64,000 nucleotides of DNA from Xanthostigma xanthostigma (lineage: Eukaryota; Arthropoda; Insecta; Raphidioptera; Raphidiidae), in assembly GCA_963575645.1 (NCBI GenBank), contig OY754469.1, positions 13,844,001-13,908,000 on the forward strand, given 5' to 3'. A program made the position numbers and the translations under genes. Each line of letters begins with the position of its first letter. Position 1 is the stretch's first letter. Positions 1 to 64,000 of the stretch are shown here, in pieces. The notes beneath the pieces were generated by a model. The model was given only the letters and a program-made list of their open reading frames with translations. It made no database searches and was not told the origin of the DNA.

Positions 1-65
1 GTAAAGAGTTTAAGAAAAATATCGTTCTAATGGATAAATTATTTTTCGAGCAGACTCGATTTAAT

Positions 66-572
66 TAGGGTTGCCAGACGTACGTTAAATTTCGTACCAT
101 TACGAGATTTACAGTTTGTGTACGAGATACAATAATAACAAAATTCTCGTACAATTTTGTACGACATTTTAACAATGATGACTGCCTTCGCTAGGTATAG
201 CTAAAAAGTGTAAGAATTTACATATTTACCTACTTCACACACCACAAAACGATCGACTGACTGGGCGCATCACTAAATACACTACCTCATCACTATATGA
301 AACTAGACAACCTGAGTGGGAAATCCCCGTTACACTAATGTTAATCACTATCAGTTCTAATTGTTTCATTTGAATTGACAGCTAAAAGCGCAACGAATAT
401 GACTACTCAAAGTTAAATAGTACAGTAAATAGCATAAATTATAAATTTTATTCGATAAAGCTACTTTAAATTTATACTTGTACGAGATTAACTGTTGAAA
501 CTTGAAAGTACAAGATGTTTAGCAACACTTTACACTGGTACGAGAAAAAAAATCCGTCATCTGGCAACCCTG
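66..572. mobile_element. hAT-type MITE, 507 bp
   Basis: The ends are inverted (TAGGGTTGCCAG at the left, CTGGCAACCCTG at the right) and are flanked by an exact 8-bp duplication GATTTAAT at 58-65 and 573-580, as hAT transposases make. The interior repeats words such as 'tacgaga' in both orientations and encodes nothing convincing. The same TIR core (AGGGTTGCCA) is used by the element at 13689-14060. Confidence 0.88.
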
Positions 573-580
573 GATTTAAT

Positions 581-1244
581 ATGGAGAAATATGTGTGGTC
601 ACAATCTAAGATCATTGTCAAATTATATTTTTAGACAGTCTTTTCTGCAATTCAGAATAGGTGTCATACAAGAACACTAAATTTCAGACAAAGGTCCTAT
701 TACCATTCTATATATAAATATACCGATTATTAATTCAAGGATCAATGTACAAGGAATCAATTAAATATCATCACGAGGGGAACAATTAAAAATAATATTG
801 TAAGATTTTTAAAAAAATCCATGATTTATTTCAGAAATGAGTTCAGTGAATCCAAAAAAAGACAAATCTCATCAAGCAAAAATGTTTTGTCGTACTACAA
901 TTTCACGAAATTTATAACTTCAGATAAAAAACTGCAAAACAGAGTTTTTGCATTTCCGTTAGTTGATTTCCGTTTCTCATAGTCAACTCAGACCATTCAA
1001 TGCTATTAATTTTTATTATTGTTCGAGTCAAATAAGCAAGACTCAGACAACGCAACGGTTTTCCAGGATTATGATGTATATTTTCACTTTATAAGAGAAT
1101 GATAAACTTAGGTCGCAATGCAGAACCCTGCCGACAAAGTGTATAATATAGGTACACACACGCAATTTGATAATTTTGAACAGTGCATATAATTTCTAAT
1201 ATATATACATAAGCAATAATTTAAATCATTTTTTTTTCGTTCTT
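581..1244. other. intergenic, no gene seen
   Basis: AT-rich sequence with short ORFs only. I see no splice-framed coding pattern, TIR pair or RNA gene. Confidence 0.6.
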
Positions 1245-1668
1245 ATATCTTCCTCTTGGATCTGAAACCTGGAAAGTGACATAACAACTAACCTGCAAAT
1301 CTTCATAAACAAATGTCTCAGAGCAATCCTCAAGATGAACACGTCTCGAACAACGAACTTTGGAAACGTGCAATATGTCTTGAACAAATCTGTGTAACAA
1401 TAAAACGTAGGAAATGGAATTGGATAGGACACACGCTACGAAAGACAGATGACGACATAGCAAAGAGAGTCTTGGATTGGAACCCACAGGAATACCGTAA
1501 AAGAGGAAGCCCAAAAATATCTTGGAGAAGAACTGTTCGTGAAGAAGTTATGGAACAAGCAACTACCTGGCTTCAAGTCAAAAATATGGCAAAAGATAGG
1601 ACTAGATTCAAAATTTTCGTAGAGGCCCTATGCTCCACTTAGGAGTTAAAGGAAATGATTATTATTAT
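1245..1668 (+). mobile_element. RTE-type LINE fragment, 3' end
   Basis: The reading frame from about 1390 to 1642 encodes the C-terminal tail common to RTE-family reverse transcriptases. It has the block WNWIGHTLRK, then LDWNPQ, then RGSPKISWRRTVREE, and ends LCST. Upstream, from about 1245, the same protein continues in another frame (GSETW, then FINKCLRAIL), so this copy has at least one frameshift and is dead. The 3' end runs into a short ATT repeat (about 1657-1670), a usual RTE tail. Most of the element upstream is missing, as with 5'-truncated LINE insertions. Confidence 0.85.
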
Positions 1669-1713
1669 TATATCCTTCCTTTTACTTGCAAACAAGATTT
1701 AAAGAACTATATA

Positions 1714-2748
1714 CAGTGTAAACTCAATATAGCGATCTTCTATTTAAGAAAAAACTCCTTAAAACGTAGAAATTGTTAAGGTTTGTTTGGTTTACATTGT
1801 TACCCATATATTGAAACACTATATAGCGTTGCAACCACTCTCAATTGCGAAACAAAACGTCATTATTTAGACCCCAACAATGGGATTCTTAAGGCCGGTT
1901 TACACTTTGATTAGTGTTTAGTGCGAGTGATTAGTGCAGGTGTTTAGTAAATAGTACTAAACACGTTTGGACCGCAATTGAGTAGTGCGAGTGATTAGTG
2001 TTTAGCGAAGTAGAGTGATTAGGAGCGTATTCTATTTTTTTGCGAGTAACCCTGCCCCTCGTGCCCTTCCTTCACCCCTCACTCGCAGCGTGCCTGCCAC
2101 TAAACACGTTTGGACATACTTTTTGTTTAGCAAGTGTTTAGTGCTTGAAGGGACGCTAGTGTATATGCATGCAGTATTTTGGTTTTAATAATGGCAAAGT
2201 GGACTGAAGATACAACCTGTAAGTTTGTGGAAGAATATCTAAAAAATGAATGTCTTTACGATTGTAAAGACCCTAAATACAAAAATAAAGGAGCCCCTTT
2301 TTGGTGTGCCAAGTTCTAATTTCACATGTTCTTCGATTTCAGATACCACCGCATTTAATATTTCTTTAATTATTTCCTGCAATTGCAAGCGCGATTGTTC
2401 GTCCATAGTTGTTGTCTGTTCGATGCCCGACAATTAACTGATTTTACTAAGCGCAACAGCTAAACAGTACTGGACACTACTCGCACTACTAATCACTCTC
2501 ACTAATCACTTATCACTTGTACTCGCACTAATCAAAGTGTAAACAAGGCTTTAGAAACATGATCATTTGTTTGTTGTAAAAAGATACAATTAAAATACTG
2601 GCATAGAAAAAAACGACAAAGAAAGTTAACAGATTATAATTAATTTAGTCAAAATTTAATGCACTTATTCGTAAAGTTATATTGTTTTCTTTTACTCTTT
2701 ACTCTTTTACCCGGTCCCTTCAATTTCGCTATATAGAGTTTATTACTG
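1714..2748. mobile_element. pogo/Tigger-like DNA element, split by a later insertion
   Basis: Starts CAGTGTAAACTC after TA (1712-1713). It ends in the inverse, with GCTATATAGAGTTTATTACTG finishing at 2748. A related copy lies at 56508-56889 on the other strand. Alignment by eye shows this copy is interrupted by the 659-bp element at 1892-2550, so its own sequence is only about 370 bp. The CAGT start and the TA target fit the pogo/Tigger branch of Tc1/mariner. No transposase frame remains. The right-hand TA has decayed. Confidence 0.8.
1892..2550. mobile_element. PIF/Harbinger element with MADF remnant, nested
   Basis: TIRs AGGCCGGTTTACACTTTGAT (left) and the inverse of AGCCTTGTTTACACTTTGAT (right) are flanked by the 3-bp duplication TTA at 1889-1891 and 2551-2553. 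Subterminal regions repeat 'gtgattagtg'. The related uninserted copy at 56508-56889 reads straight through this junction, which confirms both ends. From 2190 a frame starts MAKWTEDTTCKFVEEYL, the start of a MADF (Myb/SANT-like) domain as in the second protein of Harbinger elements. It is cut short after about 35 residues. A further piece of that kind of protein (SRLQLQEIIKEIL) reads on the minus strand at 2290-2430, so the interior is rearranged. Confidence 0.88.
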
Positions 2749-4514
2749 AAGTACATAATATAGGTATATTTTAACGTTAAGTATGGTATAGAAGACAGTA
2801 ACACTCCTTTATGTATAGGAAGAGATGTATATAAATTATCTTCCTCTTAGTTTGCTTTCAATACAACATCTAAACCAAATTATACACACCTTTCCACAAA
2901 CTATCATTAACTGCGCAAGTCCGTTCCTTTTAGGGGTACATTGAGATGAACTACACTTTCATTTTAAAACAATTTCAATTTTTTTTCGATGTGTTCATCT
3001 AAATAAGTAGAACTACTAAATAAATCGATTAAGTGTTTCAAAAGTTATCATGCAAAATGGTGTCAAGCTGTTCAAAATTTGAAGCGTCGTGATTTGATGG
3101 TCCCATCCCTCCCGATTTCGTCATCCGACCAACGTCAATAGTATATTCATCGTATACTATTGTATATAGGAAAATATATTAATAAGAAAATTGTTATCGT
3201 CATGACAAAAAGATAATTATGAGAATTCGCAGTCTTACTACAATGAAAAACTATACTTTCTACACAACAAACTTCGAAAAAAGTTCAGAAGTTTTTTCAG
3301 GCATATAAATAAAAGAACTTGTATTCCAAGTTACGATAGATTCAGTATTTTATTATATTTCGTTGCCGACATCGCAATAAATATATTTTTAATTATATGG
3401 TTTGTCATATTCGCCCAAAAAAAGAGTGAAATGCATTTAGTTCGAGCTACCACCGTAAAATAGTCGACTAGACTACACTACTAAAATTTTAATCCCAAAC
3501 GAGCTAATCTTGTATCTATACCTATGTCCCTAAATATTTTCTCGAAAACGGCCCTAACGATTTGGATGAAATTTACTGAAAAGGGATTTTGGGGGGCAAA
3601 AATCGTTTTAGCTAGGTCTCATCTCTCGAAAAAATCGTTTTCTTACTTTATCATTATAAAAATCAATTTTTTGACGTATGAAAATACTTACTTAAATATT
3701 GTAAGTAGGTTTTGGAATTTTATACAAACGCAATGAAACAATTGTGTTCAAAATATTATGACAGTTAATCTTTAATTTACTATCCAAGTGAGACTTAAAA
3801 AATACGTATTTGAATATCAGTATTTTATTTAATTAACAAATAATATGATGAAGAATGTCACATCGGTCCCCTCAGGAGAAACGCATTCCAATATTTTATG
3901 AGAACCACTCCCTGGAACCCGAGCTTCGTAAGTTCGTACCAGTCTGTAGGCGCTGCTAACCTCAGTTGTTGAGCGTGTATAATCTGCAATCTATCTATAT
4001 CAAATCAGTGGCAGACTACTTCGATTTTCATCCGCCATCTGTGTTTGTTTCGACCTTTGTCAACTAATATAAAATAATTTCCTTTCAATAAATTTTCAAT
4101 TTGATTGTTTTTATTCACACAAAAGTTTCATTTCATCGATTTGTCATAAAGAATTAAAGTCAAAAGAAGAAAAGAAAGAATAACGAAAACGCACAACTAA
4201 CTACAACAATAATATTCATCACAATGTTAAAACGGAAAAAGTATGAGTTCTGAGTCGTTACCGGTTTCTGAAGTCTGAGCAATAAATAATATCAATTGGA
4301 CGCTTTGTGGAGTAAACATCTATAAATTCGTTTTATATTGAGAAGACTTATTTCTGTATATACACATAGCATTAAATATTTCTTACGCTGTATTGTCAAA
4401 ACAATAATCCACAACAAAAATTTTAAATCTTTTTTAACTCAATCTTTATCGATTCAATTGTGTTCTCCGAAAGCAGTATTTCGAAAAGTGAATGATACCG
4501 CCACCCTGGGACGC
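2749..4514. other. intergenic, no gene seen
   Basis: No coding exon recognised. A block at about 3860-3960 (with CCCGAGCT and TCGTACCAGTC) resembles 21133-21200 and is probably an old dispersed repeat. A short imperfect palindrome lies at about 3136-3162. Confidence 0.5.
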
Positions 4515-4517
4515 TAA

Positions 4518-5132
4518 GGCGTCTTGTTAACGACAACGGATAACGGCCCGATTTTTGTGACGGGTGACGGGCTGACGCGCAGCTTGTTCAATAGGTTAGT
4601 ATAGGTGTCTGTTAACGCGACGGGAATGTCACCGTTACAACAAAACTCAACGGATACACGCACGTCGCCCCCTCGGTGACGACGGATGTACGAGCACGTT
4701 TTTATACTTTATACCTACCTACCTACCTTGTGCTACTTAATTATGGAGAAACGGGATGTTGATATGGATTTATTAATTAGTCTTGTTCATAATAGGCTAG
4801 TGCTATGGGACAAGACTTTAAACAATTACAAAAATAAACAAGCAAATTTTGCGGCATGGAAAGATATCTGTATAATGCTAAATGAAAAGTATGGAATACT
4901 CCATAAGACTCTCTTTCTAATAAAATAGGATGAACCCATACCTTTCTCCTTTTTTTTCGTAGCTGCTGTTTTTTGTATAAATAGTAGGCTAGAATAAGCG
5001 TTTTCTTTGCACTCGACATCGTACCTGCACTTCAACGGACGCGCTCACGTTACATTAGCGGATCGTGTACAAAGGTAACCGTTTCGCATCGGCCCGTTAC
5101 CCGTTGACTAATACGCTCGTTAACAAGAGCCC
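4518..5132. mobile_element. PIF/Harbinger-type element, 615 bp
   Basis: Ends GGCGTCTTGTTAACG and the inverse of GGGCTCTTGTTAACG lie between 3-bp duplications TAA at 4515-4517 and 5133-5135. The subterminal sequence is rich in 'aacgg' and 'gacgg' words in both orientations. It contains a MADF ORF start (see 4743-4928) and no DDE transposase, so it is non-autonomous. Confidence 0.82.
4743..4928 (+). pseudogene. MADF-domain ORF1 fragment of a Harbinger element
   Basis: Begins MEKRDVDMDLLISLVHNR and continues with LWDK, NYKN and FAAWKDICIMLNEKYG. The spacing of tryptophan and acidic residues is that of a MADF domain, the DNA-binding partner protein of PIF/Harbinger transposons. It stops after 61 residues, about half to two-thirds of a MADF domain, with an unrelated tail from residue 49 on. 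It probably represents the first part of ORF1, kept after an internal deletion of the element around it. A domesticated small gene is possible but I see no support for it. Confidence 0.65.
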
Positions 5133-5637
5133 TAAAGCGATCGGAGAGTATCTTCGGGATCAATCGGGAATTAACATCTGAAAAACCGCCCGTACATGTT
5201 TCTATCCTACATAATTTAGAATTATAACTAGTGTCCGATAGAAGTTTCGGTTTCGACCTAGTTTAGGTAAAAAAAACTGGTTTCGGGTTAGTTTCGGTTT
5301 CGGCTGCCATTCGGCCGAAACAGAAACTGCATTAGAGAGGTTTCGCGCTGAAATCAGACAGGTTCTGGTTATATCTGGTAGGTAGGTACTTATTAAGTTT
5401 AATTTTATTGTTGTTGAGTACCTGTACTATACAAAATGACCAAAGTTTAAGATAAATAATTTTGTTCTTAAGATGAAAGAGTTATTTTTTTTTCTGTACC
5501 TATATAGTACTACAGTAAAACCTCGTTAACACGAACTCGTAAAAATCAGGCAAAAAGTTCGTGTTATGTGGGAGTTCGTGTAAACCGAGTATGGCATAAA
5601 ATACAGTCATTTTTTAAGTGTCAAATCATGATTTATT

Positions 5638-5762
5638 TTAAGTAAACATTGAATAATTATTTATTATAAATTATCTAAAATTATAAATTTATTATAAATT
5701 ATCTAAAATTATAAATTTAGTATAAATTATCTAAAATTATAAATTTATTATAAATTATCTAA
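5638..5762. repeat. AT-rich tandem repeat, about 31-bp unit
   Basis: About three to four copies of a unit built of 'attataaattatctaaa' and 'attataaattt'. One copy has a G in place of T. It lies inside the Tigger-like element. Confidence 0.85.
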
Positions 5763-5909
5763 TAACGTGTTTAGTTTGCACATCAAGAGAGGTCTGCTTT
5801 CGTTTAGACATCTTGAAGAACTGAAGATTGTACGCCAGACGTCAGTTTATATGTTCACTTCTTAACAAAGCCAAATTGTTAAGAAGCCTTTGCCTTTGTT
5901 AATTAGTTT

Positions 5910-6230
5910 CATGGCCCCCACATTCGATTGTGGGCCCTGTAACCAGGATCTGGGTCGGGCCCCCCCAACATATGCCTATTTTTCTTTGTCTTCGGACAAG
6001 AATCTTCGCAGAGTTAGAGTAGAGGGAGTAGGTGGGGCCCGTGCGTGCTGTTGTATACAAAGTAATATCTATTTTACTCTAAACTGTTTTTATATTTAAA
6101 TATTTTCGTTTATTTTGATAATAAAGCTATGATCCACTGCAAATACTTCTTGAATAAAAAAACCAGGGCCCCCTCTGAGCCTGGGCCCTGTTACCAGAGT
6201 TGCACCAGCCCCACCATTGTGGGGGCCATG
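5910..6230. mobile_element. hAT MITE, 321 bp, innermost insertion
   Basis: Starts CATGGCCCCCACA and ends TGTGGGGGCCATG. The exact 8-bp duplication ATTAGTTT is at 5902-5909 and 6231-6238. A second inverted block (GGGCCCTGTTACCAG and its inverse) lies inside each end. It sits in the Tigger-like element, which sits in the hAT element. Confidence 0.9.
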
Positions 6231-6904
6231 ATTAGTTTACAACCTTTTCAATAAATAAGAGGGGAAAAATTTTGAGGTATGTTTCTATTTATAGGATTTC
6301 GAGTGAATTTTTAATCTCTCAGTCCTTTGTCTATTTTTAGAATGTGAGTTAATTACTTTTGTAATCCCTTAAGCGAATCTTTTCTTTTAGTTGTATTGTA
6401 TATTCATTGACCAAAATGATCAAAATATATGATTTGAGAATTTTTGTAGTTCGTATTATCCGATAATTAACCGTGAAGGGACGAAAAAGTTGTTCGAAGT
6501 TCGTATTAACGAAGGTTCGTGTTAACCGAACATAATTACATTAAAGCTTATGTGACCATTGTCGAGAGCAAATTTTTGTTCGCGTTAAACCGAAATTCGT
6601 GTTAACCGTGTTCGTGTTAACGAGGGTTTACTGTATATACCATAAACATATTTATTAGGTAAATACTTTCTACTAAAAGGTATTTTTGTTTTGTATATAT
6701 AGCTTTTATTTTATTTCATAATATTATAAAAAAATATATTTATTTGTGCTTTTTGAAATAAGGAGGCTAATAATATGATATAAGAAGTTAATGATTAGTT
6801 AAAATATCAGACGCTAAAAATAAAAAAAATATAAAAACTGATTATGATAATGTTTACTTTATTTTTCTCACGAAAACATGAAATTTCGCTTTCGGCCGAA
6901 CCTA

Positions 6905-7076
6905 AGGCCTAGCACACATAGAGAGCGTTCAACGCGCGTTGGCCCAACGCGCGTTTACAATTTCTATACAATTGTATATAACTGTTTACATGATAACGCG
7001 CGTTCAACGCGCCACCAACGCGCGTTATCATGTAAACAGTTACGCGCGTTGAACGCCTCTCATATAAACTAGGCCT
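6905..7076. mobile_element. Harbinger-like MITE, 172 bp, nested
   Basis: The inverted ends AGGCCTAG are followed by a shared block with GAGCGTTCAACGCGCGT. The flanks are CTA and TAG, so only TA is a clear duplication. The middle holds a 20-bp inverted repeat (TGTTTACATGATAACGCGCG and its inverse). The AGGCC start is shared with the elements at 1892 and 57775. The superfamily is inferred from that. Confidence 0.65.
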
Positions 7077-7138
7077 TAGACTGAAGCCGAAATTCGGTTT
7101 CGGTTTTGACCATAAAAACTAGTTTCGGTCGGACACTA

Positions 7139-7999
7139 ATTATAACACTTCGTATAAAAATCTAATGATCGTCAACTCGTCATATGAGGTGAGCTGTATT
7201 GTCGAGGTATCGTAACAGACAACTCGGGGGAGCCAGTCTTGTCGTTACAAGCTGCAGCGGTCTGCGTCCGTCCAGCGTCTGTTTAACTGCCGTCGTTACG
7301 TCCCACAGGAGGTGAATGTGTCGTCGACGGAAGACAATAAAGCCCGAGGCGCAAACGAAATGCCACAGACGACAATGTGCGGCCGTGGCGACAATATATA
7401 TACGCATCTATATTGGCTGAGTCTCAATCCATTTCCCGTGAGATCACAACTAGGACTTCCATACCGGAATAATTTCCTAGAGCAGGGAACGGACACCTGC
7501 GGCTCTTTTGATGTAAAGTTGCGGCTCTCCAGTTCCATAAACAAAAAATAATTATTTTATTATATAAACCCTTAAAAATCGTCCTATCGATCCATGATTG
7601 AGTACCATGTCTATCTCTCAGCCATTTCCACTCGCGTCTCACCCGCACCGCCCCCATCGCGACGCGTTGTCCTCGGATATATATTTTATACCTATATAAG
7701 CAAATACTATAATACTGAAACGAAAATGTTTAGTGGCTCTTTAAAAACTGGGAAATGTTGTAAATTGTGACTTTTGGCTCTTCCGTCTCAAAAGGTTGCC
7801 GACCCCTGGCCTAGAGGCAACAGTGCCTCCTATTGAAAACGCTTTTGTAAGCTAAGTTGTGTACAAATCCGTGCTTGATTGAAATTTTACAAATTGCTTA
7901 AATTTCCAACTAGAAAGTACGGTTTTTTGTAGATTTGGTTTGTTTGTTTTCTGCCTCAAAGTTTCATACAACGATTTCTTTGCTATCTCAATTCTAAAA
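7139..7999. mobile_element. hAT remnant with one clear end, plus unassigned flanks
   Basis: At 7790-7809 the sequence reads 'aaaggttgccgacccctggcc', the inverse of a common hAT terminus (CAGGGGTCGGCAACC). The 'gcggctc' and 'ggctctt' words inside (7500-7780) fit the same family. I cannot place the left end; it may lie near 7420. Overlapping ORFs on both strands here do not look like proteins. Confidence 0.5.
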
Positions 8000-8424
8000 T
8001 CTAAATATATAAAAGGAAACCGTGACTGACTGATCTATCAAAGCACAGTACAAACAACGGGACGGATTGCCCTGAAAGGCACACAGATGATTATTATGAC
8101 GTAGGCTAAGAACGAATTCCCTAAAAGGGTGTAACAGGGATTCGAAATTTGCATGGAGAAATCATATAAGATAGATGTATTAATTCGAGAATGCGCAGGT
8201 CTACTCCTGTCAACAAATAAATAAATACGTGTTGCAGGCTTTTTCAAAAACAACCCCTTCAGAGGGTGAAAAGGGGTAAAGAGTCTAAAAATCAACATGG
8301 GTGTAATTTTCAAAGTTTGTCAGGACGTTGATCTCGTGAAAGTCAACAATTTTGATTTTTATTAGGGGGGTATCTATGCCAAATAATGGGAATTTAACCG
8401 TGCGAAGCCGCGGGTAACGGCTAG
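8000..8424 (+). mobile_element. non-autonomous Helitron, 425 bp
   Basis: Starts TCTAAATATATAAAAGG after A (7999). Ends GCGAAGCCGCGGGTAACGG followed by CTAG, with T next (8425). A TC start, a GC-rich hairpin, a CTAG end and insertion between A and T are the Helitron rules. No Rep/helicase frame is present. Confidence 0.85.
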
Positions 8425-8914
8425 TAACCAATAAGTCCATCTCTAGATAACATATTATTATCATTGTTTGCACAGTTCGGCCATCGCACAGAGACCAATT
8501 CAGACACAAATAATATGGAGGAATTTCAACGTTCAGTGTTCAACTAAATAAGCACTAAAAATATTTTTGAAACAATCTGTACATGGAACATATATATAAT
8601 ATGTTCGTATTATACATGTGTACTTAGTAGAGCATATAATATTGTGCCATAGTGTCATTACTCCAACTTGAGTTCTACGTTTGGATATTAAAGCCCCGAC
8701 TCTATTATTATGTACTAAGACTCACTCTTTTGGTGACGCTACGCGCCGATAATAATATTTTGTGTAAACGTACATATTTTACCAAAATGCATTTGTCTTC
8801 CTGTAAATAAGGTTTTTCAGTAGATCGTCTGTTCCCACAAATTCGGCCATCTACCGATCGCCTTTAATTTGTTTCTTATTAAAGACCGAACACATCAAGC
8901 ACGACCAGCACAGC
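8425..8914. other. intergenic, no gene seen
   Basis: AT-rich. No exon, TIR pair or RNA gene was recognised. Confidence 0.5.
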
Positions 8915-9338
8915 CAAAGGCGTAGATATTTTTTTTGGAAGAGGGGGGGGGGGTTAACGCAAAAAAAATCAATATATTTTTAAAGTGAAACTTTTATTCT
9001 ATCGCCCCGAATTTTTCTGGCCGTCTGTTGCATGTCGCATTACAGGCGGCCGCGGAGTAGGGGTAAAGTGAAAGGCGCTCGGAGTAGGCGCTCGGTAGAG
9101 CAGCCAAGGCCAATATGGCGGCGTCCATGGTTAGCATCAGCTGACCGTGTAGTATGTATAACACATAGTCAGTCTGTCATGCGGGCAAGTGCTGTACAGT
9201 GTTTACATGTTTTTATTCGTGTATTCATGTGAATATTGTTTATAATTAATCGTGATGGATAAGTGTCTACAATCCAACGCCTACAATCCAATAAAAGTTT
9301 CACTTTTACCACCTTTACCCCCCATATCTACGCCCTTG
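8915..9338. mobile_element. hAT MITE, 424 bp
   Basis: Starts CAAAGGCGTAGATAT and ends ATATCTACGCCCTTG. The exact 8-bp duplication AGCACAGC is at 8907-8914 and 9339-9346. A second inverted pair lies inside: AAGTGAAACTTTTATT near 8982 and its inverse near 9288. A G-run follows the left end. Confidence 0.9.
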
Positions 9339-9629
9339 AGCACAGCACGAAGCAGAAAAGCCTGATCGTGCGAAGGTACCCATGTTAGGTTAAGATTTTG
9401 AACAAATCAACATGTACATTTTTAATTATATACCTAGTAGGACTAATGATTTAACGTTTAAATTATTTTTTTTTTGTAAATATACGTGTCGCCGCTGCGC
9501 AATACTGGTTGTCAGCAAGTGTTGCAGATTTGCGTCCGTTCCGTAAAATCGTTTCGTAATTCATCCAAGCACATCGATTCAATTCACCCCTATCTACCTA
9601 AAGAAGTTTAACTTCAATAATTAATAAGA

Positions 9630-10130
9630 AAAATCGCAGGATTGTGAACAAAAAGTTAGATTTATTAATGTACGACGTTTAGTCTATAGATTTAGACTTT
9701 TTCAAGAAGGTACCTACAATATGAAAATTCAAAACAATAATTATGAAAATAAACATTAATTACTAACACTAGCAATTAACAAAAGTTAAGGTACAAAAGC
9801 ATGGCAACAAGTTTATGTATACATTTTTAAACAATAAAACATAATAAATAAAAATTCGAAAGTTAGTTCAATTTCATAACATAGTTTTAAATTTTGAGTG
9901 TCTGTTCTATAATTAATAGAATTGTTTTTTTCTAATAAAACACATTTCACTGATATTGCGTTTCTTCCAATTTAACTCTTTATCTAATATTTGAACTCTA
10001 TTAACTATAAATTTATGTTCAGTGTCGAAATGATGGGATGACAACGCGGTCTTATTATCACTTAATAAATTTATGTTTCTACAGTCCATTCTTATTAATT
10101 ATTATCTCGATGAACACGATATCTAACATA
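9630..10130 (-). mobile_element. Penelope-like element fragment (GIY-YIG end)
   Basis: Read on the minus strand, 9930-10090 encodes a stretch with CRNINLLSD, TALSSHHF, HKFIVNRVQILDKE and WKKRNISEM. This is the pattern of the C-terminal GIY-YIG endonuclease region of Penelope-like retroelements. The copy is old and broken. About 230 bases downstream on the same strand (9676-9706) is a hairpin block resembling those in the fold-back elements at 45.5, 48.7 and 57.5 kb, which suggests they derive from PLE ends. Confidence 0.65.
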
Positions 10131-10839
10131 TATTTTAACTTCAATAATATTTTTAAAGATTAGACATGATTCTTTTTATTCAGACGGCAGTGTTATTAGA
10201 TGAAAGTGTAACCCAACCTGTAGGGCAGTAATCAATGAACGTTTACGAGACTGAGTTCAACATCAAATGTGAGAGCACCTCATAAATCTCTCCACTATAA
10301 GTAATTAAGCCGAGGGTTGCAATTGTACGCAATGATAGCTGCAGGCCTTGCGTTTAAGCATTTGTATATATCATACCATACCATACCACATATTATTATC
10401 ATTATAATATTACATGAAAGAGTCAAATGCATTATCTTTTTCGAAAAATGAAAATATCAGGCCATGCAGATATAGATATCTTATCTAGATTCATCGGTAC
10501 CTATGGAGTGATTCTGATTTCGCGCCCTCAAAATGTTTTTGTTTGATATATTCAAATAAAACAATCATAATCACATTGCTGTTGGCGCCCCAGCTGCGGG
10601 CCTCGATTGCCAGACCCTAGTTACGGCGTAGGGCAACTGCACTGGACCCCGAGTTCACCGATGGCTCCCCAGATTTCATGTAGATGGGGAGACCATCTCT
10701 GAATTTTAATTTTATCTTTCCAGTGGAGCGAGAGATAAGCAATTTCTTATGTGAATACCATCTCTAGATTTAACGGCAATAATTGCCGTAGCTTTTGAAG
10801 AAGTCATGCCCTTAAATCCGTCACTATATAATATACTGT
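10131..10839. other. intergenic, no gene seen
   Basis: No coding exon recognised. A short 'ataccataccat' run lies near 10375. The stretch 10580-10660 is less AT-rich than its surroundings and reads as degraded repeat. Confidence 0.5.
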
Positions 10840-11040
10840 AGCCGGGAAAAGTACGTCTGTCAAAAGAATAAATCCAAGCAGCCAGCAAACGGTATCAAAA
10901 CCGTCCCCGCGTGCGCAGTAGGTAAAGCTGTTAGTGGCGATTTTAGAACACATTTTAGCTACTGCGCATACGGGTGAAGATTTCGGTACCATTTGCTGGC
11001 TGGTTGGAACGAACCTATTTTCAAGTTGTTACGTGCGGAC
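10840..11040. repeat. imperfect inverted repeat with about 55-bp arms
   Basis: The left arm from about 10871 (CAAGCAGCCAGCAAACGGTA, then GTGCGCAGTAG) pairs with the right arm ending about 11010 (CTACTGCGCATACGG, then CATTTGCTGGCTGGTTGG). The middle is about 40 bases. A small fold-back MITE is likeliest. The arms diverge by roughly one base in six. Confidence 0.7.
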
Positions 11041-11087
11041 CATAATATCTTTAAATAGCTACGAAAAACCGTTACGTATAGTTAACA

Positions 11088-11405
11088 GGGTCGTCACTAA
11101 AACCTCGGGGACCCCGGGGCAAGAAGTAAAATTGGGGCCCCCTACGTATAATTTAAAAAGTGCTTAAAAAAGGCCATTACTTATTGTTATTATTATGTTC
11201 AAAATTATGACAACAAAAATACAATTTTTTCAATGTTTTTTTTTTATATACAATTCTAGAGGTAATTTGTGGAAGGGCTCCAAAAACTAAAAAAAAAACT
11301 GTTGACACCTTCGAACACCTAAAAAGTAGGCAACGAAAAGGAATCCCTTTTAGTCGGGGATCCCGGGGCACCGCCCCGCTTGCCCCTTTGTCGGTACGGC
11401 CATTT
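11088..11405. mobile_element. GC-ended MITE-like repeat, probable hAT
   Basis: Blocks of the kind 'ggggaccccggggc' (11110) and 'ggggatcccggggc' (11356), with 'gtcgtcac' and 'gtcggtacggcc' at the outsides, look like decayed hAT ends. I found no matching 8-bp duplication, so the borders are approximate. Confidence 0.4.
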
Positions 11406-12189
11406 TCCAATGCATGTCTGTCTGTCTTTTTACGTTCTCCGAATGCCTCCCATTGATCTATAATAGGAAGATGAAACTTTGCACACTTATAGTATCGGAC
11501 GCGGAACAGAACCTAACGGAGAATGATTTTCGATTTTCTCCTTGGAGACAGAAATAGGAGATTTTTTCAAAAAGAACGTGTGAACTTCTGGTTTAATTAA
11601 AAAAAATGTTTCGAATTCTTGGACTACTACATTTCGGTTGTGCGTAGGTATAATTTAAATGTCAATGGTGCGACGGGGCGCAAACTTTTTCAATCGTACC
11701 GCTCTTTAACTTCAATCAGACCGCCTTTTTGGGATGCAACCACAAAACACACAGTCTTGTGGATGCAACCCGTAGTTTTCCGTACCAAACGTGTTAAGCA
11801 GTGTATGCTGCGTCATCTTAACGTCGCAAATGTAAAAGACCTGGAAACAAACTTTCGACGCGAACAGATATATATAACTTAGTTATTACTTCAAACCGCT
11901 AGGGGGATGTCGCCACTTTTATAAAAAGCATTGGCTGGCTGCTTACTTACAGAGGGATACGGCGATGTGAACTTTGGAAATTATTTTCATTTTCAATGTT
12001 TATCGAGTTATTTAAATATTTATTTATTGATTAATTAATAATATATAATTTATAACTTTATAACAACTTATCTTTCATTACAAAAACTATGACTAATAAT
12101 TTTTTTTTTGTTAACAAGAAAAACAATATGTAGTAAAAGCAGAAAATCGTATAAATGTTTGCATAATACGCATTTTTATATAAAATATT
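11406..12189. other. intergenic, no gene seen
   Basis: An 87-residue ORF at 11619-11882 has no recognisable domain and no splice context, so I leave it out. The stretch nearest 12189 is the likely 3' UTR of the LAMTOR5 gene. Confidence 0.45.
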
Positions 12190-12897
12190 TCAATGCATTT
12201 TGAAGATTGCTCCTGTAACGGTTCCATTCCGCTGAATAAAACACGAATACGTATCGTTTTCAAGTAACACTACGGGTTGTTTCTGATTCGGTTCTAAACG
12301 ACCTGCAATATCCGCAATCGCAACAATAAGTCCTGCACTTGAAGTAGCTACATCGCCTTTTGCTAAAAAAATAGTTGCACTTATTAGTATAATTAGGTAC
12401 GAAATTCAATAAACTTTTTTATCGATAATTGTATGATAAATCAAAAATTGTTTGGTAAAAATTTGTAATAAGAGAAGCTAGCAGTACAAATAGTAAAATA
12501 CACTTATAACATAATTTTTCAAAGGCGTATTTTATGTAATTTGATTACGACAAATAGTTTTCTATATTCAGCCACCCCATGGGATATCTTCTTGTATATG
12601 TACATTGTGCATAGAATTCTACAACTGGAAAGAAATTATGCAAGCAAAACAAAGATTTCTAAGAAAAATATTTTACCGCTAACGTGTATAAATATCAATC
12701 CAAATTATTATACATTACCAGTAAGGCATAAACCCTGATGGTCAGCAAATATACAAGCAGTCACGCCTTCATTTGCAACCCTATACAAAATTTTAGAAAT
12801 TAAAATTAATAAATTACAATTAGAATTTAAATATAACCTCAAAAAAAAAAAAAACAACTTACACATCTTCCATAACTCGATCCAATTTTTTCTCCAT
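12190..12897 (-). CDS. LAMTOR5: LAMTOR5 (Ragulator subunit), 89 aa, 3 exons
   Basis: Three exons join in frame: 12863-12897, 12719-12780 and 12190-12362, with GTAAGT and GTAATG donors and AG acceptors. The product starts MEKKLDRVMEDVVANEGVTA, continues CIFADHQGLCLTGKGDVATS, and later has PVVLLENDTYSCFIQRNGT before ending FKMH. The order matches human LAMTOR5 (HBXIP, 91 aa): a short acidic start, then GVLCTDSQGLNLG, then PVVCLESD and IMIQKHDG. The family has a roadblock-like fold and is part of the Ragulator scaffold, which anchors Rag GTPases on lysosomes for mTORC1 signalling. The start is the only ATG near the first exon and the length fits the family. The acetyltransferase gene lies 467 bp upstream on the same strand. 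Confidence 0.9.
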
Positions 12898-13363
12898 TTT
12901 ACTGTAAAGAATGTTAACTATAAAATAATTTAAGTCGATTAAAATGCTAAATGTCAATTGAAATGAATCATTTGATGCACAGACCAGTTCTCATCTGTGA
13001 TTTGACGTATGTTTGACGTTATCTAAATTAACTAAACAAAGCACCCTACTCCGTAGTCTGGCCTGTGCTGCCCTCTAACTTAGATAACCCACTGATCTCT
13101 AGTTGATGGATAATCGCATGTTTAAAAATATTTATTCCATATTACCTATTATTTTCAATTTTATAATATATCATTAGCGTATTTAGTAATTAGTGGTAGA
13201 TAGATATTGTAGATTTACACGTTTATTAACTACTACTTTTACATTAATATAAAAAATAAGCACTTATAAAAATAGATTTTGTCAGCTCTTATAAAAATAG
13301 ATTTTACAGATCGATTTAAATCACATACATTAACAAATAAAACAATGTAAACTTTTTTTAAAT

Positions 13364-14646
13364 TTATGAATAACTGTATAGTGTCGGTTTTAATTCAATA
13401 AATAGCTGGTACATCTGAAGGGAATCCACAAATAATTTCCTATGATATATTTGCTTAATTTGAAACCCAGAATTTACAAATAACTGGCGAGCAGGATCCT
13501 GGCATTCTGTCGTCACAAGCTGCATTGATACATGGCGCTCAGACTCACACTGACGAAGAGCTGAAAAAACTAGAGTCGAACCAACTCCTTTCCTGCGATA
13601 GCTGAAAACGCAACATTATAAAGTACTTTAGATTTTATAAATGAATGGTTGCAAATTATAGGATTCTATATAATAGTTCAATTATAGCTAGGGTTGCCAT
13701 CCGTCTCGATATATCGGGACTGTCACCGTTATGGACCTTCTCGTCCCGACATCCCGACAAGACCCAATTTTGTCCCGATTTCGCGAGTCGATTGCTGCCA
13801 GAGACTGTGGAATCTATCTTACAGTGCCAGTTTAATTACAAGTTGACGTGCATAGAATTTTATAAATACGTTAAAGGGAAAAAAGACTTGCTGAAAAAGG
13901 TGAAATCTTCCGAAAAATATGGTGTGGCAACGACTTCTGCCGCAAGTTCTTTGTAATGTTGTCAATAAAAAAATAGTTGTATAATAATTTGTTTCATTTC
14001 TACCCCCCCCCCCCCCCCCCGAGTGTCACGACGAGGCCCCGGTTAGATATGGCAACCCTAATTATAGGGTACAAACCTCGAACTAACAGCTAAATAACTC
14101 AACCAAGCTGAAGAATCTCGCACTCGGTGCGTATCAATTGAGACAAAACCGACAATTTTTCTTTGATACGATCCTGTATCAATATTCTTAAAATTTGCCT
14201 CTTTTTCAGTTAAGACTGTGTACGCTGTATCTTGCGGTTTTTGGGTAAAAAAATATGGTTCACATGCTTCTGCTACCCAACAATACGCCGGTCTAAAACT
14301 TTGCGATTTCTCGACAGCCTTTATCCAAAGTGTGGAATAAATGAAAAAGTATATACATAATATTACAAGGGGAACCGCGCTTAGACAAAGTGTAAATGGA
14401 ATTCCAACAAAAATGAACATTATCGCCGCCGTCAACACAATGAGTTCAAACGTTATCTGCAAAACAATGAATATTTTAGCATTTTAGTAGTTTTTAAAAA
14501 CATAAAGAGAAACGAGTCTTAACCTCTCTTGTCAACATCGACATAAATGCAACTGTTGAAGTTTCTACAATCGTTTCTTTCAATATTTCAATGCATTTCA
14601 TTTTATCATTCGGTCTGAACTCTCTAATAACTACGAAAGAACTCAT
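13364..14646 (-). CDS. NAT8-like GNAT N-acetyltransferase, 246 aa, 3 exons
   Basis: Exons 14524-14646, 14077-14456 and 13364-13601 join in frame (123+380+238 nt). The protein starts MSSFVVIREFRPNDKMKCIE. Residues about 42-87 are strongly hydrophobic, enough for one or two membrane segments (ITFELIVLTAAIMFIFVGIP and on). A WVAE block follows near residue 106. The acetyl-CoA loop SYRRKGVGSTLV at about 168-179 spans the second splice junction, and it fixes the donor as AG|GTTTGT instead of the GTTAGT eleven bases earlier. A membrane stretch placed before the acetyl-CoA site is typical of the NAT8/CML group (about 227 aa), which acetylate cysteine conjugates or lysines at the ER. The substrate here is unknown. 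The second intron contains a hAT MITE. The start codon is 362 bp from the divergent gene at 15008. Confidence 0.85.
13689..14060 (+). mobile_element. hAT element remnant in acetyltransferase intron
   Basis: Ends TAGGGTTGCCAT and ATGGCAACCCTA lie between 8-bp flanks ATTATAGC (13681-13688) and ATTATAGG (14061-14068), one mismatch. The plus-strand frame ending 13956 contains LPETVESILQCQFNYKLTC and then LLKKVKSSEKYG, which resembles the C-terminal tail of hAT-like transposases. It therefore looks like an internally deleted transposon rather than a pure MITE. A long C-run (about 14004-14020) precedes the right end. It lies antisense inside intron 2 of the GNAT gene. Confidence 0.85.
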
Positions 14647-15007
14647 TTTTTAGCACTATTCAATTACTTGTTACAATGCAAAGAGCGGTTTCTACATATT
14701 GAGGTTATATTTTCATTTTTCAATTGACAGTTCACTAGAGTACAGTCATGTCACGTCAGCGATCTTCAAACTTTACATAATCTACATTTTTAGGCATAAA
14801 TAAATAAACATTTTAAAAATGAGAATTTCTAGTGGTATCTATGCATACAGTGTATCGTGTTTATGATTTTAATTCAATAAATTTTTAAAGAAAAATTAAT
14901 TAAAATGACATAAAATTACTTAAAAAAACAAATATAGATTAATTATTGCAAAATTTAAAGTGATATTTAAGCAACGTACCTACATTAGACAAATTTAACA
15001 TTTCAAA

Positions 15008-15869
15008 ATGACGGAAGAAGATTGTACAGATTGTACAGAGTGTGAACATTGGGAAGAAACTGATTCAGAACCTTCAGAACTGTGTTGTACTTGTGATCAA
15101 GAAGGTAAAAACATAAAATTTATATATTTATGTAGTTTCAATCTTACTGAAATTTTATTTCTAGGTAAGAGTTTTTTAGTTCTGAAAACAAACAGATGAC
15201 AATAATTCTGATTCTGAAGACTGCTCAGATGTCTTCTTCTTTATCGCGTAAATGACAGGAAAAGTTGGGAAATTTGTATCAACAACCAAATAACAAATAA
15301 ATGTTGTTTATAAATTATAGGGTGTCCCAGACCAATCGTAGAACTTAATTGTGAGCAGACAAGTCCTTAGACATTTTTTAATCAGCAGTAAGTGGGGGAG
15401 TAGGCGTGCCTTTCAATATCGTAGATAATATTTCATTTTCATTAACGGTACATTGGATCGAACATTTTTTTCTTAGAATTGTTTTCTCTGTTTCACTGTA
15501 CCATCCGCATGCGATCGTTTTGAGACAATCTGTATATTTATGTATAGATTTCTTGCTGATGTGGATTAATATTATCTTTTATTATTATTAGGTGAATTTA
15601 GAGGCGTTGATGGTGAATTTGGTTGTGTTTTTGATGATACAGACAGTGCTGAAGGAAATGGACAAAATGGCTCAAAGTTAAGACATGCTCTCAAAGATTT
15701 AATGTTATTTATATGTATTGTCGCACTTATAAGGGCAAGTGAGTCTAAATGCCATATTTAAAAAAATCTCAGTAATTTTATAGTTAAGTAAAAATGTATT
15801 TGTTTAAAAATAATTGTATTTTCAGCTACTCCGTTCGTTTCTCTCTACAGCTCTTGTGAAACAGAATAG
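15008..15869 (+). CDS. small Cys/acidic one-pass membrane protein, 95 aa, 3 exons
   Basis: I do not recognise the family. Exons 15008-15104, 15592-15738 and 15826-15869 join in frame, with donors GTAAAA and GTGAGT and AG acceptors, and close on TAG. The first 32 residues are acidic and cysteine-rich (MTEEDCTDCTECEHW, then CCTCDQE), with six or seven cysteines that could bind metal or form disulfides. The middle is acidic (GVDGEFGCVFDDTDSAEG). LKDLMLFICIVALIRA at about 66-81 is a short hydrophobic segment, flanked by lysine and arginine on its N-terminal side, followed by a short tail ending SCETE. No signal peptide is seen, so a tail-near membrane anchor is plausible. It shares a 362-bp upstream region with the divergent GNAT gene. 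An alternative last exon at 15196 is discussed in the findings. Confidence 0.6.
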
Positions 15870-16461
15870 ATTCTTTGTGTTCATATAGAATATTTTTTTT
15901 TTATAAAAAATACTTCTTCAAAAAAATATCAAAATGTTGAAACCAGACGAACTGCAAGCAAATCAAACACGCTCACTTTTTTTATTTTTTAGTAATAGTA
16001 AGAAAAACAAACAATAAATATTATAATTTCAGACAAAAACGTATTTTTATATAATTATTAACAATACAAATAATATAGCTGTAAAAGGGGGTTGGGTGTC
16101 TGCCTACTTAATTTGGATTCAACTCAGAGTCAGAGATGCTTCTTTATTTCTATTTTGATTTATGCTTTATACACATTTTGATCTTATCAGTATTTAATAC
16201 CCCCCCCCCCCCTCCGAGACACTGGATCGATCCAGGGGGCGATAGTATGGAAAAACTATTCGTACATGTTTTATCTTGTGTAAAACGGTTAAATTCGTTA
16301 ATTTAAAAATATCCACAAAATGCGATGGTGGTAGATTTTTTTCTGAAAAGCGGACAGCAGACCCAATAAGTTTGGGAATCTCTGCTCTAAGTCAAAACAC
16401 GTTTTATAATCATGAGCGTATTTATATGGTATTTATGAGGTACTTTTAGAAAGATCTCCGA
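15870..16461. other. intergenic, no gene seen
   Basis: AT-rich with a C-run at 16201-16212 and 'ccagggggcg', probably the edge of a decayed hAT element. The first bases are likely the 3' UTR of the gene at 15008. Confidence 0.45.
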
Positions 16462-16469
16462 AATCCGAA

Positions 16470-17299
16470 CAGGGCTGCCAGATGAACGGATTTTTCCGTT
16501 CCAAACGGATTTTTCGAGTAGAAATAAATTTGAACGGATAATGGAACGGATTTCATGATCTGAACGGATTTAACGGATTTTCTAACTTTTCCGAATTTTT
16601 TACCTTTTTTACTACATATAAATTCAAACTTCACTCGATAATCGATAATTTGGGGACATTCGGGTATTTTTAGCACATTCGAGCATATCTGAGCACGTTT
16701 CTTTCACTACCTCTGTCCTACTCCTCTCTCTATTTGGGTAGAAAAAGATAAGAGAGTGTATGAAACAATGTGTTCGCGAAACACACACCTATATCGATGA
16801 ATATCGACTCGCTATCTTTGTCTGATGCGTTTTTTTCACACAACTGGAGTCAAGTGTTTCGAGTTACACAGATTTACGGAATACATTGAGGATTTAACTG
16901 ATTGTACTGCCGCGTTTGTTACTATCGCAATATTCTAACAGTCAATATAATATTTTTATTTCATAAAAATGTGAAAAATCTACGAAATAATCGATGCATT
17001 GGATGTGAAAAAATGAATCATTTCTATTCAATTTAAAGTCTGTTTGTAAGTAAAAGTAAATTCAACGTCTTATACGAAATTCATTTAATAATGTTAATAA
17101 TAAAGCCATAATAAAGGTGGAAACACGTCGATGTGTCGTTTATGGTACCGCATACTTCACTTTACTCTCTATCTCTCTCACAGTCATTGCATTAATGGGT
17201 GAACCGGGCGAACGGATGGAAACGGATTTTTCAGACCACTTCCCCCACCACTTTTCGCCTTACCGACGGATTTCTGAGGAGAGAAATCTGGCAGCCCTG
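16470..17299. mobile_element. hAT element, 830 bp, just upstream of XRCC3
   Basis: Starts CAGGGCTGCCAGAT and ends ATCTGGCAGCCCTG, flanked by the exact 8-bp duplication AATCCGAA at 16462-16469 and 17300-17307. Both subterminal regions repeat 'aacggattt' in mixed orientation. Only short frames remain. Its right end is 43 bp, after the duplication, from the XRCC3 start codon. Confidence 0.9.
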
Positions 17300-17350
17300 A
17301 ATCCGAATCATTGAACTGTCAAAATTGACAGATTTTAGTTGCTTTGAATA

Positions 17351-18860
17351 ATGGAAGAATTTGATATGAAAAATGATATAATTACAGGTATTTATGTATT
17401 TTAACTTGTGAAAGTACTTATGCGTTTGTAACAATAAATATCTAATTTGATCATTCTCTGTATCAAATTGTTAGCATCTGAGTTGGAAAACATAGAAATC
17501 CAAAAAAATAGATATTTAACAACAGGATGTACAAATCTAGATAATTTAGTTCTTCGTGGTGGATTGCCAGTTCGGGGAATAACAGAATTGTATGGAGAAA
17601 GCGGTGTAGGGAAAACACAATTTTGCTTACAAATTGCATTGACTGTTCAATATCCAAGATATTCTGGCGGTTTCGAATCTGGTAATATCACTTCTGGCGT
17701 CATAGTTGCAATAAAAAAGGCCTTTTAAATTATTTATATCTTTAGGAGCTGTATACATATGCACAGAAGGTCCATTTCCAATAAAGCGCTTCCAAGAACT
17801 TTGTAAAACAATCCCGTCAGCATTGAATATCAAAAAGCATAATTTCAGCGACAATATTTTTATAGAACGCATAACTGAATATGTAAGTTAAAGCTCTATA
17901 ATTTACAAACCTTGCTTTTTTATGTGAAACATCTAATACCGCGTTTGGTTGGGAGTAAAACCATGCAATCGGCGCGATACTTTTGTGGGAGGACGTTACG
18001 TTTGCGTGCGTTGGATTAAACATGGCTTTAATTGAAGGCGACTTCTAAATAACAGGGCGAAATCCAGTCACTAGTATTTCGTTAGATGACAGTGCGTGAC
18101 GCTTGTTAAATGTATGCGTTGAATAATAACTTGGCTTTTGTTAAAGGCGACAACTAGATAATAGGACAAAATTTATTTATACAGAATGATATTTAGTTAC
18201 AAGAATTAATTTATGTTTTATATATTCTGCCAAGCATCCCACCACGGCTCTAATTTTTTTAATAAAATTTTACGCCTTAGTTGCATTATTAATAGTATCT
18301 GTATTTTCAGGGTCAATTAGATATATGCTTAAATACAAAACTACCGCAACTATTAAGGAAACGAAAAATCGGGTTAATAGTAATCGATTCAATCGCCGGC
18401 ATATTTAGGTACGAATACGAGAAAAAACAATTCATTGAACGGGCCAAAGATATGCAGCTCATAAGCCAGAAACTTCATAAATTAGCAGATCAGAACAATA
18501 TTGCTATTGTGTGCACTAATCAAGTAATGAATTGATATCTATATAGAATTAAGAATTCGTTATACATGATATTATACAATATTATTTATCTGTCTGTACT
18601 TTTAATAGGTAACTGATCAGGTACTGGAAGATAACGATAATAAATCTGTTAATGCATTTAATCCTTCACTGGGTTTAGCTTGGAGCAATTCTGTGACTAG
18701 TCGATTTCAATTATCGAATACTGAAAATACTGTTCTTATAAATAACATGTCAACAAAAATACGAAAATTTTCAGTTTTAACGTCATCTGAACTGCCTTGT
18801 GATAAAGAAGCCTATTTTATAATTACAAAATCGGGAATTGTAGGTTACAACCTGGAATAA
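17351..18860 (+). CDS. XRCC3: XRCC3, RAD51 paralog, 281 aa, 5 exons
   Basis: Exons 17351-17387, 17475-17681, 17746-17882, 18311-18523 and 18609-18860 join in frame, all with GT-AG ends. Walker A is GESGVGKT at residues 53-60, after the diagnostic RGGLPVRGITELY. Walker B is LIVID at 149-153, then SIAGIFRYE. AVYICTEGPFPIKR and CTNQVTDQV also match XRCC3 (human AVYICTEDAFPHKR and CINQVTEAM). XRCC3 works with RAD51C in homologous recombination and meiotic repair. The Drosophila member is spn-B. The product is about 65 residues shorter at the N-terminus than human XRCC3 (346 aa), lacking the helix-hairpin-helix part. An in-frame stop lies six bases before the ATG, and a hAT element lies 43 bp upstream, so an earlier exon may exist or may have been lost. 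AATAAA is at 18901. It converges with the CRIP gene, whose stop is 225 bp away. Confidence 0.92.
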
Positions 18861-19085
18861 TTTAAATTTTTAATGTCATAACTTATATTTTTTAAAGAAA
18901 AATAAATTTCTTCTCTAAATAGTTATATCTTTTTTGTTATAGGTATTCTTTTGCATAAATTATATCTATTCAATACAAAGCTGATTTGGAATGTTAAAAA
19001 ATGTACAAAATAAACTTATTTTCCATATTAAATAATAATTAACACTGTTGTGATATTAAATTAAATAAATATCTGTGATTCTATT

Positions 19086-21978
19086 CTATTTATTGTATAC
19101 GTAACTTTCAGCTCCGCCACGTCCAAAACCTGCAAAATAATTACAAAAAACGTTATTTCAATTATCAAAGTATTTCAAACTGATATAAACACAGTACACC
19201 CAGTAGTTTCAATCCAACAATTTTGCCGGTTTGCGCCGATCCCTTCGCGCATCTCCTTGTTCAACGATGTCAACAATCAGATGCAAGTTACGCGTGTAGG
19301 TGTAGTAGTGCAATTCGGCAGTAATGTACACAGTGAACGGTACTGAATTGCATTGCTAAGAACATGACGGAGGGCCACGTGATCGAAAATTAAAAGTTTA
19401 CCAGAGTCAACTTACTGGGTATACGGTGATATACTTAAATTGAAAGAAAAAAAATACTAACCACCAGGTCCATACAAAGATGAGTAGCACGGATTGTGGC
19501 AATACGGCTTTCCATCATGCTCTGCATGAGACCCCGGCGTCAAAGTTTTGTTGCATTTTTCACATCTTAAACAACCTGCGTGCCAGTCTTTGCCAAGTGA
19601 AGTTTTTCTCTCGGCTGGAAACAAACAGTAACACTAAGCATTAAAATAAAACTCAAGCCATAGTTCCAGGCCGATTTTTATTCAATTTTAGGGCCACGGT
19701 GACAATTTTACAGAATGATTAAATTGCGATTTTCAAATTAATCCGTTAACTTTTTCGATGTTTTTGAGTTCAAAAACAATTTCCGACTCCTGAATACAAT
19801 TTTTAATATTGTTGGATTGCGGGTATTTGAAATACACTTCGAGCGCAGTGCGGTCATTTATTAGGGTTTTCGGAACTTTATAGATAACGAGATTTTATGG
19901 TCCTATCTCTTTCACATCCAATCAGAGTCAAATATGATTATGAGGTATGTGTCATAAAACTAAATGATGGACTGTCCGACAACTAAAACCGTAACCCTTC
20001 ATTTTGACTTTGCCGTAGTCAGGTAAAAATGTTTTACACCAAAGCTTTCCAAAGTCGGGGGCACGCCCTCCTGGGGGAGAACGCAAGATTTTCCAGGGGG
20101 CGCAGAAATAAGAGTGGCTCTATCTTCATAGAAACCACGATTTAAAGAATTATATGAGAAGAAACAAGCCCATACTCCAAATTAAGCTGGTTTTAGTCGA
20201 TAATAATTTATTATCAAGTATTTGACAATAATTTATGCTCGTGTAAAACAGAAAATGATTTTTTTAAATAAATTATTGTCTAATGATTAGATATGATTTC
20301 TATTTTAACACATAAATTATTGTCTAATACCAGCTTTAAAATATTAATATTATATTAAGTATTGTTGTACAATTTTCATTATTTATGTTATGTAGGTATA
20401 CATTATGTACAAGTTGTTTATTTTTTTCAAAGGGGGTAAGAGGTAAGATTTTTTATAAGGGGGGCATTAGTGCACAAAGTTTGGAAACCGCTGTTTTACA
20501 CATAAGATAACTTGGACTACAGTTCGCATACCAAATTACGGGTGTGATGCATCATATCCTCGGTAGTATAGTGGTAAGTATCCCCGCCTGTCACGCGGGA
20601 GACCGGGGTTCGATTCCCCGCCGGGGAGGATACTCTTTTTGCTTTTTTTTAAAATAGTTTTTGTATTTTTCTTGACGCTCTTAATATTGAATTTTTAATA
20701 ACTTATTTTAAGTAATTTTTTTAAACTTTAATATTGATTTACATTGACTGTAATTTTATGGTATTTATATATGTATTTATCAATTCAAATAATATTCTCG
20801 CAGGTAAATAATATCATGTTACGAGGTTTGCATATTAATTGAAATGCCTGGTTGTTAAAAATATTAATAGTTCGCTCGAGTGATGAGTTGTTACACAACA
20901 TACCTACCTAACAAAAATTATAAACAATATAAACAAACAACTTAAGTGGTATTAAACATTAAATGAAAAAAAATAAAACAAAATTATATTCAACAAATTG
21001 CCAAGTATGCATTAATAAATTAAAACGGTTAAATATTTTTTTTTATTTTAGTTTCTGTTCCTATTCTCTTAGCTTATATCTATTATCCATTATGTATATT
21101 TTTCCTCAACATTGATATGTAGTTTGAATTCCAATGTTTTTTGGGAGTTAGCGCTCCCAGGAGCCCGAGCTCGTACCAGTCGGTTTGTGTATTCCGACTG
21201 ACTAATTTTTTATACACACCTCAGGGGGGACACATTGAAATATATAATCGCAGTTTAGTTCCAATGTTTTATGGACCAAACTTGTAGTATAAAAATTTGG
21301 CATATTTAACCTTTAACGTTTTATTAATTCTTCTAAAATACTTTTCTGATTGAAAATTTAAAAAAGCAGAAAGTATACGACATAAATTATGAAATACAAA
21401 TTCTATATTACTCTGTCATTTATTACTAATAACTAAGTACCTATACGTAACTAATAATTATATAATCGCTAAAGAATTATTTTTAGTCAAAAATTCATTT
21501 TGGTATTTTAATTTAATTCGAACGATTTACATTATTAGACAATAGACAGTATCTTATAATTCACAATAGACTATAAAAATACAGGAGTGTACAGAAAACT
21601 TGGTTTTATCTAACAGAGGTATCATGTTTAACAGGGGCCTAAAGATATATAATCAACCCTAAAATAATCTTTTTTTCAACAATAAGACGTAAAGATCACT
21701 AGTCGCATAATATAACATTTTATTATGTACCTACGTTGGTAACCTCTTAAAATGTTAAAACAAGGGAATACTTTAACACCTGCATAATAAAAAATTCGCG
21801 CCAAAGTAAATTATACAAGACAGGTGTATCGGCCTTACGAATGTTAGTATATTCAGAAGATGTAAATGTCAAAAGGTCAAAAATACATGTTTAGAAAATT
21901 TTGACACAATTAGGCACTGATCTACAGGTTAAACTTACCAAAATAAACAGGTTTTTCGCACTTCGGGCAGTTTGGCAT
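19086..21978 (-). CDS. CRIP1: CRIP-type single LIM domain protein, 78 aa, 3 exons
   Basis: Exons 21939-21978, 19462-19614 and 19086-19129 join in frame (40+153+44 nt). The protein starts [20 protein letters not shown] and ends [14 protein letters not shown]. Zinc ligands fit one LIM domain: C4, C7, H25, C28 for the first finger and C31, C34, C52, C56 for the second. Then comes the GFGRGGAES tail that marks the cysteine-rich intestinal protein family (human CRIP1, 77 aa). These are small intracellular zinc proteins thought to act in protein-protein contacts and differentiation. The exact role is unclear. The first intron is 2324 bp and carries a hAT MITE and a tRNA-Asp gene on the opposite strand. 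Confidence 0.93.
20039..20492. mobile_element. hAT MITE, 454 bp, in CRIP intron
   Basis: Ends CCAAAGCTTTCCAAAGT and CAAAGTTTGGAAACCGCT are flanked by the exact duplication GTTTTACA at 20031-20038 and 20493-20500. The terminus resembles the widespread hAT end CAGTGGTTCCCAAACTTT. The interior holds inverted 'aataatttat' blocks around 20205-20330. Confidence 0.85.
20557..20628 (+). tRNA. tRNA-Asp (GTC)
   Basis: A complete 72-nt cloverleaf. Acceptor TCCTCGG pairs with CCGGGGA (with one T-G pair) and the discriminator is G. The anticodon loop CTGTCAC carries GTC between matching stems CCCGC and GCGGG. The T arm is GGGGTTCGATTCCCC. A T-run follows at 20636-20640 as a Pol III stop. There is no CCA, as expected. 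It lies in intron 1 of the CRIP gene on the other strand and looks functional. Confidence 0.97.
20641..21938. other. rest of CRIP intron 1, old repeats only
   Basis: AT-rich. The block 21133-21290 holds two related 'ttccaatgtttt' segments and CCCGAGCTCGTACCAGTC, similar to 3860-3960, so it is probably an old dispersed repeat. No exon was seen. Confidence 0.5.
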
Positions 21979-22594
21979 GTTCGATTTATTCCCTTACGAT
22001 TCTGACTGAACTTAACAAGTGTCGGTTTAAAACTATCTAGTAATTTACTATTATACAACATCAACAAACTGTGCTATCGAAAAAAGACTGGAGTGGGAAT
22101 TGAAATATAGAGTAATAAAAAAAATTATTGTTATGATTTATACTAACTAAGTAGTTAAATCACATTACTTGAACGATGTATCTTAGAAAATGTCTTTCAG
22201 TGATTTCTTCGGAAATGAAAATTTTAAACGTTACTATAGAAAAACGTCACCAGAAAGGAAACATATTGCCTTACAACAAAGGATGTGTGTGTTCCATTTT
22301 CATCTTTACATAAACGGCTACTTCCGTTACGGTTTATCTGCATCTGTTTGAAATTCACTGCAACGAAAGACGTTTTACTTAAAAAATATCGATAAACGTA
22401 TAGTTTCTACCTTCTAAATCAAAGAACCGGAGGCCCACGAGATTTATTGTGCTTTGAAACTCCAAATATCTTAATTCTCCACTGTGTTTGTAATTTGTAT
22501 TTTATATTGAGAGTGTGTAGTAACAATTAATGAGAATCAATGCCGGGATTGGTTCTGAACACCAGCGACATAAGAACTTTTTTGGGTGATATAT
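21979..22594. other. upstream region of CRIP, no other gene seen
   Basis: Should contain the CRIP promoter and 5' UTR (minus strand). I cannot place a TATA box or initiator with confidence. No ORF of note. Confidence 0.4.
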
Positions 22595-22608
22595 TCTATA
22601 CTAATATT

Positions 22609-23068
22609 CAGTGGCGTAACAATAGGGTGGCAGAACGGGCAAAATGCCACGGGCCCCCGACCCGAGAGACGGTTAAGACAGGAGGTACCTACCTAACATT
22701 TATTACAAATGTTGGTAAAAAATATTAATTTTGTATTTAATCAATTTAAGTTAGGTATTAACTCAAGAACGTACAAATATCTATTTTACTTCGTTATTTA
22801 TAAAGATGAAACTACATAAAGCAGGCGCGGTCCGAAGGGGGGGGTCACAGGGGACATGACCCCCCCCAAAATCTAAAGTCAAATTGAAAAATCTCAAAAA
22901 TTTGCCAAATAATAAAAGAAAATTTTTAGCTACAATACAAAAAGACGACTTTTTTTATTAGTGTAGTGAGGGACCCCCCCCAAAATTTCAGGCTGCGACC
23001 GCGCCTGACATAAAGTGAAGCTTTTTTATATTAAGGGAGGGCCCTCAGGTGGTATAGTTACCCCACTG
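22609..23068. mobile_element. hAT element nested in the Helitron
   Basis: Starts CAGTGGCGTAACAATAGGG and ends GTATAGTTACCCCACTG. The exact 8-bp duplication CTAATATT is at 22601-22608 and 23069-23076. A copy of the same family is at 53190-53496 and lacks the 186-bp insertion at 22822. Confidence 0.9.
22822..23007. mobile_element. hAT MITE, 186 bp, third nesting level
   Basis: Ends CAGGCGCGGTCCGAAGG and CTGCGACCGCGCCTG lie between exact duplications ACATAAAG at 22814-22821 and 23008-23015. The related copy at 53190-53496 is continuous here, which supports the borders. Confidence 0.92.
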
Positions 23069-23323
23069 CTAATATTATTAAGAGAGACTGCGAATTTTAT
23101 GAGTTAGTGAGTATGTGGAGGGTAATCTCCAGAACCACTGCACCTATTTGAAAAATTCTTTCACCGTTATTTAGAATGAACTTTCAGGATGAACATGGGC
23201 TATATATTATCAAGTTGAAATAATAACGCTTTTCGTGTAAACCAAGTTTGCAAAGTAAGTCTACGAAAAAACGGTGGTAGATGGAAATCTACAAATTCGG
23301 CCGAAGTAGGACCGGCCCGCTAG

Positions 23324-24393
23324 TTTGGAATAAGTTCAATAAAAGTTCATTGTTTCTAAAATGTAATCTAGACTGAAGAGTTCCAAGGCTGGAAAAACTG
23401 ACTGTTATTGTTAAAAGTGATTCAATTTCCATGATGCTAGTTTTGAATGATTTTAAAAGGATAGATAAATATTTTTGATGACTATATAAATAAAGGTGAC
23501 TCTTGACATTGGACATAATGGAAGGAAACCATACAAAGATTATACCGACTCGTCATGTAACCGAATGTCATTCATGACATAATCTGTATAAATATCTATA
23601 TTGTTCAGAGCTGATTCGCTTCATTTACTCGCAGATGAAATAACGATTCTAAAACAATTTCATGGACAAATTAAGATGAAACTTAACCATAAATCCATAA
23701 ATAGATTTTGTTTAAATATCCATAAAAAATTTAACATCTGCCAAAAATGGTTACAGACTTTTGATTATTTACATAAATGTACTTTTTTTTAGATTCACAA
23801 AATTTACGACACCTGCGCGAAGATAGCGCTATTGATAAGAATTTTTTGATTCCATTGTTGAGTTGATTTTTTTTAATATAACTTGAGGGTTTACCGGTTC
23901 CTCTTGAAATTGAATAAGGATTCGCGAAGGATCAGAGATTAAGAACCGCTGCGTTAGATGAGTAATCTTTGGTCCTTGGCAAATGATATTATTTTCTTAC
24001 GAAATAAGTATAACGAGGTCGAAATTACATAGGTGAAAAAAATAATTTTCTTTATTTACGGACAATACCAATGCATTACACCGGTGCATACATCCGCGTC
24101 CGTGGCCTGAAATTGTTAATAATAATTAATTATTGTCCGAAAAATTTCTTTAACCACGATAAACGTTCATTTTTCTTTTATTATTTAACCTACTGACTGG
24201 ATAATAACTCATCTGTGATTAAAATGATATCAGTTATCTATTCAAAAAAAGTTAAACCTATATTAGTATTAATTGAACGATCTTAGCTCTTTCTTTCTAG
24301 ATCAATAAATTAAAATTGCTTTACGTATTTAGTAAATAAACGCGAATGATCTTATGTTTTCGGACGTCCATAATAATCTGCAATATTTACACA
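23324..24393. other. intergenic, no gene seen
   Basis: Short ORFs only, at 23289-23516 and 23601-23792. Neither has domain signs. Confidence 0.5.
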
Positions 24394-24455
24394 TCAAATT
24401 ATTTTTCATTTTATTTAGTTGCTATAGCAACTAAATAAAATGAAAAATAATTTGA
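24394..24455. repeat. perfect 62-bp palindrome, no loop
   Basis: Each 31-base half is the exact reverse complement of the other, meeting at TTGCTA|TAGCAA (24424/24425). Halves begin TCAAATTATTTTTC. It is the first of a chain of inverted repeats up to 25080. Confidence 0.98.
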
Positions 24456-24463
24456 ATAATTTG

Positions 24464-24541
24464 AATTCTTATCCGGTATTCTCGTTTCTTGTATCGTAAA
24501 ACAGTTTACGATACAAGGAACGAGAATACCGGATAAGAATT
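24464..24541. repeat. 78-bp inverted repeat with 4-base loop
   Basis: Arms 24464-24500 and 24505-24541 are 37 bases with one mismatch (TTTCTTG against CAAGGAA). The loop is ACAG. The arms include TTATCCGGTATTCTCG and its complement. It lies nine bases after the perfect palindrome. Confidence 0.97.
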
Positions 24542-24599
24542 TAGGACGAGTCCCAAAGCAAGAGAAAAGTTGCTATTCTATTTACACAGAAAGATTATT

Positions 24600-25080
24600 T
24601 TCTTCATATACTCGATCGAAAGTACGTACTTCCGGCATCAATTTTAAGGCAGAAAATCTAACATTTATGCATTGGTATATGATTACACGCACGTTAGACT
24701 TGCCTTAAAATTTATTCCGGAAGTACATACTTTCGACCGGCTATAAAAAAATTGTTATCATATAGGTACACCGATACCTGCCGCTACTATCGCCAGCCAA
24801 TAGCCGCAAACAGCTGTCATTCGTATTTTTACGTATTACCTCAAAGCTGCTTGCTTGGAAGTTATCTGTGTTTTTATGTAATTAATAAGTAATTAATTAA
24901 TAAGCGTACTTTCGACCGAGGTATGAAGAAAAATAGTATACACCACACGAGCAGAAAGTTTGAGAGCCTTGAACTGCACGTCATGATGCCATCGGCTCGC
25001 CTCGGGAATCATGACGCGTAGTGCAAGAAAATATCAAACTTTCTGCCCTTGTGGTGTAATATACTATTTCGATATCAATA
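24600..25080. repeat. nested inverted repeats
   Basis: Three overlapping pairs are seen. First, CGATCGAAAGTACGTACTTC (about 24613) pairs with GAAGTACATACTTTCGACCGG (to 24740). Second, TTTTCTTCATATACTCGATC (24597) also pairs with the block near 24905-24930 (CGTACTTTCGACCGAGGTAT). Third, 24926-24988 (with CCACACGAGCAGAAAGTTTG and GCACGTCATGATG) pairs with 25010-25073 (with CATGACGCGTAGTGC and CAAACTTTCTGCCCTTGTGG) around a GC-rich tip. No ORF lies inside. It could be a decayed fold-back element or an assembly of several. Confidence 0.85.
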
Positions 25081-26132
25081 AGTCCGTAATCTATGTTCAT
25101 GTTTGGCGACTTTAATAATCAATTATTCAATTCACAGCGATATTTTTGCTATGCGTTTCATAATTCATATTTATTTTTATATAGGCTTTGTTACGTTTTA
25201 GAGAAAATAGTAATTTTTGGTGAATTCATGACATCTAAAAGAAAATACTATATTCGTTATTCATATACAAATACGGCAATTCATAAAACATGTGGGAGGA
25301 AAATGAGGTAATTAGATCTCATAAAATTATTATTATTTTTGTCGGTGCGTTAGCGTAATTATTATACTTGAATACAATATTGGCGGTGATATAGCAAAAC
25401 AGAGTAACTAACACTCCTCTGTTCCGTATTTTATTTATTACAGACGAATATTACCTATATAGGTATATTAACTTTACATTTTTCTAGAATTAAGATGTTT
25501 AATTAAATGCAGGTCAATGTTAAATATTTCATGAAATGTAACAATTATAGCAAATGTTTACAATAGGTACATATTTTTATGTGAGATCATGTAAACACGT
25601 TTTTGAGACAATTTAAATATTGACTTATTTAATAACTGATACCTAATGAAGTTCATGTGTTTCAACAGCAAATAATAAGCAAGTTCGTTAACAATATGGA
25701 ATTTTACTGGAAAGTCTTCCTGAAAGGTGTATACAATTAATAGATCTTTTCATAGTTGAAAATGTTTAATGCGTATGTCTGAACTAACGCCATATTTTTC
25801 TGGAACTTTTTTCATGTTAACATTGGAAAAGTGATTGATTTTGAAAAAAGCAAATAGTATTGCTACCACGAGTCTTCGTGGAACTGTAGCCAGCGTTTCA
25901 ATTGAGCACAGGTGCAGTTCTGCACGAATTTAGGCATCGTTAGCGGCCCAATCCAGATTCGTCCCAATAAGTAGATTGCCACCTTTCCTACGTTGCAAAA
26001 TTGATCTCCACGGAAAGAATTTTTATTTTAACGCGATAATATATAGCCTATGTCCAACTTGAAGGTCCAATCTAAATATTGGTGAAAAAAAAATTGAAAT
26101 CGGATGAGTAGTTGCGGAGATTACCTTCTTAA
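25081..26132. other. intergenic, with Helitron-like debris at the end
   Basis: No gene. From about 25990 to 26129, phrases such as 'gaaatcggatgagtagttgcggagattacc' (piece of a Helitron body) suggest an older, endless Helitron fragment next to the complete one. Confidence 0.45.
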
Positions 26133-26733
26133 TCTATACTAATATATAAAGCTGAAGAGTTTGTTTGTTTGTTTGAACGCGCTAATCTCAGGACCTACTG
26201 GGTCAAATTGAAAAAAAATTTTTGTTGGATAGCCCATTTATCGAGGTAGGCTATAGGCTATATAAAATCACGCTACGATCATTAGGAGCGGAGCATTAAT
26301 GAAAAATGTTGCAAAATGTATCTCAAAAATAAGCTTCTATTCAGGTGAAATACACTAACTAAATATACTCATATTAGCGTTGTAAGTACACAACCTCAGA
26401 TGGCTCAATCAGTAGAGCATGCGACTGTCAATATCAAGGTCGTGGGTTCGAGCCCCACGTTGGGCGAATATATTTTTATTTTTTTTTATTTTCTACATTG
26501 CTTTCTTCTAAGCCTTATATTTAAATTTCATTTAATTAATTAAAAAAAATTATTAGTTAAAAAAAGTATAAATACTGCTTTTTACCGACAAAAACTTTTG
26601 AACGGTAACTCCGATCATCATGAAATTTGGACACAACATTCATCTCGGTAAACTAAGATGAATGTGTGTACTCATGTTCCTCCTTTCCCCATTCGTTCTT
26701 TTACAACCGGGTGAAATCGGACGGTACCGCTAG
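26133..26733 (+). mobile_element. Helitron with internal tRNA-like block, 601 bp
   Basis: Starts TCTATACTAATATATAAAGC after A. Ends with a GC hairpin (ACCGGGTG to CGGACGGTACCG) and CTAG before T. The body has the phrase 'ggatagcccatttatcgagg' seen in all related copies. In the middle lies a tRNA-like sequence at about 26394-26466. A full-length relative is at 53887-54498 (minus) and a partial one at 44236-44573 (minus). Confidence 0.88.
26394..26466 (+). pseudogene. tRNA-Lys-like block within a Helitron
   Basis: TGGCTCAATCAGTAGAGCAT is a D arm with A box, and GGTCGTGGGTTCGAGCCCC a T arm with B box, ending ACGTTGGGCG as in animal tRNA-Lys. The 5' acceptor strand does not pair, and the anticodon arm has changed (it reads GTC where the 44-kb copy keeps CTT), so it is not a working tRNA. 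An AT-rich tail follows. Confidence 0.8.
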
Positions 26734-27532
26734 TATTATATATATTTTATTTATGACTGACAACATTGCAGAGTAAATAGTCGTGTATGTCAAGGATTAT
26801 AAATTGCATATAAAATACAAATAAATTTCCCTTTAAAATCTCAACTAGAAATGACTCTTAGTACTGAAGTACATTGTGACTCGTTCGTCTGTGTTGAAAT
26901 GTCTTAATTTTACAATAAACTTGACTGACTCTAAATGTAAGTCATGGTTTCAGTACCGTATAAGTATGTTTATTGTACATGACTGGTTTTATACTAATAC
27001 GTTAAATTAATTATCAATTTTGAATGTCAATCGAAATCAACACAGTTAGTCCGTTGTTTAGTAAATTGATAATTCAATAAGTTCAATGATTGATGCAGAC
27101 GCTGATTGCCCTTTTTTTATTTTTTTCCCTTGGCCTTCGATATAGCATCCAAAAATATATAGATTTTATCAATTAATATACTTAGGTACTGTATAAAATT
27201 TAATATTATTATAGAAGCCAAATTAAAAATAAATAAAAACGAGTGACACGCGCACTGAGTGTTTCGTATGATATACAAAAAGAAAATTTATCAGTGTATA
27301 AAGAGTATTTTATTTTGTCACGTTTATATTGGCACGCTGTATACCTAATATTTAAGTGTATCTAGAATCTAGATACTTACACTGTGATATAATTCGAAGG
27401 CAAAAAAATTTAGATAAAGGTGATTTTGGAAAAGCTAAGAATTTGAAACTAAAAAAATGCAAAAATAATGTTTATTCTCAAAATAGAATTGGTCCCAGAG
27501 ACTGTTAAAGCTTAAATCGTTTTAGCAGGTAA
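26734..27532. other. intergenic, no gene seen
   Basis: AT-rich. No coding, TIR or RNA signal was found. Confidence 0.5.
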
Positions 27533-27842
27533 CTAGCGGTCCATCCCGGTTCACCCGGGTGCGATAGATATAATTTTGCAAAATATATTTATTTTTTAGC
27601 CCAGCGTCTAAACTAATAGCATTAAGCGAATTCTATCAGATCTCGCTACTTGGTACTATAACAGTTTGTTTTTTCACAAAACACCGTAATTTTGTACAAA
27701 ATATTTAATTAAAACTATCCTATAGGTAGCTTAAGTTGAACCAAACAAGACACATTTACAAAACTTCATTAAAATCGGTTTAATGGTTTCGGAGATTAGC
27801 GCGGACGAACATTATAATACGAGATTTTCATATATATGAAGA
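27533..27842 (-). mobile_element. Helitron, 310 bp
   Basis: On the minus strand it starts TCTTCATATATATG (from 27842) and ends GGGTGAACCGGGATGGACCG then CTAG at 27533, followed by T. The phrase 'cggagattagcgcg' is the usual Helitron body. Confidence 0.75.
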
Positions 27843-28005
27843 TAAAGATATGTTATAACTTATAATATATAAAGAATATTGGACATAAATTTCGAATTTA
27901 TAGGTATTGATGTTTTCGAAAGCCATACCAAACAGATATAGGTACTTGTCTAAAATTGACAACTTACTTTAACATCTTTTTAAACCCCAAATTTACATTT
28001 TATAT

Positions 28006-28257
28006 AGTCCCGTCCGGTTCCACCCGGGTGCAAAAGAACAAATGGTAGAAGGGACACGAGTAGGTACGTACATTCATATTCGTTTAAAAGTTTTTGTCGG
28101 ACGGACAAATTTTTAGTTACATTTTGCAACATTTTTCATTGATACTCCGTTCCTATTTGATCGTAGCATAATATTATATAGCCTATAGCCTTCCTCCACA
28201 AATGGGCTATCCAACAAAAAAAATGTAGATGCAGTTGATCTGACCCGCATTTGTTAC
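28006..28257 (-). mobile_element. Helitron fragment of the tRNA-carrying family, deleted
   Basis: Shares the 3' hairpin (CACCCGGGTG) and the 'gggctatccaacaaaaaaa' body with the 26133 element, in minus orientation. The middle with the tRNA block and the exact termini are missing. Confidence 0.65.
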
Positions 28258-29066
28258 TGGTAGAGTTAAAAATTACATTTAAACAACTATTATTGTTCAT
28301 AATTTTTTTTAAATTTTAATTTTACGACTAATCATTAATTGTTGCTTGCAAATGTTTTATAGTGGATACGTGCTTTAAAATATTGAGCTAGGAATACACA
28401 AATTGCGAAACTATTTGGGAATAACAAACAACAGATATACTATTATTATCAACGTCAATAAATTAATCAACATCCTGACTTAGAGACAGGGGCGGACCAC
28501 TGTACAGGCACACGAAGTGTGGTCTTGACTCTTGAGGCTTTACCAGACGTAGGTAATATATATATTCGCATGGGCAAATCGGGCTATAGCCCAAGACAGT
28601 ACAATTGTAGGGGCACGACTTTCCAAATTTTTATATCACACGTAAATAAGCAGTGCCAAAATGCCACAAGCCACACGAAAACATTTTTTTTTTCGTGGGG
28701 GGTAGTCAGTTTTGAGTATCCCGGGGCGGCATTGAACTTAAAAAAAATCCTAAATTAGGTATATACCAACAATTTTTTGCTGTAAGCTTCAAAATTAGGT
28801 TCGCTTGAGTTCTTCAAATGAATAATACGCCACTGTTTAAATATCGGTGAAGATAATGGTAACGCCTTTATCAACAATTAATGACTGTCAAACTCATGAA
28901 GTAATACCATTAAACAAAGAGAATTATCTATATAATATATCTTTATTAGCTAATTTTGCCCAAATAAATATTTAAAAAATAAGTATTTATAAAGAGACTA
29001 TATTATTTGATTGCTCCTCGTAATAACACACAATAGTCTAGTGCCACATAGGAGTCAGAAGCAACA
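28258..29066. other. intergenic, no gene seen
   Basis: 28489-28834 begins CAGGGGCGGACCACTG and ends CGCCACTG, which hints at a decayed hAT element. No matching 8-bp flank was found. Confidence 0.4.
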
Positions 29067-29139
29067 GGGGGCGTAGCTCAGATGGTAGAGCGCTCGCTTA
29101 GCATGCGAGAGGTACCGGGATCGATACCCGGCGCCTCCA
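29067..29139 (+). tRNA. tRNA-Ala (AGC)
   Basis: A complete 73-nt cloverleaf. GGGGGCG pairs with CGCCTCC and the discriminator is A. The anticodon loop TTAGCAT lies between CTCGC and GCGAG. The T arm is CCGGGATCGATACCCGG. A T-rich stretch follows within 20 bases. It looks functional. Confidence 0.96.
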
Positions 29140-29748
29140 AGCCTGTATTTTTAAATTTTTGTTTTTTTCAGCAACAATTAATTATTAGTAATAGGTTAGT
29201 AATTATTTAATTTAATAATATAATAACAAACAAATTTTATTTTATTATGTATATTTTCATTTTGTTTAAATGGAGCATGACCCGTTTGGAATTTAAAACA
29301 CGGTACGCATTTTGTTATTTAGAACTTCCTCATTGTGAACGGTTCATGATTGACATCAAGCGGATAATTTCTAATCACGTTTATTGGAAATAAATTAAAT
29401 AATAATTTTCTGGAAATTTAGTACGTGCATACTTTGCATACGCGACGCGATTTATCGCATAACTCTTTGTACAAGTAACGGTAACGTACTGTTGATTTGA
29501 CGTCCATATTAATCAGTTTTTTCTAAAAATTATCGCAGTATGCATTTGAAATATTTCGAAAATAATAAATATTAAATACTTATGCCATGTCTACTTTTAC
29601 TCATAATATCACGGCGACGAATAATTTCTATTCCATAAATCGATCTTACAGATTATAGAAACGTGCTCTATTTTTTAAACTCGAAGTTATAATCTAATTG
29701 CGTTGGTTTCACTAAGTTTGCTCTAATAATCCTTATGTTTATATTGTA
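29140..29748. other. intergenic, no gene seen
   Basis: AT-rich, with nothing recognised. Confidence 0.5.
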
Positions 29749-30099
29749 CTAGCCGCTACCCGTGTCTACGCGATTGAGGTTAAACACAGTAGCAACAACA
29801 GTAGGGCTCCACCGTATTACAGTCTTGCCTCACGAGACTGTGCCCCGATCGTTAGCGGACGACAGTAGTGGAGTCATCGGCTCCACCGTGTTATAGTCTT
29901 GCCTCACGGAGCAGTGCCCGATTTAGCGACGAGCGTAGTGGAGTCATTGGCTTCACTGTATCACGGTCTTTTTTTTTTGCCAGAAACCTTCGCGGACTCG
30001 TGCACAACAACTCACTAAAGTTTCATCGCAATCGGATCAATGGTATAGGAACACATAGGTAACAAACAGAAAAGCAGACATTCATTTTTATATTATAGA
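29749..30099 (-). mobile_element. Helitron with internal minisatellite, 351 bp
   Basis: On the minus strand it starts TCTATAATATAAAAATG (after A) and ends CACGGGTAGCGG then CTAG at 29749, followed by T. Inside, 29800-29975 is a tandem repeat of about 80-90 bp (see separate entry). Confidence 0.82.
29800..29975. repeat. two and a half units of an 80-90 bp tandem repeat
   Basis: Units share 'ggctccaccgt', 'cagtcttgcctcacg', 'gcagtgccc' and 'agtggagtcat', with about 15% divergence. The third unit breaks off in 'tcacggtctt'. Its GC content is well above the flanks. Helitrons often carry minisatellites. Confidence 0.8.
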
Positions 30100-31516
30100 T
30101 TAATTTAGGAATAGGGTGTTAAGATCAAAGTTGTAACACCTATGAAAAATAAATAAAAATCATATATCTATTAATTAACTATATAAATCATTGCCTATCT
30201 ACTCAATGTGCGGTGAGTGAACGCAACAAAGCGTATCGAAAATATATATACGTCTCTTTCTTCGATGTAATTCCCTGATTTCTCCGATGATAGGATTGGT
30301 TGATGTACTTGCATTCAATCTGAATAAAGTATCTCTGTTTCAAAACCTTTGTCTTTTTCTATGACGTTAACATGGGCGTACCCAGCTTTTGGCCCAGGAG
30401 GGGGCAAATTAGAAATTTCTTAAGCCGGATCCCCCGTGCTTGTTTTGCCCTCCTGGATACGCCAGTGCTTACGGCGCAAAAAAAGACAGAAGTATATGTT
30501 TGCACCCTAATAGTTCGATTGCGATTTTATTCCTATGCTCAGTATAGAATAAAAGTATATGATGAAAATATACGAGTTATAGAAATTTTGAAGTGGACGA
30601 GTTTTCTCTCAAAATTTTGTTAAAACACAATACATACTATACGTCTTATCAAAAGAATAAGAAACATTTGGATAAACATCTGGAAGTCGGGATCAAGATT
30701 TCCAATTTCTATCCAAGGTTTTTTTCTTGTCATGACCTAACAATGATACGATGCGTAAATGTTTTCAATCGCACGCCACCTTTAAATTGTACGTAAAAAC
30801 AATTTTTTTCACTTTATAAAGGAAGTTTGGACATTTACCCACGATGGAAGACTTGAGAGAACGGCACAACTGCCGCATCGCGGACAGGCGGTCGCGATTA
30901 TGATTTAATTTTAATGCGAGCGCCACACTCGTCGAAATCGTCTTATTTCCGCCCTTAATACACAATTTTTTTGATGAATCAATCGATTTATGTTATAAAT
31001 ATCAGAAGCAATTTGTAGGATGCCAAGGAAATGGATTTGAAAGACTCGTGTTTGTCCCGGGCACAAATTTTGCAAATACGTCCTTGAAGAAGACCTAACA
31101 TTCTATACAGATTGTGAAAAATCACCGACCTGAAAATTTAACCGCAAATATCTGTATACCATTTGATTAAATGTTATGTCAAATCGGTATATTCTTGTGA
31201 ATGTAAGAATGGTTATTTTTAATTAACTGTTAGTTACGAACACTTAAACAACAGGTGTGCTGCTCTCTAGTGACAATGGAACAATTGAAAACATAAAACT
31301 TGTGCCAAAACAGGGCTGTAAACGTTCCATTATCAAAAATAGAGTGTGTCCATTGGTAGCTAAGTAAATGCATCAACGCGAGTCAGTCTCTGATATCAAA
31401 ACCTACCACTATCATCTGTCGGGGTACAGATGCTGATATTGTAAGTAGTTGAACCGTGAAAACATGCTGTGATGATTGTTTGTGATTTTAAAATTAACGG
31501 ATATATTTAAATAAAA
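30100..31516. other. intergenic, includes upstream region of the PDZ gene
   Basis: A short block at 30373-30475 (GGGCGTACCCAGC to GGATACGCCAGTG) is MITE-like. A CpG-rich stretch at 30838-30955 stands out but supports no clear exon. The last 100-150 bases probably hold the PDZ gene promoter and 5' UTR. Confidence 0.45.
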
Positions 31517-33749
31517 ATGGCCAAATTAATAAATATATTGTTACAACGAAATGACTGCAATATACCCTGGGGTATTGAAATTGCTGGCAGGTATCATTTA
31601 AATGAACCACTCGTCATAAATGAGGCAAGTACCTTAATTTTTTTAATAAAATTATCAATCTGTAGGATTTTATTGAAATTAGCAGTGTAATATTTGTATT
31701 AACTGATGCAGCTTTCAAAATTTATTGTAACTGAAAACATATCGGTAGGTATATTAGATTTCATTATTTACGTTAAAACAAAATTTGACCTCAATATTAC
31801 TTTAAACTAAACTCAATATTAATTTTAATAAATGTTCACAATATCAAAAATATTATAGTTGAAAACAATCTAAAATCATTTTCTGTACTGCGCAAGATCT
31901 CAGTAGAACTGCGGAATATCTATGCATAGATATTTTCAAAATATATAAAAATAGCCTGAAATTATTTTCCGCTATGTTATTACAATGAACTAAAAGCATA
32001 CACTACATGTAAATAAAGTCGTTAAGATAAAAATAATCTCGTTTATACAAATGGTCTTGATTTCCGTATTTTATAATAGATGTCACCACTATGCGTAAAT
32101 TCTGTTATTTATTATACAAGGTGTTACTTTCAATAGGTAGTACAAAAAAATTAAGAATATATATTTTCTAAACAATGTATATAGTATGATTAAGAAAAGA
32201 CCATTAACAGTAAATCATAATATATAATTTAATATATAACTACCGCAATAGTGCCAACACTTTTTAAACTGGACCACGATACAAATCCCACCTAATTACC
32301 TATAGGCAAAAAATATCCCACTACTCATTTTTGTTACATTTTCTCCAATCTTTATATTGACGTCACAATTTTTAACAGACGTTAATTTTTCGAAATTATT
32401 CATACTAATTAGTTTGTTACCGTTCTCTGATAATAATTAATCAATACATTGCGACTAGAGAATTGAATCCTTATCATAATTTTTAGGTTTATCCCGGCGC
32501 CATTGCCGCTCAACATATAAGTCCTGGAGACATAATTCTAGAAATTCAAAACAAGAAATCATCTCAAGTAACAGACAGTGAGGCTGAAAGAATTATAAAC
32601 TTTCCTCAGAGAGAACTTCAAATCATAGTATTAAAAAATAACAAAAAATATGTGCCCATACCGAGACCCGTACAAAAATCAATTTCGCTTCCGCAAGTGG
32701 TCAAAACAAATGACAATTCGAATTTTCAACAATTGGTTCGAAAATCACAAGTGAGAAGTGGCGTTGAAAAAAATAAATCGTTTTTTGAATCTATATCAAA
32801 AAATCAAGCACTCAATAATTTTGCCAGTCATATCGCAAATTTGCCTAAAATAAGTTCAAGCTGGCAGAAAACATCCAGAATTACAGAAGGCAACATCGAA
32901 ACTGATCATAAAGAAAGGTTTAAAAAAGAATCTTTTACTGATACGAATACAAATTTTGATAACGAATTATATAAATTTAAAGAAACTATTCATTCACCAT
33001 CGTTTGATTCTTCAGAAAACAAAACTTACAACCGTTCACATATAAAATATAATGATGAAAAAAGTGGCATAAAAACGCAAATATTTGCAGAAGAATCCAA
33101 ATCACATTACAATTCGTTCAAATCTTCAACTTTTCCGAATGCGGCAGCGCAAGTCAAAGACGATTTTCATAATTTTTGGGATGATACTTCAAGGAAATGT
33201 TATTCATTTTGGGATGATTTGAAAAGCAATGATTCATTTAGTAGTTTTGGAATAAATTCCCCAATATCAAAACAATCCCGTTCAAGTTTATCATCAAAAG
33301 GAAATTTGACTAGGGGTCCTAAAAAGCGATATTCATTTTGGGACGAAATGGGCAGTGACTCGTGTGATAGTTCCGATACTATAAAATTTAACGAAAATAG
33401 AAAATCTAAATGTGATTTAATTATCGATTCGTCACCATTTGATACTATTTTTTTCCATGACATCAATTTAAATTCTGATCCATTTTTTACTTTTAACAAT
33501 GCAAAAACAAATATGTTTAATGATGCGTTTAACAGAAGACAAACATTTTTCGACAAAACCGATACAGCTTTTAAAATGAATAATAAAAAATATAATTCAA
33601 AACCCAGAAGAAATCTGAATAGACGAGATGATTCACTTTATGAAGCCAGTGAAGAATACAGTGATAGTTCAGCTATGGAAGATGTATATTTCAGCGCTGA
33701 AGATGAAGAATCTGCAAGGTCGCAACCGAGTTTCAGTACTTTTAAGTAA
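31517..33749 (+). CDS. PDZ-domain protein, ALP/Zasp-like, about 456 aa, 2 exons
   Basis: Exon 1 (31517-31624) ends AATGAG and is followed by a GC donor (GCAAGT). Exon 2 starts 32487 after TTTTTAG and reads to TAA at 33749. Residues about 4-88 form a PDZ domain: PWGIEIAG is the carboxylate-binding loop, as PWGF in Zasp and ALP proteins, then VINEVYPGAIAA, SPGDIILEIQ and ELQIIVLK. The rest is low-complexity, rich in Ser, Asn, Asp and Lys, and likely disordered. A short motif (N/S)FWD(D/E) occurs three times, with W at residues 267, 278 and 321. No LIM domain follows here. Zasp proteins bind alpha-actinin at muscle Z-discs, and a cytoskeletal role is inferred only. A GTAAGT at 33746, just before the stop, may allow splicing to further exons not seen in the window. 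Confidence 0.8.
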
Positions 33750-33900
33750 GTTTAAAAATTACTTTTACTTATATTTTTTGTTTGTTTATTATACATTTCT
33801 CAATTGGGACGTCACACATGAGCGGAGTTTAGATCAAATGTCGAATCCATCATTTCTCATATGAAATATGATGTTCTTATGGTTTCACCAGGTGTCTTAT

Positions 33901-34283
33901 CTAGGCCAGTAAAATGAAGATCATTTGACCCCAAACATCAAAAAAATCGCAAAAGGGTGTAAATTTAAGGCAATATTTATATAAGTATGATACACAATCT
34001 GTCGAAATTGCACCTTCGTGCGATGACTAAAGCTTGTTAAAAAAACTGTGTTTCATCTGTTTTTTGCTTGTATATCTCCAGAACAGTTAGAACTGTAAGC
34101 CATATTTTTTATTGATAATATTGTAAAAGAGATAATGATTCGCGAAAAAGTCTTTAAAAATAATTCGAATTTTTCTATTTTTTATTGATTTTTAGAAATC
34201 GTGCCAAAACTGTTTCTTTATCCGCTCCGAGTTCTTCTCCGAGTTCGAATTAGTTGAAACAGTTCGTAATTTTACTGGCCTAG
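33901..34283. mobile_element. TIR element, 383 bp, superfamily unsure
   Basis: Ends CTAGGCCAGTAAAAT and its inverse ATTTTACTGGCCTAG are exact over 15 bases. The flanks show no convincing duplication. No coding. It lies 150 bp after the PDZ gene. Confidence 0.65.
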
Positions 34284-35214
34284 GTATATCGTTTTATGTA
34301 TCTTAATATGACAAAATGAACTTTTTAAATAATTGTTTTTGAAATATATCTAACAGTTATAAGAAAACTTTAACTTAATTATACAAATTATTTTAAAAAA
34401 GTAACACAAAAAGACCACACATATACAAATATTGTATTGTTGACATATGTGTAGGTAATATTCAAAATTTCAATATAAAACTTATTTATAGTCAAAATGT
34501 ATATTAAAATCAAGTACATATTATCTCCCTTGCAGATTATATAATATTCAATAACTATTTTATAACTAATTTCATTTGCGACCTTACCTAGGTCATAACA
34601 AATTCCAAATTCTTTATTGTACTAAAATACTTTATCAGTTCTTTCTCATATTTCAAATTAAAAACATCTTGTACCATCATTGGGATATTAGAACTTCATT
34701 TTCAATACTATAATAATTAATTTATTCTGATATATTTCCAATATAAATGGCTATACAAGATACATTAAAAACAATAAAATATTTCTGGCATCTGGAAAAT
34801 AAACATTTTAATATACAATTACTTAATCATCATATTTATACATACTTACCTCGCATTTAAATAAATACATAAAATAAAATATATATATATATAATTTATT
34901 TCTTCATAAATCAACGTAAAATCCATATACTATTGTAAAATTTTAAGTTAAAAAAATAATTATAATAAATAACCTCGTTATTTTTTTTTTATAAGCAAAA
35001 CTTACTTCTTCCCAGTTATTTTTCTATGATTTCTTATGTTTTCGATCACTACTTGAGCGTTTACTTGTAACGTAATAATTTAGCAAATTAGATTAAATCC
35101 GAAACAGTTAAGTACGCTCATTTAAATTTCTGCAATAATAGCCATATATGGTAAGATTCTTCACAGCATGTTTTGAGAGAAATGGAATATTCCGCGTGGG
35201 TTTTTTTATGAAGA
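34284..35214. other. intergenic, very AT-rich, no gene seen
   Basis: Short poly-T and (TA)n runs only. Confidence 0.5.
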
Positions 35215-35400
35215 CGGCGTCGCTAAAGGCAGACCGTCGACCATACTAGTGCGGGGGACGCCTGCATCCGACGTCTTTCGCCGTCGACTTACCGACGCTG
35301 TTTTCGTCGTCGTCGACGCAGCTTAACTGGTCAGTACGATCAGCTTAAGCGCGTGCGGTGACCGAAAAAAAAAACTAATAAAAACCATCTTAAAAATATT
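35215..35400 (+). promoter_or_regulatory. CpG-rich block, candidate promoter
   Basis: A GC- and CpG-rich island (many GTCGAC, CGTCG words) in AT-rich surroundings. TCAGT at 35331 could be an initiator. It is followed 150-240 bp later by a candidate first coding exon. Inference only. Confidence 0.3.
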
Positions 35401-35553
35401 TGTGTTCTTTTATTTAATTAGCTACTGTGTTTGCATAAAGTTATTATGTATTTTGTTTGAGTTTCTATTTGTGTTTTTTTGTAAATTAAAGACAGTTTGT
35501 GTGGTATTACTTTTGTTATTGCTATTCGAGGATTTTAACAGAATTACAAGACG

Positions 35554-35576
35554 ATGGCTGATCCTGTACCTTGGCG
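35554..35576 (+). CDS. candidate first coding exon of an unknown gene
   Basis: ATG begins MADPVPWR and breaks at a consensus donor (CG|GTGAGT), with the CpG-rich block upstream. I see no downstream exon in the window, so either the intron is long or the call is wrong. No family can be named from eight residues. Confidence 0.25.
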
Positions 35577-36789
35577 GTGAGTTATGCAAAGCTTTAACTG
35601 ACTATAAATTTTATTTTAACATATTATTTTACTAGTTTCTTTCCATCTTATTTAATTCTTAATTATTTATGAATTAATAAAATAAGAAATAAATGAATCA
35701 AATAATACTCAATAAAACTGCAAGAAGTTAAAATTTTATTTACGATACTTGATTTTAAAAATAAAAAAGACACTTTTTCTCTTCTCTAAAAGTTTTTAAA
35801 ATAATATTTGGTTGAATTTCAAAAGTATATCACTTCATTATTTTTATAATAATTAATTATTTGCATTGTTCATATTTTTACTGGCAAGAAAAGTTTATTT
35901 TTTATAGAGATTTATTCGCCCAAGTGTATTTTTATTTTTAAAATTATATAAATAGTCCGATCTTTTTGGAACTCAAAAAAATGATAATGCAATAGTCTAG
36001 TCACGTAGTGAGACCTAAAAACGACTAAATACGTATGATTTTATATTATTTTATTAAATTAATCAAAAAACCATCTTTGACACCACTTTTTTAACCTCAC
36101 TCTTCGACGTCATATTTGGATGGCCACTTGATTTTTTAAATGACTTGCTGTTGCCGACGAAATGTTATTCAGTTTTTTTAACCATCCAATCTATACATAT
36201 TATAAGTATGCATAGTATTTGAATACAAGTCGCGTTAAAGTGTACAGATCAAAAGGTTGGAGAAATTACAAATTTTGTAGGTACAAGTGAGTAGTGACAA
36301 CTGATTTTTGTGTTCAGTTCCCTTCGAAAATGCTTTATGCCGCACAATTTATTAGGTACATGCTGGCGAAAGAAAAATTATCTTTAAATTGCGTTACGCA
36401 CAATTATTGTGAATAGAAAGAAAATACACTTTTCGTCTTTGACCTTTGCAGAAGTAATAATCCAATATGCGAAGATACACGCAACAGATCCTGTTACTTG
36501 TCACAATAATGGTTTTCAGGTTTCTGTAGTGGAAAGGTACCTTTTTAAGACTATTAACAGCCGTTCGCACACTAGATAATGTTGGCGATATTAGTGCTCT
36601 GAGCAAAAGGGCGTTCGCACACGAATTAACATTTTAGATAGTCAACTCGTGTCTTCCAAATAGAGAACACCAATAATAATTCCAAAAGATTTTTGAAGGC
36701 TCTGCATCTTTTTTCATTATCTCGAATGGGTTAAGTAAGGCAGAAATGCTAGGTAGCGGTACATTATGTCTAATGTTCAGACAAGTTTT
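35577..36789. other. intergenic or intron, no gene seen
   Basis: AT-rich with short ORFs. The ORFs at 36394-36879 lie partly in a hAT element and show no domain. Confidence 0.5.
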
Positions 36790-37185
36790 TAGTGTCCGAC
36801 CGAAGCTTCGGCTTCGGCCAAAAAAACCACCTGCGGCGAAACTTCGGCCTTCTTTGGCCGAAGCGAAGGTTTCTAACAAGCGCCGAAATTGAACGAACTG
36901 TTACGAATGAGCGAGAGCGCGATGGACGTGGCGACTTCTAGAATTGATTAAAATTACCTTTTTACATTATGTACCTAATCATAATCAATGTAAACCAACA
37001 ATTTAAAAGACTTAAAATCATTTATATTATTAATTGTAGCTTGTAGCAGTTGTAGTCAATTTAAACTGAATTTCTTAGGGTTTATAAGTCTTCGGCTTTG
37101 GTCGATGGTTGTGGCGATAGCCGATTAGTCGGCTTCGGGATTCGGCTTCGGTTTCGGTCAGAAATCGACCTTCGATCGGACACTA
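36790..37185. mobile_element. hAT MITE, 396 bp, relative of 5229-7138
   Basis: Starts TAGTGTCCGACCGAAGC and ends CTTCGATCGGACACTA. The interior repeats 'cttcggcttcgg'. The flanks CAAGTTTT (36782-36789) and CACATTTT (37186-37193) match at six of eight bases, so this is an older insertion. Confidence 0.8.
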
Positions 37186-37943
37186 CACATTTTGCATTAA
37201 ACGTTTCCATATCAACAGGCGATATGAAAACAAGTTGCGTAGATCGGGTTACTTTGCATGTCGTCCGTTTTGCTCAGATCGCATCGCGCAACTCGAATGG
37301 ATCGCCGATAGATTACTTTTATATTGCCCCGTGCGTTGGTGGATCACCACTTCTTTATCTACTAGCTGTTAATGTTAATTCATATTTTAAATTGAGATTA
37401 GAACCTGGTAGCTGAAGGTTTGAAAAAGACGATCGGTAAGGGACTAGTCGCGTAATCATATAGGTTAGCTGAACTGGTAAAATATCAGAGCACAAATTAG
37501 AAGCTTCTACGATAGTGAGAAAACTTATAGATATATTTTTCGTCGACGACTACTAATAAATTAACATATTTTAAAAGGTTCACCTCAAAATTTGTAATTG
37601 GGCCACTAAGAGTAACGTCACATGAACAACAAATTTTTAAGCTCTGGAAAAATTTTAAACTTACGCTTATTTTCACTTTTTGCATTAAATTACTGAGAAC
37701 TTCACGGATCCATTGAAAGATCTATTAAAAGAAAAAAATCGACAACAGTTGTCAGACCTATTCCACTATACAGTGTGTTCACCGATAGTGGTAACAGTGA
37801 TTAATTTTTGTATGCTACTAGATACAAAAAAAGTTTGAATAGTTTTTTATTCAACTCGAAATTTACTATCGGAAACCGCTAGGCATATTTTTTTGTACTT
37901 CAAACTCAACCCAAAGTGTGTACATGCATTTTTTTCAAATGGC
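37186..37943. other. intergenic, no gene seen
   Basis: The ORF at 37098-37415 starts inside the hAT element and has no domain signs. Confidence 0.5.
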
Positions 37944-39021
37944 AATATACAGGGTGTCCCATTAAGAATGGGACATAGAACAACCGCAGATTCTCCAATT
38001 CAAAATAAAACGATTAAGCGAAATATGCTTAGATAAAATGTTGCTCGTTTCCGAAATACAGGGTGTTGAAGTTGAAAACTGAAAAATTATTAATGTCCAT
38101 AATTTTGTTAATACACCGTATAATTTTACTCAAATCGGCACACTTGTTAAATATCATAAAATGCACCTAACAATAAAAAAAATAGTTCAGTACGCTCTAC
38201 CAGTGGCGTACGGCAGGAGTAAGTAATGCTTGTGCCCCTTCTAAATGTTACGCCGCTGTCTAAATTTTAATTTTGACTATAATTTTAATTTTTTTGATAT
38301 TTTCTAAGTCAATAATGTACACTTGTTAGTTTGTTGTAAAGTCATTGGTTTTCGAGATATTCGCAGTTAAAGATAGATAGACATGTACTTTTTATGTGTA
38401 TTATTATTAATAATATTCATTTTTCCAATTTTGTCTTAAAACCAAACAAAGTAGAAACTTATGTAATGAAATGTTTAAAATTTTTTTAAAAATTTCATTA
38501 CATTAGTTTCTACTTTGTTTGGTTTTAAGACAAAATTGGAAAAATGAATATTATTAATAATAATACACATAAAAAGTACATGTCTATCTATCTTTAACTG
38601 CGAATATCTCGAAAACCAATGACTTTACAACAAACTAACAAGTGTACATTATTGACTTAGAAAATATCAAAAAAATTAAAATTATAGTCAAAATTAAAAT
38701 TTAGACAGCGGCGTAACATTTAGAAGGGGCACAAGCATTACTTACTCCTGCCGTACGCCACTGGTAGAGCGTACTGAACTATTTTTTTTATTGTTAGGTG
38801 CATTTTATGATATTTAACAAGTGTGCCGATTTGAGTAAAATTATACGGTGTATTAACAAAATTATGGACATTAATAATTTTTCAGTTTTCAACTTCAACA
38901 CCCTGTATTTCGGAAACGAGCAACATTTTATCTAAGCATATTTCGCTTAATCGTTTTATTTTGAATTGGAGAATCTGCGGTTGTTCTATGTCCCATTCTT
39001 AATGGGACACCCTGTATATTT
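37944..39021. repeat. 1.08-kb near-perfect palindrome with transposon-like ends
   Basis: Both ends read ATATACAGGGTGTCCCATTA inward. Arms of about 537 bases meet with almost no loop at about 38482, where only a few bases fail to pair (for example GAAACTTATG against GAAACTAATG). Elsewhere I could find hardly any mismatch. Each arm includes a GC-richer block (CAGTGGCGTACGGCAGG to TTACGCCGCTG), perhaps an older hAT MITE present before the arm was duplicated. The terminal ACAGGGTGTCCC is shared with the element at 42675-43168. Confidence 0.95.
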
Positions 39022-40487
39022 TTAACATTTGGGAAATTTCCATTTTTTTCTCTATATAAGTTCATGTAAAATTTATCATAAGGTTACATAAGAAAATATT
39101 CTAGGAAAACGTTATCGTTTTATTAATTAAACACAAAGTAATAATTATTGTGCAAATATTAATATGAATTTGTTTTTTAATCAATAACGTTTTTCTCAAA
39201 TATTTTCTTATGTACCATAATGACAACTTTATATGAATTTATACGGAAGCAAATGGCAAAAAATGTAGAAAATTACAGGAAGTGTGATAGATAGAAAATA
39301 GTAATGGTGCGAATTTGAATTTTGAACGTCAAAATTTTGCGTTTCCTATGACTTAAAAAAAAGTGGAAATTTGGGCACATCGAGTTTACGTACTGGATTG
39401 TTTCATTCAAATAGAGTTTATGATCCATTAATAAAAGCGTGTTAAAAATTAAATCTGGCCACGTTAAAAAAGAGAAATAATTTTTTTCTGGCAGAGTTCT
39501 TGCGAGTGGCTACGATTTTTATTCGCATCAATAAAATGTTCGCGCTGAGCACACATACTGCGGTGGCATTAGCCCTGACGATTCGAGTTCGACCTCCGGT
39601 CAGACACAAATATATCTCTCATGGTCCAACGTGTGATGCTGATCGTTCAGAGATGATGATATGATGTTTAGAGGCAAGGCAGCTCTGCTGCGAGAGCAAT
39701 AAACTATCGCCCAATGGCTATTTCAGAACCGTGACTGCTTCTTCTGTTGCAAATTCAATACACACACACACATGCAATACCTACACGGCGTCCAGTCCAG
39801 ATTCTCTTCACAAAATTCACACGTCTGTTTCAACGTTAAAAATACGTATAAAGTGATTTCTGGAGCGGTTACAGAAACAACTGCACAAACAAGTTGTGTT
39901 TTCTTAATAGACGATCAGTTCGGTTTTTTTTAGGCTATTATAAAGTAGATGTGGTGTCCGGTTATTAATTAACCATCATAATCTCCGTTGTTCGAATTCT
40001 GCTACTATAACCCAAAGATTGCAAACTGAAAGATGGTAAAGTAGAACAGCCATTGGCTGGACTTCGCCGAAATGAAGATTGGATCCAGTTCGATAACTGG
40101 ATGTGCCCAAATTTTGACTTTTTTTAAAGTCGTAGAAAACGCTAAACTTTGACGTTCCAAATAAAAAAAAAAACTTTGCGGATTATTCACAAATTTCCTC
40201 AAAAATACGTAAAAACTTTTCGTCTTTCACTGTCATTTTTTTAATCTAACCAATCAGAAATCATATATATCTACACGTCATAGCAGCTGGTGTAGAATTA
40301 TTGTATTACTATCTCACTTTATATACACGACCCCGTAATTGTTTTTTAAAAAACTCCCCAAACACCCTCCCCTTTTCATTGCGCAAAAAAGAACGCCATC
40401 GCATCGACACGATCCCGTAATTGTTTTCTCAATTTTCAATTTTTCCAATGGATATTTTGCACATCGAGTTATCGTACTCTAACCATG
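39022..40487. other. intergenic, no gene seen
   Basis: Around 39560-39600 'gattcgagttcgacctccgg' resembles a Pol III B box, so a SINE remnant is possible but no A box or copy supports it. Confidence 0.4.
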
Positions 40488-40541
40488 AAGATTCTATTCT
40501 ATTCTATTCTGTTCTGTTCTATTCTGTTCTGTTCTATTCTA
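40488..40541. repeat. TTCTA/TTCTG pentanucleotide microsatellite
   Basis: About ten units of TTCTA and TTCTG mixed, with one or two slips. Confidence 0.9.
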
Positions 40542-40825
40542 AAAAGTATTTAAAAGCTGAAACGGATGTTTTATTCAATGTCGTTTGTGAAATAGTTTTA
40601 AATAATTATTTAAAAATAGTATTTATCCATGTAAACTTTTAACTCTTAAACGTGACTTTAAAATAAACTTTCTGTCGGTTAATTGTTCTTGATTTTAAAA
40701 TGGAAATTCAAGATTAAAAATTCAGTCGTGGCGCGTTCTTTACTGTAGCAGGCCGAAAGCCACGCTATTCTAATTGACAGCAAATTACCAGAGCCGGACT
40801 TAGGAAATTTACATTGGCGTAGCAA

Positions 40826-41032
40826 GATGGGAGGGCAGATGGGCCTAGAATATTAATTGTTCACTTACAAATAACAAGATAAATCTACAATAATTTACAA
40901 ATTTCTTTGTCGTGAAATTTCTCCAAAAATTCGTTTTGATCGATTTCGCTTCTATGAAGAGTTTTCAAATGATGTGTAAGAGTTGAAAATTTGCCCCCTC
41001 CCCAGGATAAAATCGTTGCTGCGCCTATGGTA
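40826..41032. mobile_element. probable decayed hAT MITE
   Basis: Ends ATTGGCGTAGCAA and TTGCTGCGCCTAT pair at 11 of 13 bases, and the regions inside carry GGGAGGG and CCCCTCCCC. No clear duplication. Confidence 0.45.
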
Positions 41033-41336
41033 CTTTATAGAGACAGGAAAAGAAAGTACTTACATTTTTACTTAGCAAATAAATATGTCTACTTATATAT
41101 AGGTATCAGTTTATATTTTCCAAAACACGCCTGAAAAGCTAGTCATATTATTCATTGCAATTTAGAGCACTGCAATACTTTGCGTTAGTAATAATTGAAA
41201 AATTTAACTTAAACTGCTAATTTGTCACGAGTTCCATTCCATTTTTTTAAAGTAAAATTTCTTTTGGCACGGTGGGATAAAATTGAGTCAGTAATTGAAA
41301 ATGAAACGAACGTGTCGTAAGGTATATACCATATAC

Positions 41337-41659
41337 CAGGGGTGAGCAAATCTTTTGATCGTCGGGCCACATTGCTGGTGAAAATTTGACCGTGGGCCAA
41401 AAATTTGGAGAGCAAAAAAAGAATATCAAAACTTGATAAACTTTGTCGCAGCACATTTGGAGAGCAGAAAAAAAGAGGTCATTTTTTTCCGCAACAAAAA
41501 GGTCTTTTTTCGCCTGTTGTGTGGCCCTTGCTATTTACAATTTTTCTACATTTTTTATGCGCCAAATTATATTGGCAAACTATTTTTGCTCTTAATAATC
41601 ATTTATAAAATGCTTCGCGGGCCGGATCCGGCCCGCGTGCCGCCATTTGCCCAGGCCTG
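41337..41659. mobile_element. hAT MITE, 323 bp (copy 1 of a family)
   Basis: Starts CAGGGGTGAGCAAATC, ends GCCATTTGCCCAGGCCTG, with inner CGGGCC blocks. Same family as 43261-43546. The flanks do not match as an 8-bp repeat. Confidence 0.8.
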
Positions 41660-42674
41660 TATGGTATAAAAACCGATTTTAGAACATTAACCAAGGTGGC
41701 GGTGAAGTAGAGCAATTGCTTCGTAAACTAAATGTCGAAAGTTCGACCCGGCGATCGATACCGTTATTATTTTTTATTTGTCACTTTTTACAAGTACCTA
41801 CCTATACCCTATACACGTTTTACTTCTGTAGTGTGTATTGAAAATACAGTGTCTCCATCTTTCAACTACAACTAATTCGTATAATCAGCAACTGTTTTGA
41901 AATAAGAGTGAAATAAATTTAAATGGGGCAATCTTCTGTTTCATCAAAGTGACACTGTGCGTTAAGCTTGAAATTAAAATAAACGCACCAGATAGTGCCA
42001 ATATTGAAATGTACACTATTACAACCTCCGAAGCTACTGGATAAGCTTAGCAAAATAAGCACTATAAACTTGCTAAATAGTAAAAAAAAATCATTTAATT
42101 AATATAAAGCTGTAGATGCAAAACTTTTAAGCGTTTCATTAAATATGAGCCGCCTAGTTTACACTATACACTACAGAAATGAAACTTGCTTACGCAAAAC
42201 CTGCACGTACGTAATATGAGAAACTGCTAACAGAATTTGCGAGACAAGCGTGATGGGAAACTACTCGCATCGAATGTAAATATACACACACATCAACAAC
42301 GCAGCTCTTCGTCTGCAGCCATCCATGTCTCGTTTTGTCAGGTATTTTCGCTAGTCAATCAGTTTAATGATACTAATTCACTCTACCGTGCATAAGGAAG
42401 TTAAAAAAAAACAATTCGTAAAGTTTCTAGGAAAAATCTCTTCGTACTTGACCTAATTTTTAGTTCATTTAGTTCATCGAAGACATATATTTTTATTATA
42501 TACCGAGCATAGGAATAAAATCGCAATCGAACCATTACGGTGCAAACATATACTTCTGTCTTTCTGTCGTAAGAGCTCGTTGGTTCTGATTGGCTAACGT
42601 CATAGATAAAGACATAAGATTTGAAGATTTTAAAGACAAAACTTTTGATAAAAAGAAATATACTCCATGCTAAT
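41660..42674. other. intergenic, no gene seen
   Basis: 41696-41765 (GGTGGCGGTGAAGTAGAGC to AAGTTCGACCCGG) is faintly tRNA-like, but it lacks a proper cloverleaf. Confidence 0.4.
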
Positions 42675-43168
42675 ATACAAGTGTCCCACGACATAACTGC
42701 CGTAGCCCGGGACTGTGTTGCTGGGCGGATTTCAAGTCAAAAATGTTTAATGCTCATATACCCGGAACGCTATCCTAACTGAGCTAGAAGCATTTGAAAT
42801 TTTAGATAAGTATATAGTAGTAGGAATTCCCTACTAATTTAAAGATCATTTAAAAAGAAATCGCTTTATTGAATTTAGTTGTTCAAAATGTCCACCCAGT
42901 TGGTGTATACAGTCTAGCTCTTCTTAGAATTGAAGTGGTAGCTCTGCGAAGAGTCTCAGGATCAGCACGAATAAATACTAATGGTGATTCACAGCCACCT
43001 GGTCTTTTAAGTAATAACAAAACCAACAGCCGAACCTAATATCTGCATTAGTGGGCTTACCTATTAAAAATTTCAAATGCTTCTAGCTCAGTTAGACATT
43101 TTTGACTTGAAATCACCCCAGCAACACAGTCCCAGGTTATGTCAGTCATGTCATGGGACACCCTGTAT
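42675..43168. mobile_element. TIR element with GTGTCCC ends, transposase trace
   Basis: Long inverted ends of about 110 bases: TACAAGTGTCCCACGACAT (left) and the inverse of TACAGGGTGTCCCATGACAT (right). Both include GGGACTGTGTTGCTGGG and TTTCAAGTCAAAAATGT. On the minus strand at 42880-43010 a frame reads ADPETLRRATTSILRRARL, then GGHFEQ, like the C-terminal end of Tc1/mariner-type transposases. It is internally deleted. Confidence 0.7.
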
Positions 43169-43260
43169 ATAATATATATTGTCGGAATAACCAAGGAATT
43201 ACTTCAAAAAAAGAGACGCAGATAATATATTATATTGAGTAAATAGACAATGCTCCATAT

Positions 43261-43546
43261 CAGGGGCGGGGAAATCTTTTGATCGGCGGGCCACATAGCT
43301 GATGAAAATTTCACCGCGGGCGAAAATTTGCAGAAAAAAAGATCCTTACATTATATTTCCGCATTCGGAGAGCAAAAAAAAAAAGGTCCACACATTCTAT
43401 TTCCGCATGTGGAGACCAACAAAAAGGCCCCCGCATTCTATTTCGGCTACTAATACTTTCCTAAATTTTCTAAAATGCTTCGCGGGCCGAATAAGATTGC
43501 GCTGCGGGCCGGATTCGGCCCGCGGGCCGCCATTTGCCCATGCCTG
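43261..43546. mobile_element. hAT MITE, 286 bp (copy 2 of a family)
   Basis: Starts CAGGGGCGGGGAAATC, ends GCCATTTGCCCATGCCTG, with the exact 8-bp duplication CTCCATAT at 43253-43260 and 43547-43554. Confidence 0.9.
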
Positions 43547-44235
43547 CTCCATATTATAGTAATTATTAAATATATGGTCTAAGACGAGATAGCAATAGTG
43601 TACGCGCTAAAACAAACATACGTGTGTTAAATAAGCACTTTTTAAAACGCGTGTTTACCGTAAATATATACTTATACAACGCGAAGTTCGTTTATAAACA
43701 TAATATACTAAAATTAACTAGCAAACAACAACCGACAACAGTTCTTTTTTTAAAGACTTGAAGGACGTAAAGCTCTCTCTGGTCAGACAGATCAGACATT
43801 GACAGACAATGTATTAATTATGAAGAAATCACTATAGCTGTCTTCTATTTGTTTAACTCATTTTCAACATTAAAGCTGTTTTCATACACTTAAATTTTTT
43901 AATAGTGACTACAAAGTAAAGTTAACTTCACTCAGAAACAGAAAAAAAATTGTTGACACAGGCAACTCAATTATGAATATAAAGTGGAAATAATATGAAT
44001 CTGTTTTTGTTCTCTTTTGACAGAAAAATCCAACTAATGTCTCTAAGCATTACTTTTACAAAAGAATTACTTAATCGTTTTTTTTGTGAAACTTGAAAGC
44101 AAATGCATAAAAATACATTCGTCTGTCAGTGAAATGATTCTTTTTGAGTCTACTATGTTTAGGAATTATAAATATGTCAGTGTACTTCAAATTTTCAAAT
44201 AGGAGAAAGTCGAGATTTTCTTGACTTTTTTAAAC
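43547..44235. other. intergenic, no gene seen
   Basis: AT-rich, with nothing recognised. Confidence 0.5.
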
Positions 44236-44573
44236 GGAACATAGGAAATAAAAAAAATATATATTCGCCGACGTGGGGCTTTACCCTAGACCCTGGCATT
44301 AAGAGTCTTACACTCTACCGACTGAGCTATTGCAGTATTTAGTTAAGGCATTTCACTTGATTTGTCGGACGGCGGACTAATTTTGAGACACATCTTGCAA
44401 CATTTTTCATTTATGTTCCGCTCCAATTAGTCGTAGCGTAATATTATATAGCCTATAATAGCCTTCCTCGATAAATGGGCTATCCAACAAAAAAAATTTC
44501 AATTCGAACCAGTAGTTTCTGAGATTAGCGCGTTCAAACAAACAAACTCTTCAGCTTTATATATTAGTATAGA
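44236..44573 (-). mobile_element. Helitron fragment with tRNA-Lys-like block
   Basis: The minus strand starts TCTATACTAATATATAAAGC (from 44573) and runs through the common body to a tRNA-like block at about 44266-44340. Here the block keeps a CTT anticodon loop (AGACTCTTAATGCCAG) and GCCCCACGTCGGCG. The element breaks off after an AT-rich run, without its 3' half. Confidence 0.82.
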
Positions 44574-45481
44574 TAGATTATTATAGTAATACGCACTATA
44601 CTGTACTAAAAAGTTACTTATTATAATTAATTTATTTAGTGATATTACGCTCCGGACGAAACTGGGCCAGATTGTTGGTAATATTGTAGTTTTAAATCGA
44701 TTACACACTTAATTACTATAGGTACAAATCGAATATACGGATGTGCCTGTGAATAAATATAGTAAACATCGATTAAAAAAGCTGTGAAGTGTGTCAACAA
44801 AATGTAACGCTTTGTTATTGCTTGCAAATTTAATGATACGCTTTGATCTACTGTTTTAAGTGATGACAGAAACAAAGCAATTATATTATACACTGACATA
44901 TGCACTCCTCTATGTTTAACTTTAAAGAAATACGAAATATTTAAATTAGTTTTATTTCTTTTTTTGCGATTGTTATGCGTACAAACATGTATGGGAGCCC
45001 CTTAATTGTGTACCGAATTTTACTGAAAATCAATTCGGTCGTTTGTTGTTTTTGAATGAAGAATACTTTAATTTGTATGGGATCCCGCGTACATTAACGC
45101 GAGATTGTTTACTGTCGGTTAAAACGATCGATTATTTTTTTCAACTTCACATGTTTGTCAGTTATAGTCAGTTAGTTTGGGTCAAAGTCAATTTTGAACC
45201 AATGTCACTTGATTTATAAATATAAAAACCCCTTTGCACTCCGGGAGTGCCGGCAGAAGTGAAAACTTAAATATTAACGTCTTACGAATTTTCGATCAAA
45301 ATGGTTTGTATCATAGATTGCATTTTTATGTACGATATTTCAACGCTAGATGTCTAGCGTTGTATAAATAAAAGTTTTCGTCTTACGAATTTTCGATCAG
45401 GGTCACGTGTCCTGACGCGAGTTTAACATTTTTTACCCATTACAAAAAAAGTGTACAACGCCGCTAAAGAAGTTTTCACTT
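44574..45481. other. intergenic, no gene seen
   Basis: The direct repeat 'gtcttacgaattttcgatca' at 45281 and 45381 flanks 'caacgctagatgtctagcgttg', a 22-base palindrome at 45340. No gene. Confidence 0.45.
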
Positions 45482-45691
45482 CAAAAATAAAGAATAGTTA
45501 CTTCTTACCACAACAGTTTTATTAGAGGATGTACATTTCGGGAGCTATGCTCTCATCTTCAGCAAACACTATAGTTTAGCAGCAAACACAGTTTAGTGTT
45601 TGCTGATTGCTGAAGATGAGAGCATAGCTCCCGAAATGTACATCCGCTAATAAAACTGTTGTGATAAGAAGTAACTATTCTTTATTTTCAA
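45482..45691. repeat. fold-back element, about 95-bp arms, PLE-like hairpin motif
   Basis: Both ends read inward through AAATAAAGAATAGTTACTTC. Arms differ at only a few bases. Each arm carries CTGAAGA, a short hairpin, then GAAA (45610-45636 plus, 45536-45562 minus). The centre repeats 'gcaaacac'. Confidence 0.88.
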
Positions 45692-45727
45692 CCACAGTGC
45701 TCATAATATTTGTATATACTTTTGTAT

Positions 45728-46177
45728 GGGCTATGTGCACGGAGGCGGAGTTACAAATTTTTCGATGCGAGCGTTTGTGGTGAGCACTAGGGGAAACTTC
45801 GATCTCCAATTTTCCGTAATGTCAGTGAGCAATGTTTATTAAAAGTGAAAGTAATTATAATTTTATAAAGTTCTTTAATTATACAAAGAAAACATAGGAA
45901 AACTAAGCGATCTGGAAATGCTTGTGTTCCAGGTTGTTGCGTTGATGGTGATTTAAGTAAAATAAAGACCATTGGCGCCCTAAATTGACGTTCCGCTGTC
46001 AGTGTAAACAAATTAACATCAGTTGTCCTTATTACATTTTTTTTTGACACATCATGGCCAACTAAAGTTTTTGACTTATCACCATAAAAACATGTCGCGA
46101 TTTCCATAAAAAGTGAGTTCAATAATTCTCTATTACCCACTAGCGGCGCTAATAGGCTTAGTGCACACAGCCTATAC
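45728..46177. mobile_element. MITE of about 450 bp, copy 1
   Basis: One end reads TGGGCTATGTGCACGGAGGC and the other, inverted, TAGGCTGTGTGCACTAAGCC, so these are short imperfect TIRs. A second copy in opposite orientation is at 49254-49703, about 90% similar by eye. The 117-residue minus-strand ORF in this copy is not kept in the other. Confidence 0.75.
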
Positions 46178-46624
46178 TTAGTAACTCATGTAGTATCCAC
46201 GAGCTCTGTAACCAGGACACTCAGCTCGAGCGTAGCTACTGTGTAACGCACACACGTTCATGGCTTGCATGTGTGTAGTGTCTGTGAAGTTAAACAGCTT
46301 TGGTAACTTTGGCGAAAACAAGTGGAAAGAACCGAAATTTTCCCAGGTAGTGATAACAGCGCCATTTCGCGTGCGCCAGAAAACACAGCAAGCATAGGAA
46401 GCTAGGTCTCCTAGTTACAAACTTCTTGGTAGTATCGATGACAAAACAATAATCTGATAACAATGACCTGATGCTGCGATCAGGATAGTCAGCTCACCAT
46501 GCAACTTTTTAATAGCAGGTAGACGTTGTTTGTGTTTTTATTTTGGTCGGCAGAAGGTTCTGATAATAATAAAACAAAAATTAGTGATGTCCTCAAAAGA
46601 CATTTATAATGTAAACTTGAAGTT
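46178..46624. other. unique-looking sequence, no gene seen
   Basis: Less AT-rich than average (46200-46480), without a supported exon. Confidence 0.4.
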
Positions 46625-46884
46625 TGTGAGTGCAAACTGAATGACAAATATAGCTGGATATGAAGTTATCAAGACAAATCAAGAGGGTATAGTAATAATA
46701 AAATTAAAAGAACGAATTCATCGATCGACGTGACAAAATAAAAACTATAAATTATAAAACAATGTTTTTATTGTTTTCGTCGTCGATGAGTTCGTTCTAT
46801 TAAATTATATTCTTACAATACTCTCGATTTGTCTTGATAACTTGATAACAGTTATTTTTGTCATCCAGTTTGCACTCATTAACT
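46625..46884. repeat. fold-back MITE, about 105-bp arms
   Basis: The left arm (GAGTGCAAACTGAATGACAA, then TTATCAAGACAAATCAAGAG and GAACGAATTCATCGATCGAC) pairs with the right arm (GTCGATGAGTTCGTTC, then CTCGATTTGTCTTGATAAC and TTTGCACTC). Arms are roughly 85% matched. The loop is AT-rich. Confidence 0.85.
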
Positions 46885-48617
46885 AATACGCACCACGGAT
46901 CTAAAAGGTTCGTAAGTTAGTCACACACAGCGTCGCAAAGGCACAGTTTAGAGCCGTTGATACTCCCATCACCTCCCAGCTACCTGCACGGAACGTGCGC
47001 TAGTCGATGATTGACCGTGATCGCTCGTTGCCTTTGTCACTTGTCGCTTTCCTGCTTTAAAGTACAGTCCAGTACGATTTTGTCAAGTTATTATTGCTAT
47101 TTTAGTTTTATTGAGTTGCGAGTTTGTAGTTTTTCAACAGACTGTACAAGCGCAAGTTCGCATTCGCATCTAACTTCCGAGCCTTTTAGATTCGGGGCGC
47201 GTATTATACATTGCAATTGTTTTTTTAAGGGCAGTAGTATTCGTAATCAAAATTAGGACCTTGCATGGTTCCTCTATGTTAGGTACTTCATAATTCTAGA
47301 ATGAATCGTATTTTCCATATTTAAAACAATATTTGATGGCAGGAAATAATATAGTTATACAATCACCGTTAAAAGTTGAACGTCCACTGGCAGACCACAA
47401 AACTCGTGCGAGTTCTGTATAGCGACTTTCTTGCATTCAGGCGCTGTTCTGCCCTCCGAATCAGCACATGAACATCATCATCAGATACTCCCGGTGTGCA
47501 ACTCCTGATCCACAATTTATGGCGTGTTATTTAAATAGGCGTTAAGCTGCATTTACCGTCAGCACGTTAGTACAAATAATCTTCTATCACTTAGAAGTGT
47601 TCATTGAATCTATCTCATTTAATCAACACCTTTGACTGCTTTGACTCGGCAGGTTGTACAATACATGATACACGGCTTGTGGCAGTAGTGACTATATAGT
47701 GTCACAGTGTATATTGTTATTTGCTGCCAACAGTGTGAAGAAAAAATAATAATTGAAACATGGGGGTGATTCATGAATTAATTACCCCTCCCCCTCATTC
47801 CTAGCTCGTGTTAGGATGTACATCCAATTGATCTTGCAAAACACCCATTAAAAATGTCACTGATAACGGTGCCCCTCAAGAGAGACGTTTTCGAAAGTGT
47901 GCCATTTCAATGGGCGACTGGCTGACACTATTAGTCTGTGTTTTTTATCCTCGTAAGTGTATTTTTACCTGACCCACTCTTTAAAAATACCGAGAGCAGA
48001 CAAGAAAAAAATAAACGAACAAGATTTCGTTTAAAAATTTTCAATAGCGGGAAGTTAAAAATTAACTGGGTTCAGTAATTGATGACTCCCTAGAGATGGA
48101 AATCCCGAGAGCTTTAAATAAAACAGTTCTTCTTCTGTGCAGCGTTAGTGCGCACTAGAAATATTGAAATTTAACTTCGTACGAATAAATGTTAATCATA
48201 GTCAGTATGTGCCAAATTTTAAATAGCTTTACAATGTTATATTTTCATTCCACTTTATCAATATGTCATAACTTTTTAAGTATTAAACTTATATTTTATT
48301 TCACGTTCGTGGCATACATTAATTTGGCATTTTAAAGCTGAATGGCCAGGTGTATCTGTAAGCATTTCATGTAATTCGTTCTTTTTTTTCATGAGGAAGT
48401 CTGGCCAAATCCATTTTGTCGGTATAACTGGCATATTATTCAAAATAAAATGTTTATACTAGTAACTCAAGGTTCAACAAACTTAAATGTGTTTTCTTCA
48501 CAGTTGATTGCTGGTTGATTGCTCTTGTTATATGTATTATGTTCATTTTCATTTGTTTTTTAAACAGTGGTGTCTGGTCACAGTGGCGTACATAATAAAA
48601 TATTGTTAATAATGTTC
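46885..48617. other. no supported gene; GC-richer block at its start
   Basis: 46900-47230 is richer in GC and CpG than average, as for promoters or 5' exons, but no ATG-donor pair can be defended. 47380-47480 and 47760-47940 are also moderately GC-rich. Confidence 0.35.
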
Positions 48618-49025
48618 CGATGAAGGAAGGTTTTGGTTGAGGATCATAAATAAATAAGCTTTACCAATGTTTCGCTAGTGGCCAACGTTTCGAAAAATTT
48701 ATTTTCATCTTCAGGGCCTCAAGCTGGTCGAAAGGTGGTAAATTGTTAAAACAACATACATGATCATATTATTATGGGTTAAAAAAATATTAATATGAAC
48801 ATCTTATTATAAAAAACTATTAAAATTATAAAATTTTTATAAAAATGTCACGCAGTAAAATTTTTTTTTTTTTTAATGAAATATTTGTCTGACAATATAT
48901 ATCCAAAAAGCATTTTCTGTGGACTGCTATTTGATACTGATTTGATTTTTCGAAACGTTGGCCACTAGCGAAACATTGGTAAAGCTTATTTATTTATGAT
49001 CCTCAACCAAAACCTTCCTTCATCG
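48618..49025. repeat. fold-back element, about 85-bp arms, PLE-like hairpin motif
   Basis: Ends CGATGAAGGAAGGTTTTGGT and inverse. The arms run through TTACCAATGTTTCGCTAGTG to CGTTTCGAAAAA. The left arm goes on through the motif at 48687-48714 (minus: CTGAAGA, hairpin, GAAAC). The middle, about 240 bp, is AT-rich. Confidence 0.85.
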
Positions 49026-49253
49026 TAGTATTCTTAATAATGAAATACACAAAATATAGCACTATTAAAAATTATTATATTTTTTCAATAAATGAAGTTC
49101 CTTACGTTATTTAAACATCGATGGCGAAACAATTTGGTGGTGAGGGGGGCTATAGATCCATAATCGTTTATAAAAGCTTATATTTAAAGCTTGATTTGCT
49201 TTGTCCCAATAATTATTTATTTATACACCCAATTCTTTTTGATCGATAAGTAT
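49026..49253. other. spacer between repeats
   Basis: No gene or repeat recognised. Confidence 0.5.
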
Positions 49254-49703
49254 AGGCTGTGTGCACGAAGCCTACTAGCGCCGCTAGTGGGTAATAGAGA
49301 ATTATTTAACTCACTTTTTATGGAAATCGCGACATGTTTCTAAGGTGATAAGGCAAAAACTTTAGTTGGCCATGATGTGTCAAAAAAAATGTAATAAGAA
49401 AAACTGATGTTAATTTGTTTACACTGACAGCGGAACGTCAAATTAGGGCGCTAATGGTCTTTATTTTACTTTAATCGCCATCAGCGCCACAGCCCGGAAC
49501 ACAACAAGCATTTCCAGATCGCTTATAGTTTTCCTATGTTTTCATTGTAATTAAAAAACTTCATAAAATTGTAACTATTTTCACTTTTAATAAACGTTGC
49601 TCACTGACATACGGAAAATTTGAGCTAGAAGTTTCCCCTAGTGCTCACCACAAACGCTCGCATCGAAAAAATTGTAACCCCGCCTCCCTTCACATAGCCC
49701 ATA
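49254..49703. mobile_element. MITE of about 450 bp, copy 2, inverted to copy 1
   Basis: Begins TAGGCTGTGTGCACGAAGCC and ends GCCTCCCTTCACATAGCCCA. It follows copy 1 (45728-46177) in reverse order throughout. Confidence 0.75.
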
Positions 49704-49821
49704 GAAGTAAATATAGGTATATTCTATATTTTTCAAATAAAGAAAATTGTCGACCAATTTTTTCAGACCATATATTGACAAAAATTATACAAAAATTTAA
49801 ATCAAAATAACAAAGGATGAC

Positions 49822-49850
49822 GTTTCGATTCGGATTTGGATCTTCTTCAG
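49822..49850 (-). other. isolated PLE-like hairpin motif
   Basis: The minus strand reads CTGAAGA, a variable hairpin with GATCC and GAATC, then GAAACGTC. It is the same pattern as in the fold-back elements at 45.5, 48.7 and 57.5 kb. No inverted partner was seen. Confidence 0.55.
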
Positions 49851-50144
49851 AAAAATCTAAAAAATATAAAAATTAATAGTATTAGTTATTTAATATTATC
49901 TAATAGAATGCACGAAGATTTGAATTTTATATTCTATTTTATTATACTTTGCCTTCCATCACCAATACAATAGAATCCGGATAGAGCGACTGTCAAGAAA
50001 CCGGTGATATTACATCGTACTAACCACAGAAACTGTTCTGTGGTACTAACCGAACGGCGCACAAAACGGCCTGTTTAGTTTTCAGTTTTGTTTCAGTTAA
50101 TTATTATAATTTATAATATTGTATTGTCACTGGAACTACATACG

Positions 50145-50258
50145 TATGCAAAATTTCAGCTCAATCGGAAACCGGGAAGTGGATCAAATTTAACTTGCAA
50201 GATTTGATTTCAGACAGACACCGGGACAGGTGAAACTAAATAAAAACTTGTAAAAAAG
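50145..50258 (+). mobile_element. non-LTR 3'-end fragment
   Basis: 'caaaatttcagctcaatcgg', then 'gacagacaccgggacagg', then an A-rich end ('aaataaaaacttgtaaaaaa') have the usual look of a LINE or SINE 3' UTR in insects. Family not fixed. Confidence 0.5.
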
Positions 50259-50501
50259 ACACTTCACTTGATAATTTTTCAATGTTTGGGGGGCCTGAAG
50301 TATCTGAAGAAATTATTTTGTAACACAGTTGGATAAAAATCAACAACATTGAACTTCAAATAAAAAAAAATCATTGTAGACTTCCCTAAACAAAGTTATA
50401 TAAACATTTTTTTAGGCGAACAGTTGAATATTTCCGTATCGTTTGTGTAATCTGGTCGCTATGAACGTAAATAAAACAGCAACAGGAATCTGCATTTAAA
50501 G

Positions 50502-51039
50502 CAGAGGCTCCCAAACTTTTTTGTCTCGTAGACCACTTGCCATGTTTTTCGGTTTTGGGTAGACCCCCTGCTTATCTGATATTGATTTTTTGCAAATTCA
50601 TTAATTTCAAATGTATTTTTGACAACCGGTATAGTGCTACTCACTTTGAACGATTTAAATATAAACGGTAGTGAAATGTAGTGTGAAATGTCTAGTTTTA
50701 TACATTTATTAATTAGATTCGCATTAAAACGAACCAAATTAAAATTTAATTTCTGTTACATAAAATAACTAAGCAAAAAATAAATGCTTTTAGTGTGAGG
50801 GATGAACCTGATGCTTTAATAATAAATTTTCAACATTTGGCATCAATTTAGTTAGATTTAATCTTAAATCTCTTCGGTTAACGATGTCCAGTTTGTTTCT
50901 TTTTTTTGTTAGGAGATTCACTATCGTTGACCCCCATTTTCATTTCATGGACCCCCAATTTTTCTTCCCCCTGATATGGACCCCTTGCAAGTTGTCGTCG
51001 ACCCCTGGGGGTCGATATAGACCACTTTGGGAATCACTG
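50502..51039. mobile_element. hAT MITE, 538 bp
   Basis: Starts CAGAGGCTCCCAAACTTTT and ends CCACTTTGGGAATCACTG. The exact 8-bp duplication ATTTAAAG is at 50494-50501 and 51040-51047. 'gaccccc' blocks lie inside both ends. Confidence 0.92.
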
Positions 51040-51894
51040 ATTTAAAGCAACAGGCGGTACCACAATAAAGATTTATACTATATGTCCATACAATATTCTC
51101 TTTTTTCGAGCTAGACACATAAATTTACTATGCGCACTTGAAAACATTACCCGCGATAATACTTTATGTACACCCACTTAAAAGTTTATTTTTGAGTCAA
51201 AAATAAAGTCACTGAGCTTCTCTTGAAAACATTATCATTTTATTGGCAGTACATTAAACTTCTTGGCGAGAATTTACTTTTATATATATAGAGTGTTTTC
51301 TATAAAATTACGGCGGATATAAAAACTCATAAAGATATCGACTCTTCGAGTTAGAGAAAGACGATGTGTGTAAAGAATTTATAATCGCATTAAATGTCTG
51401 ATCGAAAAGTAGGTACTTAGTAACTAAATTTTGAATTGAAAGGACGTTCTACATCCTAATAGCGGACAATAAAACGCAGTTTTTTTGGGTCTAGATTTTT
51501 TCCTGATGCGCTCATAGTATCAATTAATATTTGCCATATACGATATTTATGCGCATGAATATTGTATACTGTAAAGCTTTAGTTTCCTAAGATAGAGTAG
51601 TCCGACCGTAATATATTGGTCTTAATATGAATGACCTAACAAAAAAACGTGTGCATAGAAATAAAAAACGTCAAGTAACTAAAAAGCGTAAAATAAAAGT
51701 TTTCAGGTTGCCACCGATTTAATATGTGATAATAATTAAATTGGTATCGACCTCAAGACTTAATATTATTTTACGCTATTTAGTGAGACTTTTTTGAAAG
51801 TTTTTTATTTTAAATTTTTTAGTAGTCTTTTTTAGTGTATAATGACACCGAAGCGCAACGTTCACGCGACAACTATAACTTTGGCAATATTTCT
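51040..51894. other. intergenic, no gene seen
   Basis: AT-rich, with nothing recognised. Confidence 0.5.
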
Positions 51895-52050
51895 TTAATT
51901 TTTCTTACCTAAATCGCTGAACCGATTTTGCTAAAAAAAGAATCGTCGAAATCGATTCACAACCAGCGAAGATATCGACAGACAGACATACAAAAAAAAA
52001 CACATAATCGAATAAGAGAACTTTCTCCTTTTTTGATGTCGGACGTAAAA
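51895..52050 (+). mobile_element. LINE 3'-end fragment
   Basis: 'aaatcgctgaaccgattttg', 'gacagacagacatac', an A-run, then 'gagaactttctcc' and 'tttttgatgtcgg' match the common 3' UTR of arthropod RTE-like LINEs. No coding part remains. Confidence 0.6.
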
Positions 52051-53189
52051 AAGCGGCATTCATTTACTTCTATGTGCACGTTTTCTATTAAGTCATTCAC
52101 CGTTATATTACGGCTGCTATATGTATTATTACGATACCTCCATCTTTGGGAAATTTAATGTAACTTGAATTCGAAATCTAGATTGAAATTATAAAAACTA
52201 TTTTATAAGGAAAATCAATAGATATTTACGATTTAAAAATAGGTATTTAATCTACTCGGAAAATGTCTTATTTATTTTGATAATATATAATATAGTAAAC
52301 AATTATTAGAATAGATAAGATGTTATTTACGATTAACATTACAATTTATTTTTTTTCTCTATAATTCGAACGTCAATGGAGATACTAAAAATAGCGAGTT
52401 ATGAAGTTTTCTATTTATCAAGGATTTCCGGATTCAGATGTTTTAAAGCTTACAGTTTTGACTCTCTGGCATTGAACTTTTAACGATTAACATTTTATTA
52501 CTTCGAGTTAAGGAAGACTAACAGACGTCCATTATATATTGCTAATTACTGTAAAAATATCTGAATAGTTTGTTATTGCGTTTAATTAATTATTATTATT
52601 TAAAGCACAGAACAACGTCGTGAAAATATCATCTATCACTTGTATATCTATGTGACTAAATTTTGATTGCGTAATTTTATAAAATTTTGTTACATTACAG
52701 TGACCCATTATTATAATAATAGTCCGCTTAAAATAGGTCACAGTCACATAAATTCAACGCCATCTGGATCATTTCAAAGAAATAATTAAGAAATAAATAT
52801 TGTGTCGCAGGATGTTAAAAATATCTGTAAAATAGTTTCCATTTGCTAAAATGTTGAAGCGCGTTTGCAGGAAGGTCGTTCAGGGATGGACAAAATTTCA
52901 AACGTATAAGAATTGTCTGACGGCAACGAATCACAAATTAGAACTTTTTGGTAGTGATAAAATAATTAATCCAGATTATATATGGCATATCACAAATTTT
53001 AATATCTATAATGATTAATGGTATATCTTTTCACACTTTATAAGAATTATATTACTTTTATTTTAAGATAAAACATAAATGATAAACCTACAACCTTCGT
53101 GCAATAGAAAATGTTCAATGTTAGTGAGCAGATTTAAGAAATTTCGTTACGTTAAAACTCAGTTTAAAAATCGTGAAGGGGGTGATGTG
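52051..53189. other. intergenic, no gene seen
   Basis: AT-rich, with nothing recognised. Confidence 0.5.
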
Positions 53190-53496
53190 CAGTGATGTAA
53201 CAATAGGGTATCAGAACGGGTAAAATGCCTCGGGCCCCTGGCCTGAGAGGGCCCCCGGAACGAGAGGCCGTTACGACATGAGGAACCTAATATTTATTAC
53301 AAAATATTTATTTTGTATTTAATCAATTTAAGCTAGGTATTAACTCAAGAATATACACGAGTTATACAAATATTTACTTTACATCGTGATTTAAAAAGAT
53401 TAAACTACAACGTGAAGCTTTTTTATATTAAGAGCGGGCCCCATCCAATGAATTTGTCACGGCCCACGGGCCTCAGATGGTATAGTTACGCCACTG
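53190..53496. mobile_element. hAT MITE, 307 bp, relative of 22609-23068
   Basis: Starts CAGTGATGTAACAATAGGG and ends GTATAGTTACGCCACTG. The exact duplication GTGATGTG is at 53182-53189 and 53497-53504. It lacks the inner insertion present in its relative, so it serves as the empty site. Confidence 0.92.
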
Positions 53497-53886
53497 GTGA
53501 TGTGCCATGGTTACAGCATGACTAGCAGTGGCTGCTTGTTGGTCCCAAAGTTGGTGAAGTGCTAGGAGAAAATTTGTTCTTAAACTCAGGGGCATAGGCA
53601 GAAGTTTTGTTAAGACGGGGTTGGAACGCGGAATGTAATAAACATACTTGATTTTATCGCATTGTTTTTAACTCTGGTCTTCCTTGCTTATACATCATAC
53701 CTTAGAAAAATCCTTCTTTATTCCAAATAAATTTTTTTTGCTAAATATCAAACAAGGCCAGCAAATAAGTTTTTCTAAATTTAGACTACTGCACAGCCAC
53801 GTGCATTCAGAAAACCAGAAATGTGTAAATTTTATATTATATGACCTGACGCTTTTTAACTTCCTTCCTTACTTTAAATATTTTTT
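53497..53886. other. intergenic, no gene seen
   Basis: Nothing recognised; the 68-residue ORF at 53684 has no domain. Confidence 0.5.
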
Positions 53887-54498
53887 ATAGCGGTCCCGCC
53901 CGGTTTCACCCGGGTGCAAAAGAACGAATGGGGATGGAAGGGACATGAGTACACACATTCATCTTAGTTTACCGAGATGAATGTTGTGTCCAAATTTCAT
54001 GATGATCGGAGTTACCGTTCAAAAGTTTTTGTCGATAAAGAGCAGTATTTAAACTTTTTTTAACTAATAATTTTTTTAAAATGAATTAAATAAAATTAAA
54101 ATAAATTTAAATGTAAGCCTTAGAAGAAAGCAATGTAAAAAATAAAAAAATAAATAAAAATATATTCACCCAAAGTGAGGCTCGAACCCACGACCCTGAT
54201 ATTGACAGTCGCATGCGCTACCGATTGACCTACATGAGGTTGTGTTCTTTCATCACTAATATGAGTATATCTACTTAGTGCATTTCACATGAATAGAAGC
54301 TTATTTTTGAGATACTTTTTGCAACATTTTTCATTAAAGCTCCGCTCCTAATGGTCGTAGCGTAATATTATATAGCCTATAGCCTTCCTCAGTAAATGGG
54401 CTATCCAAAAAAAAAAAAAATATTCAATTCGAACCAGTAGTTCCTGAGATTAGCGCGTTCAAACAAATAAACTCTTCAGCTTTATATATTAGTATAGA
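53887..54498 (-). mobile_element. Helitron with tRNA-like block, 612 bp
   Basis: The minus strand starts TCTATACTAATATATAAAGC (from 54498) and ends CACCCGGGTGAAACCGGGCG, then GGACCG and CTAT at 53887 (CTAG expected). It is collinear with 26133-26733, including the tRNA-like block at about 54166-54240, with T arm GGTCGTGGGTTCGAGCCTC. Confidence 0.85.
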
Positions 54499-55484
54499 TT
54501 GTCATCTTTCCATTGAGATAGTACTTACGGTGTTTGTATCAAATTACGTACCACGTCGTTGATCGGATTCATCGTTGATATTTCATTGATTTGACAATGA
54601 CTTCAGATTGTGAGCATACATATTTCTCCATATAAAAAGCATATTAGAGTTTTAAATCGATCTTGCTTGAAAAATAATTCATTGGTTGGGACATTTTTTT
54701 TCTTAAACTGTGTATACATGTATTTAGAATCGTTTTTTGTACAGTTTCCACTTCGAAACAACGTTTTTCTACGCATTTTGATCAAAATTCGGCTGCTTGA
54801 AAAGCGATCTTTCTCTATGTAGAACAATCATTTGGTTTTAGGTGAGTATCTCTAGATTACATGGACTTTGAATACGATATTTAAACTGCTCCTGATGTAT
54901 GGAAACTGTAATTATATGGTAACAATCTAAGACCATTGTCAAATCAAATTTTCTGCAACCCAGCAGTAGTTATAAAAATCTGGATATGAGAAACGATCTA
55001 AAAGATAGGTAAAGGTGCACTTCGCTGCTTCACTTGAATAGCCGCTACTGATAACTTGTATATAATATAATATGTGATTTAACCATCCCTTATTTAAACG
55101 AAGAGTCGTTTATAAAAATACAATTTTTCTTAAAATAAAATTATATTCACGGTCACTGTATTTCAAATTAATTTAAAATCGGATGGCAAACTTTCAAGCG
55201 TCGGTTGATATTGAGTGGTTGATACGTTTGAAGAACCTTCAAGTAGCGTCGACAGTCATTTCTTTCGAACATATATTTTTTAATAGCTGTGTTAATATAT
55301 ATTTTCTTGATTCAAGGTTTACATATTGTTATGTCGATTCAATAAATTAAAAGTGTAAGCGTATCCCAGTTAAAAAAGAACTCATATAGACGGAGAGCTC
55401 GCCACAATAGATTTTCTGTGTGTCGAACTCGAATATACCCAGTAGCCGGATGACAAACCTGAAATTTTTATATATGATATTTAT
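54499..55484. other. intergenic, no gene seen
   Basis: Overlapping ORFs at 54603-54827 on both strands are mirror shadows of AT-rich sequence. Confidence 0.5.
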
Positions 55485-55867
55485 ACTAATATTATAAGCC
55501 TATATTTATGATGGCAGACACAATAAAAGGTCCGCTGTATGAGTGTGATGATTATACAACAATATGAGTGCGAGTGAGAGCATCCGATGACTTTTTTTTG
55601 ACAGCTTCATTAAGTTTATTTGTTTACATACACACGCAAAGTAGTCCATGCGTTTAAGAAAGAAAAATTCCATGGGAACAAATAAACAACTTAAATTTCA
55701 CGAAGCTGTCAAAAAAAGCCATCTAATGCTCTCACTCACACTCATATGTTTGTATAATAATATCATCGCGCTCATACAGCGGACTTTTTATTGTGTCTAC
55801 CGGAATGCTATACAACCGGAGGAAATGTCTGCCATCATAAATATAGGTTTATATTACTATAATTATT
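55485..55867. repeat. fold-back element, about 145-bp arms
   Basis: The left arm (CCTATATTTATGATGGCAGA, then GACACAATAAAAGGTCCGCT) pairs with the right arm in reverse (AGCGGACTTTTTATTGTGTC, then TCTGCCATCATAAATATAGG). The right arm carries about 30 extra bases (near 55803-55830) that are absent from the left arm. Confidence 0.85.
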
Positions 55868-56507
55868 AATATATTTTTTTTATTTCCCGCAGAATACAAA
55901 TAATAATTGTGGCTCTATATTTTTTTTATTATTAAACAAACAAACAAAAAAATGTGCATCGGCTTATGCCACTAGCACTGTTTACATGGTATAATAATTC
56001 GAAATATAATATAAAATATGGCAAGTAGCAGTTTTAATTTATAGATAATATTTAAGTTGTTAGTAGTGGCTCTATATTTGTCTGCGCATTCGATACATAA
56101 GAAATCCGACGGTCGACTCTGAGACGTTAAACTTGTATCTATTTTTATATCATAATATCGTAATATAACCGATAATTCGATTTAACAATAAATTATTGGA
56201 AGGAGTGCCTGCCAAAAGCATTTGAATTTTACAGTTTCTTTTTTTTTTATTTGCCAATTTCTGTAGCAACAATTTACTGTAAAAACTGCCAATATTTTTT
56301 ATCTATTGAAAAATAAATGAGCCGCTCAAATGTATTTTCATTTATTGAGCATAAAATTATTTTTTTTAATTTGCGGAAATTTTTTGATTTTTCTTTTGAT
56401 ACCTACTTAATATGACGTTTCCGTGGCTCATCTGTTAAAAAATCCCAGTTATTCCTGGGTTCTATTCTGAAAAATGCTAAAAGTGTCAATTGTATTTTCA
56501 ATTAATA
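55868..56507. other. intergenic, no gene seen
   Basis: AT-rich, with nothing recognised. Confidence 0.5.
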
Positions 56508-56889
56508 CAGTTTAGCGAAATTGAAGGCACCGGGCTTTTTATTGCGCTTTAAAGAGTTTGCGTTAAACGGAGAGTAAAGGGAACAATATAATTTTACAAT
56601 TATGAGGTTTTAATTTTGAGTAAATTAAGCGAAAAAAAATTATAATCTGTTAAGTTTGTTTGTCGTTTTTTACTATGCCAGTATTTTAAGTACAATAAAC
56701 AAATGAACACATTTCTAAGAATCCCATTGTTGGGGTCTAAATAATGACGTATTGTTTCGCTATTGAGAGTGGTTGTTACGGTATATAGAGTCTTTCAATA
56801 ACAATAACAATACCAAACAAACCTTAGCAATTTTTACGTTTCAAAGAGCTTTTCGTTAAATAGAAATTCGCTATATAGAGTTTACACTG
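56508..56889. mobile_element. pogo/Tigger-like MITE, 382 bp, uninserted copy
   Basis: Starts CAGTTTAGCG and ends GAGTTTACACTG, with TA on both sides (56506-56507, 56890-56891). It is the reverse-strand relative of 1714-2748 and runs unbroken (TTCTAAGAATCCC) through the place where that copy holds a Harbinger element. Confidence 0.85.
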
Positions 56890-57408
56890 TATTTAAAAAC
56901 GAATTGAAAATACTAGTTGATATACTAGGTCCAGAAAAATTATAGCGGTTGGTGGCATAAAGGAGAAAATATTTATAGATTAATAATTATTTTGACGAGT
57001 TGAATAAAAATAAAAATTGAAATATTTATTACAACGACCGCAGGTAAAAAGTGAAAATTACTTATTTATGACACATGCATGAGGTCATTTTTTTAATGAT
57101 TGGTGTACTCAATGCATTTCGGACTTCGGTAGAGCAACATTCCTCTCATATAATAAATATTTTTTGTGCCTTTATACCTGTAACATCTGTTTAAAATATA
57201 TACTTTTACTTTCTTGAAGAAGGTTTTGGTAACTTTCATCTTTAATTTATATAAATTACGAAATACTAAAGATAATAATAATTAATAACAATTTCCACGG
57301 TCTCTTCACATAATAAATCACAAGGCAAATTGGCAGATGTCTGTTATTTAGTAAATACATGGCGACTTCAATGCCCTCAAAGGTTAAAACCGTACTGTTT
57401 TTTCATTT
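56890..57408. other. intergenic, no gene seen
   Basis: Nothing recognised. Confidence 0.5.
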
Positions 57409-57634
57409 TTGGAAGATTGAAGGATGAATCTTGTTGGCATAGGATCAATGAACTAAGCAAAAACTGAAGGTTATTTTATTGCATTTTATTGTCTGACGTT
57501 TCGGCAAACTTTATGTCATCTTCGGAGAATCAAGTGTGTCGAAACGTCAAACAATAAAATGCAATAAAAAAAACCTTCAGTATTTGCTTAGTTCATTGAT
57601 CCTATGCCAGCAGGATTCATCCTTTAATCTTCCA
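57409..57634. repeat. fold-back element, about 95-bp arms, PLE-like hairpin motif
   Basis: Arms run from GGAAGATTGAAGGATGAATC through GGCATAGGATCAATGAAC to GACGTTTCG. The tip holds CCGAAGA, a hairpin, then GAAAC (57498-57525, minus). Arms differ at roughly one base in twelve. Confidence 0.88.
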
Positions 57635-57774
57635 ACATTTAAACAGGATCATCATTACTCTAAATTATTAGAGTTGTTTTTCACAATCATACTGTTTTTT
57701 GTTGCACCGGAAATAGTTAAGAGATAGCACAGGCACTGCGATACCGCCCCTTTAAGTTCAGCTGCCTAGAGTAA

Positions 57775-58224
57775 AGGCCGCTGCACACGAGGCTGGTTTT
57801 TCCGCTAGAATCACTTGCTGGGACCTGTGCTCGCTGGCGCGCTTGGATTAGACGTTAATGCAGGTCCATGTACGGGGTCTCAGGATGGATTTCAAAGTTA
57901 GACCCAGGGCTATTTTTCGTGCTAGTTTGTCTGCTTGCAGCAAGAACCAATCAGGCAACAGTATCTTGTCACGTGGGCAACTGTCATGGACATAAGCGCC
58001 CGCAAACAAACATGGAGTCATAGTGTGTGTTCTGTTCAGAGACAAACGCTCATTTTTGTTAACATTCGAACTGTCACTGCACGCGCACCAAACCCATCTA
58101 CAAAACAAGCTTCAATACACGCATCGTGTGAAGCGAACACATAGAAGCCATCTTGAAACTCAGTGTCACAGCACGCTTGGAACCTAGCAGCCAAATCTAG
58201 CGACAGCCTCGGGTGCAGCGGCCT
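57775..58224. mobile_element. Harbinger-type MITE, 450 bp
   Basis: Starts AGGCCGCTGCACACGAGGC and ends with the inverse of AGGCCGCTGCACCCGAGGC, flanked by TAA at 57772-57774 and 58225-58227. The interior is of mixed composition. ORFs here overlap on opposite strands and look random. Confidence 0.85.
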
Positions 58225-58329
58225 TAACTCGTTGAAATTGCACAGAGTCGCGTCATGGAAGTGATACAAATGTTCAGTGTTAGCTATATTTCACCCAAAT
58301 ATTTAACGAACTGTCAAAAGTTTGACCCG

Positions 58330-58785
58330 AAATGAGTAAATCTCTGACTGGAGCTTGAATCCAGGAAGCTCACATGGGAAAAAGATACTTGTAGGCCTTT
58401 CAAACGGGCTTGTAGAGGACTTGAACAAACTCAAAAAATGGTTGCAGGGCTCTTAACCGGCCATGCACTCCTGAGAAAACATCTACACACAGTGGGGATT
58501 CATCAGGAATCGACACAGTGTAAATTTTGCGAAATGGAGGACGAAACAGTCAACCATTTACTGTTCGAATGCGCGGCCCTAGCCTACAGACCAACCATCT
58601 TTGGATACATTGATGAGAGCGGAGTAATTCCTCAGGACAATCTATTCACCGATCTTCTGCGAGTTCATGAGAAGGTCCAAATTATTGAAGGACTAGATCC
58701 AAGATAAGGGGATTTTAGGATGACGTGCATTAACGGGTAATTGGCCATAACCCTTATCTTATTCATTTATTCATTCATATATTTC
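58330..58785 (+). mobile_element. LINE fragment, RNase-H-type C-terminal end
   Basis: The frame through 58707 reads FKRACRGLEQTQKMVAGLLT, then GHALLRKHLHTVG, then CKFCEMEDETVNHLLFEC. It is the tail after RNase H in Jockey/LOA-like LINEs, with a CCHC-like C-x2-C-x8-H-x4-C cluster. A 3' UTR with 'attcatttattcattcat' follows. The rest of the element is absent. Confidence 0.75.
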
Positions 58786-61620
58786 ACCCACTTTGGCAAG
58801 CAGTTGAAAATGTTGAGGCTATAAGCAGTTGCATTTCTTGAAAGAGGTTTTATTTCTTTTAAAAATAACATCATTAGGAACTACAAATTACTCTACTGTC
58901 TACAGTAATTTATATGTAGAGCTGTTTTGTGTGGGAAAAACACACGGCATTTCCTATCTAGACAATAGATTTACACACACAGGCTGCAGTTCAGGATTCA
59001 GTGAAGAGTGAAGGCAGACGAGTCGAGTTCTAATTAATATTCACCCAACACTCGTTGTGTCTGTCTTGACTATTAAATTTTATTCGTGGTATCAAACAGC
59101 GCAAAACGCGAAAACGATGCCTATTTTGCATATATAAAGTACAAGGTTTAAATAAACTATTATGGGAAGTGATCGTACTCACAAAATTTTATTAGTAAAC
59201 AAGTGATTGAGTATGATTCAAAAGAAGGAAGGTGAAACTATGACCTCATTAATACAATTACTACTCGAATCGTGGCCACATCCAAGTTTTTTGAAATTCG
59301 TTTGGCGCGAAAATAAAATCTAAAATTATTTAATTTGTTCTGCGGATGATATAGACTTATGATATTTGCTGGTGCTGATCTATTGTGCCTTAAAATGGAT
59401 ATCTACACGAACAGGAATTTTTTTAGTTCGTGATGTGCTGGTCCGTGCAGGTATAGTGTGCGTGGTCTTTAAAAGACACATTTCTGAAATGTCTCACTTT
59501 TGATAAAAAAACAAACAGCAAAAAAATCCAAAAGTAGTTCTTACATCATCAATGTTTTTTTTGCCAAATTAGATGTATTTTATTTGTCAAGTTGGTAATA
59601 ATAACTTAAACGAAAATATTAATAGTAATTTTATAGTTTTAATTAAAATCTAATCGCAATAAAAATAAATAACAAACATGACATTTGAAAGTAAGAGTAC
59701 TAGTAAGGAGAAATGGATATAGGTACTCTACCAGTATGCAATTTCATCTTTTTATGATTTAGCATTTTTCTAATAGTGTTGACTTGGTAATTCACACGGT
59801 AAGAAAGTTAACAACATTACGCAGTAAATAAATTCATTGAAATTAAATTTAAAAAATTGACTCGCTTACATTTTATATAAACGCGTCTTGAAAATAAATA
59901 TGCAAATTATTACATTTGTGCAAATAAATGTACATTACTTTGTATACAGAGGGACCCGTTTTTATTGAAACACTATTGAGATCTTAAAAACTAATAATAT
60001 TAATCCAAGAGTTATTAAACATTTTTGGATAGATATTTGCGGCAGCGTAAAAATTTGTGTCTGAATACAAAATCGAAGATCTGGCTAAAGGATAATTAAG
60101 CAAGCTGTGAATTTTTAACTACGCGGAATTTTATTTGCAAAAAAAGTCCTTGAGTCGTTTTGAAATTTTAATACCTTCAAATATAATAAATAAGCCAGTT
60201 CATTTAGTCGGGTCTAAATAGTTGCCAGGAATTTTGAACCGCATTTACATTTCGAAGCATAAACTCTTTTACATTATTGTAATAATTCCAAGACATCTAA
60301 TAAATTTGTTTTAATTAACAATACACAGAACTATTCAGTAGGCAAATTAATTATCTAATTAATATTTAATTAATAACAACATTTTGCACTTAACCTTCTC
60401 TAAGATATTCGCATTATGATTCAATAAAATTTAATGATAAACATTTGAAAAATCTGTTACTATTTTTTTATCCTTGAAAAGAAAAACAATCGAATGTCTT
60501 TCTAATGCAATGCCATATATTTGAACTTGTACTTTGATATTCTTTCAATGCCTTCATGTTATGTCGACTTTCGCTGCTTTAAAATCAGTCAATAGATCAA
60601 TTCGTTTTCGAGGTCAAAATTATATTGATCAATAATTACATTTCTGGGTACGTACGGGTTATTGATGAGCTGTAATGTTTTTTTACCAAATTAAACATTA
60701 AAACGAGATTCCAACTCGCGAATTTTAATCTAAGAAACTGGTGACAATATCAATGTATAATAAAACATATAAAATTGAAAAAATGAATTGGTATTTATTA
60801 AGCCCAGGCAACTCGGCATTGAAAAATTTATTTGTGTATAAAATTATAACAATATACAAACAACTAAGATACATTCAAAACAGAAAATATTAATCTGAAA
60901 TCCACTAACTTGCCAGAACCATCTCCGAAAGTTCTTCACCGATTGCTTTGAAATTTTGACACAACGTTGTATTGGAATACGCGCGTGTTTTTATATTATT
61001 ATTTTGAAGATATTTTTTATTTACTGCTCCCTTTTTTGTTTAATATATTACCTGTTCACATTAAATTGTAACAATAAAAATATATTTAGGTCCTTACTCA
61101 AAACTCGGCTTTTGAACCAAGCAAATATTGGAAGCTTAAATTTTGTATTTGTCAGTAAAAGGTATATAATGCGCTTTAGTTCTTCAGTGTATTTGCCATA
61201 AGGCATTTAGACTATTGGCGTCGGTCGGATGGCGGGACCTAGGGGTCGGACCAAAATTTCTCGACGTTTCATAGCCTTCTAAGAAGTTTGGCACCATTTT
61301 TGGAAATGTCTATTTATATATGTACGGGCTATAACTTTCGAAATTTGGAGCACATATTGAAATATATCACCGCATGAAGCCTATTTAAAATGGGCCCAAT
61401 CGGGCACCCTTAAGGTGGGTTTCAGGGATTGAAAAATGTTTTTGTCCTCAAAAATACCGAAATCGTTTCAAAATTAAAATTTAACCCATTAGTAAAGATA
61501 AAATTGTACTACCAAAATTTTATTAAAATCGGCCCGACAGGACCGGACTTAAAAATTTTATGAAAACGCTAGTTTGTAGATATAGTTTTACTTATAGGCT
61601 AATGCCTATACTTTTTTGAA
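58786..61620. other. long AT-rich stretch, no gene seen
   Basis: Nearly 3 kb with no supported exon, RNA gene or paired termini. 60905-60985 ('agaaccatctccgaaag' to 'tggaatacgcgcgtg') reads like Helitron or LINE debris. Confidence 0.5.
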
Positions 61621-62995
61621 AAAAAAAAATAGCAGGCAAGGACCAGGTGGAAAATGTTGTTGAGGCTCCAACTTTAAGGGAAAAAACAATTTAAACACGA
61701 AAACATTCAAAATGGTGAAATGAGGGTGCAATTTAGGGGTTGAAGACGGTTTTCTGCGATTTACGACAAAACGTGACCTCTTAGCGGAAATTGTTCTACA
61801 CAAAAGTTGTAGATGGTAAAAAAATCTAAAACTTTTGTACCAAACACTTTTCGACATAACCTCAAATGAACCGTCAAAATGGCGAAAAACCGATTTTTCA
61901 GTATTTAATTTTTTTCTCGCGTAAAAATAATTTAATTTGCATGAAAATTTGTGAAAGTATGTCTTTTTATATCTTAAATAAGCATGATTTTTTTGCAGTT
62001 CAGAATACGACTATTTTCGGAGTTATGTACATTTTTCGAAAAAAACACCCTTATTTTCCACGAACAATTGTCTTGATGTTTTTTTGTATTTCGAAGTTCT
62101 ATAAGTGGCCATTTTAATCTTTGAAATGTCTACTTTAAAATGGTCTATGTAAGTTGGTGGTTTATTTATCGTTAAACTACTTAAAATTGCGAAAAACCGA
62201 AAAGTCTTTCTGTCGTGTATATGCTGTGATAAGGTAAATATTTTCAGTAGTATTGTAACTATAGATACTTAACAAATTTAATCGTTTGGTTCAGTCTAGC
62301 AAACTGAGATTTGACAACAAATACACATGATTTGTTAAGTATCTATAGTTACAGTACTACTCTCTAATATTTACCTTATCACAGCATATACACAACAGAA
62401 AGACGTTTTTTCGGTTTTTCGCAATTTTAAGTAGTTTAACGATAAATAAACCACCAACTTACATAGACCATTTTAAAGTAGACATTTCAAAGATTAAAAT
62501 GACCACTTATAGAACTTCGAAATACAAAAAAACATCAAGACAATTGTTCGTGGAAAATAAGGGTGTTTTTTTCGAAAAATGTACATAACTCCGAAAATAG
62601 TCGTATTCTGAACTGCAAAAAAATCATGCTTATTTAAGATAAAAAAAGACATACTTTCACAAATTTTCATGCAAATTAAATTATTTTTACGCGAGAAAAA
62701 AATTAAATACTGAAAAATTGGTTTTTCGCCATTTTGACGGTTCATTTGAGGTTATGTCGAAAAGTGTTTGGTACAAAAGTTTTAGATTTTTTTACCATCT
62801 ACAACTTTTGTGTAGAACAATTTCCGCTAAGAGGTCACGTTTTGTCGTAAATCGCAGAAAACCGTCTTCAACCCCTAAATTGCACCCCCATTTCACCATT
62901 TTGAATGTTTTCGTGTTTAAATTGTTTTTTCCCTTAAAGTTGGAGCCTCAACAACATTTTCCACCTGGTCCTTGCCTGCTATTTTTTTTTTTTTT
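61621..62995. repeat. 1.38-kb long hairpin, about 660-bp arms
   Basis: Arms 61621-62276 and 62331-62995 surround a 54-base loop. By eye the arms match at about 97-98%, with isolated base changes and small A-run length changes. Twin ORFs that seem to encode the same protein in both arms are the result of the inversion and not genes. No transposon-type termini or duplication were found at the outer A/T-runs. Confidence 0.95.
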
Positions 62996-63380
62996 AGCGT
63001 TAAAAATTCGTTTTGGCACCAGCCTATTAGTGAAGGGTGAATTTAATTTGGTAAATTGATAGTAATATTGAAATTAAGAAAAAAAACATTATTTTAAGGG
63101 ACGTATTAAGCGGTCCAAAAAAAAAGAGTCAAGTTTACATAATAAAGCCACACTGCGTGTATTAGCAAATACGCTATACCTATTGTCGGCAGGGATTCGC
63201 ATTGCGACGACATTTTTTTTTTTTATATTACATTTATTTTTTTCTTTATTTCAAATGTTTTGTGTCCAGAATAATTCAAACCCACTTAAGTTTTGGTTAG
63301 TGTCCACATTATCCTATATATTTTCATTTCTGTGTAATATTTTGTTTGTTGTTATCAATGTATTTTTCATGGAAGTAATA
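62996..63380. other. spacer, no gene seen
   Basis: AT-rich, with nothing recognised. Confidence 0.5.
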
Positions 63381-63539
63381 AATTATTATTATATATATAG
63401 ATATCACACCTGTCACACTCACAGGTGAAAACACGCCATATTAAATATTTACGGCAATGAGAGCACCATATGTTGAACGTAAAAACAACACACAAAAACT
63501 AGACCGAGCCACAGCAACGCGTGGCCGGGTATATAGCTA
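63381..63539 (+). mobile_element. possible short Helitron 3' end
   Basis: 'agcaacgcgtggccgggtat' followed by 'atagcta' and 'att' is close to a common Helitron 3' hairpin and CTAG end. The 5' end is not certain. Confidence 0.45.
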
Positions 63540-64000
63540 ATTAATAACAAAAAGTAAATTAAAGTCACTGTCAGGAATCTCATCCGAAATTCATTCAGCG
63601 CCAAAGTTATACTTGAAGTGAACCAAAAAAAAAGAAAGTAATTCATTCAATGCTGGAATTTTAATCGTGTAATCTACGTGAAATTCCAACGTCATGCGTA
63701 CTACACACCCAATCTTTAATTCCGAACTTATACCGGGAGTATTTTCCTTCCTGAATGTTCTGGGCCAAGAAAGTACAATATTTTTTATGTAAAATTATTA
63801 TAAGTAGAATAGCTGCGGTGAAAGATGAAGCCACCGCGTCATAGTAACGTGAACGCATTGCGACCGCCTTCTAGCTTGCTATTGGCTGTTTCGAAGAGCC
63901 ATGTGGGTCGAGTGTTTATTTTTATTATACCGCTATAAATGGATATGTCGAATTTATTCCACACGCCACTGTCTGCGGGCAAGTAGGCGTGCACTGCCAT
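63540..64000. other. window end, no gene seen
   Basis: Short ORFs on the minus strand (63449-63858) have no domain. 63930-63960 has a TATAAA-like word (CTATAAATGG) that could belong to a gene beyond the window. Confidence 0.35.

Follow-up and report, generated by a model that had tools for sequence, protein, structure and literature searches.

The window, a 64,000-nucleotide stretch of the Xanthostigma xanthostigma genome (contig OY754469.1), carries a hammerhead-like motif at 45.6, 48.7, 49.8 and 57.5 kb. The loci have in common CYGAAGA, a stem II and GAAA. A decayed block of the same shape lies at 9.7 kb, with TTGAAAA in place of CYGAAGA and TAAA in place of GAAA. The copies are as follows.

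45610-45644, plus strand: HHR1R; CTGAAGA, stem II (4/5 pairs), GAA, the 8-nt palindrome ATGTACAT and C (residue 17)
45528-45562, minus strand: HHR1L, the inverted twin of HHR1R
48684-48714, minus strand: HHR2, the best preserved copy; stem I GGCC:GGCC, 5-bp stem II, GAA-ACGU-U
49819-49850, minus strand: HHR3, a solo copy; CTGAAGA, stem II with 4/5 pairs, GAA-ACGU-C
57495-57525, minus strand: HHR4; CCGAAGA (U4 to C), stem II with 3/5 pairs, stem I AGA:TCT, GAA-ACGU-C
9674-9705, minus strand: decayed hammerhead block; TTGAAAA, 5-bp stem II, TAA-ACGU-C

All motif sites cited in a sequence-only reading of this DNA are present, with shifts of a few nucleotides: CTGAAGA...GAAA at 45610-45636 (plus) and at 45536-45562, 48688-48714 and 49823-49850 (minus), and CCGAAGA...GAAACGT at 57496-57525 (minus). 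However, the sites at 45536 and 45610 are the arms of a single fold-back, which leaves four independent loci instead of five. GAAACGT, which the same reading called frequent, occurs at three of these four, the exception being 45.6 kb, which has GAAATGTACATC. The decayed block that it placed near a fragment of a Penelope-like element (PLE) is found as well and has kept stem II and ACGTC.

Core and stem II of the motif

We compared motif counts in the window with those in shuffled sequence. The pattern CTGAAGA-N(4-22)-GAAA has five matches, where 100 shuffles averaged 0.60 and never reached five; one of the five, at 23373, lacks the palindrome described below and forms one of four stem II pairs. 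When CTGANGA...GAA was followed by a palindrome and A, C or T, five matches were again obtained (300 shuffles gave 0.36 on average and at most 4, in a single case), a count in which the 45.6 kb twins appear twice and a site at 43299 is included though it has no stem II. With at least three stem II pairs added (G-U allowed, offset up to 2), four matches are left, from three independent loci; the 300 shuffles have a mean of 0.12 and a maximum of 2. The intact core, CUGAnGA plus GAA with a residue 17 other than G, is found at three of the five independent loci, the 9.7 kb block included (45.6, 48.7 and 49.8 kb). The other two cores are decayed, by U4 to C at 57.5 kb and by three core changes at 9.7 kb. 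The motif is real and goes beyond a chance core match.

Stem II is conserved by pairing and not by sequence. We aligned the five loci in one register, setting the second base after the core against the last base before GAA over five pairs, and found Watson-Crick pairs in 21 of 25 cells; the register was our choice, and five loci are few. None of the 119 mispairings of 5' and 3' strands between loci reaches 21, and neither does any of 20000 mononucleotide shuffles, a result that is not a blind test because the sites had first been picked partly for their hairpin. Pair 3 alone occurs as G-C, A-U, U-A, C-G and C-G, that is, as four pair types.

Palindromes as a proposed stem III, stem I and folding

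At all five loci GAA (TAA at 9.7 kb) is followed by a self-complementary stretch that begins with A and ends with U, and then by C or U. The stretch is ACGU at four loci and AUGUACAU at 45.6 kb, where the palindrome is 8 nt long instead of the 4 nt of the other loci. The triplets after it are GUC, AUC or GUU. Minimal dimer-type hammerheads of PLEs were reportedly described by Cervera and de la Pena in 2014 and by Lunse et al. in 2017.

The palindrome with its C or U would be the layout expected of stem-III-less, dimer-type hammerheads of PLE terminal repeats. According to reviews, PLE hammerheads are minimal forms without helix III (PMC6155905, PMC7761336) and may cleave via dimeric motifs (PMC7761336); PLE hammerheads are described in PMC11167929 as well. 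Palindrome length changes in our set while the outer A-U persists and residue 17 is always C or U, and this fits the dimer model. Together with the compensated stem II, it makes these loci a compact natural set. When dimers were co-folded computationally, intermolecular pairing of the palindrome was predicted for one of six segments (HHR1R); the other five choose different pairings.

Stem I is exact in HHR2, in whose minimum-energy fold GGCC:GGCC and stem II enclose both strands of the core. Adjacent stem I pairs number four at 48.7 kb, three at 57.5 kb and one to two at 45.6 and 49.8 kb; apart from HHR2 and HHR4, the copies have a weak stem I. The fold of the 9.7 kb block contains GUAC:GUAC, set off from the core, and a 6-bp stem II. 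HHR2 lies near the tail of the stability distribution (11/200 shuffles as stable as native); the 9.7 kb block, HHR1, HHR4 and HHR3 are not distinguishable from shuffles by fold stability (51/200, 64/200, 118/200 and 190/200, respectively).

A covariance search had been proposed as a check. Rfam hammerhead models are silent: they gave no match over the whole window at the gathering score and none at E up to 10 in four stretches. A covariance model built from HHR1, HHR2 and HHR4 failed to distinguish held-out copies from background. It scored the held-out HHR3 at 14.3 bits (E 0.31), just under the 14.4 bits of a site at 21844 that is unrelated, and did not list the 9.7 kb block at E up to 10. 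In a custom motif scan HHR4 ranks seventh, inside the background. The hammerhead identity of the motif is supported by stem II compensation across five loci, the exact stem I at 48.7 kb and the triplets after the palindromes. As for the features by which the sequence-only reading could have been overturned, the triplets are there, stem I is exact at one locus, and stem III takes the form of a palindrome and not of a hairpin. The better copies are probably real hammerhead motifs; most copies look like relics that are probably inactive.

Fold-backs and a probable target duplication

Three of the loci lie in fold-backs, numbered here after their motifs.

45484-45688: fold-back 1, a head-to-head inverted pair with 85-nt arms, 96% complementary, and a 35-nt spacer
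48615-49028: fold-back 2, boundaries taken from the proposed duplication; in the repeat search, which extends it to 48602-49041, it has inverted arms of 97 nt (95%) and a 246-nt spacer
57401-57643: fold-back 4, with inverted arms of 77 nt (90%) plus an inner 44 nt (89%) and a 14-nt central spacer
48601-48614, plus strand: putative left target-site duplication of fold-back 2, 14 bp, one mismatch to 49029-49042
49029-49042, plus strand: putative right target-site duplication of fold-back 2

Fold-back 1 has a complete motif in both arms. The left arms of fold-backs 2 and 4 contain the full motif, and their right arms begin inside stem II and at the stem II loop, respectively. All three pairs are head-to-head with the downstream side of the motif outward, and the arms end 44, 69 and 94 nt beyond residue 17. 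When arms of at least 70 nt were required (our choice of cut-off), seven of the 14 inverted pairs of the window were retained, covering 7.3% of it. Three of the four motif loci fall inside these seven (P about 0.0015), or three of five if the 9.7 kb block is counted (P 0.0035). HHR2 and HHR4 align over motif and tail with a score of 77, versus a maximum of 51 in 200 shuffles. The 49.8 kb copy had also been assigned to a fold-back, and none was detected there. The surroundings of HHR1R and HHR3 do not match each other (42/200 shuffles as good), as they might if the large 45.7/49.7 kb inverted repeat were cargo between PLE terminal repeats (pLTRs). An inverted half-motif upstream of HHR2, considered as an ancestral pLTR palindrome, was dropped as not above shuffles (139/500).

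We found a probable target duplication at fold-back 2, whose flanks TATTGTTAATAATG and TATTCTTAATAATG match at 13 of 14 positions. The duplication score of 11 was reached by none of 150 random place pairs, and by none of 300 (maximum 10) when both boundary settings were allowed. With the arm ends from the repeat search, which extend to 48602-49041, the score is 9 and within background (maximum 10). The 14-mers are also partly self-complementary, with an inverted match at 10 of 14 positions, and might therefore be an extension of the arms instead of a duplication. Comparison of the flanks revealed no target duplication at fold-backs 1 and 4.

Could these fold-backs come from ordinary DNA transposons, MITE-like or FB-type, and contain the core in their arms by chance? 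Four of the seven larger fold-backs of the window have no such core, a duplication accompanies one of the three with the motif, and the Rfam hammerhead models are silent. Against these points stand the three independent loci with core, palindrome and stem II (0.12 in shuffles), the compensation of stem II and the presence of the same block beside a PLE-like remnant, and we consider this origin improbable. To our knowledge, an imperfect 14-bp duplication would also be unusual as a fixed transposase footprint.

An unlikely, though less remote, alternative is that the motifs belong to old solo pLTRs and that their inverted neighbours were added by separate insertions close by, or by a local inversion, and not in one event. 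HHR3 is solo, fold-backs 1 and 4 show no duplication, and duplication-free solo pLTRs are known (PMC3846280, in the part of that paper available). However, the arms of fold-backs 1 and 2 are 85-97 nt long and 95-96% complementary, the orientation is head-to-head in 3/3 cases, and fold-back 2 appears bounded as a unit.

Non-autonomous retrozymes, in which short tandem type I hammerhead units spread via circular RNA, are a highly improbable source. Retrozyme-like repeats with type I hammerheads are known in invertebrates, insects included, and like the metazoan non-LTR retrozymes our copies are small non-coding repeats with a type I hammerhead (PMC7229834, available text). Unlike them, they are inverted and have merely a palindrome where an intramolecular stem III would be, whereas animal retrozymes are described as direct tandem repeats of about 150-400 bp with mostly canonical hammerheads. 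In two regions searched, the sole motif-bearing direct repeat is the 30-nt motif itself, present twice, 3152 nt apart.

A probable link to Penelope-like elements

The decayed motif at 9.7 kb has a coding remnant for a neighbour.

9870-10098, minus strand: frame-shifted remnant, which we take to be the C-terminus of a PLE GIY-YIG endonuclease

Pfam gave no match to this remnant, and two weak PDB matches were dismissed. The decayed motif, with 5/5 stem II pairs, lies about 160 nt downstream of it, the position expected for a 3' pLTR. Searching the window at the peptide level revealed no convincing second remnant; a PLE-like match at 59.4 kb (E 0.029) looked like chance on reading. C(T/C)GAAG-ATG is present at three of the five loci, and counting from the A of this ATG up to and including residue 17 gives 25 nt in HHR2 and HHR4 and 29 nt at the locus with the longer palindrome. 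The position of this ATG relative to the cut site is like that in the PAc PLE (PMC11167929, available text). The decayed motif beside the remnant, the inverted layout with one duplication and the PAc-like placing of the ATG together suggest the link to PLEs.

The fold-backs had been read as pairs of inverted PLE terminal pieces. Head-to-head layout and one duplication agree with that, but no arm could be aligned directly to a PLE body. Alignments of arms to the PLE region are marginal: 2/200 shuffles were as good for HHR3, and 0/200 for HHR1L, by a single point among 28 comparisons. Searches of viral, genome and phage collections yielded no PLE relative, and so there was no full element to which the arms could be aligned. 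Pattern searches of viral contigs returned 21, 2 and 0 stretches; the 21, inspected by eye with their flanks, show no pLTR-like context, and the remnant peptide matches them weakly at best (best E 4.2). Our covariance model, run on all 23 viral-contig loci, scored the best of them (L022) at 38.3 bits and another (L023) at 14.8 bits. The former lies inside an 802-codon reading frame of a viral contig, and so a chance match picked by pattern can score high. Protein searches of viral contigs found no relative, the phage collection gave no match, and the genome contigs gave 0 matches and then one, in a Paenibacillus contig, which we took as chance.

The likeness to known PLE systems is close in several respects. 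As in the minimal PLE hammerheads, as far as the accessible text describes them, there is a CUGAnGA plus GAAA core with a short stem II and no intramolecular stem III, an ATG at the start of stem II (3/5 loci), a copy beside a PLE remnant and dispersed non-coding copies. Unlike those, two of the five putative ribozymes here have core mutations. For Adineta vaga Penelopes, the available part of PMC3846280 reports inverted pLTRs shorter than the direct ones, solo pLTRs, palindromes at head-to-head junctions interpreted as self-priming, and target duplications of 8-10 bp or none. Head-to-head inversion, junction palindromes, a shortened inverted copy, some duplications and solos all recur here. 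By contrast with what is described there, our inverted pairs have no detected ORF or direct pLTR, the arms are shorter than the pLTRs of 181-218 bp, and the duplication is 14 bp long instead of 8-10 bp.

Overall, we suggest, with a probability of about 0.78, that the motif is a minimal, stem-III-less type I PLE hammerhead and that the fold-backs are head-to-head inverted pLTR pairs without an ORF. In the mechanism that we infer, which involves RNA dimer cleavage, a PLE origin of the arms and self-priming, pLTR RNA would fold stems I and II, and two RNA copies would pair via the palindrome after GAA (ACGU or AUGUACAU), forming a shared stem III, so that cleavage after C17 or U17 may occur in each partner. 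While the PLE is being reverse-transcribed, a second, often 5'-truncated, inverted copy could be made at the 5' end by self-priming or a template switch, and the product would insert at AT-rich DNA with a variable duplication. We claim no role for cleavage in making the fold-backs, since in PAc it needed protein yet was dispensable for insertion in vitro (PMC11167929, available text). The accessible parts of the literature already contain hammerheads of PLEs, dispersed copies of them and inverted pLTRs. Hammerhead-bearing PLE fold-backs as a class did not appear among the open-access titles and abstract openings that the nearest searches listed; the key papers of 2014 and 2017 may treat them. 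Our reading points to leftovers of PLE inverted pLTRs as a concrete source of dispersed hammerhead motifs.

A further, rather unlikely, reading is that the fold-backs are a separate class of miniature PLE derivatives, in which an ORF-less inverted pLTR pair inserts as one unit with the PLE enzyme supplied in trans. Whichever strand of fold-back 1 was transcribed, the RNA would then bear one sense hammerhead, lengthened palindromes such as AUGUACAU would strengthen dimer formation, and some of the minimal hammerheads described as 'dispersed' in animal genomes could be explained. Fold-back 2 has a probable duplication of its own.

Inverted repeats around a motif-bearing fold-back

Two inverted repeats of ~470 nt each (45713-46180 and 49247-49713) flank a region of ~3 kb that holds fold-back 2, an inverted-arm pair with a hammerhead-like motif in its left arm. 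Immediately outside this repeat pair, and both oriented towards it, lie HHR1R (the hammerhead-like motif in the right arm of fold-back 1) on the left and HHR3, a solo hammerhead-like motif, on the right. Comparison of the sequences surrounding HHR1R and HHR3 revealed no match to each other. The arrangement represents either a composite element or a coincidence.

Other fold-backs

Two large fold-backs and two further, smaller ones are:
37944-39020, giant near-perfect palindrome; arms 537 nt, 100% complementarity, spacer 3 nt
61619-62992, second large fold-back; arms 585 nt, 99% complementarity, spacer 204 nt
39314-40167, arms 85 nt
42681-43161, arms 70 nt

The palindrome either is of very recent origin or is a fold-back artefact of sequencing or assembly. 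We found no CYGANGA...GAAA core, the conserved strands of the putative Penelope-type hammerhead motif, in the two smaller fold-backs.

tRNA matches and reading frames

Three tRNA matches were found, all on the (+) strand. Those at 20557-20628 and 29067-29139 score ~60 bits, whereas the one at 26394-26466 is far weaker (33 bits) and is possibly a SINE or a pseudogene. The reading frame at 58348-58704 (+) matches Pfam zf-RVT slightly under the cut-off (26.7 versus 27.5 bits) and is probably a LINE remnant. An open frame of 420 codons at 32487-33746 (+), with a sub-threshold PDZ match (18.5 versus 23.2 bits), may be an exon of a host gene.
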